Source of the DNA: Favolaschia claudopus | Taxonomy: Eukaryota; Basidiomycota; Agaricomycetes; Agaricales; Mycenaceae | Direction of reading: 5' to 3' | Length of the DNA stretch: 64,000 nt | Assembly (NCBI GenBank): GCA_037176885.1 | Contig: JAWWNJ010000082.1 | Span: forward strand, 682,001-746,000 | Part shown: one piece after another, positions 1 to 64,000 of the stretch | How positions within the stretch are numbered: the first letter of the stretch is position 1 | Layout: every line of letters begins with the position of its first letter | Translations under genes and position numbers: made by a program | Notes under the pieces: generated by a model | What the model was told of the DNA's origin: nothing | Seen by the model: the letters and a program-made list of their open reading frames with translations, nothing else | The model's database searches: none

Positions 1-360
1 CGCTCTCTTAAGCGTTCGTTCCGATACCAGTATACTGTGGACAAAATCCTTTCAGTAGTGTCTGTGTCTTCCGCTACTTTCAGCGGTCAAAACGTATGCC
101 TTGGAGCAATCTTAGAGTACTCTTATGTATTGCACTCCGGTACGGTTATCATTTGTATTAGATACTGAGACTCGAGAGAAGACCATTAAAAAATCAAGCA
201 AGAATAGGGCAAGAAGGAGAACACGCGAAAGATTGGGAGCGGCTCGGAAATGAAGGAGCTGGAGAATTGGATCACAAGAATACATACAAGATACTTTACA
301 TTGTACCATTTGTTACATGAAATCCACAACATTGATATTCAAGATTGAAAGTCCGCAGTT
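1..360. other. No gene seen, 3' flank of GH54 gene
   Basis: No coding region, repeat or RNA gene was recognised here. The stretch is AT-rich and lies just downstream of the stop codon of the GH54 gene, so it probably holds that gene's 3' UTR and polyadenylation signals. Confidence 0.5.
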
Positions 361-1969
361 CTAAGCCCAGGCAGCCCCAGAGACAAAGCTGGCATCGTCA
401 TTGAACGACCCCTTGGCATCGAACGTGTCCGCACCGCCGTTGCTGGCCGCAAAGGCGTTACCATTGAAGTGCCTGAAGTAGTGCGCAGGATAACTCCAGC
501 TGCGAATGGAATTGCCCTGCCCATTCAAGCCCTTCTGCGGGCAATACGTCGCATCCTCCTTGAAAAGCTTTGACCCGTCGTTGGCGTTGACCAACAGCAC
601 GAAGCCCGAGTGGCGAATGAAGCTCCCCGGCGTATCCCGAGCCTCGAAGGAGACACAGGCGCTGTTTGCGAGCCCGGCGACGACGTTCCAGCTAGCAGCG
701 AGCTTGGCGGCGTTGGTGCTGCTCGAGGTGACGGTCTGGATGCTGACCGCGGAGCCGCTGTGCGAGATGTAGGTGCCCGTGCAGCACGCCGTCGTCGCGC
801 GCAGCGACACCGCCGAGCCCACCGCGATTGCGGGCCCACTCGTCAAGGACGTTGTAGCGTACCTGGCCGCGACGATGTTAGCCTGGACGGAGTTCTCCGT
901 GGCGTCGGAGGGGAAGCCGGAGGTCATGACGCCCTCGTAGAAGGTGCCCTGCGCGCGGTTGCTGTTGTCCCCGCCGATCCCCAGGATGATCGCGCCCTCC
1001 TTCTTCATCGGGTTGTAGCTGCTGTCGGGGCGCACGCCGTTGAAGAACGTCGAGAGCGAGCCGGAGGCGGCGTTGCCCCCTCTTATCGCCCAGTTGTTCC
1101 CGGGCTGGCCCTTCACGATGGCGGTGACGAAGCGGGAGGTGATGCTGGGGTTGTTGTTGTTCACGTTGTCGCGGCTGGAGCCTGCGAACAGACCGTTCTC
1201 GAGGTCGGCTTGGACCCAGGGGCCGCTGCCAGCGCCCTTCCCGCCGCCACCAGTACCGAAATAGATGGTCTCCATGTGGCCGTTGCCCGTATCTTGGGCG
1301 TTGGTCTCGGCGTTGCCGTAGTCAAAGCAGCACCCGTTGTTAAAGTGGGTGCCGTCGAAGACGGCGTACATGCCTTCTGCGGTGTCGCCCTGAGAGCGTT
1401 GAGCAGAGATCTCATGAACTATTGAAAGAGACTTACGACAGCTATACCGTTCGTAGCATCATTGCGGTAGCCTGTCCCGGGTGGAATGAAGACACCATAT
1501 GCTTTCTTGCTCGTGATAGTCAGTTTCGGTATGATGAAATGACATTGGATGGACTAACCTGACCATTCAGAGTGACGGGGGCACCATCGGCAGCAGCCAG
1601 GTTGTCGAAACCATTGGGGTCTGTCCCGCTAGCTGCGCCGCCAGGTGGGGCTTTCGTCAAGTGGTTTCCACGACCAGTCTGATCGTAGATGATGCTGATG
1701 AGACAGGTCGTGCCAGAGCAGAAGGAGTCTTGAGCAGCGGCGTTCGCAACACCTCCAGCAGAAAGAGGGCCGATGTTGGTCGTAGCACCGTCAGATCCAC
1801 GCAAGAGCTGGTAGAGGTTGCCGGAATATGCGTTGAACAGCGCGCGAGTTGTGCTGTGGGCCGCAACACAAGGAGTTCCGCCTGAGGCGTAGATATCGCA
1901 AGGCCCAGCGGCGACTAGCGTGCAAGCCGCAAGAGAAAATGCAAGGAGAGAGGTAAATTTTGGTTGCAT
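361..1969 (-). CDS. abfB: Secreted alpha-L-arabinofuranosidase B (GH54 + CBM42)
   Basis: Releases terminal arabinofuranose from arabinan and arabinoxylan; secreted. Three exons, 1969-1559, 1505-1437 and 1389-361, all phase 0, give about 502 residues, close to the roughly 500 usual for fungal AbfB. Residues 1-21 are a signal peptide (ends LVAAG). The mature protein starts with the family signature GPCDIYASGGTPCVAAHST. The catalytic beta-sandwich runs to about residue 335. By alignment from memory with the characterised GH54 enzymes, the nucleophile is the Glu of DLENGL (about 224) and the acid/base the Asp of GIGGDNS (about 301). The C-terminal part (about 340-502; SHSG, FIRHSG and YFRHFNG motifs) is the arabinose-binding CBM42 beta-trefoil. 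Introns are 53 and 47 nt. A 271-codon open frame on the opposite strand is an antisense shadow. Stop is TAG at 363-361. Confidence 0.96.
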
Positions 1970-3068
1970 TGCTGCTATGAGAGTTTCACCGGTGGGTCCC
2001 CCATATTTATTCCCTCAAATACGGTTGGAGCAGGGCACTATGAATCATCACGCGCCCCGGTGTGCATGGAGAGGAAGCTAGAGCTGTGCACGAGGGCATC
2101 GGAGACGATGGTTGACGACAGAGGCGATGGAGGTGATGACCCGGGTGCAAGGGGTCTTGAAACTCCGTGACCAAGTCGCGAGGCCAAAATTGAACGCAAC
2201 ATAACGCGGTCACAAGGACCCCGACGGGGCCTGGGAACCCGCACCTCCGGACCGAAAATCCTTCCTTCCATCCTCCCCCTCGGCCCCGGCGACCAGCACT
2301 ATAAGTGTTCAGAAGCGTTAATCTGCTCGCGAAAACAAGTTCAACTGACCTTGTCTGGCGGACTTTGCTCGAGCTACTTCCAGGTCGTGGGCAGTTTTCT
2401 ATCTTTTGAGTGTGACAACAAGATGAACAACTCAACAACTTCTCTAATCTGCACATGTGCGTGTTGAACATCTTCTATAAGTACCTGCCGTCGGTCTGCT
2501 CTTCAGGGCAAAGTTCCCATCACACTGAGGATTTGCGTCTGCATCTCTGCGGCTGCAAGTCAGAAGGATCGACGACGATTTCACAGTTGCATTTACCGCC
2601 TGTGCCATTCAATCAAATGCTCCCCGTTTTGAATGCATGATATCATTGGCGGCGGTCGCTGTCGGTCCAGGGTTAGTTTGATACAACTGGTCGTTCAGAT
2701 CAAAAGACGATGAATTCAAATTCATGTGGCCGCTTGGGCCCGACCACGACGGCTCTCGGGATTGCGGGAGCTCGCATTATCCTCTGTAATGAGTATTCCC
2801 TTGCAGTTGAACGGACCACCCCCCGATGCTGGGAAGCGGTTTCGCTTTGCCGTCGAAAGATGAATGGGATGAATTTGGAGCAAATGGATGAGGGATGATC
2901 TCGGTTCGAATTCCGCAACACAGGTTGGACCGTAAGTTACAACGCTTCATTGACGCAATTCCGACTGGAGATCATCTAGTCGTTTTGACACCGTCTGGAG
3001 CCGCGAGCATCAAATTCAGGAAAGAAATGAAGCGATTTGAAACGCACTAATAGCGGGGTTAGTGTGAG
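1970..3068. other. Intergenic, no gene recognised
   Basis: Between the GH54 start and the unrecognised gene at 3069. An AT-rich stretch around 2001-2016, just upstream of the GH54 ATG on the minus strand, could serve as its core promoter. Short open frames here have no recognisable composition or motif. Confidence 0.4.
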
Positions 3069-3745
3069 TTACGCAAGTACTCCACTGCCCCAACGGCGAC
3101 GTTCGATGTCGAGGGTCCACATGTACTGCGGAACAAGGTTAGTCCTGTCTGCGATTTCTTCATGGAAATGAAAACGTTACTTGCTTTGCGAATGTCACTG
3201 TAATTCTCGAACGTCAGCTTTATCACCGCACGTACCACCGCGAACAGGATTAGTCAAAATCTTCGCCGCCATTGTCGCATTTGGAATAAGCGAAATGCAG
3301 TTGGCAATGACGGCGTCGTCTCCTGTAACAGCGATAGTGCCGCCGGTTGCACCCAGTGGTGCCGCCGAGGGCAGGTTGGTAGACGGAGCGTAGTCAAGAA
3401 AGCAACGAGTGGCGTTCATGAGTAACATTCGCAAGCTTGAAAGCAACGCAGCTTGATGCTGATACTGACTCGAAGCTCGTCTTATACTTGGGGGAGTATG
3501 AGTCATTATATCTCGGATTGTATCTCCTACCAAGGAACAAAGTATCTTCGTCTGACAGTGAGAATCAACACAAGACTGCTTTGCAAATGGGCGACTTACT
3601 GGGCTGGAGGACCATGCAATTCAAATGAACCCTCTTGCGAAACCTTGTCAATGTCAAGGTGACAGTGTACTTGGGAGCATTTGGAAGAGGTTTCTCAAGA
3701 CAAGGCAGCTCGAAGTCTCGCACGCCGAAGAATCAGTCAAGTAGG
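3069..3745 (-). CDS. Unrecognised spliced gene (3' exons only resolved)
   Basis: Product not recognised. The 3' end is well supported: 3419-3236, 3197-3181 and 3125-3069 join in phase through GTACGT and GTAACG donors and TTACAG and CCGCAG acceptors, and end in a 19-codon last exon (YMWTLDIERRRWGSGVLA then TAA). Two further minus-strand exons upstream also look coding. One runs about 3735-3602 (reads ELPCLEKPLPNAPKYTV, followed by a 48-nt GTAAGT intron). The other is a small exon near 3554. The true start was not found, so this may be the tail of a longer gene or a remnant. No domain or signal peptide is visible in the resolved part. Confidence 0.42.
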
Positions 3746-4634
3746 GAAATTTAGATGGAAATGAGGGATGAGCAGAACACTAGTCGTAGCCAATTAGCGA
3801 AGGTCTTTGGAAGGTCTTCAAATTACTTACTATTGCCTTGCGTCACCTCTCAGAGAGCCCGGGCCCCGTCAGATTCGAATCTGTTCCCCCCTTATTTCAT
3901 CGCACCAGTCATCTCAGAGTCATCTGTCCAGTGTCGACTCGGTAATGTATTGAGAAGGAGAGATTTCGAGACAGCCGAGTTACGAGTACCCCGGAGCCAG
4001 GATTGCAGGGAAGTAGACGCATCGGAGGAGTCAAAGAGCAGAAGCCGTAGACTCCGAGAATCGAGGTAAAACCAAAAGGAAACTGGGTTCCATAAGGTGG
4101 ACGATTGGGACAAGAGTAAAAACTTGGCACCGGCTTCTTGGCACCGGTTAATTCCGAATCGGAAGCTGCGGCATGCACGGCCCGAGAAAATTCAACTTCG
4201 GTTCAAATTCACGTTTCGAGACGAGTCCGTGAATTGTAAGAGCAGAGGACGCTGTCAGAAGTGAGAAACTGTAAGCTCTCTATGCTTGGATTGCAGGTAT
4301 AGGGTCCGGGTAATCAAGCCGACGGAGGGAGAAATTTAGAACCGGCCGAGAAACATTTACTAACAATTCACTTTTCTTCTTATTCTTTCCTCCTACTTGT
4401 GTGTGTTCATAAAGGCAGATGAGATAGGTACCCGGTGCAAGAAGTATATTGGACGGCCCGAAAGCCAGGTACGGAGCTTGGACCTGGTTGATCGGGCCCC
4501 AGAGTTCAACGTCGGAAATCATTCAAAATTTTCCATGAATGGGAATATAACCGATGAACAAGGAAACACAGCGCGACGGGGATAGGAACTGGTAGATCTA
4601 CTTATAGCTCTGTGACGTTGTAAGTTACGGGAAT
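3746..4634. other. Intergenic, no gene recognised
   Basis: No supported coding region; only short frames. It may contain the unresolved 5' exons of the gene ending at 3069 and the 3' UTR of the first S53 gene. Confidence 0.35.
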
Positions 4635-6825
4635 CTAAACCTTGAATGCAGCGGCAAGGAGCTTGTCGAAAACAGGAGATCCAACACCAGCTAGAAAGAT
4701 TCCATCAAGTTAGCCCATGAATGCATACACAGCGTATATTATAAGACATACTCAGCGGATCCCAACCTTTCGTCGCGTCAAATGCAACCTAGAAACGGAA
4801 AGCTCACATTCACAAAAAAAACATATGATATCATTTTAGCAACAACAACAACTCACCGTCTCCGCAGGACAAGTGTATCCCGAATTATGACCCATTGTGA
4901 CATCAGTGAAGGCGTCCGCATTCGCATATATCCACGGATTGAGAAATCCCAATACTGGCTTTCCTGCAGCCACAAGCCTGTCATTGATCAACGCGATTAC
5001 CGCGCTGAAAATAGGGCTCGAGAAACTCGTTCCCCCACCCTGGAACGTCTGCCCCTGCAAGATGAAGTCAAGAAAGCCTCCCTGTGCCGAAACGTCGGGG
5101 TACGCGCGACCAGATTTATTGAACTTGCCAGGGAAGTTTGTGGGCAGGGACTGAAGGAAGGTTTCGACGGCGGCAATCTGATACCACGGTCGGGGAAAGA
5201 GGTTGGAGAAGCCGCCGCCGGTGGAGTTCGTCGCGATTTCGGGAAATCCTTCGGTGCCGCCGACAGCGGTGACGTATGGGCAGGAGGCGGGGAAGACGGC
5301 GAAGAATTGGTTGTCGCAGCCGCCAGGGATGCTGCTGTTATCATGGCTGCCATGTACGCCGCCCTAAATGTAAGGAAATTTAAAACCCATTTGAGTAAGA
5401 CTTGAGTTGATTAACGCACATCTGCCGAAGAAAACAAAACCGAAATACCCCGCGCACCGAGAGCGAGATATCCGTTGCAGAGTTTCCTGCGGATGTCATA
5501 TGTGAGCCCGCGAATATACACACTATGGCATCACCAGACGAACCTAGCGACAGATTCATCTATTTCTCTTTCATTGGGTGCATAAGACGTCGTCACAACG
5601 GACGGCGGGTTTTCCAGACCCTCAAGATAAATGTTGGTTTCTATGAACCACTTTGCAAGGCTCTCAACACTGGCATTCGGTGATGTTTCGCCAACCGAAA
5701 GAAATTGAAGTGGGACGCCGGTAGCGAGGCCTATTTGTAGGAATATTATCAGCTGCCCATGGTAGAGTCAAGTACCGATTCGGTGGGAGGACAGCTCACT
5801 GATAGCCCATTCCACATCGAGATTGGCCTCTAGTTGGATCACCGCCAATTCAGGCGGGACCGGGTCGTCCGTGGCATTGGCAATCCGAATGAGTTCGTAG
5901 GTTGTGTCTAGAGGCATGTCTGGCCTGTAAGTTTTCAAGAATGCCTGCAAGTTAACGAGTACGCAAGACGATCAGAATGGTGGAGGCGGAGCATTGTTTC
6001 AAGTAACAAACCGAGACATCAGTTTTGTTGGGGGGGATTTGGAAATACCCGGTGACCATCATCGAGTTGTTCTTTTCACTGGCTGGAGTGGACGGAATGC
6101 CGTACATTTCTTGCAGACAGACGGGTCTCCTGGGGATTGAGTTGTCACACAACGGGGACGACGACAAGGGAGCACAGTTGAAAGGTCGGAGTCGCTTCTC
6201 CATGTTTTGGGAGGGCAGGGGAGCGAAACGAGAGGTGGGAGTGCCTGGGAACGAAGTGCTTGGATAGATCACTTCGACGTGGTCAACGAGCTCGGAGGGA
6301 AGGGATATCGACAATGTGCGAGTAATGCGCTGAGCAAGAGCCTCATGGCTGAATGTCTCGAAATGTGCGCCGAACAACTGGTTAGCCGTAGAGACGGGGA
6401 GCATTAAAGACACCCAGTCGCCATTGGGGGAGATAATGTTGGGTGGTGCGAGACCGTAAGCGGACGCAAAGGAAGTAAACGCATTGACAGTTTCGCTGGA
6501 GGGCTGCATGAAAGTCTTGACCTGGGGAGACATCGTGAGCCGACGTTGCAGGACTCTACCAAATTGAAAAACGAACCTCGTCCCTGGAAAGCCAACGACG
6601 AAAGTCGGGGTTCCCTGGCGTGGAAATGGATTTCAGCGTATCTTCAAGCCCAGGTAGGTTGTCAGGTGTCAAAGCAAACATCAAGGTCAACACGTCGGAG
6701 TCGGGAGCAGCCCCCAGGCTAGTGAAGCCGGGAGGGGCTGCGCTACGACTTTGGTGAACAACGAGTGGAGTGCATGTCGCAACAGACAGAAGGGCAAGGA
6801 GATTCGCGAGGGGAAGCAGAAGCAT
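4635..6825 (-). CDS. TPP1: S53 sedolisin / tripeptidyl-peptidase, intact
   Basis: Secreted acid serine-carboxyl peptidase that removes tripeptides or cleaves proteins outside the cell. Eight exons: 6825-6577, 6521-6012, 5944-5800, 5730-5544, 5486-5420, 5363-4857, 4788-4752, 4690-4635; all phases close, giving about 585 residues. Signal peptide (MLLLPLANLLALLSVATCT), then a Pro-kumamolisin activation domain (to about residue 185), then the S53 domain. Catalytic Glu/Asp lie in QLEANLDVEW, the oxyanion-hole Asp in LFSSAD-GG (the usual SSGD Gly is Ala here), and the Ser in GGGTSFSSP. The calcium-binding end reads AFDATKGWDPL-TGVGSPVF. First of five head-to-tail paralogs with the same exon plan, so it arose by tandem duplication. 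Confidence 0.95.
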
Positions 6826-7081
6826 TGTTTGAGAAATTCACTGCCGTCTCTGGAGTGTGTACACTGGTTTAAATGGACGCTTTTCGATCCGGAGAACCTT
6901 GCGGTGAACACGGGGACTTGAAGGCCAAGATTTGCGCGATGCCCATAAATAATCACGAGCCGTCGGCGAAGATTTACAACGGCATATGAAGTCCCATATT
7001 GAACGGAAGCCGGTCTCTAAAAGGGAAAAAAATGAAAATATGAAGGGTTTATCAAGATAAGGTACTGTTAGAAACGAGTGT
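6826..7081. other. Short intergenic spacer between TPP1 and TPP2
   Basis: About 255 bp that must hold the TPP1 promoter and the TPP2 3' UTR. Nothing else is recognised. Confidence 0.5.
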
Positions 7082-9258
7082 CTAGTATTTTAAAGCGGCG
7101 GCAAGGAGCGTGTCGAATACGGGAGATCCCACACCAGCTGGCAAAGTATTGAATAATTAGCTGGCAGGAACGGGATCAACTCGATAAACAGACGTACTGA
7201 GAGGATCCCATCCTTTCGTCGCATCGAATGCTACCTGGAAGTTTAAGAGCAGAGTTCAGAATGTGCCTTGCTTTCACTGCTCGCCATCACAACTCACCGA
7301 CTCTGTAGGACATTGATAGCCAGAATTATGCCCCTCCGTGATATCCGTAAATGCGTCTGCGTTGGCGTAGATCCACGGATTGAGAAAACCCAGAACAGGT
7401 TTCCCCGCCGCCAAAAGCCTGTCGTTAACCAACGCCAAAATAGACGCGAATATAGGGCTCGAGAAACTCGTCCCTCCGCTGTTATAAGTCCCCCCGAGAT
7501 ACACAAAGTTGAGGTTCCCTCCTTGAGCTGAGACATCGGGGTAGCCTCGCCCGGATCTGTTGAATTTCCCAGGGAAGTCTGCGGGCAGGGACTGGAGGAA
7601 GCTATCAACAGCCTGAGTTTGGTACCAAGGGCGGGGGAAGAGGTCGGAGAAGCCGCCGCCCGTCAAATTGGTTGCGATTTCGGGGAATGCCTCGGTGCCG
7701 CCAACCGCCGTGACATAGGGACAAGAGGCTGGGAAGATGGGAATAAAGTCGTTACTGGAACAGAGGCCGGGGATACTCTTGTCGTCGTGGCTGCCGCGCA
7801 CGCCGCCCTACGCAGGAGTTCAGTCGAAATTCAGAACGAATGAGTTCGAAAATTCTGATAATCAGTGGACGTACATCTCCAGAAGCGAATAACACGGAGA
7901 TTCCTCTCGCACCGAGTGCCATATAGCTGTTACAGAGCTTTCTGTGACGCTGAAGAGTTAGCTAGGCGCGGTGACTGGATAGCAATGAGTGGCGTGAAAG
8001 GTAAACTAACCTAGCCATCGACGGCGAAAAATGGCTTTCCACAGGCGCCTCAGAAGTCGTCACCATCGATGGTGGATTGTCCAGTCCTTCAAGATACATA
8101 TTAGTCTCAATGAAAGACGTTGCGAGATAGTCGCCGTCAGAGTCGTCATCTGAGGGCATGCCGACGGAGAGGAATTGCGCGAGAACACCAGTTGCGATAC
8201 CTGTTCGCCAATTTTTTCTCATATCAGTAGAACAGGATATTGGCGAAGTACCGCAAACCTCACCAACGGTCCATTGGATATCAAGATTAGCCTCCACCTG
8301 AGCAACAGCCAACTCGGGTGGGGAGGGTCGTCCGTGGCGTTGGCAATTCGAATCAAGTCGTATGTGGTATCGGGGAGGACGTCGGGTCTGAATTCTTTGA
8401 GGAGAACCTGTAGTGTATGGGCAAAGTAAATACAGCGAAGACGACGATAAACTGTATATGAACGAACCGAAAGATCAGTCTGGTTGGGAAAGATATTGAA
8501 GTAACCAGTGACCATCAGTGAGTTGCTCTGCTCGGTGGCCGGAGTCGAGGGAATGCCATATATCTTTTGCAAGCACGCGGGAGTCATGGGCACCTTGGGG
8601 TCCGCACAAGACGAGAAGGCGGGCGATGAACTGCGTTTCAAGGATAGCTTCTCGTCATCGGGGGATCGCCGAGTAGAAGGACGAGAGGCAACAGTTGTGA
8701 ACGAAGTGCTTGGATGGATGGCCTCGACGTGACCGACGAGCTCGGCTGGAAGGGATATCGACAAGGTTCGAGTGATTGGCTGAGTGAGCGATCTATGAGT
8801 GAATCTCTCGAAGCGCGCCCCGAACAGGTCATTCGCCGCGGAAACGGCCAGCGTCAATGATACCCAGTCGCCGTTTGGAGATACAACGGTCGGCGTCAAG
8901 CCGTTTGCGTACGCAAAAGCGTTGAACACGCGTCGGAGGGCTGCACAAAAGCCTTCACCTGTGAAGGTTGGAATTAACGTTGTGCAAAATTAATGACTGT
9001 TGGACGGACCTCATCCTTGGAGAGCCATTGCCTGAAGTCCGGTGATCCTGGCGTGGAAATAGATTTAAGCTTTGCTTCAAGGCCCAGATGATTGTTGGCA
9101 GTCAAGGCAAATTTCAGGGTGATCAATTCGGAGTCGGGAGCAGCGCCGCTATTGGTGAAGCCGGGAGGTGCGGCGCTACGGCTTTCATGAACAACGAGCG
9201 GGATGCAGGAGACGGCGGATATAAATGCTAGGATAGTGGTGAACGCGCGTCGCAGCAT
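7082..9258 (-). pseudogene. TPP2: S53 sedolisin with two frameshifts
   Basis: Same 8-exon plan: 9258-9010, 8958-8468, 8407-8264, 8200-8011, 7941-7875, 7807-7298, 7234-7198, 7137-7082. All splice sites and catalytic motifs remain (AQVEANLDIQW, FASGD-GG, SGGTSFSSP, GWDPL-TGVGSPVF). Exon 2 is 491 nt instead of a multiple of three: the frame breaks near 8930-8945, where the paralogs read QPSSDTVNAFN. Exon 3 is 144 nt rather than 145: one base is missing in a C run near 8313-8322, where TPP4 reads DPPAPEL. No alternative donor or acceptor restores either frame. Read as printed, the protein ends in the prodomain. The rest is well kept, so inactivation is recent, or one or both shifts are assembly errors. 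The second lies next to a C run. Confidence 0.85.
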
Positions 9259-10271
9259 TGCAGCAACTCTGGCAGAGTTAAGCGCTGCAAAATTTGAACG
9301 CCAACTTATAGAGACACCGTCTAGCGATCCAATAGAGTCGGTAACATACTCACAATGGAAATAATTCGGTGGATGGATGGAACCGAGGTGATTGCACGGC
9401 CAACCACCGCCGGTACGCATGCTGGCGGTTAAAGATAAGGCGTAGAGTCCATTCGTATTGCGCAATAGTGCATGTCGATCCTCCGACACATGGGCCGACG
9501 GGCGAAGTAGCCAAAGTCGGAGAGGGTGGACGTTGGAGATTCCGCTACGGTGAGAAGTCGCCGAAAAGCTTTCGGGGTCAACAGACAGGCGAAATCCTTT
9601 CGATATAACTGGAGTTTTAATCAAACAGTGCACGGTTTACGTCGATCCATGAACTTGAATACGCTAATCATTGACATGTTGGCTGTACCGCGGTGGAGTG
9701 TTCGCATATGATGCTATGAAGGGCAATCAAGTGTTCAAATATTCCTTCAAATAAAAACAATCTCCGCACCCGGGCCTGCATTTGCTCGTTACAAGCGATG
9801 GTACACTGCCGAGTTTCCCAAGTCAAGACTGTGAAAGAAGGAGACGTCGCATCGACGATATCACAGGTTCCTTTACGGAACTCCTTCGCCAGTCCAAAGT
9901 GTTGAGAAAGCCCAGAAACGAGGTTTCCCTCTACGAGAAATTTCTGCATCGTGGAAGGAAGAGAAACCAGGAGTGCCAAGTTGCCCACAGTTACCGGAAC
10001 AATCGGAACACCCTCCGGCAACCGGCTTGACCGGAACTTTCCGTCGAAGTTGAACAATTCGAACTGTTGTTGATTTTTCAAGGTAAAGTTCAGACCGAGG
10101 TTTTTTCAGTGCGCTGATAGATGTCAAAGTCAAGATGAATGTATATGGGAGCTCAAATTAAGGCTTCTTGGTAATTCCATCGTGATCTCATACACATTCA
10201 ATCGTTGTTATTGTGAACTCTACTTATTTCTCTCAGGCTTCGATAGGATTATCCGCTCTGAATATACACAA
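9259..10271. other. Intergenic between TPP2 and TPP3
   Basis: No supported gene. A 137-codon minus frame (10081-9668) lacks a signal, domain or splice context and overlaps an antisense frame of similar size, so it is not called. Confidence 0.4.
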
Positions 10272-12431
10272 CTAGTATTTAAAAGCAGCCGCAAGAAGTT
10301 TGTCAAATATGGGAGATCCAACACCCGCTGAAAAGAATGCCATCAGCCCGAAATACACCGGAAAACAGAACACGAGACATACTAAGCGGATCCCATCCTT
10401 TCGCCGCATCGAACGCAACCTAAGAAGATAAGGCACTGGGAAATTCACTCAATGGGTAGAAAGCAGTAGCTCACCGATTCTGCAGGGCATTCATAGCCAG
10501 AGTTATGTCCCTCAGTAATATCCGTGAACGCATCCATATTAGCGTAGATCCAAGGGTTGAGGAAGCCCAGCACAGGTTTCCCCGCAGTCACGAGTCTATC
10601 GTTGATCATTGCAATTATCGAAGCGAATATCGGGCTCGAGAAGCTCGTCCCCCCAGTATGCACCGTGGTCCCCCGATAAATAAAATCAAGGTTCGCTCCC
10701 TGAACCGCGACGTCGGGATACGCGCGCCCAGACCTATTAAAATGTCCAGGGAAGTCAGCTGGGAGGCCTTTCAAGAAGCTTTCAGCGGCATCAGCTTGAT
10801 ACCGCGGGCGGGGGAAGAGGTTCGAAAAGCCCCCGCCGGTGAGGTTGGTCGCGGCTTCGGGGTGGATGCCTTGTGTGGCACCGACGGCGGTGACCCAGGG
10901 GCAGGAGGCGGGGAAAACCACGAGGAAGTCGTTGCTGGTGCACAGACCGGGGATGCTGCTGTTATCGTGGCCGCCGTACACGCCGCCCTGTGAATCGGCG
11001 GGTGAGTTTCAATTCCGTCCCTTTGCTGGTAAGGAATAGAAGCAAGGACGTACATCTCCGGACCCAAACGTCAGGGAAATCCCCCGAGCGGTGAGAGCCA
11101 GATAGCTGTTGCAGATTTTTCTATTATGGGGGCGATGATTTATAATGTGTGACAGAAAAGTCTGGTCGCTTGCCTAGTCATAGATTCGCTGAGATCCGTT
11201 TCCGTAAGTCCATACGAAGTGGTGACAACGGACGGGGGATTGTCGAGTCCCTCCAAGTAGATGTTGGCTTCAAGCAGCGCGGTAGCAAAGCCATCAAACT
11301 CGGTTGACGGTGTAGCAACAGAGAGGAACTGAACAGGGACCCCCGTTACAAGACCTGTTTCAATTAGAAGAACAAGTGTTCAGTTGAATCGCAGGAACCT
11401 GATGACGAACGAACCAACTCACCGACAGTGTATTCAACATCGAGATCAGCTTCGAGCACAAGGACTGACGCATCCGCTGGGGCAGGCTCAACCCCGTCGG
11501 TGCCAATGTTGATCAATTCATACGTTGTGTTAGCGGGGATATCCAATCTGTAATCCTCCAAGAATGTCTGTAGAATAGAACAAGTCAAGATACGAGCGTT
11601 CGATGAAAAGAAGGAGGAAAAACATACCGAAAGATCAGTTCGGTTGGGGGAGATACTCCAATAACCAGTAACCATGAGCGAGTTATCTTGTTGAGTGGCC
11701 GGAGTTGTCGGAATGCCATACAGTTTCTGCAGGCACGCGGGTGTCATGGGAATCTCCAAGCCGTCGCATTCCTCCTCCTCCTCCGTGCGTTTTACGGCGA
11801 GGCGTTTCTCGAGGTTGCGTAGGCGAGATGAAGAGCCTGAAGAGGCGAAACTCGAGGTGGAAAATGAAGTGCTTGGATGGATGGCTTCGACGTGGCCGAC
11901 AAGCTCGGCCGGAAGGGATATCGATACAGTGCGGGTGATGGGTTGCGGTAAGCTCGCATGCTGGAATTCTTGGAAGTGCGCGCCGAAGAGCTTATTAGCT
12001 GTGGCCACGGTGAGCGTCAAAGATACCCAGTCGCCGTTTGGGGAGATCGTGGTCGGGGCAAGGCCGTTAGAAAATGCGAAGGAATTGAAGGCGCTGACGG
12101 TTTCGTTGGACGGCTGCACGAAAGCTTTGACCTGAAAGGTTTCAATAAGCGTTGCACAACATTCAACAAGTGTGAGACAAACCTCGTCCTTCGAGAGCCA
12201 TTGTCTGAACTCGGAACTTCCAGGCGTGGAGATGGAGGCAAGCTTTTGTTCCAGGCCAGGAATATTCTTGGGAGTCAACGCGAATTTCAACGTCAACATA
12301 TGGGAGTCGGGAGCTGCGCCGAGGCTCGTGAACCCAGCAGGTGCTGCGCGCCGACTTTCATGAACCGCGAGTCGAGTGCCTGAGACAACCGATAGAAGGG
12401 CTAGAATATTTGCAAAGGCCGGGAGGAGCAT
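10272..12431 (-). CDS. TPP3: S53 sedolisin / tripeptidyl-peptidase, intact
   Basis: Secreted acid peptidase of the cluster. Exons 12431-12183, 12131-11628, 11567-11423, 11354-11174, 11120-11054, 10987-10475, 10419-10383, 10327-10272 close in phase, giving about 583 residues. The start is set by alignment with the other copies (MLLPAFANILALLSVVSGT); an in-frame ATG at 12452 would add seven residues. Motifs: LEADLDVEYTVG (Glu/Asp), FGSGD-GG (oxyanion Asp), TGGTSFSSP (Ser), GWDPL-TGVGSPIF. The prodomain carries a Glu-rich linker (RTEEEEECDG). Intron 4 uses a GC donor (AG|GCAAGC) instead of GT. It is the source of the truncated copy at 21.3-22.4 kb, to which exons 1-3 are nearly identical. TTAAATAAG about 35 bp upstream may be the TATA region. 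Confidence 0.95.
11168..11175 (-). other. GC-AG intron donor in TPP3
   Basis: The fourth intron of TPP3 starts AG|GCAAGC, the usual context of GC donors, while the same position in TPP1, TPP2 and TPP4 has GT. The exon junction is fixed by paralogy, so no other donor preserves the frame. Confidence 0.8.
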
Positions 12432-13245
12432 TGTAAGTTTCGTGAAATTCACCGCGGCACCAGTTCAAGTTAAATAAGTGCCGGTGAGGTTCGGAATGTG
12501 GATCGGCGAACACTGAGCCTTAGCGCCAAGGATTCGCGCTACAGAGACAAAAATAAAGAACCGTCGGCGTACGCTTGCAACCATGTCCAGAATCCGGTGT
12601 TCAGAGAAAGCTGACACTGCGTCGAAGTATCCGTGGCGCGAGTATTTCGGACACTGCCAACAATTTTTGTGAATGCCGCGCCGGGGGAAAGATTGCTGCG
12701 CGACGCGCGTTCAGTTGGGACTGAAATAGTCTACGTTATCCGTTCACAGAAACGCAAATCGTTGACTCACAAGCTGTAAAGCTGTCTTCGCCTATAGAAC
12801 TCGGTGTCTAATTGAAAGAGTTTACAATGACGTCCGTGATCCTGTGAACGTCGAATAAATTGAAAAGCTGTATGATGAAGTGTGTAGATCCCATTCAGGC
12901 TTGCCTGTGTGATGGGGATTTGCCGACGCTCATTGACGACGACAAGGAGTGTAATGGTGAAAGAAGCAGCAACTTGAAGCGATCTGGATTCATTGAATAT
13001 CAGTAAGTGCCAGTGGAGCTGGCAGTATTCACTTGGCTTGCACGGATTGAATTCGAAGACGACGAAGACAAGTATAGCGTTGAGTAGGAGGTGATGCAAG
13101 AACACGCTGGCCCGAAGAATGTGGTCCCTTCGTCGAGAAATGCTTGCGCCAGGTGAAGGTTTTGAAGAAGAGACGCGGCTTTGGCTTGGCAACCACTGCC
13201 GAGCAACGGCATTCCGCCTTCCAGCTTTGATTCCCGGCGACACCC
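11366..13245. repeat. Segmental duplication, copy 1 (source)
   Basis: About 1.88 kb covering TPP3 exons 1-3, its promoter and about 0.8 kb upstream. It is nearly identical to 21342-23235 in the same orientation. The left break is in TPP3 intron 3, right after AACACTTGTTCTTC (minus strand). The right end fades after the shared AGCTTTGAT.CCCGGCGAC block. A few indels separate the copies, for example 28 bp present only here near 13070-13098. Confidence 0.9.
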
Positions 13246-13270
13246 GCATCCCATCCCGCCGCAGCTGCCA
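12432..13270. other. TPP3 upstream region, no gene
   Basis: Promoter side of TPP3 and part of the segmental duplication. Minus-strand frames of up to 182 codons are not preserved as one frame in the duplicate, so they are not called. Confidence 0.45.
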
Positions 13271-14456
13271 CGCGAGTGACATCGTTAATGTGCCGCACCT
13301 CGTCCCACCGCCCATTTCTCGCCCTCACCCGAGCACTCTCCATTCGACTCAAGCACCTGCTCCTCTCTCTGGCGTCGCCCGCCGCCTGCCGCCCTCATCA
13401 ATACAGCCGACTTCCAAACGCATCAAACGCGTCGCTTTCACTTCGACGCCCCGCCGCCTCGTTCTCCCCGCCTCCCCACAACCACCACCTACATCACCCA
13501 GCGCCTCGGCGTCGGCGTCGACGTCACCACAAACGTGCGTGTGCGTCGCCGCTGTCTTGTCTAATATTTGCGCTAACTTCTTTTTAGCCCACTTATCCCG
13601 CTGTCCTCTCCCCACCTACCCATCTCACACCAACCTCCACTCTCGCCGCCGCCCCGTCCGCAACAATCGAGTCCCCGCCTCTTCGACGCCGCCGCCGCTC
13701 GCCTCGGGAAGTCGACGCGTATCTACGAAAAGGTTTACAGGGAGTAAGGTGCGTTCTGACGCTCCCTCTCCCTCCCGCGCCCTACTAATGACATTCCCAT
13801 CTCCTTAGCCCGTCCCCTCCCCACCTTAACCTGCACCCGCCCTCATTCCACGGACCCGAACGCCGCCACTTCGCCGACGCCGACACGCGGCCGCAGTCTC
13901 GTGCTCCCGCTGTTCCACCCTCTCGACGCCGTCTCGACGCCCTTTTCCCAACTCAGCTTCGCCGTCCCTCGCCGCGGCCGCCGCCCTCAGCGTTGACGCC
14001 ATCAACGTCGAGACCGTCGTTTCGCCGACTGGCTCAAAAACGAGCTAGAATTCAAAATAAAGTGCGTTTCCTCGTTTTTTGACGGCGAACGAACGAATAA
14101 ACCAACTTACCTATTTCAACAGACCGACGCGCCGCCGCCCCGCGTCACGACAATCATTTCGGCGCTCCGCGCGCCGATTCGCTCAAAATTGCGCTGGAGT
14201 CAAAAATATCGTGAGTTTCTTCGTTTTCGACGCCGAACGAAACGGAACTCACCAAGTGACCAGATCAACGGCGCGTTCGCGCTCGGGAAGGACATTAACG
14301 GGAACAAGGGGAAGTGCCGGTTGGGAGGGAGGAAGTCGGTGCGCGCGGTTGCGCGTTCGCGGCGGACGTGGGAATAGCGGGGATGGGCGCCGGGTCAGGA
14401 AGTCGAAACTAGACGAGATGAAGTCAGTAGCGTATTGTACTGTATCTATAATGTAA
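13271..14456 (+). other. Possible spliced low-complexity gene
   Basis: GC-rich plus-strand stretch with consistent splice signals: GTGCGT..CTAAC..TTTTTAG (about 13541-13587), GTGCGT..CTAAT..CCTTAG (about 13749-13808), GTGCGT..TTTCAACAG (about 14061-14122) and GTGAGT..GACCAG (about 14210-14263). Joining these keeps one frame open through four exons and gives a Pro/Arg/Ser-rich, disordered-looking product ending near 14300. No domain is recognised. It could be a lineage-specific protein, a spliced non-coding RNA, or exonised repeat DNA like the neighbouring arrays. Confidence 0.3.
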
Positions 14457-17120
14457 ATAGCTAATCCAATTGAATAAAATGAAGTTCTTTTCAAAATCTG
14501 CGGGTTGAACCGTCAGTAATTGAATAGTAAACGGCGGCGTACGGCTCGGATTGAGGTGAAATGAAACGGAAGAAAATACTCACCTGTGTTGAAACGAAGC
14601 TGCTAATCCCAAGGGCGCGAGTCAACTTGAAGATTTGAAGAAGATGAGTTATGAAGGGTGCGCTGAGTTGAGGTATCAGCAGCGCACGGAAATGAAGAGG
14701 AGGAAAGCTTACCTCTAGGATTTTCACTTAAATTCAAACCAACGCGAGTCGAATCGAATCGACTCGCTAGGGTTGAACAAACTCGCAAATTCTGGGATTG
14801 AGTTGAAAATCTGGAAATGAAAGTAAAGGTTAGTTGAAGTATTGACAGAGGGATGACGAGTGAAGGAAACAAGATGGAATGAAACGAAGAAAGGCGTACC
14901 CGTCGAGGACTCGACAATGAAGATGAAGTTGAGTTCAAGTTTAACTAGACCTTGAATTACTTACCGGCGAGTTGCAACGAACGAACGAACGAACGAACGA
15001 AAGAGATGAAAGAAATGAACGGAAGCTCACCTCGAATTAGTCGGGATCGGATTGAATGAACTGATAAGCTTGAACTCGAACCTCTCGAAGTGAGTTGAAT
15101 CTTGCATTGATAATGTTAATGCTAGATAGAGAGACTGTGAACGAACGCAAGTTAATTATTAGTTTGAATCGAGTTGAACGAAAGAAAGGAAAGCTTACCT
15201 CGGGCTGACTTGATACTTCCTTCAGTGCAAGTTAGGTATCTCGTTGAATCCGTTGACGGACCTATCCTATAGAAGACAAGAAAGGTTAGGGTCGGCTCAA
15301 ATTAAGATGAAGGTCCGGTTTACTTACTTAGATCCATAGAAGATATATATACCTTCGAGTGTATAGGCGCGGGCGCGCGCGAATCACACCGGCATAGGTT
15401 CGACCTTCATAGTTAACAGGAAGTCAGTCAAGAGTAAGGAATCGAATTTGGACAAACCTGGAACGAAACTGCCATAGTTTCGGCGTTGAATGTGAAGTAC
15501 TTGAACAGTTTGGTGCGGAGATACATGGTTTCGGCCTCCGGCCTTCGAAATTCAAGTTAGAGTCGATAACCAGAGTAAGGAACTGAATCTGAACTTACCT
15601 GGAACGAAAATAGCATAGTTTGGGCGTTGAATGTGAAGTATAGGGAGAGTTTGATGCGGAGATGCATCGTTTCAGCCTTGAGAGTTCAAAAGAGTCAAGT
15701 TAGTATCGATTTGTATAGAGAAATAGAAAGGGTTAGACGTACCGGCATAGTTTCGGTATCGGGTCAAAATAAGGGATTCAACGAAAGCCTACTAGTAAGT
15801 GAAACGAAGTCGGATTGGATCAAGTATTGAACGGGTTAGCGATGCGCACCTTGTACCCAGCCCAGTTCAAAGTCAACTCCAAATCCAACACCACATCTCT
15901 ATGTCGAATGAACTGGCGCCGCCTTCAAACCGTTTGTTGAGACAAGATTAGAGTTAACAAGTAAAAGATCGCACTCACCTGGACGAAATCAACCCAGACT
16001 CGACAAATTCCACCCGAGATTCATGAGCTAAGTCAATCCTGAGCAACTCGGTCAGTGAACAAAGAGAAAAATGGGAAAGGAATGAAGAGGGCGGGATTCC
16101 CCGAGACGGCGCCGAAGTCAATCCAGATCAAAGGTTTGAAGTGTTGTTTGCATTGAATGAGTCAAATTGAAGGTATAGATTGAATTAGACCCTTGGAACG
16201 GTCAGTATTCCTTGATAATAGCGGTATCAAAGCTTACCTAGACAGCCGAAATGTGCATCTCAAGAAACTATCAAACGGTCATTCAAAGTTGAAGCAGTCG
16301 ATAAGAAAGTGACTTACCTTGTGCACCCAGTCGAAATGTGCATCTCATGCACGTATAGAACGAATACAAACTGGATGAAGGATCAATAAGTAAGAGTTCA
16401 AAGTAAATCAAAGGATTAATTCACTCACCTGTAATGCAAAGTCGTCGAAATAAGACCTGAAGGCAACTTGAAAGTCAGTTCCGCGTTGAAAGAGTCGAAA
16501 TGTGCATCTCATACAGTTTGGAAATGAATGGAAACTGAATGAAAGGTTAGGAACGGCTTGAGGCATTCAAAGAAATCAATTCACTCACCTGTACAAAGTC
16601 GTCGAAATGACCTGAAAGTCAGCTCGGGCTTGAAAGGATCGCAGTTTGAAGTACATATAGCATAGAGTGAAGAGAAATAAACTGATTGAAAGGTCAGTAA
16701 TCATTTGAATGAGGAAAGACGACGACTCACTGCATTGAACAGATTGAAGTGGTACAAGAAGAATCTAGTATGCCGTGAACCCGAACAGAAAGCGGCGTAC
16801 TAGTAGTAGAACAAAGTATTGAATCTAGAATTGAAGGAGAATGTTAGTGAGTGTATCAAACTTGAATGAATGAAAAGGGAGTTCGAAGCCACAAACGACA
16901 TTAGAGTCAACGAAAGAGTCAAAGAAGGGAGAAGGCCGAATAAATCCGAAAGCCGTGGTTGAAGCGCGAACGCGTCGAATTGAAGAAATTGAAGAAGGGC
17001 TTTGAAGGAAAGTTGAATAGAGATTTGAATAAAGATGAGTTGTGGAGGATAAGGAAGGGTAGAAGGGAGGGAGGTGGAAAGTGGGCGGTTGACCCATACC
17101 AAAACTCAACGAGATGAGCT
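14450..17120 (-). repeat. Minus-strand array of duplicated exon-intron units
   Basis: Read on the minus strand, this 2.6-kb stretch holds about 16 splice-donor consensus sites (AG|GTAAGT, CAG|GTGAGT types), roughly every 100-200 bp. Many are followed 40-60 nt later by CTAAC-like branch sites and CAG/AAG acceptors. At least two families of tandem units are visible. In 15.45-15.75 kb, exons 15676-15599 and 15535-15458 are both exactly 78 nt, phase-0 symmetric, and encode similar 26-residue peptides (AETMxLRxKL ... YFTFNAxTM ... SFQ), period 141 bp. In 16.24-16.65 kb, units share GAGATGCACATTTCG and ACGACTTTG blocks. Some exons contain stops, so the whole may be non-coding. Nothing known is recognised. 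Confidence 0.6.
15458..15676 (-). other. Pair of duplicated 78-nt symmetric exons
   Basis: Exon 15676-15599 (after CTCTCAAG, before GTAAGT) and exon 15535-15458 (after CCGGAG, before GTTTGT) are separated by a 63-nt intron with a CTAAC branch site. Their 26-residue translations agree at 19 positions, counted by eye. Length, phase and splice sites all agree, so an exon-plus-intron unit was duplicated. Confidence 0.6.
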
Positions 17121-18550
17121 CACCTTTATACCATTCCCCCGGCCCTCCAACGCTATCCTGCTCACCAAATCACCCGAACATCCGCAGAGATCGACAGAGC
17201 GTCTTGGGAATTGCGGAGCACCGAGCCATTCAGTGGGAAAGGGCGGAACTCGAGAAGTCGCGGCGAACTCGAAAATATTCATAAGTTGGCAACCAGATCC
17301 ACGGAAATTCCACGCACGTCAGGCAACATCCGTGTGACTAATGATGTGACATTCAGGGTCGTAACGCCGGGGGAGGGGGGAAAGAGGTCGAAAAAGCAGA
17401 GGATTGAGATAGGGGTGAGTATGCGATGGAGGCGTGAAGACGAATCGACGAGCTTCAAGACTTAGGGAGCAGCAGAATTCAGTAGTTTGAACAAGATTTT
17501 GAGGGCCAAGAACCGGGGATGTCAGCATGATGCGCCCATGGAAGCGAGGCATTTTGCAACACACCTGAATTCATCCGGTCTCAACTCCGCTCCAAACAAC
17601 TCCGACCGCTCCAGAACCTTCTCCGACGTCGCGGGTATCCAGTAGCTACCGGTACCGTATATTCTGAGTCATACGTCGTGCGCAGACGCTGTCCAGACGG
17701 CGATTTTAAAAAATGCGTGCAAGTGCCGTTGTGCCGTTTTGCGAGGGTCCCTGAGCAAAGAAAGGCAAGAAAGCATGAGTTTCAAGGTAGTAGTATGTAA
17801 GAATACATACTTGAGTCGCGAGGGCAGCGACGCGCCGCGCGCGCAGTCGTCGATGGTGGTGGTAAAAGCCAATGTTCGGAATTTCCTGTTTGAGCGAAGA
17901 TATGATTGATCTGATCGCAGCGGCCAACACCGCCACGAGAATCTTCCTTGCTCTTTGCCCACGACCAGCCCGCCAGCGCCAAGCGTCAACATATCGGCAT
18001 GGCGCGCTCACGCGCGCGCAACGCGTCTGGGCCGCAAATCGACTGAAAACCACCGTATCTAATCCCATGGGACTATCTTGACAGTTTTCTGCGAGCCGTG
18101 AGCTGGCTCGGGCACCTCGCGGGGCTTCTCTGGGCGACCGCTCGGGCTCGGCTGTCTGGTTTACGAAAATCTGATGCTTCTCAAACAGCCAACTCCGTGC
18201 TTCTTGTCCTCACTCTTGGCTCACTCTGGCAGTTTTCTGTATTTTGTGGCTTTGGCTGAAGGCGGCCTGCGTTTTCAAGAAACCGACGCAGGTATTCTCT
18301 TGCGAACGTCCGGCTCGCTGTCTGAGTTGCCTCGTTCGACGAACGCGAATCATTTATGTTACGTATGTACCAGTGTTTCAAACAGGAATCACAGGGAGGA
18401 GGTACAGGTCCGAATTTATCTGCTTACCTTTTTCAGCGTCGTGCACATCTCTAGTTAGAATAGTTTCGCTTCTTGGGACAGAGGCGACTTTTTCTGATCT
18501 TTGAATGGTGAGCTAATCAGTCCTCTCAAAGCTTAGGGTGCTGAGGAATT
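17121..18550. other. Central spacer between the two arrays
   Basis: About 1.4 kb between the oppositely directed arrays. No gene is supported. If the arrays are transcribed outward from here, this would be their shared promoter region. Confidence 0.35.
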
Positions 18551-20900
18551 GAGAAACACGGTTTCAGGGCGGCTCCCGACGCGTATAAGTCAGGCCGGAC
18601 TTATCAACTTCCGGAAGGTGATTCATTCAAAAACAACGTTACCTACAAATTTCACCGATTTTGTTGCAACGGAGCATCAACCGACACCGTTGGGGGAACT
18701 AACACGACCAAACCAGCCCACCTTTCTCTCCACCACCACCTTCTCCTCAGGTTACCACTCAAAAATTCCCTTCGTGAGTTATTATCCGTTCCTTCCACCG
18801 CTCCTTGAAGACTCCTTCTCATCTCATCTCCTCAGCGACCCCGGCAAGCCGTCGTTGACGCTGACACCAAGCCGCCGATGCGTCGACACGACGTATCGTC
18901 TTCCCGTGAGCGGGACTTTAAGTAAGTTGCACCTATTTCACTATTTTTACTCATTTTGATGCCTTTTTTCACCAGGATTTGGCCGCCGGCAGGCTAACCC
19001 CGCCCCCGAAGCGTAAAGCGGCGTATTCCACCACTGTTCTCTGACGCTTGCGCTGTTGCCGCCGTCAGCGCCGCGCCGCGCAGCGGCGCTATTGCGTCGA
19101 TACGATGTATAGACTTCCCGCGAGCGGGACCTTCAGGTAAGTTATCTTTTGCTTCCCATTTCTCACTTTTGATCCTTTTTTTTTCCAAGAGTTTGGGCCG
19201 CCGGCAGGCTAATATTGCCCTCGACGCGTAAAGCAGCGACTCCCCCCCCCCCGCCGTTCTCCGCCGTTTGTGCTGTTGCCGTCGTTGCCGCGCCGCGTAG
19301 CGGCGCTATTGCGTCGACACGACGTATCGACGTCCCGCGAGCGGGACTCCCCCAAGTAAGGTTTCTTTTGCTTACTTTTTTCACTCAATTTGACGCCTTT
19401 TTTTCAAAGTTTTGGGCCGCCGGCAGGCTAACCCCGCTCCCGACGCGTAAAGCAACGGCTTCCCCGCTCACCTCGCCAACACTGTGCTGTTGTTGCTGCC
19501 GGCGCCGCGCCGCGTAGCGGCGCGCATAGCGATGAGTATATGGATCTTCTTCCCCCGAGCGGGACTTCGAGTAAGTTAGTTAACTTTTGCTTCAATTTTT
19601 CTTCCTTTGACACATTTTTTGTCAGAAATTTGGCGGCCGGCAGGCAAATTCCCGCTCCCGACGTATACAGCAGCGGGTCTTCCAGCTCATTTGCAAGGCT
19701 TTTGTTGTCGTTCTTGACGTCGCACCACGAAGCGGCGCCATCCCCTTAACACGACGTATCGCCGTCCGGCGAGCGGGTACTTGGGTAAGTTCCGTTTTTC
19801 TTGCATTTACGTTTTCTTTCTCTTACGATTTCTTGGAAGGATTTTACAATTTACGGCAACTTTTTCCTGACATCGGTTAGTCTGAGGTGAGGTAAGTTTT
19901 CAACTCTTACCTACTCTTATCCAAGCCACTCCCACGTCGATCACTATGCGTATCGCCGTCCCGCGAGCGGAAGGTTCTCTACTGTGCGCTCATGGTTCAA
20001 TTTCAAATGTATTTCATGCTTATCTTGAACTCCCCAGATTCAAATTTCTTCGCTGCGCGGCCTTGGCAACGCCGCCCTCATGCCCCACAATGAAACTTCA
20101 ATATTCTTGCGTCCGCCGAGCGACGCCTCAAGCCTGTACTCCTGTCAGTAAGCGCTGTTGTTCTCACTGCATTTCCGCTGATGCTGGATCTCCAGATAAT
20201 TTTTCTTCCGCTGCGCGGCCTTTACCATCACCACCAACCCTTCAAATCGAAATTCGATTTTCGTGCGTCCGCCGAGTGACGCTTCCGAGTAAGTTCCTCC
20301 CCAAATCCTGCTTGTTTGCTCACTGATTCAAGCTTTCCAGGAAATTTTGTTCCCGCTGCGCGGCCCCCTGCTTCGTCATCAACGACAACACTCCGTTTGG
20401 TAAATTCGAGATTTCGCGTTCCCGCGAGCGAGCCCTCGGGCTCGATGGTCTTCAGGTGAGTGCTACTGCTTTGCTAGAGTCGTTTTTGCGCTGATTTGAA
20501 GGGCTAGATATTTTTGCTTTCCGCTGCGCGGCGCTCAACTCCTCAAACTCTTCAATTCCCGGGCGTCAAATCTAGCTATCAAGTCCCCAAGAACGAAGAA
20601 ATTTTCTGCGCTGCGCGGCTCCCTACGTGCGTACTCTACCATTTCTACTGTCTTCTTCAAACTTGTCAATTCTCCTCCCAACTACAATTTTCTTCCGCTG
20701 CGCGGCGCCGTCGATAACTACGAGTTCTGGAATATTTCCTCATTTTCAGGTCTCTAAGTTCCTCTGTGGTTTCGTCTCGGTGAGTTTCTTTGAGTTCTCT
20801 TCCATTAAGTCTGGTTCTAACAGATACAAGGGCTCCAAAGGTGACTAGACGACTTGAAATTCACGAAGAGTGCTAATTACAGGTGAGTCTCGGACTTGTG
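18550..20900 (+). repeat. Plus-strand array of duplicated exon-intron units
   Basis: Tandem units, each an exon-like block plus a short intron. In the first half, blocks 18976-19136, 19190-19355, 19410-19570 and 19626-19784 (161, 166, 161, 159 nt) are separated by introns 18922-18975, 19137-19189, 19356-19409 and 19571-19625 (54, 53, 54, 55 nt) that begin GTAAG and end with T-tract plus AG. Each block begins TTTGG(G/C)(C/G)GCCGGCAGGC. Each carries a hairpin related to CGCCGC-GTA-GCGGCG and ends with GTCCCG-CGAG-CGGGAC or a close variant a few nt before the donor. The second half (19.95-20.7 kb) has units whose 5' end holds CCGC-TGC-GCGG. Block 19410-19570 has stops in all three frames, which favours a structured non-coding RNA. 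Confidence 0.65.
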
Positions 20901-21341
20901 TGTAAATTTCAGTACGTACAGAATTCAGGGTCTGGTCTTGTCCCCGGTAGTCGGTAGATCTAGATCTGTAAAACAGTAGATTAGAGCTCCCGATTCACCC
21001 TCCAAACGGAGCGGGAAACGGGCTTCTTGTGGGCCCGAAAATCAATTTTTTTTTCGAGCCGTAAGAACCAAACAATGCTCCCCTTTGGGACGCGCTCCGA
21101 AAACACATATAACTGCGAGGTCAGGGCGACGCATGCCTTAGCGTGAGCAGGCCGTGCGCAGTGCTTAGGAATTTCCTTTTCGGGAGTCAAGCCAATTTCA
21201 TTCAAGCTACATACAACAGGCAGTAGACTACACGACTGGACATCCCAATCCCACAACGACGTCGAGCCTCCGGCAACGCAATCCTGGATTGCGACAGCGG
21301 CGCCGTCGGTGTTGGATGCGGCGGTGAGACATTTCGGAAGA
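20901..21341. other. Unique spacer before truncated TPP3 copy
   Basis: No gene. Begins after the last array unit and ends at the left break of the segmental duplication. Contains a T9 tract near 21050. Confidence 0.4.
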
Positions 21342-22409
21342 ACAAGTGTTCAGTTGAATCGCAGGAACCTGATGACGAAACGAACCAACTCACCGACAGT
21401 GTATTCAACATCGAGATCAGCTTCGAGCACAAGGACTGCCGCATCCGCTGGGGCAGGGTCAACCCCGTCGGTGCCAATGTTGATCAATTCATACGTTGTG
21501 TTAGCGGGGATATCCGATCTGTAATCTTCCAAGAATGTCTGTCGAATAAAACAAGTCAAGATACGACTCGGAGCGTTCGATGAAAAGAAGGAGGAAAGAC
21601 ATACCGAAAGATCAGTTCGGTTGGGGGAGATACTCCAATAACCAGTAACCATGAGCGAGTTATCTTGTTGAGTGGCCGGAGTTGTCGGAATGCCATACAG
21701 TTTCTGCAGACACGCGGGTGTCATGGGAATCTCCAAGCCGTCGCATTCCTCCTCCTCCTCCGTGCGTTTCACGGCGAGGCGTTTCTCGAGGTTGCGTAGG
21801 CGAGATGAAGAGCCTGAAGAGGCGAAACTCGAGGTGGAAAATGAAGTGCTTGGATGGATGACCTCGACGTGGCCGACAAGCTCGGCCGGGAGGGATATCG
21901 ATAAAGTGCGGGTGATGGGCTGTGTGAGGCTCGCGTGCTCGTAGTCTTGAAAGTGCGCGCCGAATAGCTTGTTGGCTGTACCCACGGTGAGCGTCAAAGA
22001 TACCCAGTCGCCGTTAGGGGAGATGACGCTGGGTGTCACACCGTTGGCGGACGCCCAGGAATTGAACGCGCTGACGGTTTCGTTGGACGGCTGCACGAAA
22101 GCTTTGACCTGAAAAGATTTCAATACGTGTTCTACAACATCTAACAAGTGTGAGACAAACCTCGTCCTTCGAGAGCCATTGTCTGAACTCGGAACTTCCA
22201 GGCGTGGAGATGGAGGCAAGCTTTTGCTCCAGGCCAGGAATATTCTTGGGAGTCAATGCGAATTTCAACGTTAACATATGGGAGTCGGGAGCTGCGCCGA
22301 GGCTGGTGAAGCCAGCAGGTGCTGCGCGCCGACTTTCATGGACCGCAAGTCGAGTGCACGAGACGACTGATAGAAGGGCTAGAATATTCGCAAAGGCTGG
22401 GAGGAGCAT
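21342..22409 (-). pseudogene. TPP3 copy truncated in intron 3
   Basis: Exons 1-3 of an S53 gene, 22409-22161, 22108-21605 and 21538-21394, with intact splice sites and open frames, nearly identical to TPP3. Homology stops inside intron 3, so exons 4-8 are absent. The product would keep the signal peptide, prodomain and catalytic Glu/Asp (LEADLDVEYTVG) but lack the oxyanion Asp, Ser and calcium site. Reading through intron 3 ends after about 10 residues. No frame damage in the kept part points to a recent event. It may be an inert remnant, or a free secreted prodomain. Confidence 0.93.
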
Positions 22410-23235
22410 TGTAAGCAAGTTGCGTGAAATTCATCGCGGCACCAGTTCAAGTTAAATAAGTGCCAATGAGGTTCGGAATGTAGATCGGCGAATACTGGGC
22501 CTTAGCGCCAAGGATTCGCGCTACAGAGACCAAAATAAAGAACCGTCGGCGTACGCTTGCAACCATGTATGTACTCCAGAATCCGGTGTTCAAAGAAAGT
22601 TGACACTGCGTCGAGAAATCCGTGGCGCGAGTATTTCGGACACTGCCAACAATTTTTGTGAATGCCGCGCCGGGGGAAAGATTGCTGCGCGACGCGCGTT
22701 CAGTTCGGACTGAAATAGTCTACGTTATCCGTTCAGAGAAATGCGAATCGTTGACTCACAAGCTGTAAAGCTGTCTTCGCCTATAGAACTCGGTGTCTAA
22801 TTGAAAGAGTTTACAATGACGTCCGTGATCCTGTGAACGTCGAATAAATTGAAAAGCTGTATGATGAGGTGTGTAGATCCCATTCATGCTTGCCTGTGTG
22901 ATGGGGATTTGCCGACGCGCATCGACGACGACAAGGAGTGTAATGGTGAAAGAAGCAGCAACTTGAAGCGATCTGGATTCATTTGAATATCAGCCTGAGC
23001 CGCTGCCAGGCTGGCAGTATCCACTTGAATTGCGCGCATTGAGTTCGAAGACGACGACGACAGGGTAAGAACACGCTGGCCCGAAGAATGTGGTCCCTTC
23101 GTCGAGAAATGCTTACGCCAGGTGAAGGTTTTGAAGAAGAGACTGCGGCTTTGGCTTGGCAACTACTGCCGACCAACGGCACATCGTTGGCCGGGAAATC
23201 CCCGCGGTACCGGAACAGCTTTGATGCCCGGCGAC
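21342..23235. repeat. Segmental duplication, copy 2
   Basis: Direct-orientation duplicate of 11366-13245. Includes the promoter region and the upstream segment with the same GTGGTCCCTTCGTCGAGAAA block. Small insertions near 22417 and 22567 and a 28-bp absence near 23067 distinguish it from copy 1. Confidence 0.9.
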
Positions 23236-23553
23236 CAAAAGCTCTGAGTGCCGATCGGCATGGAGTGCTTCGTTGAATTTTGAGCTTGGAGGTGTTGGCG
23301 TATATCGTCAAAGGTTTCGAGATGGACACTGGATTCGGAGTACAGCTTGAATATATTCCAGATGGACGGAAAAATTAAACTCTTCTGACAGCAAGAACGT
23401 TAACAGGAATCCAATTTCAAATTTCTCTTGCATAACCAACGATCGTGAATGTAACTACTATTAAATGACTGTCCGCGCCTTACACGACAAGTATTTGGTA
23501 CATATTAAAGAGGTACTGCCGAGTATCCGAAGTGCTCAGCCTACTAAACGAAT
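23236..23553. other. Intergenic, TPP4 3' flank
   Basis: No gene recognised. Lies between the end of the duplication and the TPP4 stop codon. Confidence 0.45.
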
Positions 23554-25766
23554 CTAACATTTGAAAGCAGCCGCAAGCAGTTTGTCGAATACGGGAGATC
23601 CAACACCCGCTGAGAGAAGATCAGCTCAAGAGTACAACAGAATCAATTACAGGAAGAGACATACTCAACGGATCCCAGCCTTTGGTCGCATCAAACGCAA
23701 CCTGAATTTGGATGAAGACATTCAGACCCCGAGTTAGCGATTCGGAAACAATCACCGACCGACTGCGTAGGGCATTTGAATCCCGAGTTATGGCCCACCG
23801 TAATATCAGTGAACGCATCTGCATTGGCGTAGATCCACGGATTGAGGAAACCCAATACAGGTTTCCCCGCAGCCACAAGCCGATCGTTAATCAGCGCAAT
23901 TACCGACCCGAATATAGGGGAAGACAAGCTCGTGCCGCCAGTCGCCAACGACAGACCGCGGAACACGAAGGCAAGGTTCCCGCCCTGAGCGGAGACATCG
24001 GGGTACGCGCGCCCGGATTTGTTGAATTGGCCGGGGAAGTCCTCGGGGAGGGTCTGCAGGAAGGTTTCGGTGGCCTCCTGTTGGTACCACGGGCGGGGGA
24101 AGAGGTTGGAGAAACCACCGCCGGTGAGGTTGGTTGCGAACTCGGGGAAGCCGCCTTCGGTGCCGCCGACGGCGGTGACCCAGGGGCAGGAGGCGGGGAA
24201 GACGGGGATGAAGGTGTTGTTTTCGCAGAGGCCGGGGATGCTGCTGTTGTCGTGGCTGCCGCGCACGCCACCCTATATAGAGATAGATAGAGAGATAGGA
24301 ATGAGAACGGGTGAGATTTTGAAGAGCGGCGGGAGACGTACATCTCCTGAAGAAAATAACATGGAGATTCCCCGAGCGCCGAGTGCCATATAACTGTTGC
24401 AGATCTTACTATTCACAGCGATCGTGCGAGTGAGTGAAACTATGTAGATGAATTTAATTTGAACTGGACGCACCGAGCCATCGACTCGTCGAAATCGCTT
24501 TCGAGGGGTCCATACGAAGTCGTCACGACCGACGGCGGGTTCTCAAGCTCTTCAAGGAATACATTAGTCCCAAGAATCGCATTCCCAAGCATTTCGGCGT
24601 CCGAAGCGTTGGTGGAATCTGTGCCAGGTCCAACGGAGAGGAATTGGACGGGGACGCCGGTTGCGAGGCCTAGAATTGAATTCATCAGCTGCTCAGATTC
24701 ATTGTATTACAGTGAGCAACTCACCGATAGTATACTGAACGTCGATGTCAGCTTCCAACTGAAGAACCGCAAGCTCAGGTGCGGGAGGGTCACTCGTGGC
24801 GTTGGCGATTCTGATAATGTCGTAAGTCGTGTTGGGGGAGATGTCGGGTCTGAAGTCTTCCAGGAAGGTCTTTGGGTTTGGGCGAAAGAAGATAGGTTGG
24901 TGGTTGGAATTTAAGAATAAGTGAAAGGATGAAAACAGCGATTGATCAAAGGAGCCGTACCGAAATGTCCGTTTCATTGGGGAATATGCTCACGTAGCCA
25001 GTGACCATGATCGTGTTGTTCTTCTGCGTGGCCGGAGTCGACGGGATCCCATATATTTTTTGCAGACATTCAGGTGTCATGGGCGTCACCGTATCGTTGC
25101 ACGACGGCTCGGAGTTATCGCGGGGGACGAGTCGTCGTTCGAGGCTACGGCGAACGAGAGACGGACTCGTAATCTGCTGTCGCGGAACGAGACGATCGGC
25201 AAAAGAAGTGGCCGGGTGAATGGCTTCGACGTGGCCAACGAGTTCGGGGGGGAGAGAAATCGATAATGTGCGGGTGATTGGGTGCGCGAGCGATCGGTGG
25301 GTGAACGTCTCGAAGCGCGCTCCCAAGAGTTGGTTGGCCGTGGAAACTGGGACCGTCAAAGAGACCCAGTCGCCGTTCGTGGAGACTACGCTGGATGTCA
25401 GACCGTTGGCGGATGCCCATGAGTTGAACGCGTTGACGGTGTCGGAGGAGGGCTGTACGAACGCCTTGACCTGCAATGAAATTAGTGTTGAACCAAATTA
25501 CTGACAATAAGACGAACCTCATCTTTGGAAAGCCACTCTCTGAAGTCAGGGGATCCCGGCGTGGAGATGGATTTGAGCTTTTCTTCCAGTCCCGAGATAT
25601 CATTCGGAGTCAAAGCGAATTTCAACGTCAACAATTCGGAATCGGGAGCCGCGCCCCGGCTGATGAATCCCGCGGGTGCGCTGCTACGACTTTCGTGAAG
25701 AACAAGGGGAGAGCATGAAACAGCGGTTGCTACCGCCAGTAAATGTGCGAAGGTGGAAAAAATCAT
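23554..25766 (-). CDS. TPP4: S53 sedolisin / tripeptidyl-peptidase, intact
   Basis: Secreted acid peptidase, the most upstream member of the cluster. Exons 25766-25518, 25470-24961, 24869-24725, 24669-24474, 24408-24342, 24272-23760, 23701-23665, 23609-23554 close in phase, giving about 590 residues. Signal peptide MIFSTFAHLLAVATAVSCS, activation domain, then S53 domain with QLEADIDVQYTIG (Glu/Asp), FSSGD-GG (oxyanion Asp), TGGTSLSSP (Ser; the TPP1-3 Phe is Leu here) and GWDPL-TGVGSPVF. The exon 6 donor is a weaker GTCGGT, fixed by phase and paralogy. Like its neighbours it probably acts on protein during litter or wood decay; the substrate preference cannot be read from sequence. Confidence 0.95.
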
Positions 25767-26767
25767 GAAAGAAGTTGAAGTGAGGAATGTTGAACGTCGC
25801 TGAACTGCAAGCTATACTTATATGTCTCCTAGGAATTGATTCCACAGCTCCAGGATTTGCGCTGCGCGTAATTAATCGGCAGCTGAACGGAACCGAAGGC
25901 GAACTGAGCCCGGATGCGACCGGAAGCCGAGATAAAAATCCGCAACAGTCGGAATATCTGTTATCACCTCGTACTTACTTTGGAGTCATCAGCACAGTAG
26001 CGCCCAAAGAAAAACCTGAATCGCAAGAAGTTGGATGTTGTTCCTGAAAAGACCGCCAGGATGCAATTCCAGATGTACTTACTATTCAATTTGCACACTC
26101 TGGGGTCTGAAAAATGAAGATGAAGTCAGAAACGGCGCGATTTGCTGAAGAATGGCAGTGCATACTTACTGGCGCCCAACACGAACGTGTTGAACTGATT
26201 GGCCCTCGGGGAAGAACGTCATTCATTCAGCTATGAGAACGCGAATCATCGGTGAGCAGCGAGGTGGAATATGCGGTGTCCTCGAGCGGGGCGTGCGAAA
26301 GGCTATAAAAAAAGCCATGCCTCCCGTCCTCGCTCATTACTGTGCGGTGCGCGTTCATGTTTCTGGGAGATATATCTGGAAATGGATTCCGCACCTGAGC
26401 CCAGGTTAACGTGCGTGGAGACTCGGATTCAGAGTCAATTCTCTACTCGCAGTTTGGTGGGAATTTGGCTAAAATTTGCGGCAGCGCTGAATGAACATGC
26501 TTCACCCGAAGACTCCACGTTTGGTGAAGGATGCGAGTTTGAGCTTTCGTCTTTCAAAATAGTAGAACGTTGAGCAAACATTGAGCGAGCTGTTGGTGGG
26601 CTGAGAAAATTTTGAAAGGTTACCGGTTTCTTCATTCGCCGAAGCCGGTCACATAGAGTCACGATGTGACTCATCCTCTCCCTCCTTCCCCTTGTTCCTC
26701 CTTGTTCGGTCTGGTTCGCAATCTCGCAGAGACGATGGCACCAGGGTCTGGCCACCCGACACTCAAG
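25767..26767. other. Intergenic, no gene recognised
   Basis: TPP4 promoter side. Contains a few donor-like ACTTACT motifs (minus strand) but no readable gene. Confidence 0.4.
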
Positions 26768-27830
26768 TTCAATTGGATAGCTAGCCTCTGCTCACACCCA
26801 CCGACGCTGCCACGTCAAGACCCGCCGAGTCCCTACATCCACGCTGAGTACCATCTCCCTCGAGCTCGACGCACTCGCAGCAAGACGACGCTACAACCAA
26901 AAGTCCTCGTCAGCTCCTCGACCAGCAAGAAAAGAACGAGGTTGAGACGACGTGCCCTTCGGAGACGGCAAGGAAGATGTAGAGATGTACATTCAGTCAA
27001 ACCAATATGCCCACATGGGGAGGAACAACTTCGCGGCGCCGCCCCATCCGTCACCTTCACCCTCCGCTCGAAACGAAGCTCCCTCCGCTCAACAACTCAT
27101 CCCCGCCCCCACCGGCCTACGCCGTCCCCCAACTCCCTTCCTTTCGAAACATTGCGCACGACGTATCAAGCCCTCGCCCACTGCATCTCGCTTCTCGCCA
27201 CTACCCTCGCGTCCACCAACCCACCGACTCGCCCGCCCTTACCGTCGCCGCCGTCGTTCGCGAAGCTGATGCAAACGGGTATCTGCTATTACAGGGAAAG
27301 AAATACATACAGGTACGTAGACCCGTTGCCTCTCTTCCCGTGCCTCAATAACTCCACGCCCTCTAGTGTGCCACTATGATCCCTTGGCAAGTACCCACCG
27401 CCGCCGCCGCTCGACCCCGACTGCTGCCCGACCACCGCACCCACGCACACCACCGTCCCGTTCCGTCCGCCGCCCGCTCTCTCACCACCCTCGACTCGAC
27501 ATTCAGCACCCAGCTCAAACCCCCCGCCTACTCAAAGCCGCCATCAAGACTTCGCCCGCCGACACGGTCGAGAAACCGCGCTGAAAAAACAATAGGTAAG
27601 TTTCTTGTTCCAACGCTGTCGTCCGCCAACACGCCCCTATAAGGTAAGGAGAAGGGTACGTTTACCTTTTCCCTCGGGTTCTGTGCCGTACTGAAGCTGC
27701 CGCTACTTTCTCCAGCGCTCCTTGATCGATGCCGCTGCACCAACGATTGCCGCCACTCCGCCGCTCGTTCCACTCTCCCTGCTCCCAACTCAACCCCCAC
27801 CTCTCACCCCGCTTGTCGACATTTTCATCG
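26768..27830 (+). repeat. Dispersed 1-kb repeat, copy 1
   Basis: Matches 35122-36052 in the same orientation, sharing CACCGACGCTGCCACGTCAA at the start and CTTGTCGACATTTTCA at the end. It includes a shared GT-AG intron-like segment (ACATACAG|GTACGT ... CCCTCTAG). The copies agree over a possible frame (PALTVAAVxREAD, then LLLQGKKYIQ). No product is recognised and the frame is broken elsewhere, so it is called a repeat or relic. Confidence 0.7.
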
Positions 27831-28989
27831 TTTTGAACGTCGGCTTGCGCGAGTCTGCTGTCAGTTAGAAATCAAATCAAAGTGAGCTCTTTTTGTCTTT
27901 TGATAGTTGATAGCGAATGAATTGGGAATATGTACTTACTATACCGGCGCAGCCAGAACCAGACAGTTTGCGCGGGTTCCGTCGCATCTCGCGCAGGGTG
28001 GAACGAGGAGGTTGATGCGCATTTGCGCGTTGGTTGCGGAACGAGGGTAGAGGCAGGTCGAAAGAAGTCGATACTGTAGGTATCGTACTTTTCGTGTCCG
28101 TAGGCACTCGAATGAATGAAATCAACTTATTCTGGAATGAGATAGAATCTTCAAGTTCCAAGTGAAAGACTGGCTCGGAATCCGGCAGAGATGAAGATGA
28201 ATAGCTTCGTCATACCTGCCACCAGCGTCTAGATCTGGCACTCACGAGTACTCACGATTCTAGAGCACCCGGCACTAAAAAATCCGGTGGAATTTCACGG
28301 TGGCGCCGGTTTTCAAGTCCAATCAATAATGATATCAAGGACTGGCGACTTGCAGGGACGATGCCAAAACTTTAAATGTGAGTGGTGGAAAGCGTTCCTT
28401 TAGTTTGAACGCTTCGTGTTGGTGCCATTCCCAGCGCTGTTTCTCAGATCTAGAAGGCCAACAACAACTGTCAGGGTTCAGTTCCGGGAAGCACCGACGG
28501 ATTTCTATCCATGTTGCGGTGCGCGACACTGGACCATACGGTACGCTCATAAAAATAAGCTGGTTCAAGCTTATGGTTCCGGTTTCTATAAATTACTTAT
28601 CGGATTATTCTTGACAGTTAAACGTCACAGAAAAGATGATTATTCTCTTCGAAAGCTCAGATTTGAGTTGCACTTCACACCATCCTGTGGATTGATCTAC
28701 GTGAGACCAGAAGAAACCTCCCTCAACTTGCTTGAACTTCAATATTAATATTTGATAGGTCACAATTCATGGTTGGGGGCCCATCCGTTCTATCCGCACG
28801 CACGTATCACGGATGTTTAGGCAAGCGATTGGACTCGGAAGGGAGATGATTCCCATTCTATTATAGTCACGATCTCTTATAGGAATTCAGTCTCAGGCTA
28901 CCGCCTTGGATCTTGGATCCTACCGCATAGGCTTACTTATAATGGACTACATCCGTTGTTGTCTCGAGGGTCGTACCTCGTTTACCTTC
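27831..28989. other. Intergenic, no gene recognised
   Basis: Only short unsupported frames. It includes the upstream region of the DUF6533 gene. Confidence 0.4.
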
Positions 28990-30761
28990 ATGCCTCAGGC
29001 AGACTACTTCACAGTCCTCACTCAAGCACAGTGGGAGCGCAATTGCCAGTGTAAGTTACAATTCGAGGCCCTGCGTCCCATTGAATGGCTCACCGAAGTC
29101 CTCCTCTAGTTGCCGCTGCGATGATTGTGGCGTATGAGTACAGTAAGTCGCTTTACCGTTTCCGGAATATGCGGTACTACTAGTACGGTCTGATTCTTTA
29201 CCCTTAACGTCTAGTCCTGCAATTGCCCAACGAGGTATGAGTTATACTCGTCTCGTGAACTTGGCATGCTCAGCTTCTGACGAGGTGGATTTGTTCTGGG
29301 TGATCACATTTTCTCCGTTTACATTCACTCGCCAATTGCGCTGGCAACTCATCGTTATGTAATGTCTTTAGAGAAAACGATGGACCATCGCGAAGGGTTT
29401 GTTTCTGTGGGTTCGTATCCACTCATCCTTGACTCTATCCATCTCATCAACAATTCTCCTAGAGTCGCTATTATAGTCTGGCATACAATATGTGCGTACT
29501 TATGTTCTGCTAACAGTGGGGATGGTGATGAAATCAACTTCGCTTTCCCAGTGGAAATGCCGCAGGTCAGTCCATGCAGCAGACTTCAAGCGATTCTGAA
29601 ACAGTCCATCGATGGTAGTCTTCATGCAAGCTCATGCTTCGGAAGAAGTGCGATCCCATTTATTTCTTTACCAAGGACTTTTGCTAATCAAGGCCCTGAC
29701 AGCTGTATGTCCTCTGCGATAAAGTTATCGACCTTACCCAACCTCCAGCTGTGAGTAAATTCGAGACTTCGGTGACAGAGATCAATTCTAATCCCACCTT
29801 TTCCAGGTTTGAAATTCTTCGTATGGCAAAACGGAGGTTCTATCATCCAACCCACCACCACCCAATGTGAGCTAAATGCTTGCCTTGCTATCCTCTTGAA
29901 TAGATGGTCAATCTAGTGATCTTGTCGCTTCGGCTTTACGCGATGTACGCCAGGTAGCTTATCTCATTTTCCGATTCAATTCTTAGTGCTCATTCCAATT
30001 ACCTTCAGGAGCAAGAAGATACTTGCACTCCTCATGTTCGTTATCTTATGTCAAATTGCGGGCTTGATTGTCCTGCTTTATGTCCCTCAACCTGGCCTTG
30101 TGGGTGTGTCTCTCAGTTTCCACCGTTCAATTATAATTTTCATTAATCAGCCGTTAACAGCTGAGAACAATCCTGCCTTCGGTCTCTACATTTGCGCAGA
30201 TGCGGATCCGGAGCATGTACATTGGATCGCATACGCACCTATGATTAGTATTCTAGGAGAGAGCGTATTCCTTGCGCTGGCCATGTTCAAGGCTCTTGAA
30301 CAACGTCAAGCGCCTGGTCGAATTCTTCCTCGACTCACCAAAGAGTCCCTCTTCTTTTTCACGGCGTGCGTTACATTTAAATTCACTGATTTCGTGCCTT
30401 GCACTTAAATCTGCGATTAGGATCCTGGGCATTCATGTTGGAAACTTGACGTGCTGGATGGTCAATAATGTACGTTGAATGCCCAAGCTAGTCTCACTTA
30501 TCACAAACTGACTAACTTCCCACTTGGCTCCACTGGCAGCTATCCACGAACGAATTGTTCACGGGATTCGCCTTTTCGATCCCGGCGGTCCTCGCAAATA
30601 GGCTACTCATTTCGGTCCGCGAACAGGTAGAAGAAGACACGATAGTAGACAGCCATCCATCGCATCTGCTTCAGTTCAATCAGCCTCGACGTCTCGCATC
30701 GGAAACAATATCTGGTGATAGCATTGAGTTGCGATCGCGTAAAATCATCGGAGATTGTTGA
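28990..30761 (+). CDS. DUF6533-type multi-pass membrane protein
   Basis: Basidiomycete-specific seven-helix membrane protein of unknown function. Resolved exons: 28990-29050, 29110-29142, 29215-29234, 29285-29299 (15-nt microexon), 29372-29410, 29463-29491, 29552-29565 (tentative), 29807-29866, 29917-29953, 30009-30099, 30151-30365, 30421-30469, 30540-30761. They read through the family landmarks: NCQ-FAAAMIVAYEY-ILQLPNE-VDLFW-RKRWTIAKG at the N-terminus, KFFVWQNGGS, LSLRLYAMYAR-SKKILALL, a loop with YICADADPEHVHWIAY, and the C-terminal STNELFTGFAFSIP / LANRLLISVREQ block. Exons between about 29566 and 29806 were not resolved, so the middle may be mis-modelled or damaged. The apparent frame break near 29411 is an intron with a GTTCGT donor, not a mutation. 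Confidence 0.75.
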
Positions 30762-31391
30762 ACCGGAGACTATTGGGTCCTTTTGGCTGAGTACTTTGTT
30801 GACATGTATATAATATATTGCCTGAATTCATGTATCTGTTCAATGTTGTTGGTCAGTTGACAGTTCAACAAGAAAAATATAGACTCGCAGCTCACGGTAT
30901 AGTCGGATATCGAAGGTGCCATGCAAGAAGAAGCTGACAATCCTGACAGTCCTTTTGTTGAATTGGGGTTCTTCACCGTGACATAGGCCTGGACCGGTAT
31001 TGTGAATGTCAGTTCAATTGGTCATGAATTTTCGTGGTCTACTTCGTCGCAGTACTTATTAAATGATTGCACTGGGGAATCAAACAGCGGCGGCGCGAAC
31101 TGGAGGAAGTTTTTAGATTGAACCAAATACAAACCCAGTATATGTTACCTAGAGTTGAATCTAGTAATAACATTCAGTCTGATTCTGGTGAGTAATCGAC
31201 AAAGGAATGCATACTTGAAGACACTCTTGCCCGAATCTTCCCATGATCTTCCCGGTGGAACGGCGATACGTAGGCTGATAGACTGATACTTAGCCTCGGA
31301 TTCGCCTCGAGGCCGATGAGTCCGGGATGATAAGTACACCAAGCGCTTCTTGCCACCGGCCACCGTTTGTGCACTTTGCTCTCTCTCGACC
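30762..31391. other. Intergenic, no gene recognised
   Basis: Between the DUF6533 gene and the permease, both on the plus strand. Holds the permease promoter; no other feature is seen. Confidence 0.45.
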
Positions 31392-33655
31392 ATGTCCCAC
31401 AAGTCCCTCCCGAAAACAACTAGTGAGGAGGGGCAACCTTCCAATGATACCACTGTCCTCGCGAATCTAGGCTATAGACAAGAGCTGAAGCGGGAATTTA
31501 CAACTCTGGAGATGTTCGGTTTCGGGTTCTCTATCATTGCAATCGTACCCTCCATTGCGTACAATATTCTTTGACAAGTTCACCGGGTCCCTGATATGTT
31601 TCATAGCTCTGTTCTTTTCTATTCAGTGCCTAACGGCGGGCCGCCAGCGATGATCTGGGGGGTAAGATTATATCGCTGGTTACCAAGCTTCTAGTTGTCT
31701 CAATCGCACGCCGAGAAAGTGGGCTGTATCGTCCATCTTCATCATGTTCATCGGTCTGGCAATGGCAGAACTCGCATCTGCGGCTCCAACGTCTGGTATC
31801 ACACCCTGTTGCCTCCGAAGCAACCTGATTTACCATGGCCTTTAGGTGGGTTGTATTACTGGACCTATAAATATTCTTCCCCGAGATACGGGAACTTCCT
31901 GAGCTGGATGGTTGGCTATACGAATACCATAACATATGTGGCTGGGACCGCTGGTTTGGCTTGGGGAACTGCGACCGCAATCATGGCTGCGGCGGCAATT
32001 AGTACCGACGGCGATTTTGTTCCAAGTGTTTATCAAACCTAGTATGTGGAGATGATTGGTGTATTCCGATTTCCAAAGAGACTGACTCTCGATTATAGCG
32101 GTGTATATATTGCCGTCTTAGTGACATATGGCTTTATCGCCAGCTGCGCTACGCGTATTCTGGCATTTATCCAACGCGGAGTAATTTTGTTGAATTTATT
32201 GTGAGCCAAACCCTCCGACATCCAGTGGTGGTTCCAGATGCAGATGATGCTTTGCTTGCTAGACTGGTTCTAGTCATGATTATAGCGCTTCCAGCCGCCA
32301 CTCCCTTAGAGCTTAGGAATCATGCAAAATACGCGTTCGGAGGGTTCGAAAATCGTCAGCACCTTCCTCATTATCCGCGCGCTTCAATTGAAGTCATTGC
32401 TATTCAGTAACCACCTGGCCCTCCGGTTTCGCATTTATCCTGAGCTTTTTAGCTCCTTTGGTCAGTTTTGAATTAGCTTCACGCTCCATTGTTGCTCTCG
32501 CTGAGTCGTTTAACAGTGGACGATTGGTTGGTCTTCGTTATATGTTTGTTGGGAATCCGGTAAAGCTCGTTTCAGGTGGTTTTGATGCGGGTGTACACAT
32601 CAGCGAAGAGGCTCTCAATGCAAGTGTCGCCGTTCCATGGGCAATTATATATGCCTGCGGAGTGGGGACGACGTTGGGCTTCTTTGTTCAGATTGCTCTC
32701 GCCTTCTGCATGGGTCCGGATACCATAGATATTCTTTCAAGCCCCGTTCAACAGCCTATGGCCACGGTACATTAAATACAATTCAGGGACATATAGAATT
32801 GATTTGCTCTCAGATTTTACTCAACAGTTTCGGAAAACGAGGGATGTTGGCTGTGTGGTCTTTCGTTATCGTCGCACTGTAGGCTGCATTTCTTTCTGAT
32901 ATGTTGAAGTCTCATGAACTCTCGATAGTATCCTCGGAGGTTCAGGACTGGTACGACTACAACCTCGTAATTAGATCGAATTTAACGGATATTTCAGCTC
33001 ATCTCGTCTTCACGTCAGATATTCGCGTAGGCAGTTTGCTCGGTTGACATTTGTATTGACCCAATGGGAATCATCAGATTTTCGCGGGATGGCGCCCTCG
33101 TATTCGCTTCATTTCTTTACAACATAAATCCTACCACCGGCACTCCTGTGCGCAGCGTCTGGTTCTCGGTGGGGTGCGCTGCCCTTCTTGGACTCGTGGC
33201 ATTCGGAGGTCCCTCTGCGGCAGGCGCAATTTTCTCCCTAGGTGTTGTGGGTCAATACGTCGCGAACTGCATCCCTATATCCGCGCGTTTTCTTGGTGGA
33301 CAAGAATTCAAACGCGGACCATTTCACTTAGGTCCATTTGTACGTCCCGCTTTCTCGGATTTTGTCTCTCAATCTCGATCTTTTGGTTTTGTCTTTACAG
33401 AGTCGTCCTGTGGCGTTCATAGCTGTTCTGTGGATGTTGTTCATGACAGTCGTTCTCATGTTTCCGGCAGCTCGGGACCCAGACTCTCAGTCAATGAACT
33501 ACACTGTGGTTGTTCTCGGGGGCGTGCTTCTTATTGCGTTAGCCTACTACTTTGTTCCCGTCTATGGCGGAGTAAACTGGTTCCAAGGGCCGAAAGCAAA
33601 TGTCGACATGGAGCTGGAAAGGTCGGAGTCGGAGGAAAAGGTTGATGCCGCGTAA
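31392..33655 (+). CDS. Amino-acid / GABA-choline type permease (APC family)
   Basis: Plasma-membrane or vacuolar transporter of amino acids or related amines; about 12 helices, about 524 residues. Fourteen exons, all in phase: 31392-31558, 31607-31661, 31720-31795, 31846-32041, 32099-32200, 32263-32354, 32408-32460, 32517-32526, 32576-32766, 32814-32878, 32929-32950, 32998-33026, 33078-33339, 33401-33655. N-terminal LGYRQELKREFTTLEMFG and FYSVPNGGPPAMIWG, then GLYYWTYKY, LELRNHAKYAFGGFEN, and the conserved APLWTIGGFDAGVHISEEA that identifies the fungal GABA/choline/amino-acid branch. Exon 8 is a 10-nt microexon encoding the WTIG of that motif. The exact substrate cannot be assigned. Confidence 0.93.
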
Positions 33656-34230
33656 ATAATCTTCATGATGTATGCATGGAAAATACAATAATATTCGTTT
33701 CAATGACACATAGTGTCAACTCATTTCACTGGGTGCATGCCAAAACCACCACACCTGAACGAGCCACGCAAATTCAACATTTCTTGACTCGTGTTTGACT
33801 TGAATGTTGAAATTCGGACTTCTCGGGGATGTTCAACTTCTTATAAGTACTATCAGCGAGGGGTTAGCTGGCCACCCCCCTTACTCGGCTATTTGCGTTT
33901 TATGTAGGCTACTGAGTGTTTTGGTGTATGGTTCCGGTCCAGGGACAAGGGACACAATAGCGACCTAGACGATGGTGCAGGACAAGTTGTGGGAGAATTG
34001 AGCGATGTGATCAACCGTTATGGCATCGGCGTCGTCGTTCCGGGACGTGTGAACCCGGTTTTCTTGGCATTACCCGACACCCACTGGCACGTCTTGCGTC
34101 CTCCCTAACTGCACACTTTCTGTGCCGAGTGAAGTCGTTGTGGGATCATTTTCAAGCCACAAGTCTTTTCAAGCCACAAGTCGTTTCAACCGCACCAGAT
34201 AGGCTTACGATGGAATACCCCGATGTAATC
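33656..34230. other. 3' flank of permease with an 80-bp dispersed repeat
   Basis: No gene. 33751-33838 carries the repeat described below; the remainder shows nothing recognisable. Confidence 0.45.
33751..33838. repeat. Dispersed 75-90 bp repeat, copy 1
   Basis: Matches 43545-43620 in the same orientation; both end with GAAATTCGGACTTCTCGGGG followed by ATGTTCAACTTC. Both copies lie a few hundred bases or less from gene 3' ends. Confidence 0.75.
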
Positions 34231-34249
34231 AACACATGAACGCGGTAGT

Positions 34250-34400
34250 GTTTTCCTGGCTTGGCTTGGCCCGAAAGCCATGGCTTTGGCCTGGCTTTTG
34301 CTGGCTTTGGCTCAGGAATTTCGAAGCCAGAGCCATGGGCCAGCGAAAGCCAGGGCCAAGCCAAAGCCGCTGGCTTGGGCCATGGCTTGTGACGAAATTT
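34250..34400. repeat. GGCTTGGC palindromic low-complexity block 1
   Basis: Dense TGGCTTGGC on the left and GCCAAAGCCA / GCCAGGGCC on the right, so the strand can fold back on itself. A related block lies at 34725-34860. Confidence 0.7.
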
Positions 34401-34724
34401 TACTTTGCTTTATTTTGATGCGCGATGTAGGTCAACTAACATTATTATAGTCTAGAGATACACTACTTACAGTATCGAAACTCACAGAGCTCCCCCCTGA
34501 TGCTCTCGCTACAACTTTCCGTCACCGACCGTCAGCGGGACCTTCCTAATTTGGAAGTGGTGCTGACTTTGTCGTCGAAATTCATAGTGTTCCTCGAAGA
34601 ATATGCAGAAGAGCGTTGGGAAACAATTCTGTGAAGGTAATCTGTCCCTCAAACTGTCCTCCCTTCATTTAATTTGAGCCGAATTCGCCTGCCAAAGGGA
34701 ATGTCCGATCAGTCCGAAGCCATG

Positions 34725-34860
34725 GCTCACCTGGCTTGGCTTGGCCCGGAATATTTCAAGCCAGGAGCCAGAGCCAGACGAAGCCAGAGAAATGGCTTGG
34801 CCTGGCTTGCTCAAGCCATGGCTTGGCTTGGCTGGCTTCTGGCTTTGAGCCAGGGCCAGC
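34725..34860. repeat. GGCTTGGC palindromic low-complexity block 2
   Basis: Second block of the same composition (CTTGGCTTGGCC, AAGCCATGGCTTGGCTTGG, GAGCCAGGGCCAGC), self-complementary, about 470 bp after the first. Confidence 0.7.
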
Positions 34861-35121
34861 AAAACACTAGAACGCGGGCGAGCGCCAACTACAAAATTCA
34901 GTACCTTGTCTTTGGCTACCCTCCTCAAGGTCGACATATCGTTGCTATACGCCTAAGAGTTGGGGATGGCATTCAATTCAGGCATTTCTGTAATATGTAT
35001 GGTATGTCACAATCTATCTCCGCTGCCTTGGCTCGCGCTAAGAGGCACTGGCAGGACTTTGAAGTGGTCGAAACGTAGAACCCACTTTGACGGAATTGTT
35101 TCGAGGGAAACATGGTCAAGC
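34861..35121. other. Intergenic, no gene recognised
   Basis: Short spacer; nothing supported. Confidence 0.4.
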
Positions 35122-36052
35122 TCAATCCGATAGCCAACCTGCTCAGACCCACCGACGCTGCCACGTCAAGACCCGCCGAGTCCCTACATCCGCGCCTAAC
35201 GATATCTCCCTCGCCACCCGAGCCCGGGGCCGATTCATCAGTATCACCTTGACCCTTAGCTCGAAACGAAGCTCGCTCCATACAACAACTCACTCCCGCC
35301 CTCCCCCAACTCCCTTCCTTTCGACCCATTGCGTACGACGTATCATGTCCCCGCCCACTGCATCTCGCTCCTCGCCACTACCGTCGCGTCCACCAACCCA
35401 CCGACTCGCCCGCCCTTACCGTCGCCGCCGTCATTCGCGAAGCTGATCCCAACGGGCATCTGCTCCTACAGGGAAAGAAGTACATACAGGTGCGTCGGCC
35501 CCTTTCCTCTTCCCGTGCCTTAATAACTCCACGCCCTCTCTAGTGTACCGCTAGGACCCTATTGAAACGTACTCACCACCGCCGTCTCTCGACCGCGACT
35601 GCCCGACTGCTGCCCTACCACCGCACGCAAGCACATCACCCTCCCGTTCCGTCCGCCGCCCGCTCTCTCACCACCGTCGACTCGACATCCACCACCCAGC
35701 TCAAACTCCCCGCCCCCAAGACCTCGCGGGTACCGTCGTCTCGCCGCCAGGCCCGAGAAACCGCGCCGAAAAAAACAATAGGTAAGCTCCTTAGTTCCAA
35801 CGCTTTCGTCCGCCAACACGTCCCTATACAAACAAAGAGAGGGTACCTTTACCTTTCCCCTCGGCTTCTGTGCGGGACTGACGCTGTCGCTACTAAGTTC
35901 TCCAGCGCCCCGCCATTCTGAATCTCTTTAACCGACGCCGCTGCACCCAAACGATCACCGCTCGTTCCACTCTCCGCTCTCGATTCTCAACTCAACACCC
36001 ACCTCTCCCGCCTCTCACCCCGCCCGCCCTTGTCGACATTTTCACCGTTAAT
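35122..36052 (+). repeat. Dispersed 1-kb repeat, copy 2
   Basis: Direct-orientation relative of 26768-27830. It lacks roughly 150 bp of internal sequence after the shared 5' block, but keeps the intron-like segment (ACATACAG|GTGCGT ... CTCTCTAG) and the shared 3' part. Confidence 0.7.
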
Positions 36053-36313
36053 CTGCGGATCAAGGCGCGGGGCTGACTGAATGGGCTCTTCGGCCTGACA
36101 AGCCGAGGCTGAATGAAAGATTTCTCTCAACAGTACAATTCGTGCATATAGCGCGGCGGAGGCAACCACACACTTTATATGAGCATAATCCTCCACAACA
36201 TAGGAGTACTTATTCGACATCATACTGCGTAGCTAGGGCACACAGGATATAATGGTTCAATGTTGAAGTATGTTGAACCAGATGAATGGTGCGCGCCATT
36301 ACTTCTATTGCAC

Positions 36314-39300
36314 TCAAGATTCCGAGCTAATCGTGACAATGAGATCACCATTCCCATTAGCCGCATTGGCCCCTAGATCATGTCAATGTGTAAGTATCGG
36401 CCTGCCTGAAGTTGACTCTGACTCTAAGCAACTCACCAGAAACAAGATTACTTGACTGGCTGCATCCGAAGATGACCGACGCTCCACCAGTCGCAACGTC
36501 GCTGCTGTTAGGTGGGACAGAAAAACGAGTAAGCTTATACGTACAGAATACTCTGTCATCCGATTGATATTACGAACCAGAAAGACGAAACAGAACCGCC
36601 GCCCTGCTTCAGATTGCCTCCAAACCAGTGGCATCCACCTGCCGTACAGAAGGTACTTGATGCGCCTACGGGACCTGGCACAGTGCACGCTTGTTGACCG
36701 AGCGCGTTGAGAAAGTTGAAGCACGCCGTGGCGTCGCTGACTGAACATTGCGGGACTTCGTTACAAATGAGGTTGAAGCGGCGCTCTAGTCCTTTCACGA
36801 CGTCTAAAATGGTAATACCGATGAGGAGTGCGGCGCGAGACGGTTACTAAAGTAACTTGGCTAAATTTACTTGTCCTGCCAAAACGTACGTTACGTTACT
36901 TTTGGCTGGGGAAGTAAACTTTGAAAGTAAAAGTACAAGTAAAGTAAATTTAAGCAGCGTTAAGTAACTTCAAGTTACATTAAGTTACTTGAAGCAACAC
37001 CAAGTAGGTTCATATTTAGTGGGATTTGCGAGCCGTGCAGCGGCAATGGCTAAGAAATAGGTGTATTATGCTGTAAAAGACGGCCGTCACGCGTCGGGGG
37101 AGCTGTAGTTTAGCCTTGATTCAAGCTAACAATTCTTCTTCTTTACCCAGGAAGTGCAACGAGCAAACGAGCTTTAAAACTCGCCTCGCCGCTGCCCCGC
37201 GGTCACGTGAAACATAAACTTGTGACATCTGACCATCTCGTCTTCTCTCTTATCTTCTTGTCTGCATTCTCTTTGTCTCGAGCTCTCCCCCACAGCGAAA
37301 GGTGGTCTATCAGTTATCATCTCCTTTGTCACCACAGGAATCCATCCCCATCAATAACCACGAAAATATCCAAAAAATATCCGCCGATCCGCGCACTTTG
37401 CCAAGTCTGAGTCATCCGATCTCCACTCCGAGTCTCAGCGAGGGACGGGTACACCTAATTCTATCAACCCATACAATCAGAACTATCACCTTGGCTATCT
37501 TCAGCATTATCTTCCGCCTCTACAGCCACAATTTCACCTTCCACATTCACTTGTTCTCCCCAGCGGAAGCACTGTATCTTTGAGAAGGGAGCTCATGAGA
37601 TCCTATCTGCGAATACCACAACACAATGATTCTATCAAGTTGTGCGAGACCTGAAATCGACGTATCCGCAGACTAAAAGCTGGTTTTCGTGGTGGGCGTG
37701 TGGTCTTATTGCTGCGATGATTTTTCCGGAGCTTGCGGCAAAAATTCTCTCTGCAACGAATACTATTGAACATTAACCTTCCCTGTTGCATCACGGAGTA
37801 GGAAAAGATCAAGAATTTGTTTTCGGGGTCGAAAAATTATACTCGCATGTTCACGAGATGGAAAAGAAGAATCGGGTAGTTAAAGGCCAGTGTTCAACAA
37901 ATTATTACTAGCTGATTCCAAAATCTTACAAGGTTAAACAGACAGGCACTTTGACACGAGTGATCCAAGGAATCCTCGTCCACCAAAGTGCCATGCTTTT
38001 CACTTCAATGATGCACGCGCTCCCGACACGGCGACACCATTGAAGCTCTCGCTACTGCTGATGATCAGCAAGTTGTTGATAGAATCGTCGTATTGAACCT
38101 GAACCTGATAATTGAATTCGCGCTCATCTGTCTCAAGTCATACCAATGGGATGCACAATGGAAATGGGGTACCAATCATTTTTTACGATGGCGAAGTCCC
38201 GAGCGCGAAGAATTTCTTGGGCCTCCGCACTTCCGTGCTTCTGCTATCATTTTAACCATAACGAGCCGGAAATTACAAAACAGAAGCCGAGCGCGAGCGT
38301 CACCTTGACCAAACTCGGGCTTGGTCCAGCAAAGGCAAGTTTATTGTCAATCGTTGAAAGCTTTATTAGCCAAAAATCTTGCATCTCAGACCAAAAACCT
38401 CAACACTTGCGAGATTTCCTCTGGCTAAGCATTCGAAATCAGTGACGGAGCCGGCAATCTTGTTCAATATCAATTACCTACTGTAGTTGGTACCATCCAT
38501 TTCCTTTGACGGGGGACGGAAACACTGGTCATCTAAATTCTTGATTGACGATATCACCTTCTACGATGATACGCAAAGTCCATACCAATCAAAGTCCATA
38601 CCAATTTTGAAGAAATCACAACGGAGAAACCCAGGCTGTGGAAAAGCGGCGACGACCTCAAAGAGCCTGCCGATTTATCTCACCGAGGTCGAGCGGAAGT
38701 TCACGCGCTACAGCTTGCCCTTCGAACCGAGCTACTGACTTGCAAGGATCACAAAGAATTCTGGGATTTTGTGCCAAAACACACTGACCCTCGTCCCAGG
38801 AAAGCCAAGTTTTAAAGATCGGTCAAGTTGACCGATCTTTCCGCTGACTTTGACGCACCGCTGAATTTTCCTGCCACAATGCCTAAGAGCTTCAACTCAC
38901 TAAGATCAACTCGCGTTCAACACCCGGATGGCAAGAGAATTAGCCGCTGAGCCACCAGACCTGTCGCCTCGACAGTCGTATACTCGTGAAATCACGCTTG
39001 AAGATGTTGAAGGAATGAAAAAGCACATCAAGGACAACGGTCTTGACACCGCCGTTGGAGTCGATATATTCTAATTTCTCATACAAGGACTGCCTCCAGA
39101 TTCCGAAAGCAATCCATTCGTATTGCTCTCCATGATTGACAAAGCTGAATCGGAGGGAAAACCCCAATATGTTGCTTATCTTGACCTCAAGAATGTGTTT
39201 CCGGTACTGACCGCTCAACTCTCTGGGTTAAACTGGCTAAACTCGGGATTTATAAACCAATGGTTGGCTGGTTGAAGATTCTCTACGACCGGATTCGATA

Positions 39301-41701
39301 CATTGCGAGGCTAGATGGAAGATTTGCTTCCGCGTTCCAGTCCTTGCTGGGTATTCTTACTGGGGATCCGGGTTCACCGCATCTGTGGAATATATTGGAG
39401 CTGAACGGCATGCCTGTTCCGAATGTTGAACATGCGGATGATATAGCCATGGCCTCAACCTCACTGCCTGGATTGCAAATGCACCTCAATTACGGGCTGA
39501 CAATAACGGGTGTGAGACTTCTATTCCAAAATGTTTAGCGCAAGTATTCGGAAGAAGACAAAAATCCAACCATGCTTTCCACTTGGGCGGAAACTATATC
39601 CAGAAAGTCCAAAAGGCTTGCTATCTAGGAACTTGGTTCGAGACTGGGTCCAAGAATATTTTCCGGGACAGTACCACCTCAAATTAAAGAAAGCTTCTAC
39701 CGCAGCGAACGTAGTGCTTGGTTTAGACCGCTTCGTTAGCACCATACCCGCGTGGGACTTGCGCACATATCTCGCATCGACTCTTACCTGATAGCCAGGT
39801 GCAAGGTCTGCCTCAACGTTGATGAGAAATGCTTGAAACTGTTAGAAAAAGTTCAATGCAAGCTTCTACGCAGAATGCTTGGAGCCGGAGCGACGCAGCA
39901 AGCACAAACAAGCAGCGGAGGATGTTGGGGAAAGAGATAGTGAAGGCAAAACACGGTTCCCCAAAGGTCAGAGAGGGTGGCAACCAGACGGAGTACCGGA
40001 GTTCTAGGGCGAAGGGCCCAACAAAGGGTAAAGCGACGTGATCCCAGGGGTAGCCAGTGTTGACTGGAATTACCCTAGGCTACTCACTCTACATTATAAA
40101 ATGCATTTGCTCTTCGTTTTAGCACTATAGTTCCAGTTTGTTAGCACTGAGAGTTATACATGACCGACTTGAACCGTGAGATACCACAATTAAATTCCGC
40201 ACACTTTTGCTAAGGGAGTCAGGGAAACATTAGAAATGGGTTAGTATGCAATATATTTGGTTCAGTAATGCATGCGCACTAATTGCAAGTAGTTAATCAC
40301 TGTTACTTGCTTAAATGGTGCGTTTACTTGCTTACTTGGCTGTAATTGATGCCATCTGATGGCAAAAGTAACATTTGCCGGGTACTTGGGCGGCAAGTAA
40401 AGCAAAGTACAAGTAAAGTAGGGCAAAGTAAAGCAGATATATTGCCTCTACCTTCATTTTGAACACCCCTAGCTACTTTTTAACTGAAACCAGCGCTTCA
40501 AAGGGTTGCACATCAGTGCATGAGCCTTGAGTTGGCCTTGAGGAATACTTGACATTCTTTGCTGCTGCCAGTTATGGTCACTGAAGCTATCAGAGCAGTA
40601 TAAGGGAATATATAGCATACCTACTATACCTCAGAGTGAAGTGTGAGTGAGAAATCACAGTTACTTGCATTTACTTGCGTACTTGGCGGTAATTGATGCC
40701 ATCTGATGGCAAAAGTAACTTTCGCTGATGTACTTGGGCGGGTAAGTAAAGTAAAGTACAAGTAATCTGAAGTAAAGTAACGCAATTTAAGGCTACTTTG
40801 CGCTAATCCGTCGCAGCATAGTACCCCAAAGCACTATTTAACTGTAAGAAGCACTTCAAAAGGTAGCGAAGTAATACTTGCCGTTGTTCGGATAGAAGTC
40901 AGTGCCGAAATGCCATACGCATACACACAGCAGATGCAGTAAACTCAGAATGTACTTAACAGTAATATCTCGGAGTTTTGTTGACTCTTTAGCCCACATC
41001 TTGTGCCTGAAACACAGTACCGGCGGGTCAAAGTTAAAGATTTCCGGATTGGGTAATTGGCTGGTTGAACCCGTATGAGTTCAATTCGACACAAGAAGCG
41101 ATCAAACAGGATAAATTCAAGTTCGATAGCTTCTCAGAGGTAGATTATCAGCTCTGATCTCTCACATTAAGTCAAATACTCACTGCCAAGGGAGTGTAGG
41201 ACAGGATGATAAGTGCGGTAGTATTAGCCATAAAGAGTGAGCACAAAGGCGTGAAGACGCATTATATTCATCAATTGGACCTACTAGTACCTTATAAGTG
41301 ACCTATAAAGTCTTTTTTTGCCTTCATATTATAAGCCTAGAAGTACAAGTAAGTTGAAGTAACTTTCGCCAAGCGTGGGAAAAGTACATCAAAGTAAAGT
41401 AAAGTAACGCAACGTACGCCCAGCCAAAATAACCGGCCATCAAAGTACAAGTAAGCACCCTCAAGTTACTTTTTGCGGTCTCGCGGCGCGAGACTTCGGA
41501 TGGATATGATTATTTCTTACCGGGCCTCGGGACGTGCTGGTACAGTTCCGCGGAGGTCAAGTTGAGGGAGGCCAAGCTTGGGAGACCAGGGCCCGGAATG
41601 ACTTCTGGAAACTCCTTGGTGTTGGGCAGAGCGTTGACAAAGCCAACCGCGCAGAGAGTCAGAGTCAGAGCAAGAAGCTGGTCGATCTGGGTCTTCAACA
41701 T
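36314..41701 (-). CDS. Small secreted Cys-containing protein, intron 1 carries a mobile insertion
   Basis: Paralog of the gene at 42622-43330; function unknown. Exons 41701-41521, 36803-36578, 36504-36437, 36372-36314 keep exactly the phases of the paralog and encode about 177 residues. Signal peptide (MLKTQIDQLLALTLTLCAV), pro-like segment ending LNLTSAELYQHVPRPG, then a domain with conserved Cys (ICNEVPQCSV, ACFNFL, QACTVP, FCTAGGCHWFGG, FGCSQS). Intron 1 is 4717 nt, against 58 nt in the paralog, because of an insertion flanked by 12-bp direct repeats. The coding exons show no damage, so the gene is either still spliced or only recently disabled. Confidence 0.82.
38814..38840. repeat. 27-bp perfect palindrome
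   Basis: AAAGATCGGTCAA then G then TTGACCGATCTTT: 13-bp arms around one base, inside the mobile insertion. It might be a foldback tip or a binding site. Confidence 0.85.
39060..40060 (+). pseudogene. LINE-type reverse transcriptase remnants
   Basis: Frame-broken pieces of a non-LTR retrotransposon RT. One reads VAYLDLKN (the usual catalytic-domain start), then KLAKLGIYKPMVGWLKILYD, then LLGILTGDPGSPHLWN. The next has HADDIAMASTSLPGL (from the YADD active-site motif, first residue changed). A later one reads AANVVLGLDRFVSTIPAWDLRT and LLEKVQCKLLRRMLG. Stops and shifts separate them; no full ORF remains. Confidence 0.75.
40305..40800. repeat. Two direct copies of a ~130-bp AAGTAA-rich unit
   Basis: 40305-40432 and 40662-40790 share TACTTGGC, GTAATTGATGCCATCTGATG and AGTACAAGTAA, about 357 bp apart. 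Each contains the 13-bp palindrome GCCATCTGATGGC. Confidence 0.75.
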
Positions 41702-42621
41702 GTCTGGCGCTGTGTATAGGTCTAGGTCGGTTTCGAGCTCTGATCTCAATGCTTCAGATATTTAGTATTTATGCCGCTCCTGGCCCCGTTCAAGTTTGAC
41801 GATACCGGTGTCGTTCTGAGATGCGCAGTACGATTGCGGCCAGCCCGGTATCCTCGTCATCTCAGAGGGCAGACCTTTCAAGCCGGATACATTTACAGTT
41901 GAGGTTCGTCTGTCACTGAATCATTAGCGCACACATCGGATGATGATTGAACTAAGTACCTGCTCATTAATTGAGCCGTTATAGATACAGACCGAGGTAG
42001 ATATCAAACCTCCTAGATCCGTTCAAATCCGTATGCCTGCTGTGCATCATCCCGAAGTTTGAAAGCAGTGTCGCAAATCCGGTCAACAAGCGAACCGTTC
42101 GTGTCGGGGTTCAATCAAATCTTTCCTTAATCTTTCGGAACAGTCAAATATTTCGGTTTGTCATAATGCCTGTACCTTGATCAATTGAAAATAGAACTCG
42201 AAGTTGGAACGTACACCAGACCTTGCTGATTTTTCGAAGGACTGAAGTCCACGATTGCCAGTCGCTGAGGTATGGAGGTATATATTCAATCCGATGACCT
42301 CGCAATGGAAAGATTTCAACAGACATACTTCGGGACCCGGGTACATCAAGCGTCCTTTCTGCCAATTGGTAAGCGAATTGAAATCCGTCGTTCTCGCCAT
42401 GTAGATCTAAATGTGTGCAGAGGATATGGAGAAAGTCAATTCACCACAAGGATCTAGACGACCAGCCTGCGGTCTACTATCACCGTGCTAAATAAATGAT
42501 CTCTGAGAATAGATAGAATTCTAAACAAAACTGGATTAATAATACTATACCGAAGAGTATAAATACTGCAAGTCTTCAACATGGTGAAGCATTGAGACAA
42601 ATTGACCTATACACAGAAGAC
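41702..42621. promoter_or_regulatory. Divergent intergenic region of the secreted-protein pair
   Basis: About 920 bp between the start codons of two paralogous, oppositely transcribed genes. It must hold both promoters. TATA-like TATAAATA lies about 55-60 bp upstream of the plus-strand ATG at 42622. No gene is seen. Confidence 0.5.
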
Positions 42622-43330
42622 ATGTTGAAGACCCAGATCAACCAGCTTCTTGCTCTGACTCTCTGCGCGGTTGGCTTTGCCAACGCTCTGCCCAACACCA
42701 AGGACTTTCCAGAGGTCATTCCGGGCCCTGGCCTCCCAAGCTTGGCCTCCCTCAACTTGACCTCCGCGGAACTGTACCAGCGCGTTCCGAGTCCCGGTAA
42801 GAAATAATTGTATCCAAAGAAAATACAAACTTCTCATCGGTATTACCATTTTAGACGTCGTGAAAGGACTAGAGCGCCGCTTCAGCCTCATTTGCAACAA
42901 TGTTCAGGAATGTACGACCAGCGACGCTTCGGCCTGCTTCAATTATCTCAATGGACTGGGACACCAAGCTTGCACTGTTCCAAATGTTTACCTTGCAGGG
43001 AACACATTTTGCACTGCAGGTGGATGTCACTGGTACGGAAGCAACTGGAAAGAGGGCGGGGGTCTTGTTTCTTCATATTGGTGCCTTGATTTCCACCTAC
43101 AGTACTGGAGGATGATTTCACTTACGCTTTGCCTTTCCTGTAATAACAGCAGTGACGTCGCGACCGGTGGAGCTGCGATAGAGTTTGGATGCAGCCAAAC
43201 GAATGGACTCGTGTCTGGTGAGTCACATATGATTTTTTGCCGATAGAAGTGAGTTGAAACACTTCTTCTAGGGTCCAATGCAGCCAATGGAAATGGTGAT
43301 CTGGTTGTAACGATCAGCTCAGAAGATTGA
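42622..43330 (+). CDS. Small secreted Cys-containing protein, intact paralog
   Basis: Function unknown; probably exported. Exons 42622-42796, 42855-43080, 43150-43217, 43272-43330 give about 175 residues. Signal peptide MLKTQINQLLALTLCAVGFA, then ALPNTKDFPEVIPGPGLPS, then the Cys-containing domain (ICNNVQECTTSDASACFNYL, QACTVPN, FCTAGGCHWYG, FGCSQTNG) and a C-terminus reading NGNGDLVVTISSED. Head-to-head with the insertion-bearing copy at 36314-41701; the two have identical exon phases, so they are an inverted duplication. The fold resembles small secreted effector-like proteins, but no family is recognised. Confidence 0.9.
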
Positions 43331-43671
43331 GCCTTTGTTGAATGCAGATGTTATGACATTCAAATGTAGCACTCACTGAGTCGCTGTTGATACGGAAACT
43401 AGAATCATTTTTCACCTTCTTTCTCATTTTCGTCAATCGCCTGTATCACCTGGGCACTAAGAGAGTGTACAGTGAGAATAGAGGTAGTCATCGGGTCTGA
43501 ACGGCGACCTTCGCTTACAAGGTTTCTGAACACAATCAAAATCACCACACCTGAATGAGCCGCCCAAATTCACGTGTTTGACAATGTTGAAATTCGGACT
43601 TCTCGGGGATGTTCAACTTCACGTTATACGGCATCAATTTGAACAATGAAGTTGAACCACATCGCGATCGA
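43331..43671. other. 3' flanks of convergent genes, with repeat
   Basis: Spacer between the secreted-protein gene and GH71. Contains the second copy of the short dispersed repeat. Confidence 0.5.
43545..43620. repeat. Dispersed 75-90 bp repeat, copy 2
   Basis: Same orientation as 33751-33838, with a 12-15 bp internal deletion relative to it. Confidence 0.75.
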
Positions 43672-45437
43672 CTACTGGATAATTCCAACAAAAGGATTAA
43701 AGTTATACCACGAGCAGCTCCGGGTCACAAAAACGGAGCCAAAACCTGACTTGACCGTCTGCCCGTTGCGTATGATCTGAATGAAAGGAATCTGCGAGTC
43801 TTCCGAGGGGAAGTTGACCGAACCAAGGGTTGCGCCGACACCTGCATTGAACTGTGCATGAGTCGAGCCGATGTCAAGAGATATAGTTGCAGGAGAGCTG
43901 AGAAGGGACACAGCAAAAACGGCGTCGGCGGGGAAGTCAGACATGCGTGGCACCCAACCGCCACTGCAGGAAACGGACTTCGGGTGGGCGCGGTACCAAA
44001 AGACAACGACATCGTTCTGTGAAGATCGGTGTAAATGTGAGTAGTTCCGTATAAAATATCTGATCGACACACTGCAACCGTAGGGGCTTTTCCAGTTTTG
44101 TACCACGAGATGTAGTATTGAGCGATCGTGCGCCACGCGTCATGCGGGAATCCGTTTACATAGTTGGGGGCAGCATCACTGAGGACAGAACGAGGATCAG
44201 TCTCTCATAACATATAGTGAATCAATCTGGACGTACCCAAGGTCGACATTGGGGTTGATGGGGCCGATATAATGTGATTCGGCTTAGGGAATTATGAACC
44301 ATTGCCTTTGAATATACTTGGCTCGAAGGGGGATTCTCACCGTAATCATTCCAAGTCACTGAGATAATGATGAACAAGGACATCGTAAAACAGAGTAATG
44401 AATCCGCACCAATTTCAACGATATCAGGTTTGACGTCCTGAATTGCCTGAAGCCAGCGATAATTCCATAGAGTATCACTCTGTTCTACCCATGCATTGTT
44501 TGGATCGATATCCTTGAATTGCCAGGGGGAAACCGCTACCTCAGATAATTGGTATCAAGTCAAAGCTCGGAAATCTGGAACGGAATGACTCACACATGAT
44601 GTATGGACCTCCACGGCTATGAGCTGCATTTCTATACGCAATATCCGTGTCCGTGGTGAGAAGCGCATTCACATCATTTGGCCTGAGAGATAATTTAGAT
44701 AACTTAATGTACTCTGGAAAGCGACAGAAATCTTACCAAGAGTACCAGTTGAAAAATCCATCGATAGACGGAAAGCTCGAGAGTAGGTTGTTTGCTTGGT
44801 TAGGATCCCTGAAACTGATGAATGCGGGCGCGAAAGTGACTTTAATCCCTTGATTGGCGAGCGATGTCTTGATCGCTGCCCAGAAGTCATTGCCATTATC
44901 TTGACCGGCGAATGTCGAGACGAGAACGCCGCCATTATAGGTCAACATCGCGGAACTGCTGGCGTGGGTGGCGACGAGAGAGACACTGCGCTCAAATTTT
45001 CAGAGAAACGCCAGGCTTTACTTTACAATCCACCGACATATCGCTTTGCTGCCAAGAACGAGACATATCGAAGCTGAAGAACAATTTAAAATTGGCATTT
45101 TCCGCAGCTGTTGAAGAGATTGAGCTAATGCTTGTCTCAGAAGAAAATGAGGAGCCGTACCGACAAAAGCAGTCGCCACGCGATCGACCTCGTAGTCGGG
45201 GAGCGCGATGTTCAATGCTGTGAGTGTTTTGTAGCATCAACAACACCCATCCAGAATAAAGTTCATACCGAACCCGTCGATCCCGGTAGCCTTGGCTGTA
45301 TTGATGTCATTTTCCCAATCACTTTGCGAGTAAGAAAAAGCGTTTTGAGCCATGAAATGGGCGACGACGATCTGGCCATTGGCAGAAAGAATATTTAGAG
45401 CAGCGAAGCAACCCGCAGTCAGAAGTGCCCCTAGCAT
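43672..45437 (-). CDS. Secreted GH71 alpha-1,3-glucanase (mutanase)
   Basis: Endo-hydrolysis of alpha-1,3-glucan, a fungal wall polymer; used in wall remodelling or attack on other fungi. Ten exons in phase: 45437-45269, 45217-45161, 45107-45034, 44990-44737, 44682-44594, 44535-44410, 44358-44341 (18-nt microexon), 44282-44237, 44178-44079, 44016-43672; about 425 residues. Signal peptide (MLGALLTAGCFAALNILSANG), then VAHFMAQNAFSYSQSDWEND, FKLFFSFDMSRSW, MLTYNGGVLVSTFAGQ, SPWQFKD, and VTWNDYGESHYIG (written here as WNDY-AESHYIG) typical of GH71. The C-terminal part after WYRAHPK is a beta-rich domain. The length is at the short end for the family, with no extra binding module. Confidence 0.93.
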
Positions 45438-46837
45438 GGTGGTTCTTGATTCGAGGATCTGACGAGCTAGAGAACCTGCTTTTTATGCTCTCGGGAAGGC
45501 TTGGTCATACGTCTTGACGTTGCAACTGAGAAGATTGAATGATGCGGAGATGATGGAGATCTGAGGTTTTGCCGCAGTGTCCGTCAAATGACCATGGGGA
45601 AGGATCCGGTGCAGTGATGCCTTCCATTTGCGTTGTCGCCTTCCACTCCCCAACCAACGTCATTGTGAAGCAGGTGTTACTTCCGATCAGCCTAGCGTTT
45701 GTTGCACGGCGAGGCGGATCTCAATAAGAGACGCTGGTCATCGCTGGCCCCATGTTAGTTCAACGGTTCGTTGCAACGCCAGTGACTGGAAGTCGAGTGG
45801 AAGCGCGATGATCCCCGGCCTTCGATTGTATCAAGATGATCCGCCCAAGGACTCAAAACATGCCCGGGACGACCCTTGATTCTGCGGTTACATTGAAATC
45901 GGGACGCGCACTTGCTTCTCTCGGAGTAGCACTACTAGTCAAAGATTGATTTCCTGTAGGGACGGGAGGGAATTGAATTGACAAGCGTCAGCATAAGGCG
46001 TTGGTTGAACCGGAGACGCCCATTCACCAAAACTGAACCCATCAAGGTCGAGTGCAAATCGAGACACTGAACCCAGCTAGAAGAGATCAGATGGCTAACT
46101 AATTCGCTAGCATCGAAAGAAATATAAGAAATTTATGTGGGAAGAGATGACCGAGAAACCAGTTGGGTTCTAGGTGCTCTGTGAGTGAGGTGTTCGGATG
46201 ATATTGAACAAGGCAGATCGGGGAGCAGCAATACTGGAATCGATGAAAGCAAAGGAAGCCGAAAACTTGAACCTATGCTTTCCGAGTTGTGGGCTCTGTA
46301 TATCTCTTGTCAGTCTTGTTTGAATATCAAGCGAAGTGTCATCACAGGCACCTTAAGATTGCTGGTAGAGTTAAATTGAGACTGAGTCTTTCTCGTTGCG
46401 GGATACCAAACTGACCATGGGATTCAGATCAGCGGAAACGATTGAATGAATCACTCACTTATGAGGTAGACAGTGAGGTATATTCACAATTCACCGAGCG
46501 GTATAAGGTTGGGGAGCGATGTTTGTCGGCGCCTTTGCTCTGGAGTAATCCGGATAGTGCTAACCGCAGAATTGAATGTCGGCTCGCGACTCGTGCGAGC
46601 AATTCAAGTTTTGAAATTTGGAGTCTGGACGGCAATGTATTGCATCGGGAACAATACGGACTTTGGAACAGCGCTCAGGTTTAAATGGAGCTTGATGCAT
46701 AAGCTTGATGGACGGCATAGAATTAAGGACGGCGTCTGAGATCGGATAAAGCTGTATGTTCGTGATGGGGAGCAGTTCAGTGCTCAGATAAATGACGGCC
46801 AGCAATTTGATTCATGGTGGTGCATACGGATGGTCAG
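45438..46837. other. Intergenic 1.4 kb, no gene recognised
   Basis: Both strands were read; only unsupported short frames. Contains the GH71 promoter and the 3' flank of the acetyltransferase gene. Confidence 0.4.
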
Positions 46838-47797
46838 CTATTTCAGATTCCAGATAAACGCTCTCTCCTGTTCGACCCCGCCGCCCTTGGCTTCCGGGAT
46901 AGTCATCTCACCTGGAAAGAATTGCCAGTCAGAAAGCCGTCGAAGAAATAACAAGGGAGGAAGGGAAAAAAACTAGAAAACAACGTACCACGCAGCTCCG
47001 GGTCCTCAACGAATCCGAACTTCACCCACAGCTTCATGGAGCCTGTGTTCGACGCGAAGCACTCCGCCTTGATCTCTGTGCATCCCATCTGCGGGATAGC
47101 CCACTCGTTCAGGGCGACGCTGACGGCGGCCGTGGCTATCCCTTGACGGTGGTATTCGGGACGAAGCGCAGCTGATGCAGTATTTTTTCATCGATCCAGG
47201 CTGAGCTCATACTCAACGTACCTCCAATCTGCCACACCCTATGATTGCGCCATTCCTCCCAAGCGCTATCAATCGGCGTACGGCGCTTCTCGGGACCCTC
47301 GTCGAACCCGACAGTGACTTGCCCGACGTAGATCTCCTTGCCGGTGTCTGCTTGACGCTCGCGCAGAACGAAGAAAGGGTTGCACGCGGCGGGGCGGAAG
47401 ACACCCTTCGCGAACTGTTCAAATAGCTTGATAATCTCGGCGCGCTCGCGGACGAGCCAGCGTTGCGAGGCAATGAGGGGGAGGGGGAAAGGCGGCCCTG
47501 CGATGGTGCGTACGACGCGGATGTCGTTCTGGATTGCAGGAAGAAAATCAAAAGATCGAAGTTTGCGAAATAAAAAAGACATACCATCAAGGCTTGATCA
47601 TCAGGAATGTCCGAGACGCGCTCCGGAGAGAGGAAGAAGCGCTCGAAAGGTGCCGGGAGTGGGAGGTAAGGCTCGCCAACATCGGTGAAACGAATCGGCG
47701 TGTGGGTCGAGATTTCTTTGCGAAGCTCAGCAGAGTCCACAGTGAACTTGTCAACCATGCCCGCAAGCGGGTCGGTGGGCGTAGTCGTGCTGGTCAT
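46838..47797 (-). CDS. GNAT-family N-acetyltransferase
   Basis: Transfers an acetyl group from acetyl-CoA to an unknown small molecule or protein N-terminus (RimJ/RimL-like). Exons 47797-47585, 47528-47222, 47171-46989, 46911-46838 close in phase, about 258 residues. The GNAT fold shows as FFVLRERQADTGKEIYVGQV (beta strands 2-4), the acetyl-CoA loop AALRPEYHRQGIATAAVSVA (Q-x-x-G-x-A), AECFASNTGSMKLWVKFGF (motif B), and a closing AFIWNL strand. Likely cytosolic; no targeting signal. A similar small acetyltransferase is common in many copies in basidiomycetes. Confidence 0.9.
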
Positions 47798-48444
47798 GTT
47801 TGAGATGGTTTTGAAACGATGAGTTTTGACCGATTATATGAGCGAGAGCTCGGTACCGAGTCGAGTTGGAGCGAGTCATTCTGATGCGTCGGGTAGGTCG
47901 CATGGAAGGTGGCGGATAAAATCTACGCGAGCACAAGGACTTTGGGGCGATGTTTCAAGCCAATAGGATGAGAGTAGGTTAACAAGACGGTCTCCAACTG
48001 TTCAAAGGTCGCTCAAGCAGATTGACTGCCTAAACCATAACGGTGAGGTTGAGGGTGTCGGTTCGATATCCTTTTCCGTCGGAGCCAAGTTCGTTCCTTC
48101 CTACTTCGCCTCGACGTTCAACTTCACCAAAGATTCTTGAATACTTTATCCACATTTGACAAAGCACAACAGGCTGAGTTGTCAACAGCTGACCGTCAGC
48201 GTCAAAGATTGAGTCAAGGCGAGCCATAACGGTACCGAGAGGACTGAATAGGTGGGCAGTTGTTAACGGCGAGGAGAGTGCGATCGGCGGCGACCTCTTT
48301 GAGCATGGTGTGCGAGTACATAGGGTGATGCACCATGGTGGGGGTTAGAACGGAAGAGGGTCACGGTTTGACGAGCGCACGTGGAAAGCGAACCAACATG
48401 TCACAATGTGACCGCTCGTGTGTGCCGCTCTGACCCCATCCCTG
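47798..48444. promoter_or_regulatory. Divergent region: acetyltransferase and F-box promoters
   Basis: About 650 bp between oppositely transcribed genes; no further gene is seen. Confidence 0.45.
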
Positions 48445-49965
48445 ATGTTACCTTCTCTGCACCCAGCCAAAAGGCCCCGCATCGCAGGCGACTCTCCCGA
48501 AGCCGAAACTGCTACTGCTCGAGAGATTGTCTTCAGATCTCGCACAGAGATGGCCAGGTTAAAGGCTAGAATCCAGGACCTCGAGAAAATCATCCTTGAC
48601 AACGAGCGCAGGATCTTTTCCATCAACCGACTCCCTCCGGAAATTCTGCTGACGATATTTCAATATTCATCGCCGCCGTTTACTGAACCGTGTCCCTGCT
48701 ATGTCGAGCGCCAGGGTCCGTTGCTTGTCAGCCAAGTCTGTCGACGGTGGCGCAACGTCGCGCTCTCTTCCCAATCCTTGTGGTCTTTCCCAACGATATA
48801 CGCCGAGAACAACCAGATTCCTTCCCAGATGAATCGTCATCTCGCACGGGCTGGCACGGCAGATCTTCATCCAGCTCTGTATGCATCGGAGAAAAATGAG
48901 ACGAGCTTTGCCAAGCTACTCGCTCCACTGGCAGCAACGTCGGACCGTTGGGTTTCTGCGCTGATTGCATTTGACTGGGTGTATTTCGAGGACGAAATTG
49001 GCGCGGTGCACGATCATGTTGGACGGTTGGAGGAGCTACAGATCGAGGGGTTTTGGGGCGGCGACGATGAGGAGGATCACCCATTTGCCGAGGAAGGGAA
49101 ATTGACCGCATTCTCCATCGCTCCCCGGCTTCGAAAACTCCGCGTCAAAGGTGTCTGTGAACCCACTGTGTCCCTCGGTCTCCCATGGCATCAGCTCACA
49201 GACTATCGGGGGCTGGGAACGGCATACGATCACATCGAAGTGCTCAAATGCTGTCAAAATCTTGTCCGCCTTCATTTGATGTTCAGCGAGCCCGCTTCCA
49301 TTGTTGATGACGCGCCTGTCTTGGTGGAACTTCCTCATCTTACCGACCTCCATCTCGGCGAATCAGCTCTGCTGCGTGTCATGTCTCTGCCCAAGCTCCA
49401 TACTCTCGCCGTTCAAAAAATTCCGGAAGGCACTGAGGCAGTCGACGCACTTCTTCCACTGCTGGAGCTGATTCAACGCGAGCCTCCTCCCAATCTCTCC
49501 TCCCTTTCCCTTGTTGGCAGCACGCTTGTAACATCCACTCTCATCTCGATCCTCGAGCTACTCCCCCTTCTCCATACTCTCCGCCTACCACTGCGCCGAT
49601 GCAACGCAACTGCACTCAACGAGATTTTCACGCGGCTGACTGTCAAGCCATCCCATCCCGAATGCCACTGTCTATCACCCAACCTCCAAACGCTCGAGCT
49701 CGATGGCCGAAGCGCCACCTTTGATCAGGCTAACTTGGTCGAAATGGTGCGATCCCGTTCAGCACCAGAGCAAATGATGAATTGCGGATGCATGCCTATA
49801 CGGCGGCTAGGGCTTCGGACGGGGAAAATTCGGCCTATGCAACCGAACATTGCTGAGGAGCTGGGCACTCTAGCCGTCGACAGGAAGTTCTCTTTGAATA
49901 TTCGGACATCTTTTATCGTGGACTCCGACGGAGCGGCTGATACAACGCGCTATTGGGCGACCTGA
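48445..49965 (+). CDS. F-box protein, single exon
   Basis: Putative substrate receptor of an SCF ubiquitin ligase. About 506 residues, intronless. The start is the ATG at 48445; the open frame extends upstream only through non-ATG codons. A coiled coil (about 35-65, ARLKARIQDLEKIILDNERR) precedes the F-box-like domain (INRLPPEILLTIFQY ... LLVSQVCRRWRNVALSSQSLW, about 65-125). The remainder is a leucine-rich stretch of degenerate LRR-type repeats. Convergent with the related gene at 50356-52002; the two share the order coiled coil, FSINR(L/I)P, F-box, LRR, so they are an inverted duplicate pair. Confidence 0.9.
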   Translation: MLPSLHPAKRPRIAGDSPEAETATAREIVFRSRTEMARLKARIQDLEKIILDNERRIFSINRLPPEILLTIFQYSSPPFTEPCPCYVERQGPLLVSQVCRRWRNVALSSQSLWSFPTIYAENNQIPSQMNRHLARAGTADLHPALYASEKNETSFAKLLAPLAATSDRWVSALIAFDWVYFEDEIGAVHDHVGRLEELQIEGFWGGDDEEDHPFAEEGKLTAFSIAPRLRKLRVKGVCEPTVSLGLPWHQLTDYRGLGTAYDHIEVLKCCQNLVRLHLMFSEPASIVDDAPVLVELPHLTDLHLGESALLRVMSLPKLHTLAVQKIPEGTEAVDALLPLLELIQREPPPNLSSLSLVGSTLVTSTLISILELLPLLHTLRLPLRRCNATALNEIFTRLTVKPSHPECHCLSPNLQTLELDGRSATFDQANLVEMVRSRSAPEQMMNCGCMPIRRLGLRTGKIRPMQPNIAEELGTLAVDRKFSLNIRTSFIVDSDGAADTTRYWAT

Positions 49966-50355
49966 TTATGGGATACGAATATTTTGTTGTCCCTCGGCTT
50001 CATTTTGTGCAGCAGTTTGCATGTACTTCTCTCCCTCTCGGTGGCGAGCAATCTATATGATATATAGTTATATAGAACCGAATGAAAACTTCCATTTTGA
50101 AAACAAATGACAAGAATTTTATTCAAAATCTACCAAAACACAGTACATAGATCGATTGAAAACAAGACGCATTTGTTGTCCTTCAAGTTACTCAGTCGCT
50201 CCTGAGCCAGCTCAAGTGTGAAGAATAAATATGTTCCCAGCATTACTAATTCTCAGTATTTCAATCAATGACCAAGTCCACCCAAGACCATAAAAATATA
50301 ACTTGAATTTCTTCCCCCTCAAAATCTAATGTATTCCACGTTCCCCACACCTCAG
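49966..50355. other. Convergent 3' flanks, no gene
   Basis: About 390 bp between the stop codons of two convergent F-box genes; AT-rich, presumably both polyadenylation regions. Confidence 0.55.
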
Positions 50356-52002
50356 TCAATACATCCACCCCGCCATGACCCCATTCATTGCCCACCAATA
50401 CTTATCCGACCCCGTCGCCCCGCCCGTCTGCTCCCCATCTAAGTACGAGCTGCTGACATCCAACCCAAAGCCTCGCTCCGTAGATAGGGCATTGAGACGC
50501 CCGATAACTGGAGATGGGATGAGTTTCTTTGGGGTGGTTTGGAGTGTGAGGCGTTTGAGGCGCTGAAGTCGCGGATGAATGCGGGTTCGCGAGTCGATCA
50601 TGTCGACGAACAGAGCGTGATTGAAGGAAGGGGAACCGAGAGCACGGCCGCTGAGGTGGAGAGTCGTGAGATGCGGTGCGAGGATGTCGATTTCGACCTC
50701 GTCTTCGGTGGCAGGGACTGCGCGCAACCGAGCGATGAGTTCGTTTATCGCGCCGATCGAGCCGCGGTTGAGATGGAAGCTCAGTGTGTGCAGGGAGCAC
50801 TGAACGCACGGATCCTCCATGATTGAAAGGAGAGTGGGAGCGACGAGTGTGCTTTGCCGAAGAGAAATAGACGAGAGCGCGGTGGGGCGGTCTCGTCTGA
50901 TGAAACGCAGAAGGGGGAGGCAGGCGTCTACCACCGCTGCGGCTGCATTATTGGCCACATCGTTGTTAACGACTCCACCCGCAATCTTCTGCACAACCAC
51001 AGAGTGTAGATTCGGCATCGATAAAACGTGGAGCAAGTCGGCCTCGCCTGCATACAAATGACGCAGCTGCGGCAGAACAATGTGTTCTGTTCGACCTTTC
51101 TCCGCGATGAATTCAGGCGAGTGGAAGCCTAGATGGGCGGAAATAAGCGAACCACGACAACGCTCGAGGACAGCGATGTGCTCGTGCGCGGTGCCAATAG
51201 CGCGGTAGTGGGTGAGCTGATGCCAGGGTAAGACGAGCGACACGGCGGGCTCGCAGACACCACTGACGCTGAGCTTCGTAAGACGCGGTGCACACGAAAA
51301 TAAGGTCAGTTTCGTGTTTGCTGATAGGGGGTGTTCCCAGAAGCCCTCGATCTGTAGTTCCTCGAGCGACTTGACGTTATCGAGGAGAGGCGCGATAACA
51401 GGTTTGATGCGCGGGTGCGTCCAATCAAAGGCCATCGTCAACGAGGCCCAGCGGTTAGAGGTCGGGATGAGACGAGGAATCAGTTGTAAAAGATGGTGTA
51501 TGTCGTGTTGCGGGGCTGATAGAAATGGGTGCAGAGCGCCGGTGGTGCCCGAGCGAAAGAGTTGGAGGTTGAAATGAGAGACGGATTGATTTGGGACGGG
51601 GTATATTGTAGGAAAAGACCATAATGAGGGGGATGATAGGGCGACACGGCGCCAATGACGACAAACACCACTGACGAGCCAAGGACCGGAGACTAGAACG
51701 GTGCGGATCATCCCCGACTTTGGTCGGATGGTGTAGAGGAAGATCAGAAGTAAAATTTCGATAGGGATTCGATTTATTGAGAAGATGATGCGTTGGTTAT
51801 GGGCGATAGTTCGTTTGAGCTCGATGATTCGGGATTCAAGTTCTTCTAGCTCCTGTTTGGCTGAGCTGACGATTGTCCGAGCGGCGGAAATTTCCGAGTG
51901 GGTAGGAGAATCATCTGCGTCAGATATAGCCAGATTATCGAGTTCAACGATGGGTGGAAGCTCGGAGTCGTCCGACGAGGCTTGGTCAAGAGAGTCGGAC
52001 AT
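50356..52002 (-). CDS. F-box protein, single exon
   Basis: Putative SCF substrate receptor, 548 residues, intronless. Acidic N-terminus, coiled coil (about 45-72, SAKQELEELESRIIELKR), F-box-like domain (INRIPIEILLLIFLY ... WLVSGVCRHWRRVALSSPSLW, about 75-135), then degenerate leucine-rich repeats. Paralog of 48445-49965; shared stretches include SRIxxL..TI, the block LPWHQLTHYRAIGTAHEHI (against LPWHQLTDYRGLGTAYDHI) and VQKI. The ligand is unknown. Confidence 0.9.
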   Translation of the reverse strand: MSDSLDQASSDDSELPPIVELDNLAISDADDSPTHSEISAARTIVSSAKQELEELESRIIELKRTIAHNQRIIFSINRIPIEILLLIFLYTIRPKSGMIRTVLVSGPWLVSGVCRHWRRVALSSPSLWSFPTIYPVPNQSVSHFNLQLFRSGTTGALHPFLSAPQHDIHHLLQLIPRLIPTSNRWASLTMAFDWTHPRIKPVIAPLLDNVKSLEELQIEGFWEHPLSANTKLTLFSCAPRLTKLSVSGVCEPAVSLVLPWHQLTHYRAIGTAHEHIAVLERCRGSLISAHLGFHSPEFIAEKGRTEHIVLPQLRHLYAGEADLLHVLSMPNLHSVVVQKIAGGVVNNDVANNAAAAVVDACLPLLRFIRRDRPTALSSISLRQSTLVAPTLLSIMEDPCVQCSLHTLSFHLNRGSIGAINELIARLRAVPATEDEVEIDILAPHLTTLHLSGRALGSPSFNHALFVDMIDSRTRIHPRLQRLKRLTLQTTPKKLIPSPVIGRLNALSTERGFGLDVSSSYLDGEQTGGATGSDKYWWAMNGVMAGWMY

Positions 52003-52700
52003 GATGGTGGTTTGAGCTCAAAAGAGTCCAGACCGCGGTCACGCCGTGTCACCGTGATCGGCGTTACGGTGTCATTCGCCCCTTCGTTAGCACTCCTGGC
52101 ATGGCAGCGACGCGTCTCAGCCTCTGGCGGGCTCGCTGGCTGTTTGGTATCCTGGGACAGTCGATAACTTCGACTAGACTATCCAGCCCTAGGCTGGGTT
52201 TATCTGGTTTACTTCTTCGAGCTTTCCGGCGGTGAATCAACTTCTTGAATCTCACTAGTATTCACAGGCAGTAAGTACTGTCACTGTGCAGTCGACTATG
52301 ACCTGTACGTTTCAAGAATTTTTAGAACTTGCGTTGGATATCTTTTGGCGGAATATTGATGTCCCTGGGATTCTATGGCTTCTACGATTAATTCCCGGAT
52401 TTTGTTTTTGTTCGATCGATGGTTTACAGTTGGAAGTTCAAGTAAACTTCCTCACACTCGACGGCGAGAAACTCAAATGCTCCTGGTCTACTATGGTCTC
52501 CTTTATTACTCAAGCCTCGCTCGCTTTTGCGAGCTTGTGCGTAGTTTCAACTCAGGCATCCCCTTCCCGCAAACAGGAAAAAAAAAACCGACGCAGAATG
52601 GAACAGTATTCACGATACGCTTGCTCACGAGACATCTGAAGTATTCACTGTCCCAAAACACCACCGAAAACAAAACATAGATCTGCCCGCTCAGCAACAA
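52003..52700. other. Intergenic, no gene recognised
   Basis: F-box promoter side and a plus-strand 117-codon frame with no family signal; not called. Confidence 0.4.
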
Positions 52701-52797
52701 GACCTGACCCCGAATCGAACGGGATGGTTCGCATGAATATTTTTTCTTCGCTTCGACCGCGCATCGAGCATGGACGCACACCGAGTGCTATCAGGTC
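52701..52797 (-). ncRNA. tRNA-like element A (97 nt)
   Basis: Folds like a tRNA except for the middle: acceptor GACCTGA pairs perfectly with TCAGGTC; TA; D-arm GCAC-TCGGT-GTGC; an oversized central region of about 40 nt; and T-arm CCCG-TTCGATT-CGGG with a good pol III B-box. The conserved A14 of the D-loop is missing and no standard anticodon loop with U33 is seen, so it is unlikely to be a working tRNA. It matches three elements at 60.7-61.5 kb and looks like the head of a SINE or a tRNA-like RNA family. Confidence 0.55.
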
Positions 52798-53091
52798 TCA
52801 GTATTGTAGCTGTGGTAATTCATATTACAGTAATGCCTTGTATGACAAGTAAAATTGAACATATTTGACGCGTCAACATTGCGTGAACAACGAAACCAAG
52901 TATCGGTATCAAGATTTAAGCAACGCACATGCGCAATTCCAAAAGAAGATACATACCACTGAGAGTTCTACACGCTTTTTAAGAACCAAGGGGCAACGAA
53001 GAAAGGAGGAAGGAAAGGAGAAACTCCCACGTGATCGCGTTGTCTGATTCTGATCAACCGTGACTGCGTCATTCCTTGGACTCACACCGCA
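52798..53091. other. Spacer, no gene
   Basis: Nothing recognised between the tRNA-like element and the first MITE. Confidence 0.45.
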
Positions 53092-53284
53092 GGACCGCGA
53101 ATAATAAGCGGCTTATAGTATCGTTTTTATGGCACAAAAAAGGGGCCAAAACAGGCACCTTTTTACCTGAACAAAAATGCGGCCTGAAAACTGCCATATT
53201 TGGGCAGGTATCAGGGCAACATTGTTTTGTGCCTGATTTTCTGGGATAAAAATGATACTATAAGGAGCTTATTATTCGCGGTCC
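53092..53284 (+). mobile_element. 193-bp MITE, copy 1
   Basis: Terminal inverted repeats of about 38 bp beginning GGACCGCGAATAATAAG, with TATAGTATC(G/A)TTTTTAT following on each end. Inner part has a GGCCAAAACAGGC segment and GGGCAACATTG. No coding capacity. The inverted second copy is at 53359. Confidence 0.85.
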
Positions 53285-53358
53285 TGCACAGTGGCGGGCC
53301 ATCCGCCAGATTAGCAAGGATGGTGCAGGGAAAGCAGGCAACTGGCAGCTACAGCGCT

Positions 53359-53551
53359 GGACCGCGAATAATAAGGCCCTTATAGTATCGTTTTTATCCC
53401 AGATAATCAGGCACAAAACAATGTTGCCCTGATATCTGCCCAAATAAGGCAGTTTTCAAGCCGCTTTTTTGTTCAGGTAAAAAGGCGCCTGTTTTGGCCC
53501 CTTTTTTGTGCCATAAAAACGATACTATGAGCCGCTTATTATTCGCGGTCC
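53359..53551 (-). mobile_element. 193-bp MITE, copy 2 (inverted)
   Basis: Same length and same termini as copy 1, but the internal sequence runs in reverse orientation. With the 74-bp spacer the two form a foldback structure of about 460 bp. Confidence 0.85.
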
Positions 53552-54679
53552 TGCGGTGTGACTTCGCCTCCATGCATGCAGGGATTATTCTACTGGGAAA
53601 CCCGGTTTCTCGCAGAAACCCCTGCCGTAATTTGAAGATTATTCAGAAATCGGGTTTCTCGAAGGAACCCCGCCCACGGATCTGATGTCGAATCAATCCG
53701 CTGACCTGCCGCAAAGATGGCATGAGATCTTGCCCCTCTAGCCTCTTAGTACAGCTCAGATAGAACATGCGGAACTTCAAGTCTATGGACAAAAGCTTAA
53801 GATCTACAAGGGCTGGAATACACGTATCGAAAATGAGTCGATGCATCATGTCGGCTGAGATGCCGGATCATCTTCGGGGTACCATAAAGTCATGCTGTAG
53901 TGCAAGTACTGGCTATTTTATTCGGTCAGTGTACACATTTGTCAGATTATGGCTATTCTCCTGACTGTATTATTTTTGGTGGAACGCAAAACATACATGG
54001 TAGCCGTGTTGGATTCGGCACTCTCTGCCGGAAATTGATCGACATCAAATAGGACCCGGCGAGTCAATCGGCAGAGCTTTCTCAACAGTCTTGACCATAT
54101 CAACAGTGATAACAGTGCCGGCTGTCATTCAAGTCCTCATACGGCCACAACAGACGCTATACCCTCTAACAGCCTCGCATAATAAATGGTTTTCGCTGAA
54201 TCTGCCAGCTGAGGGTTTCTGGATAGCGTTTTGTTCGGGCTTCTCAAATATTTCCTTATATGGGAGGGTTCCTGGGGAAACCGGGTTTCTCATTAGATTC
54301 ATCCTGCATGCAGTCTTCAATCCGGCCTTTGTTTCTTTGTTACTGTCCCAGTCGACCACTTATAAGGACTCAAATGTGGCAAGGAAGACCCCCGGCACAT
54401 TCTGCACACGTTTTCCGCCGGACGCTACCTCCTCAGGTTTCGACCAGCTTGCTTCAGTTCCCTAGTATTCCTCAGGACTCTCCGAGTGGAGCCCCCATTC
54501 AACTATTAACGCAAGAGACTACTCAAAATCACACAAAGTTGTTTTCTTACTTCTTGTTCTGCGGGCGGTAAACTGGGCTGTTCATCGTGCCACAGCAGGA
54601 CTTAAATATCTAGTGAGGTTTCCGCGTTGTCATCGACTGGCAGGCAACGCTAACCGTCGAGTAACTTACCAGCATCATC
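53552..54679. other. Intergenic, possible small mobile relic
   Basis: No gene. GAAACCCGGTTTC near 53598 and its reverse complement near 54277 are each nearly self-complementary and may mark the ends of a roughly 700-bp element, but this is weak. Confidence 0.3.
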
Positions 54680-55916
54680 ATGCATTCGAATAATGTTGCG
54701 GACCGTACGCGACTTGCAGAAATCGACCTCCAGCTCACCTCTCAGCCAGAAGAATGCGAGGCCTCGGTCGCATTACAGATCGAGAGAATCTCCGTCAAGG
54801 AGCGATTGGACGCATACAAGTACCCAGTGGCCACGCTGCCCAACGAAATCGTCTCAGAAATCTTCATCCATTTCCTCCCACCGTATCCGCTGTGCCCGCC
54901 ACTCGTCGGGCCATTTTCCCCAACCCATCTGACACACATTTGTCGTCATTGGCGTGACATTGCGCTTTCCACGCCGAAACTCTGGAGAGCTATGAATCTC
55001 TATCAGCGAGGGACTATCATTTCCCCCGACCTACCTGACGTTTGGGCTCACAGAGCCCGTACTCTTCCACTGTCTATTCGTATGATTGGACATGACACGA
55101 AGACTGCTAAGAGACTCCTGGCCGCGATCTTCCGCTACAGAGCGCGATGGGAATATCTCCATCTCGTTGTCGGAGCCACGTCCTCCCGTCTTCCTCCCAT
55201 CGAGGGAAGTATGCCACTCCTACGACAGCTGTACTTGAGGGGTGGCCCCATAGGAACAAGCCATTTGAACTTCTCAAACGCTCCTAAGCTGGAGACGGTT
55301 ATTATGGGCTATAATATTGCTCACAACCCGAAGCTCACTCTACCATTTGCGCAGCTGAGAACCCTCGGCTTGATGTGGATGGATCTTTCCGAGGCACGTA
55401 AATTCCTTGCGGCTGCAGCAACGAACCTGGTCGAATGCGAGTTGGATATCTCTCCTGATCCTGAGGGGACGAGGATGGATGTCATCTCCCTGCCACGCGT
55501 GGAACGCTTGCGTTTAAACGACGTACACGAAAACGGCGAAATCGGAGACTGTCTTCAATATCATTTTCGAGCTTCAGAATCTTCGCTGCCTCGACGTAGC
55601 GGAAGTCTTCATGGGTGATAACCCAGTCGATTCTCTGCAAAACTTGATTGAACGTTCAAATGGTTGCCCGCACCTACACACTGTTTGTGTAAGAACCCGT
55701 CTCATGGCGGACTACTTATTCCGGCAAGCGTTCCCGAAGATCAAGTTTCTTTTCCACGATGATTATAACAGCGACGGCGATCGAGATGGCCCATATTGCT
55801 GGAAAGATATCGAGGATGAGATTGATTATACTTCCGGTGACGAAACCTGGTACGATGAATTTTGGCATGAAATGTGGGTCTCGGACCAAGAACGTACTAA
55901 ACGTATCCAATCGTAA
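54680..55916 (+). pseudogene. F-box protein gene with a frame break
   Basis: Paralog of 61694-62836. Codes for an N-terminal helix, the F-box-like region YPVATLPNEIVSEIFIHFLP ... HLTHICRHWRDIALSTPKLW, and leucine-rich repeats. The first frame runs 54680-55618; homology passes to the +1 frame near 55545-55556 and continues as VFNIIFELQNLRCLDVAEVF, FMGDNPVDSLQNLIERSNGC and so on to 55916. Either one base was gained or two lost, or a 49-nt GT-AG intron (about 55522-55570) is spliced out; the intron also restores frame, but it removes residues aligned with the paralog, so a frameshift is preferred. If not spliced, the product loses its C-terminal acidic part. Confidence 0.7.
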
Positions 55917-56589
55917 ATATGCATTTACATGTTTTCAACAAATCTACAACCGCGAAACAAACTTGCACTCTTGTTTCCGTGGCCAATTATCTTGCACAAA
56001 TCGAAATAGTTGATTCACATAGGTAAACGATAGAAAAAGATCTCTTGCAATACTCGAGCACCCCTGCTCCGGAGTCGAACCAGACCAGACGCGATTGCAG
56101 GTGGAACCGAGGTAATCAAGCCGCGAAGGCGCGCCAACTGACAGCAGTCTTCAGTCAGTCTGGTTGCTGGGCAGTCACAAGTGAGACTGTATGAAGGGCT
56201 CAGGCTCATTCTCATATCAGGATAGACGGAGCGCCGTTTGAATTGCTCGATGCAGACACTAACTTCTTCTACCTGACAGTGAATACCATTCCTCCGAATC
56301 CTGTCATTCCGGATGGCCGGCGAGATTCTAATAAACGGAGACTAGCTACGTCAAACCTTCTCAGACGTAACACAAACATCTATCATCGGTATCGTGGACG
56401 TTCATGCAGCCAGCACCAGTACACAATAAGCAATCGCATTACCGTACATTAAACTTCAAGCCGTCGAGATATGCACAAGCCACAATATCCTCATCTCCCG
56501 ATGTATTTCAGCTCTAGATACCGGACAGGCGGACTAAAGTGAATCTGATGTCAGCCCCGAGATAAAAGGATGGCAAATGGAAAAACTCA
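55917..56589. other. Intergenic, no gene recognised
   Basis: Contains a minus-strand T-arm-like TCTGG-TTCGACT-CCGGA (about 56065-56090) followed by a T5 run near 56035, but no pairing acceptor; no tRNA called. Confidence 0.4.
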
Positions 56590-59555
56590 CTAAACGACTG
56601 CCGCAAATGCGCCTGAAAGCTCAAACCCAATATCTCCACCGAACGGATTCACCGACCCACCTACAAGCGCGCCAATCTTCCCAATATACTGTCACATGCA
56701 TCGTCAATCTCCTCCTTTGCAAAAAAAGCCACCCCGAAAAGAGGACTCACCCAGACCTGCGCCATCCCCATCGCAGCCCCCACCGCCCCACACGCCAACG
56801 CCACGCCCGCCGCCACCCCCACCGGTGTCCTCTCCCGCCGATTCCACGTCTCCTTCGCCTCATACCGTCGGAAGTCCCCGCCTCGGAAGATGAAATGCTC
56901 CTCCAGCACGACAACGACGAAGATGGCTAGCCAATACCCGAGGACGTTCATAAAATCTTCGAGCGAGGCGGAGAAGCTGTGTGCGCCGGCGATTGCGATG
57001 GGGATGTATATGGCAGTGATGACGATGGGCCAGATGAGGCGCGGAATTTTGGCGAGGAAGACGTGGATGACGGAGATGGAGAGGCCCATTGAGTAGACGT
57101 CTGTGGAGGGATGATTCATTTGTGGTGAAAGCGAGGATGAGAGAGAATGAGAACGTACTGATGATGTTATTCGCGACAACACTCAATACCAGCAGCACCA
57201 TGCAGAAACGACCAAAGTTGCCCACAACAGGTATGAGTATCGCCCCAAGCAGCCCACCCAGCTCGTCCGTCCCGTACGCGTCGATCCATGCGTTGGGCGT
57301 GTCGCCCGCACCTGTGCGCATAGCTCGCGTTAGCCCCCGGCTTGCGACTGTCATATACAGTACAAGGAAGAGGACAACCCACCGGCATGCGCAGCGCACA
57401 TGATCGCCGCCCCAAGCCACTGCACCAACACGAGCGGGAGCATCAGCCCGGAGTACGTGTAGAGGAACGTCGTCCGCGCGGGCGTTGTCGCGGGCTGGTA
57501 GACGTTGTAGTCTGACGCGAGAGAGACCCAGCCGACGGCGAAACCGAAGACGACGCCCATGAAGGAGAGGACGGAGGAGGCTTCAAGGCGGCCGCTGCAG
57601 AGGTTTAGTTGTCAGCTTCAGAGTCGAGCCAGTGGAAGGGGACGAGAGCGTACCTCCCCATCGGCACATTCACGAGATGCTTCGCCGCGCAGCCCAGGAC
57701 TACGAAGAAGGTGATGGCGGTGGGGATCCACGAGTATTTCTCGTAGATGTGGACATATTTGTAGCCCAGCATGCCCAGAGCCAGGGTTATTGCCTGTGGT
57801 TAACGTGGTAAGGAGAATGAAAGACGAAGAAGGTAGCAACAAAGAAACAAGGATAAGTGCGGTGTGGACGTATCAGGTACAGGCACGTTATGGTAGAAGC
57901 GAGGAGGTGGCGGACAGACGCTCATGCACAGCGAACAGAATCACTGTCACCGCGAGACGAATACTCAGGAACAGCGCCGCCGTGAAGAGTCAATCGAGTC
58001 ATAGGAAGACGGGATTGAGCATGAACGGGATATGCGTCGGGTCCATGCGTGCCGCCCGTCACGAGTCCCGACCGACATCGACACGAAATCGCGCTCCGCT
58101 CCTCATCTCACCGACGCTTCGACATCTCCTCCATCGTTCCTCCCACTACAAGCCCTCGCCAATCGGCCGACATGCAGTGTCCGTGGTGCGTGCGTGGGAC
58201 ACAGCGCAAACCTCACCGTCTAGCCTCCATCAGCGCCACCGCACCACCGCAAAGATTCGAAGGACAAAACGCCATCCACCCGTGCACTGGGAGCGTGTCC
58301 ATCCGCCCCCCTAGATTGCCTCCACCAGATCGAATCCAAGAAAACGAGAAGTATACGCACAGCGATGACCACCACCCCCGCCGCATCCGAGATCTTGTCG
58401 TCCGCTACGACGCGGAGGGTTTGGGCGCCTGCGATGGTGTTGATTGCGCTGCGAACGAACGTCAGCGAGTGGAACCATTCAAAGAAGCGAGGGATGGAGA
58501 GGGGGAGAGGGGGACAGAAGAGGAGAGGAGGAGAAGAAAAAGAAGAGGAAGGAAGAGAGATCAATATGTGACAAAGAAAGCTGCTTGAGCTAGAACGACG
58601 CCGCCTCTTTAGAGCCACGCTCTCTATGCTCTGATCACGACGACTTCCACAGCATCGGCGTCACTCTTCCAAGCCACTCAAACCGCATGCCTCCTCAGAA
58701 GAGGCAGCAGGATGTGAGGACTATACTACACCGTATGCGGTGTTCCGATATCCCCGAATGCGAGCTCGACTGAATGCATCCCAAACGCACTGCACGACGC
58801 GTCGTACCTCACCTTCTCCCCGCTTCCCTCCAATCTCCACCTCGTTCCTCCATCTCCTCCAACCAGGCACCAAAGAGGAGAGAAAACTAAACGCACCTCC
58901 ACCCAACACACGCAACGCAATTGAGTGCAGCTACCACCTTGGCGCCGTGCCACCCCCACGAGTAGCGCGCGGAGGTCATCTGGCGCAGGCCGAGAGCGGG
59001 GCCGAAGGTTGCCCTGGAGGAGGGCATTAGTACGAGAGATTGGGAGCGGAGATACGAGAGAAAGAAAGAAGTATGGAAATCCGAAGAAAAAAGGAACGCA
59101 CATAAGCCCGACCAAAGCCGCCGTGGCGGCAGTCGTGAAGAAGATGACGAGCATGCTGTCGCCGAGACCGAGGCCGAAGAGGGCGGGGCCGAGGGTGCCG
59201 ATGCCGAGGGTGGATAGGACGGTGTTGGCTGCAAGCCAGCTGTAAGAGCAAAGAGGGGTGAGTGCGTGAGGTGGGTGAGAGGAATGAAACCGCGCGCTCA
59301 CACCCAAAAATTCCCCGCCGCCCCACCTCTCCTCTCCCCCTCGCCCACACGCTGGATCCCCCGGGCCTCGATTCCGATCTTTCGCTCCAGCGCAGCGCTC
59401 AATGCGAGGCTGCGGCCCCAGAACGACGTGGCGGACGTGGAGGTGGGGGAAAGGGTGTCCAGATTCACTTGTTCTTCGCCATAGTTCGTAGGCGACGGCG
59501 AGGATTCAGACGAGTGAGATTGTTTCTCGGTGTCATCGTGCGATTTGAGGGACAT
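56590..59555 (-). CDS. Purine-cytosine permease (NCS1 family, FCY2-like)
   Basis: Proton-coupled uptake of purines, cytosine or related bases at the plasma membrane. Nine exons in phase: 59555-59302, 59239-59102, 59013-58897, 58448-58361, 57793-57654, 57594-57383, 57311-57159, 57100-56751, 56688-56590; about 516 residues, as expected. A hydrophilic N-terminus with GIEARGIQRV is followed by TLGIGTLGPALFGLGLGDS (helix 1), LGLRQMTSARYSWGWHGAK (the NCS1 substrate-site region), NTIAGAQTL, YSWIPTAITFF, VSLASDYNVYQP, GTDELGGLLGAILIP, and a C-terminus with NPFGGDIGFELS. Introns 3 and 4 are 448 and 567 nt, far longer than any others here apart from the insertion-bearing one at 36.8-41.5 kb, though nothing is missing from the protein. 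Confidence 0.92.
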
Positions 59556-60375
59556 GTTGTTACTTGAGAACTACTGCCAGTGCTCCAAGCTGTGAACGTC
59601 GGACGACAAGGACAAGGAGAGAAGAGAGGCGCAAGCCACGCAAAGCCATTCGTCACAGATAGATAAGAAAAGAGGATGTATGTCATTTCATACCGCGAGC
59701 GCGGCACACGACAAAAAATAGCCTCTCGATAGGAGCACATGGAGAAAAAACAGCGAGATAGATCTGCCCGAGTGAAAAGCCATGTGCTGCCAGGGTCCAT
59801 TGTGGGTCCAGCTTGAAGCTATTCTTGCTTCCCTTGAACTTCTTACTTGCACAATGTAGACCCGAGTCAGTCGTACGTGGCAACTTCAAGTTGTCCTTCA
59901 CGCGCTCCCCGGTCGCACCGAGTCCTGCGCCGATTCTAGCTTGTTGGATTAAGATGTGTACGCCGCAGCTGGTGGTGAGGGGCGTCTAGATATCGTCGAG
60001 TCGCGGCAAGTCCATGATTTTGAGCGTGTCGGGGTAAGAGTCAAAGCCATGTGTCTTGCGGCACACCGGTCCGAATATTTGTTCGCGCTTGTGTGATTGC
60101 CGTCTCGGCATGTTCAAGTTCAACTTGTTCAACATCGCCCATTTGATTTGTACCCGGGCTAGATTTGAAATTTGAGATCTTGAGACAATGTTATAGCCCT
60201 CATTCTGATCTCGTCTGGATACGAATAGGTAAAACCTGCGCTCGGTGGAGTCTGACCGGCCACCGTTCAACTCGGAGTCATTTGTAGATGTTCGCTTGGT
60301 TTTTTCCAATTTGTTTTGAACCATGCGCTGTCTCCCTCTGTCATCGGATTTCGAAGAATAATCCTAACAACAGGA
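59556..60375. other. Intergenic, no gene recognised
   Basis: Permease promoter side; a 112-codon minus frame here has no family signal. Confidence 0.4.
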
Positions 60376-60743
60376 GTGGATCTGGCAACCGCGCATTCGC
60401 GCAAGTCGTTGCTTATTGTATGAATTCTGCTCATCCTCCCGTTCGACTCGGGGTCTCGTCCTTATAAGGTCTTTGAAGGTGTTTTTTAGTTAGGACGATT
60501 CGAAGCATTCTTTACACATCGACATAACTTAAACTTTCAACAACATCTGCATTGGTCAGGGAGAATTCTTTCAAACAATGCCGAAGTGAGGTGTGTTTTC
60601 AGAATCTTCGTATTTGGTTTTCGTTCAAAGCTTTATTAAGCTTTATTCCTGTCCTTTCATCACACTTTTCTGTGTGTTGACCACCTTTTGCCTGCGAGCG
60701 GCGCGCCTTGTCTATATCAACCGCCCGAAGTACTTATTCCCAA

Positions 60744-60834
60744 GACCTGCTAGCACTCGGTGTGCACCCGCAAATCGTCAACGTGAAGTGGTTTACTGCG
60801 GACTTACTCATCTCGTTCGACTCGGGGTCAGGTC
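60744..60834 (+). ncRNA. tRNA-like element B (91 nt)
   Basis: Acceptor GACCTGC with TCAGGTC (6 of 7 pairs), TA, D-arm GCAC-TCGGT-GTGC, stem CCGCA/TGCGG enclosing about 24 nt (room for a 7-nt anticodon loop plus a 17-nt intron), and T-arm TCTCG-TTCGACT-CGGGG with B-box. Discriminator A. Confidence 0.55.
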
Positions 60835-61214
60835 ATAACTCTGTGATTGCTTTCTAGTTGTTTTTAGCTCAAGGATAATTCAGAGTATCTGTTACACATC
60901 GACCTAGCGCTCAAATTGCAACAAAATCTGCATCGGCCCGGGCAGGCAGTGTTTTGCGCCAAAAAAAAATGCCGAAGTGAGGTGTGTCTGTCTAGCTAGC
61001 TCGTCATGAATTCCGTCGATCATTCACTGTATCCCACATATATCCAAACCGGACCTGTTGCTTGTGTAACTGTTTCTTCCTAGGATCTATACATCAAAAT
61101 CTAGTTGGTTATCTCAGGTTTTCAATTCCTCTCTTTTCCTCACACTTCTCAGCGACGATCGAGGTATCGACCTTGACTATCATGATATCAACCACCCGAA
61201 GCACTTATTCTTGA

Positions 61215-61310
61215 GACCTGCTAGCACTCGGCGTGCATCCGCAACTCACGTAGTAGCAGGACCGTCGTCGTCTGCGGACTTACTTATGTCGTTCGATTCG
61301 AGGTCAGGTC
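61215..61310 (+). ncRNA. tRNA-like element C (96 nt)
   Basis: Acceptor GACCTGC/TCAGGTC, D-arm GCAC-TCGGC-GTGC, the same CCGCA/TGCGG middle stem with a 29-nt loop, and a damaged T-stem around TTCGATT. Confidence 0.5.
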
Positions 61311-61419
61311 ATATTCCCAGATGTATATCTTTTATTGTGTTTTGCAATCTCCTCATTCATAGCTCAAACCGGCCTGAGCAGTGATATTCCTCTAGGTACA
61401 CATACGCACCGAAGCTTAC

Positions 61420-61512
61420 GGCCTGCTAGCATTTGGCGTGCATTCACAGCTCGTTCTTTGATACCAGGGCTATGTTTCAGCGGATTGATCCCGTTCGACT
61501 CGGGGGCAGGTC
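61420..61512 (+). ncRNA. tRNA-like element D (93 nt)
   Basis: Acceptor GGCCTGC/GCAGGTC pairs over all 7 positions with compensating changes relative to the other copies (first A-T pair becomes G-T, last pair C-G). D-arm GCAT-TTGGC-GTGC, T-arm TCCCG-TTCGACT-CGGGG. The middle stem is unclear. Confidence 0.5.
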
Positions 61513-61693
61513 ATGAGTATTGCAGAGGATGTTTTCTTTTTTATCTCGCTACACGAATATTTCCTTCAATTGACTTCCACGCGAGTAGGCTGCTCGTAAT
61601 CAATGCATAATTTTTCAGACTATTTTCGTACAAGCAAAAGTAGAAGTCAAGGTACATTGCCCACGTACTTACAAAGTGTACTCGAGTAATTCT

Positions 61694-62836
61694 TCACATG
61701 AGCTCGATGACAGAAGGAACGTCGCCTTCCAGGTAGGAGCCTTCTTCGTCACTTTCACACTCTCCCTCAAAATCGAACTTGCTGATAGTCGGGAAAGCTG
61801 CACGGTACACCGATTGCGAGACCCGTCTTTGACCCGAAATACGAACGCAGTGGAGATCTTTACAGCCACTAGACCGAGTTACGAAGTCCGCTAATGATCG
61901 CAATGGATGCTGCCCCATCCACCCTTCGGGAACATGAAGGCGGCGAATGTTTGGCACGATGAACCTTGACAAGAAGTTCACGCGAGTCGATCGCCGAAGG
62001 GCAGGCTTCAAGCGCAGAAACTCCAGATGCGCAAGTATAATTCCATCGCCCTCATCATCTGCCCTGCCATCGTGAAGATCCAGTTCACAATGAACGAGAT
62101 TGGGGATGGACGATAGAATTTTAGCGCAGGAGTAGAGACTCATGTCGCGCAATCTGAGAGATCGAAGTTTCGACAGTTCCACGGTCACCTCGTCGATAGC
62201 ATCGCGGTCAAGGATAACGCTACGAAGCAGGGGCGTATCGGAAAAGTCAAACCATGTCTGGTCATCCGTTGAGATCCCATAATGAGTCTCTACGTCTAGA
62301 TGACGGAGAAGGGGCATTTTCCCGTCAATGAGAGGAAGCAGGGAGTTTGTGAGTCGTAGTCGGATGTATTCCCACCGTGCGATAGAAGGCAGGAGCAGGC
62401 CGATGCATTCTGTTCCATCGTACGACACTCCGTCCAAACTTTCATCTAATCGTATCGAAAGCGGGAGATCTCCAGTTCGCTCGATCCAGGGAACAAGAAG
62501 CTCGGAAGGGAATCTAGTGCCCGAGAGGGACAACGCCCTCCACAAATGCGGAGTCGCAAGAGCTATGTCCCGCCATTGGCGACAGACATGGGTGAGGGCG
62601 GTTGGAGAATGAGGTCCGACAAGGGGCGAGCATACGGGATATGGCGGCAAGAAGTGAACGAAGATGTGTGAGGTGATTTCGTTTGGTAGGCTGAGTACCG
62701 GATATTTGTAGGCGTCAAGTTGTTGCTTGATTGACGCTTTTTTGAGTTGTAAAGCAGCCAGAGATAGTTCGAGTTCCGAGATTTGATTTTCGACTGCTGC
62801 GAGACGTGAGCGCTCTTCGGCAAGCTCGCGCAGCAT
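61694..62836 (-). CDS. F-box protein, single exon
   Basis: Putative SCF ubiquitin-ligase receptor, 380 residues, intronless. N-terminal coiled coil (about 1-45), F-box-like domain (YPVLSLPNEITSHIFVHFLP ... ALTHVCRQWRDIALATPHLW), leucine-rich middle, acidic C-terminus. Intact relative of the broken gene at 54680-55916 with the same domain order; these two form a separate subfamily from the pair at 48-52 kb. Confidence 0.9.
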   Translation of the reverse strand: MLRELAEERSRLAAVENQISELELSLAALQLKKASIKQQLDAYKYPVLSLPNEITSHIFVHFLPPYPVCSPLVGPHSPTALTHVCRQWRDIALATPHLWRALSLSGTRFPSELLVPWIERTGDLPLSIRLDESLDGVSYDGTECIGLLLPSIARWEYIRLRLTNSLLPLIDGKMPLLRHLDVETHYGISTDDQTWFDFSDTPLLRSVILDRDAIDEVTVELSKLRSLRLRDMSLYSCAKILSSIPNLVHCELDLHDGRADDEGDGIILAHLEFLRLKPALRRSTRVNFLSRFIVPNIRRLHVPEGWMGQHPLRSLADFVTRSSGCKDLHCVRISGQRRVSQSVYRAAFPTISKFDFEGECESDEEGSYLEGDVPSVIELM

Positions 62837-63664
62837 GGTACCGATTCTGGATGATACTAGCTCTTTAGAATCAATTCACTTGAGCAAGGAGAAAACCCAC
62901 ATAAAGCGTTCCAACGGTAAACAGTTGGCTCAAATAGCACCTGAGTCACTGGGAAAGCGGCCCGGGGCCAATGCTGGCCAATGCCACTTCTAGCTCTGGG
63001 CCGCGGAAGCTGCCAGTCCGTAGCCTCGTCGTCGACTTCGTTGGGGGAGTGGGTCACGTCGACTGACTCGACTCTCGAGGCAAGCTCCCCACTTATATGT
63101 AGTTGACAATCTCCACGTCGCGGAAGTGCTTCAAGTTCAGGACAGAGAATTTATGAGGTGGCCAGCGGAGAGATAGTTTGTCACATCTGTCACGCAAACA
63201 AACGCCCATCACGGTCACGTGGGAGACATGCCCTCCCCGATTGTTGGCGCGTCATGACTCAGACTCGCGTCAAAGGGTTTCATTTGAATCTTCAGAACGA
63301 CTACTCAGTGGCAACTCTGAATCTCCTCATGCAAAGCTCCTTGTTGTATACTTGTACTCAATATATTTTGTATAAAAAATCTTGTATTCAACTCCGCCGT
63401 CGTGCGGAGACCAGTCCCTGTCATTGCTTCAAGAATATTGATACATAAGCTACGTAGGTTTGCTCTTTCTCGTTTGGGTATAGAATTCACGCAGCTCAGG
63501 ACTCAGCGGAACTATTGGCGGCGGGGTGTAAGGAGGGAGCGCCAGCACCTTATTGAATGTCTTTTTTATTCGTCTAAAGCGCTGCGGCACAGGCCGACCG
63601 AAACCATATTCTCGTTGCCCAGGTGCGTGAAGATGCCAGGTTTTCCAGTGAGTCCATCGAATTG
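62837..63664. other. Intergenic, no gene recognised
   Basis: F-box promoter side and 3' flank of the kinase-like gene; no supported feature. Confidence 0.4.
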
Positions 63665-64000
63665 CTAAATCACTTCCCCGATAGTAGGACGCAAACTGGG
63701 ATCTTTCCGAGTCATCGCTTTAGCCAGGGGTTTCAGGAGGGGCCTGAATAGCCAATTGATGCCACAGTCCCTGCAAAGTTGTGAGCGAATTATTAGCATG
63801 TATCGCGTACAGAAGCTTACCGGTGAGCGACAAAATTTTCGTGCATGTAATGAATTCCCTGGAAGCAGCTGTTAGATAGTAAGAGCAACGAGCTTTCAAA
63901 TTACCTCAAAAATCTGCCTCCAGCAGGCAATGACTTCGCCAACCGTTTCGAAACCGGGCTTCGTGAAGGATACCAGCAGAGGCATTACAATGATCTGCCC
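63665..64000 (-). pseudogene. Kinase-like gene, C-lobe deleted, runs off the window
   Basis: Tail of a fungal protein-kinase-like gene; its 5' part lies beyond the window. Exons: (64000)-63905, 63858-63821, 63770-63665, in phase. They read VMPLLVSF, GEVIACWRQIFE, then GIHYMHENFVAHR-DCG (helix E and the HRD catalytic loop), then jump directly to LLKPLAKAMTRKDPSLRPTI, which is the end of the C-lobe. The Asn of the catalytic loop, the DFG motif and the activation segment are missing, so the product cannot be an active kinase. An internal deletion is the simplest reading. Confidence 0.75.

Follow-up and report, generated by a model that had tools for sequence, protein, structure and literature searches.

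Known systems and the repeat in the window

Tandem LTR retrotransposons have N+1 flanking repeats for N internal parts, and the terminal repeats of an LTR retrotransposon are part of the element and common to its copies, which also carry a gag-pol coding region. TIR DNA transposons have terminal inverted repeats and produce a short target duplication of fixed length; Helitrons produce none and have 5' TC and 3' CTRR ends with a hairpin. LINE- and SINE-type retroelements have an A-rich or simple-repeat tail, and the lncRNA genes of fungi are spliced and non-coding. In Arabidopsis, genes that have transposed are bordered on both sides by direct repeats derived from the target site (Woodhouse et al. 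2010, PMC2869330). In the portion of that study available to us, the insert lies between direct repeats that match the orthologous, mostly genic, target site, the tabulated long repeats measure 30–550 bp, and the inserts are single genes (PMC2869330). In human cells deficient in NER, insertion of LINE-1 is reported, in the available part of the source, to create kilobase target duplications (median 1,495 bp) that are explained by a distant second nick (PMC5223499). The corresponding part of a study of the basidiomycete yeast Cryptococcus describes the entry of inefficiently spliced transposon RNAs into RNAi (PMC5851062).

The window analyzed here is a stretch of 64,000 nucleotides from Favolaschia claudopus (C82:682001–746000 of an assembly of 264,566,041 bases in 460 contigs). 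The host is a wood-decay mushroom, and its family is known for large genomes. Within the window lies a copy of a repeat, here called E, that is flanked by duplicated segments of host DNA, here called X. No description of this repeat was found in the literature searched, and the available part of the F. claudopus genome paper describes no repeats (PMC10905254).

The loci that carry E resemble tandem LTR retrotransposons in having N+1 flanking repeats for N internal parts, but the flanking repeats are host DNA that is unshared between the seven loci compared. As in the Arabidopsis case (PMC2869330, as far as available), the insert lies between direct repeats that match the target site; the repeats around E are longer (1.4–2.9 kb), E occurs at many loci rather than as a single gene, and it is often found in arrays. 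A kilobase-range target duplication is also the point of likeness to LINE-1 in NER-deficient cells (PMC5223499, likewise in part). LINE-1 uses an RNA template and ends in a poly(A) tail, whereas E retains the predicted introns of both its opposite arms and, in the last 60 bases of four copies, has no A or T run longer than 4. The arms of E are like fungal lncRNA genes in being non-coding and, by prediction, spliced, and are unlike them in belonging to a dispersed repeat with many copies, two opposite arms, and duplicated host flanks.

A putatively spliced array within a larger repeat

The array that first drew attention to the window consists of exon-intron units on the plus strand, with the following features.

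18922–18975, plus strand: intron of 54 nt (pattern scan and unit comparison)
18976–19136, plus strand: exon of 161 nt
19073–19089, plus strand: central exon motif GCGCCGCGNAGCGGCGC, with a 3-nt loop whose middle base differs among units
19118–19130, plus strand: donor-side motif CCGCGAGCGGGAC, also at 18904, 19335, and 19553 (motif search)
19137–19189, plus strand: intron of 53 nt (unit comparison)
19190–19355, plus strand: exon of 166 nt
19356–19409, plus strand: intron of 54 nt (unit comparison)
19410–19570, plus strand: exon of 161 nt
19571–19625, plus strand: intron of 55 nt (pattern scan and unit comparison)
19626–19784, plus strand: exon of 159 nt
20148–20195, 20289–20340, and 20456–20507, plus strand: candidate later introns (pattern scan)

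On re-measurement, the lengths of these introns (54, 53, 54, and 55 nt) and exons (161, 166, 161, and 159 nt) were exactly those given in the preliminary description, and the motifs that it had noted as recurring are well above chance, with 16 matches in the window to CCGCGAGCGGGAC (up to 2 mismatches, 1.6 expected) and 14 to CGCTGCGCGGC (up to 1 mismatch, 1.5 expected). Tandem Repeats Finder, run on the window, also detected the array (periods 217 and 219). Stops in all three plus frames, which had been attributed to one block, are present in two of the four exons.

For comparison between copies, 46 of 101 unit matches were partial and were dropped, leaving 55 full units from 19 array copies at 17 loci on 15 contigs (loci C4 and C61 contribute two array copies each); all of the splice-signal, hairpin, and fold counts reported here come from a single MAFFT alignment of these 55 units. 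The donor column of this alignment contains GT in 51 of the 55 units (CT in 3, GC in 1), with the next-best column for GT reaching 41. Of the 55 units, 49 have a YTNAC branch-like site (frequency in shuffled sequence, 0.28). These data demonstrate that the array preserves its primary sequence and its spliceosomal signals across copies, as had been claimed for the splice sites, and the conserved donor and branch signals are those expected of a spliced non-coding RNA gene.

The extent proposed at the outset was 18550–20900, but the feature to which the array belongs reaches from about 13.2 to 21.3 kb, with duplicated host DNA beyond. Based on comparisons between loci, the best reading of the array is that it represents the right-hand transcript arm of E, a larger, dispersed, non-coding repeat of ∼8.1 kb. 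The preliminary description had not recognized that this array makes up half of a dispersed repeat with kilobase duplications of host DNA at its flanks. The parts of this larger feature are as follows.

11367–13240, minus strand: X1, left copy of the host segment, with the 5' half of an S53-type peptidase gene and upstream DNA
13241–21336, no strand: repeat E including the right-hand filler (8.1 kb; from cross-locus homology and comparison of X1 with X2; no coding signal found)
13241–17700, minus strand: left arm, a predicted leftward, intron-rich, non-coding transcript (right limit approximate)
17775–18450, no strand: stretch between the arms (∼6–16% substitutions), a proposed divergent promoter
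18500–21240, plus strand: right arm, a predicted rightward, spliced, non-coding transcript containing the array (start approximate)
21257–21336, no strand: filler at the junction of E and X2 (80 bp, with matches elsewhere in the genome)
21337–23272, minus strand: X2, right copy of the host segment, with a truncated peptidase gene reading towards E, running into the right host flank

The window and six other loci share 14172–21219, and a more sensitive comparison extended the shared sequence leftward to 13380 and rightward to 21240; the X-E border was set by the comparison of X1 with X2, and the left end of E is poorly defined between copies. Introns were sought by pattern in eight copies (two of them from locus C4, and the one from C13 incomplete at one end). 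In all eight, the left 60% of E has an excess of minus-strand intron patterns (10–24, compared with 2.2–3.6 expected) and the right 40% an excess of plus-strand patterns (3–9, compared with 1.1–2.0), whereas the other two combinations of strand and arm are near expectation (1–6 versus 2.3–4.4 and 0–2 versus 1.4–2.6). A peptidase-gene region of the window has a similar strand bias (10 minus-strand patterns versus 4.0 expected, 1 plus-strand pattern versus 6.4), so a bias of this kind marks spliced transcription units generally. In a substitution profile, few parts of E are better conserved than the stretch between the arms, and 16.9–17.2 kb is conserved to the same degree. From these observations, we infer that a promoter in the middle of E could drive a divergent pair of spliced, non-coding transcripts.

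A protein-coding array was rejected. When the E copy of the window was aligned to five others over 14175–21150 (13241–14174 is too little aligned for this comparison), no conserved reading frame was detected, only 1 of 89 overlapping windows showed codon-position bias, and the length of 792 of 950 indels was not divisible by 3; the initial claim that the array does not encode a protein is supported. The identity of the array as a tRNA was also rejected, as was membership in a known Rfam family, since there were 0 Rfam matches at the gathering score and the best match within 13.2–21.4 kb was a single one of 15.4 bits (E-value 0.88).

Matches to E are spread over the genome. A 311-base query from the array has at least 116 matches (40 of 268 candidates scored), and queries from 16.5–17.0 kb and 20.2–20.7 kb have at least 64 (40 of 172 scored) and at least 54 (40 of 157 scored), respectively. 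The marker exon motif GGCYGCCGGCAGGC occurs 576 times genome-wide, compared with 16 occurrences of a reversed control. Among 100 of its places that were listed, there are 52 copies of E at 24 loci, 15 of which are tandem by a spacing rule of 7–13 kb and carry 43 of the 52 copies; the tandem units among these places are ∼10 kb long, with a median spacing of 9.8 kb. By extrapolation, the E family would number about 300 copies. A satellite consists of tandem monomers without unrelated spacers, whereas E is found at dispersed loci with different spacers, which agrees with the earlier view that the array is not a plain satellite. When the 27–36 kb region of the window was considered as a second E, a 5.5-kb query from it fully matched only itself (40 of 125 candidates scored), and its other matches were short repeats.

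Host DNA on both sides of E

The most surprising feature of E is the duplicated host DNA on both of its sides. In the window, X1 (11367–13211) and X2 (21337–23181) are 91.8% identical, with the last ∼29 bp of X1 and the part of X2 beyond 23181 assigned by eye. X1 runs on leftward into the rest of the S53-type peptidase gene, and the open reading frame at 11364–12452 within it contains the Pfam domain Pro-kuma_activ. E interrupts the S53 gene in the window and, at locus C7, a gene that we take to be RPL24 (named by eye from its translation).

At all five of the loci that were read on both sides (the window, C88, C7, C82b, and C4), direct copies of host DNA that is specific to the locus border E on both sides, in the layout X-E-X or (X-E)n-X. 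There are two copies of E and three of X at C88 and at C82b, three and four at C7, and four and five at C4. X measures ∼1.4–2.2 kb as a single piece and reaches 2.9 kb if a further, displaced piece is included (C88 and C7), and the first and last X of a locus are 87.6–97.9% identical across the five loci. Two further loci are consistent with this layout by position only, with E between copies of X that are 17 kb (C13) or 14 kb (C24) apart; at C24, the X segment is present in five copies on the same contig, so a pre-existing gene family could mimic X-E-X there. An eighth locus, C61, is without a left flank and was left out of the X count.

Between the seven loci compared, no match was found outside E. 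In addition, neither the E of the window nor the E of each locus itself had a match in the outer flanks of the five loci, over 2.7–2.8 kb on the left and 6.5–9.7 kb on the right at four of them and over 11.4 and 40.7 kb in the window. Genes or long open reading frames were seen by eye in X at seven of the eight loci, and all are oriented towards the right end of E. A 378-base piece of the left flank at C4 has an inverted match in the stretch between the right end of E and the next X.

Sites homologous to the window locus that carry one X joined to both flanks (H1-X-H2), and no E, are present on contigs C6 and C29. Across the left join, positions 1–1181 of a 1201-base query are matched at 96% identity on C6 and 95% on C29; across the right join, the match covers positions 2–1301 of 1301 on C6 (86%) and 14–1301 of 1301 on C29 (82%). 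The sites without E span 3,323 bp (C6) and 3,347 bp (C29), compared with the 3,331 bp expected after removal of E and one X. X1 is 96% identical to C6 and thus nearer to it than to X2 (91.8%), which counts against an ordinary target duplication and calls for either the loss of E from C6 or the origin of X1 and X2 from two chromosomes.

The right end of E is alike in the window, C88, C7, C82b, C24, and C43, is partly shared by the first copy of C61 and by C67, and is absent from the stretches inspected for the second copy of C61, C4, C13, and C34. Filler DNA sits between this end and X. The 80-bp filler of the window has a second copy on its own contig at C82:766351–766433, at a distance of 63 kb (92% identity), and C6 and C29 each carry one further match (97–98%); because the filler appears to be copied from elsewhere, it suggests break repair with template switching. 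The left ends compared have no clear common terminal sequence, which is odd for a defined element.

In four copies, a comparison of the first with the last 400 bp gave no TIR at an E-value of 0.05 or below (the left ends being uncertain), and there was no terminal direct repeat in these copies. On the features compared, known transposon classes were rejected for E as follows: a TIR DNA transposon by this result and by a duplication of 1.4–2.9 kb that is different at each of five loci; an LTR retrotransposon by flanking repeats that are not common to the seven loci compared; a Helitron by the host DNA duplicated beside E, whereas Helitrons make no target duplication; and a LINE- or SINE-type retroelement by the lack of an A-rich or simple-repeat tail, as the longest A or T run is 2–4 in the last 60 bases of the four copies (right end only).

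Origin of E and alternative explanations

Based on the above comparisons, we favor, with a probability of about 0.55, the reading that E is a repeat that is mobile or captured at the level of DNA, whose joining to a new site would duplicate kilobases of target and be followed by unequal exchange, and which would be transcribed outward. E would be copied as DNA, because every one of the eight copies scanned has intron patterns in both of the opposite arms, a finding that speaks against a single RNA template. It would then be joined at a break with sides offset from each other by kilobases; such a break could be staggered over a long distance and filled in afterwards, or it could be one-ended and repaired from the sister or homologous chromosome with template switching. 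Joining at such a break would yield X-E-X, and unequal exchange between copies of X or E could produce arrays or remove E. Transcription would probably run outward from the middle of E, and the preserved splice signals may serve not a folded RNA but stable transcripts that evade RNAi and keep the chromatin of E open. It counts against this reading that no source of a transposition enzyme was found for E.

The X-E-X layout could also stem from exchange between older copies of E, although we consider this unlikely. One E would have inserted to the left of X and another to its right, on two chromosomes, and unequal crossing-over within E would then have given rise to X-E-X and to the tandem arrays. 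No special insertion mechanism would be needed, and X1 and X2 do look like different alleles, judging by the closer match of X1 to C6; C6 matches X2 plus the right flank at 86% identity, and the first and last X differ by 2–12% at the five loci. The published assembly of F. claudopus CIRM-BRFM 2984 (265 Mb, PacBio) is reported, in the available part of its description, to contain 86.8% duplicated BUSCO genes, which makes a mixing of alleles plausible (PMC10905254). However, exchange of this kind requires two insertions of E in the same orientation ∼1.4–2.9 kb apart at each of five loci, and the outer flanks searched there hold no match to E.

It is less probable still that E derives from a known class of transposon as a non-autonomous remnant with terminal signals that escaped detection, a view that overlaps with our favored reading and differs from it in the source of the enzyme. 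The dispersal of E and its similar right end at six of the loci looked at are what such a remnant would have, but neither a TIR nor a terminal direct repeat is present in the four copies, the flanks are locus-specific, and the target duplication is in the kilobase range.

We hold it to be quite improbable that E is a functional family of host lncRNA genes, duplicated with its neighbors under selection, and not a selfish or mobile repeat. The splice signals preserved across copies and the common orientation of the genes in X at seven of eight loci (by eye) would fit such a family, but E recurs at many loci whose partner DNA is not shared, homologous sites exist without E, and it cuts host genes (the S53 gene and the presumed RPL24).

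The preliminary description had inferred a structured RNA from the hairpins in each unit. In the 55 units, the central hairpin is paired in 361 of 381 cells (shuffle mean, 361.6) and the donor-side hairpin in 224 of 311 (shuffle mean, 222.6; shuffle maximum, 235); the stem next to the donor, described as perfect in the best copies, is so only in some units. In the 55-unit alignment, neither named hairpin showed covariation. In folding, the exons do not outperform shuffled sequence (z-scores of -0.01 to -0.77). The consensus fold of the exon alignment scores -7.05, compared with -0.28 for shuffled columns, which counts toward some structure; this fold pairs columns other than those of the named hairpins, and its covariation term (+0.15) provides no bonus. 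From these results, we conclude that selection on the hairpins as RNA structure is not supported. A spliced RNA whose hairpins are under selection for structure is therefore very improbable, even though paired-arm motifs recur in nearly all units and the consensus fold lies below that of shuffled columns, as the named hairpins do not covary, the folding of the exons is no better than after shuffling, and the donor-side stem is broken in many units.

The good splice sites kept in both arms of a repeat without proteins call for an explanation. By analogy with Cryptococcus, the kept sites might reflect escape from RNAi directed against badly spliced transcripts, as far as the available part of that work describes it (PMC5851062). 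A stronger claim, that E is the first described protein-less mobile DNA whose insertion normally duplicates 1.4–2.9 kb of target and seeds a tandem array, and thus duplicates neighboring genes under the drive of a divergent pair of spliced RNAs, is one that we put forward tentatively and with more doubt than belief. If the kilobase duplication of host DNA belongs to the insertion of E, then E would be a natural test case for the capture of DNA at staggered or one-ended breaks and a recurrent source of tandem gene duplication in this 265-Mb genome.

Central hairpin-like motif of the right arm

In the exon-intron array of the right arm of E, the dispersed non-coding repeat, the central exon motif lies at the following positions.

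Window 19073-19089: GCGCCGC-GNA-GCGGCGC
Window 19290-19306: GCGCCGC-GNA-GCGGCGC
Window 19507-19523: GCGCCGC-GNA-GCGGCGC

The loop base N of this motif varies by unit (C, T or A), and the G and A of the GNA loop are retained in most array units. GNA loops form very stable DNA hairpins. Six exact copies of CGCTGCGCGGC are present on the plus strand in the later part of the right arm (window 20051-20706); another exact copy, at 19075-19085, has the minus-strand orientation. In the earlier array exons, part of the central hairpin motif reads as the reverse complement of CGCTGCGCGGC, so this motif switches strand midway through the right arm.

Other repeats and a second duplicated segment

Two further sequences were found next to or within X, the locus-specific host DNA present in direct copies on both sides of E, at other loci in the assembly, and a second pair of direct repeats was found in the window.

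C13:2092539-2093073: ~535 bp repeat, inserted within or beside X of locus C13
C4:2558442-2558819: 378-base piece, left of the left X copy (X1) at locus C4
Window 27051-27832 and 35244-36049: direct repeat pair, 78% identical to each other

The ~535 bp repeat, which occurs with up to 98% identity in dozens of places among the matches listed, appears MITE-like, as judged from its size and spread. The 378-base piece has an inverted match (79.6%) to the stretch that separates the right end of E from the next X at C4, and this match is possibly another filler copied from nearby. The 7.4 kb between the window direct repeats carries a permease-like gene (named by eye). Contigs C6 and C29, which have the homologous site with a single X and without E, each carry the repeat segment once, broken into two pieces, so the 27051-36049 region looks like another, older insertion flanked by duplicated host DNA.

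Host genes in X and the right end of E

The window also contains a gene cluster.

Window 4600-26000, minus strand: S53-type (sedolisin) peptidase gene cluster, several paralogous copies

In X at seven of the eight loci examined (the window locus, C7, C4, C61, C13, C24 and C88), a gene or a long ORF could be made out, mostly by eye, and in each case this gene or ORF points to the right end of E, which is the direction of E's left arm; none was recognised in X of the eighth, C82b. The X of C7 additionally contains the start of a gene in the opposite orientation. In C7 and C82b, the minus strand carries TTGAATAAAAT at the right end of E, a sequence that could act as a poly(A) signal for host genes that run leftwards out of X and into E; C88 and the window copy have TTGAATGAAAT there.
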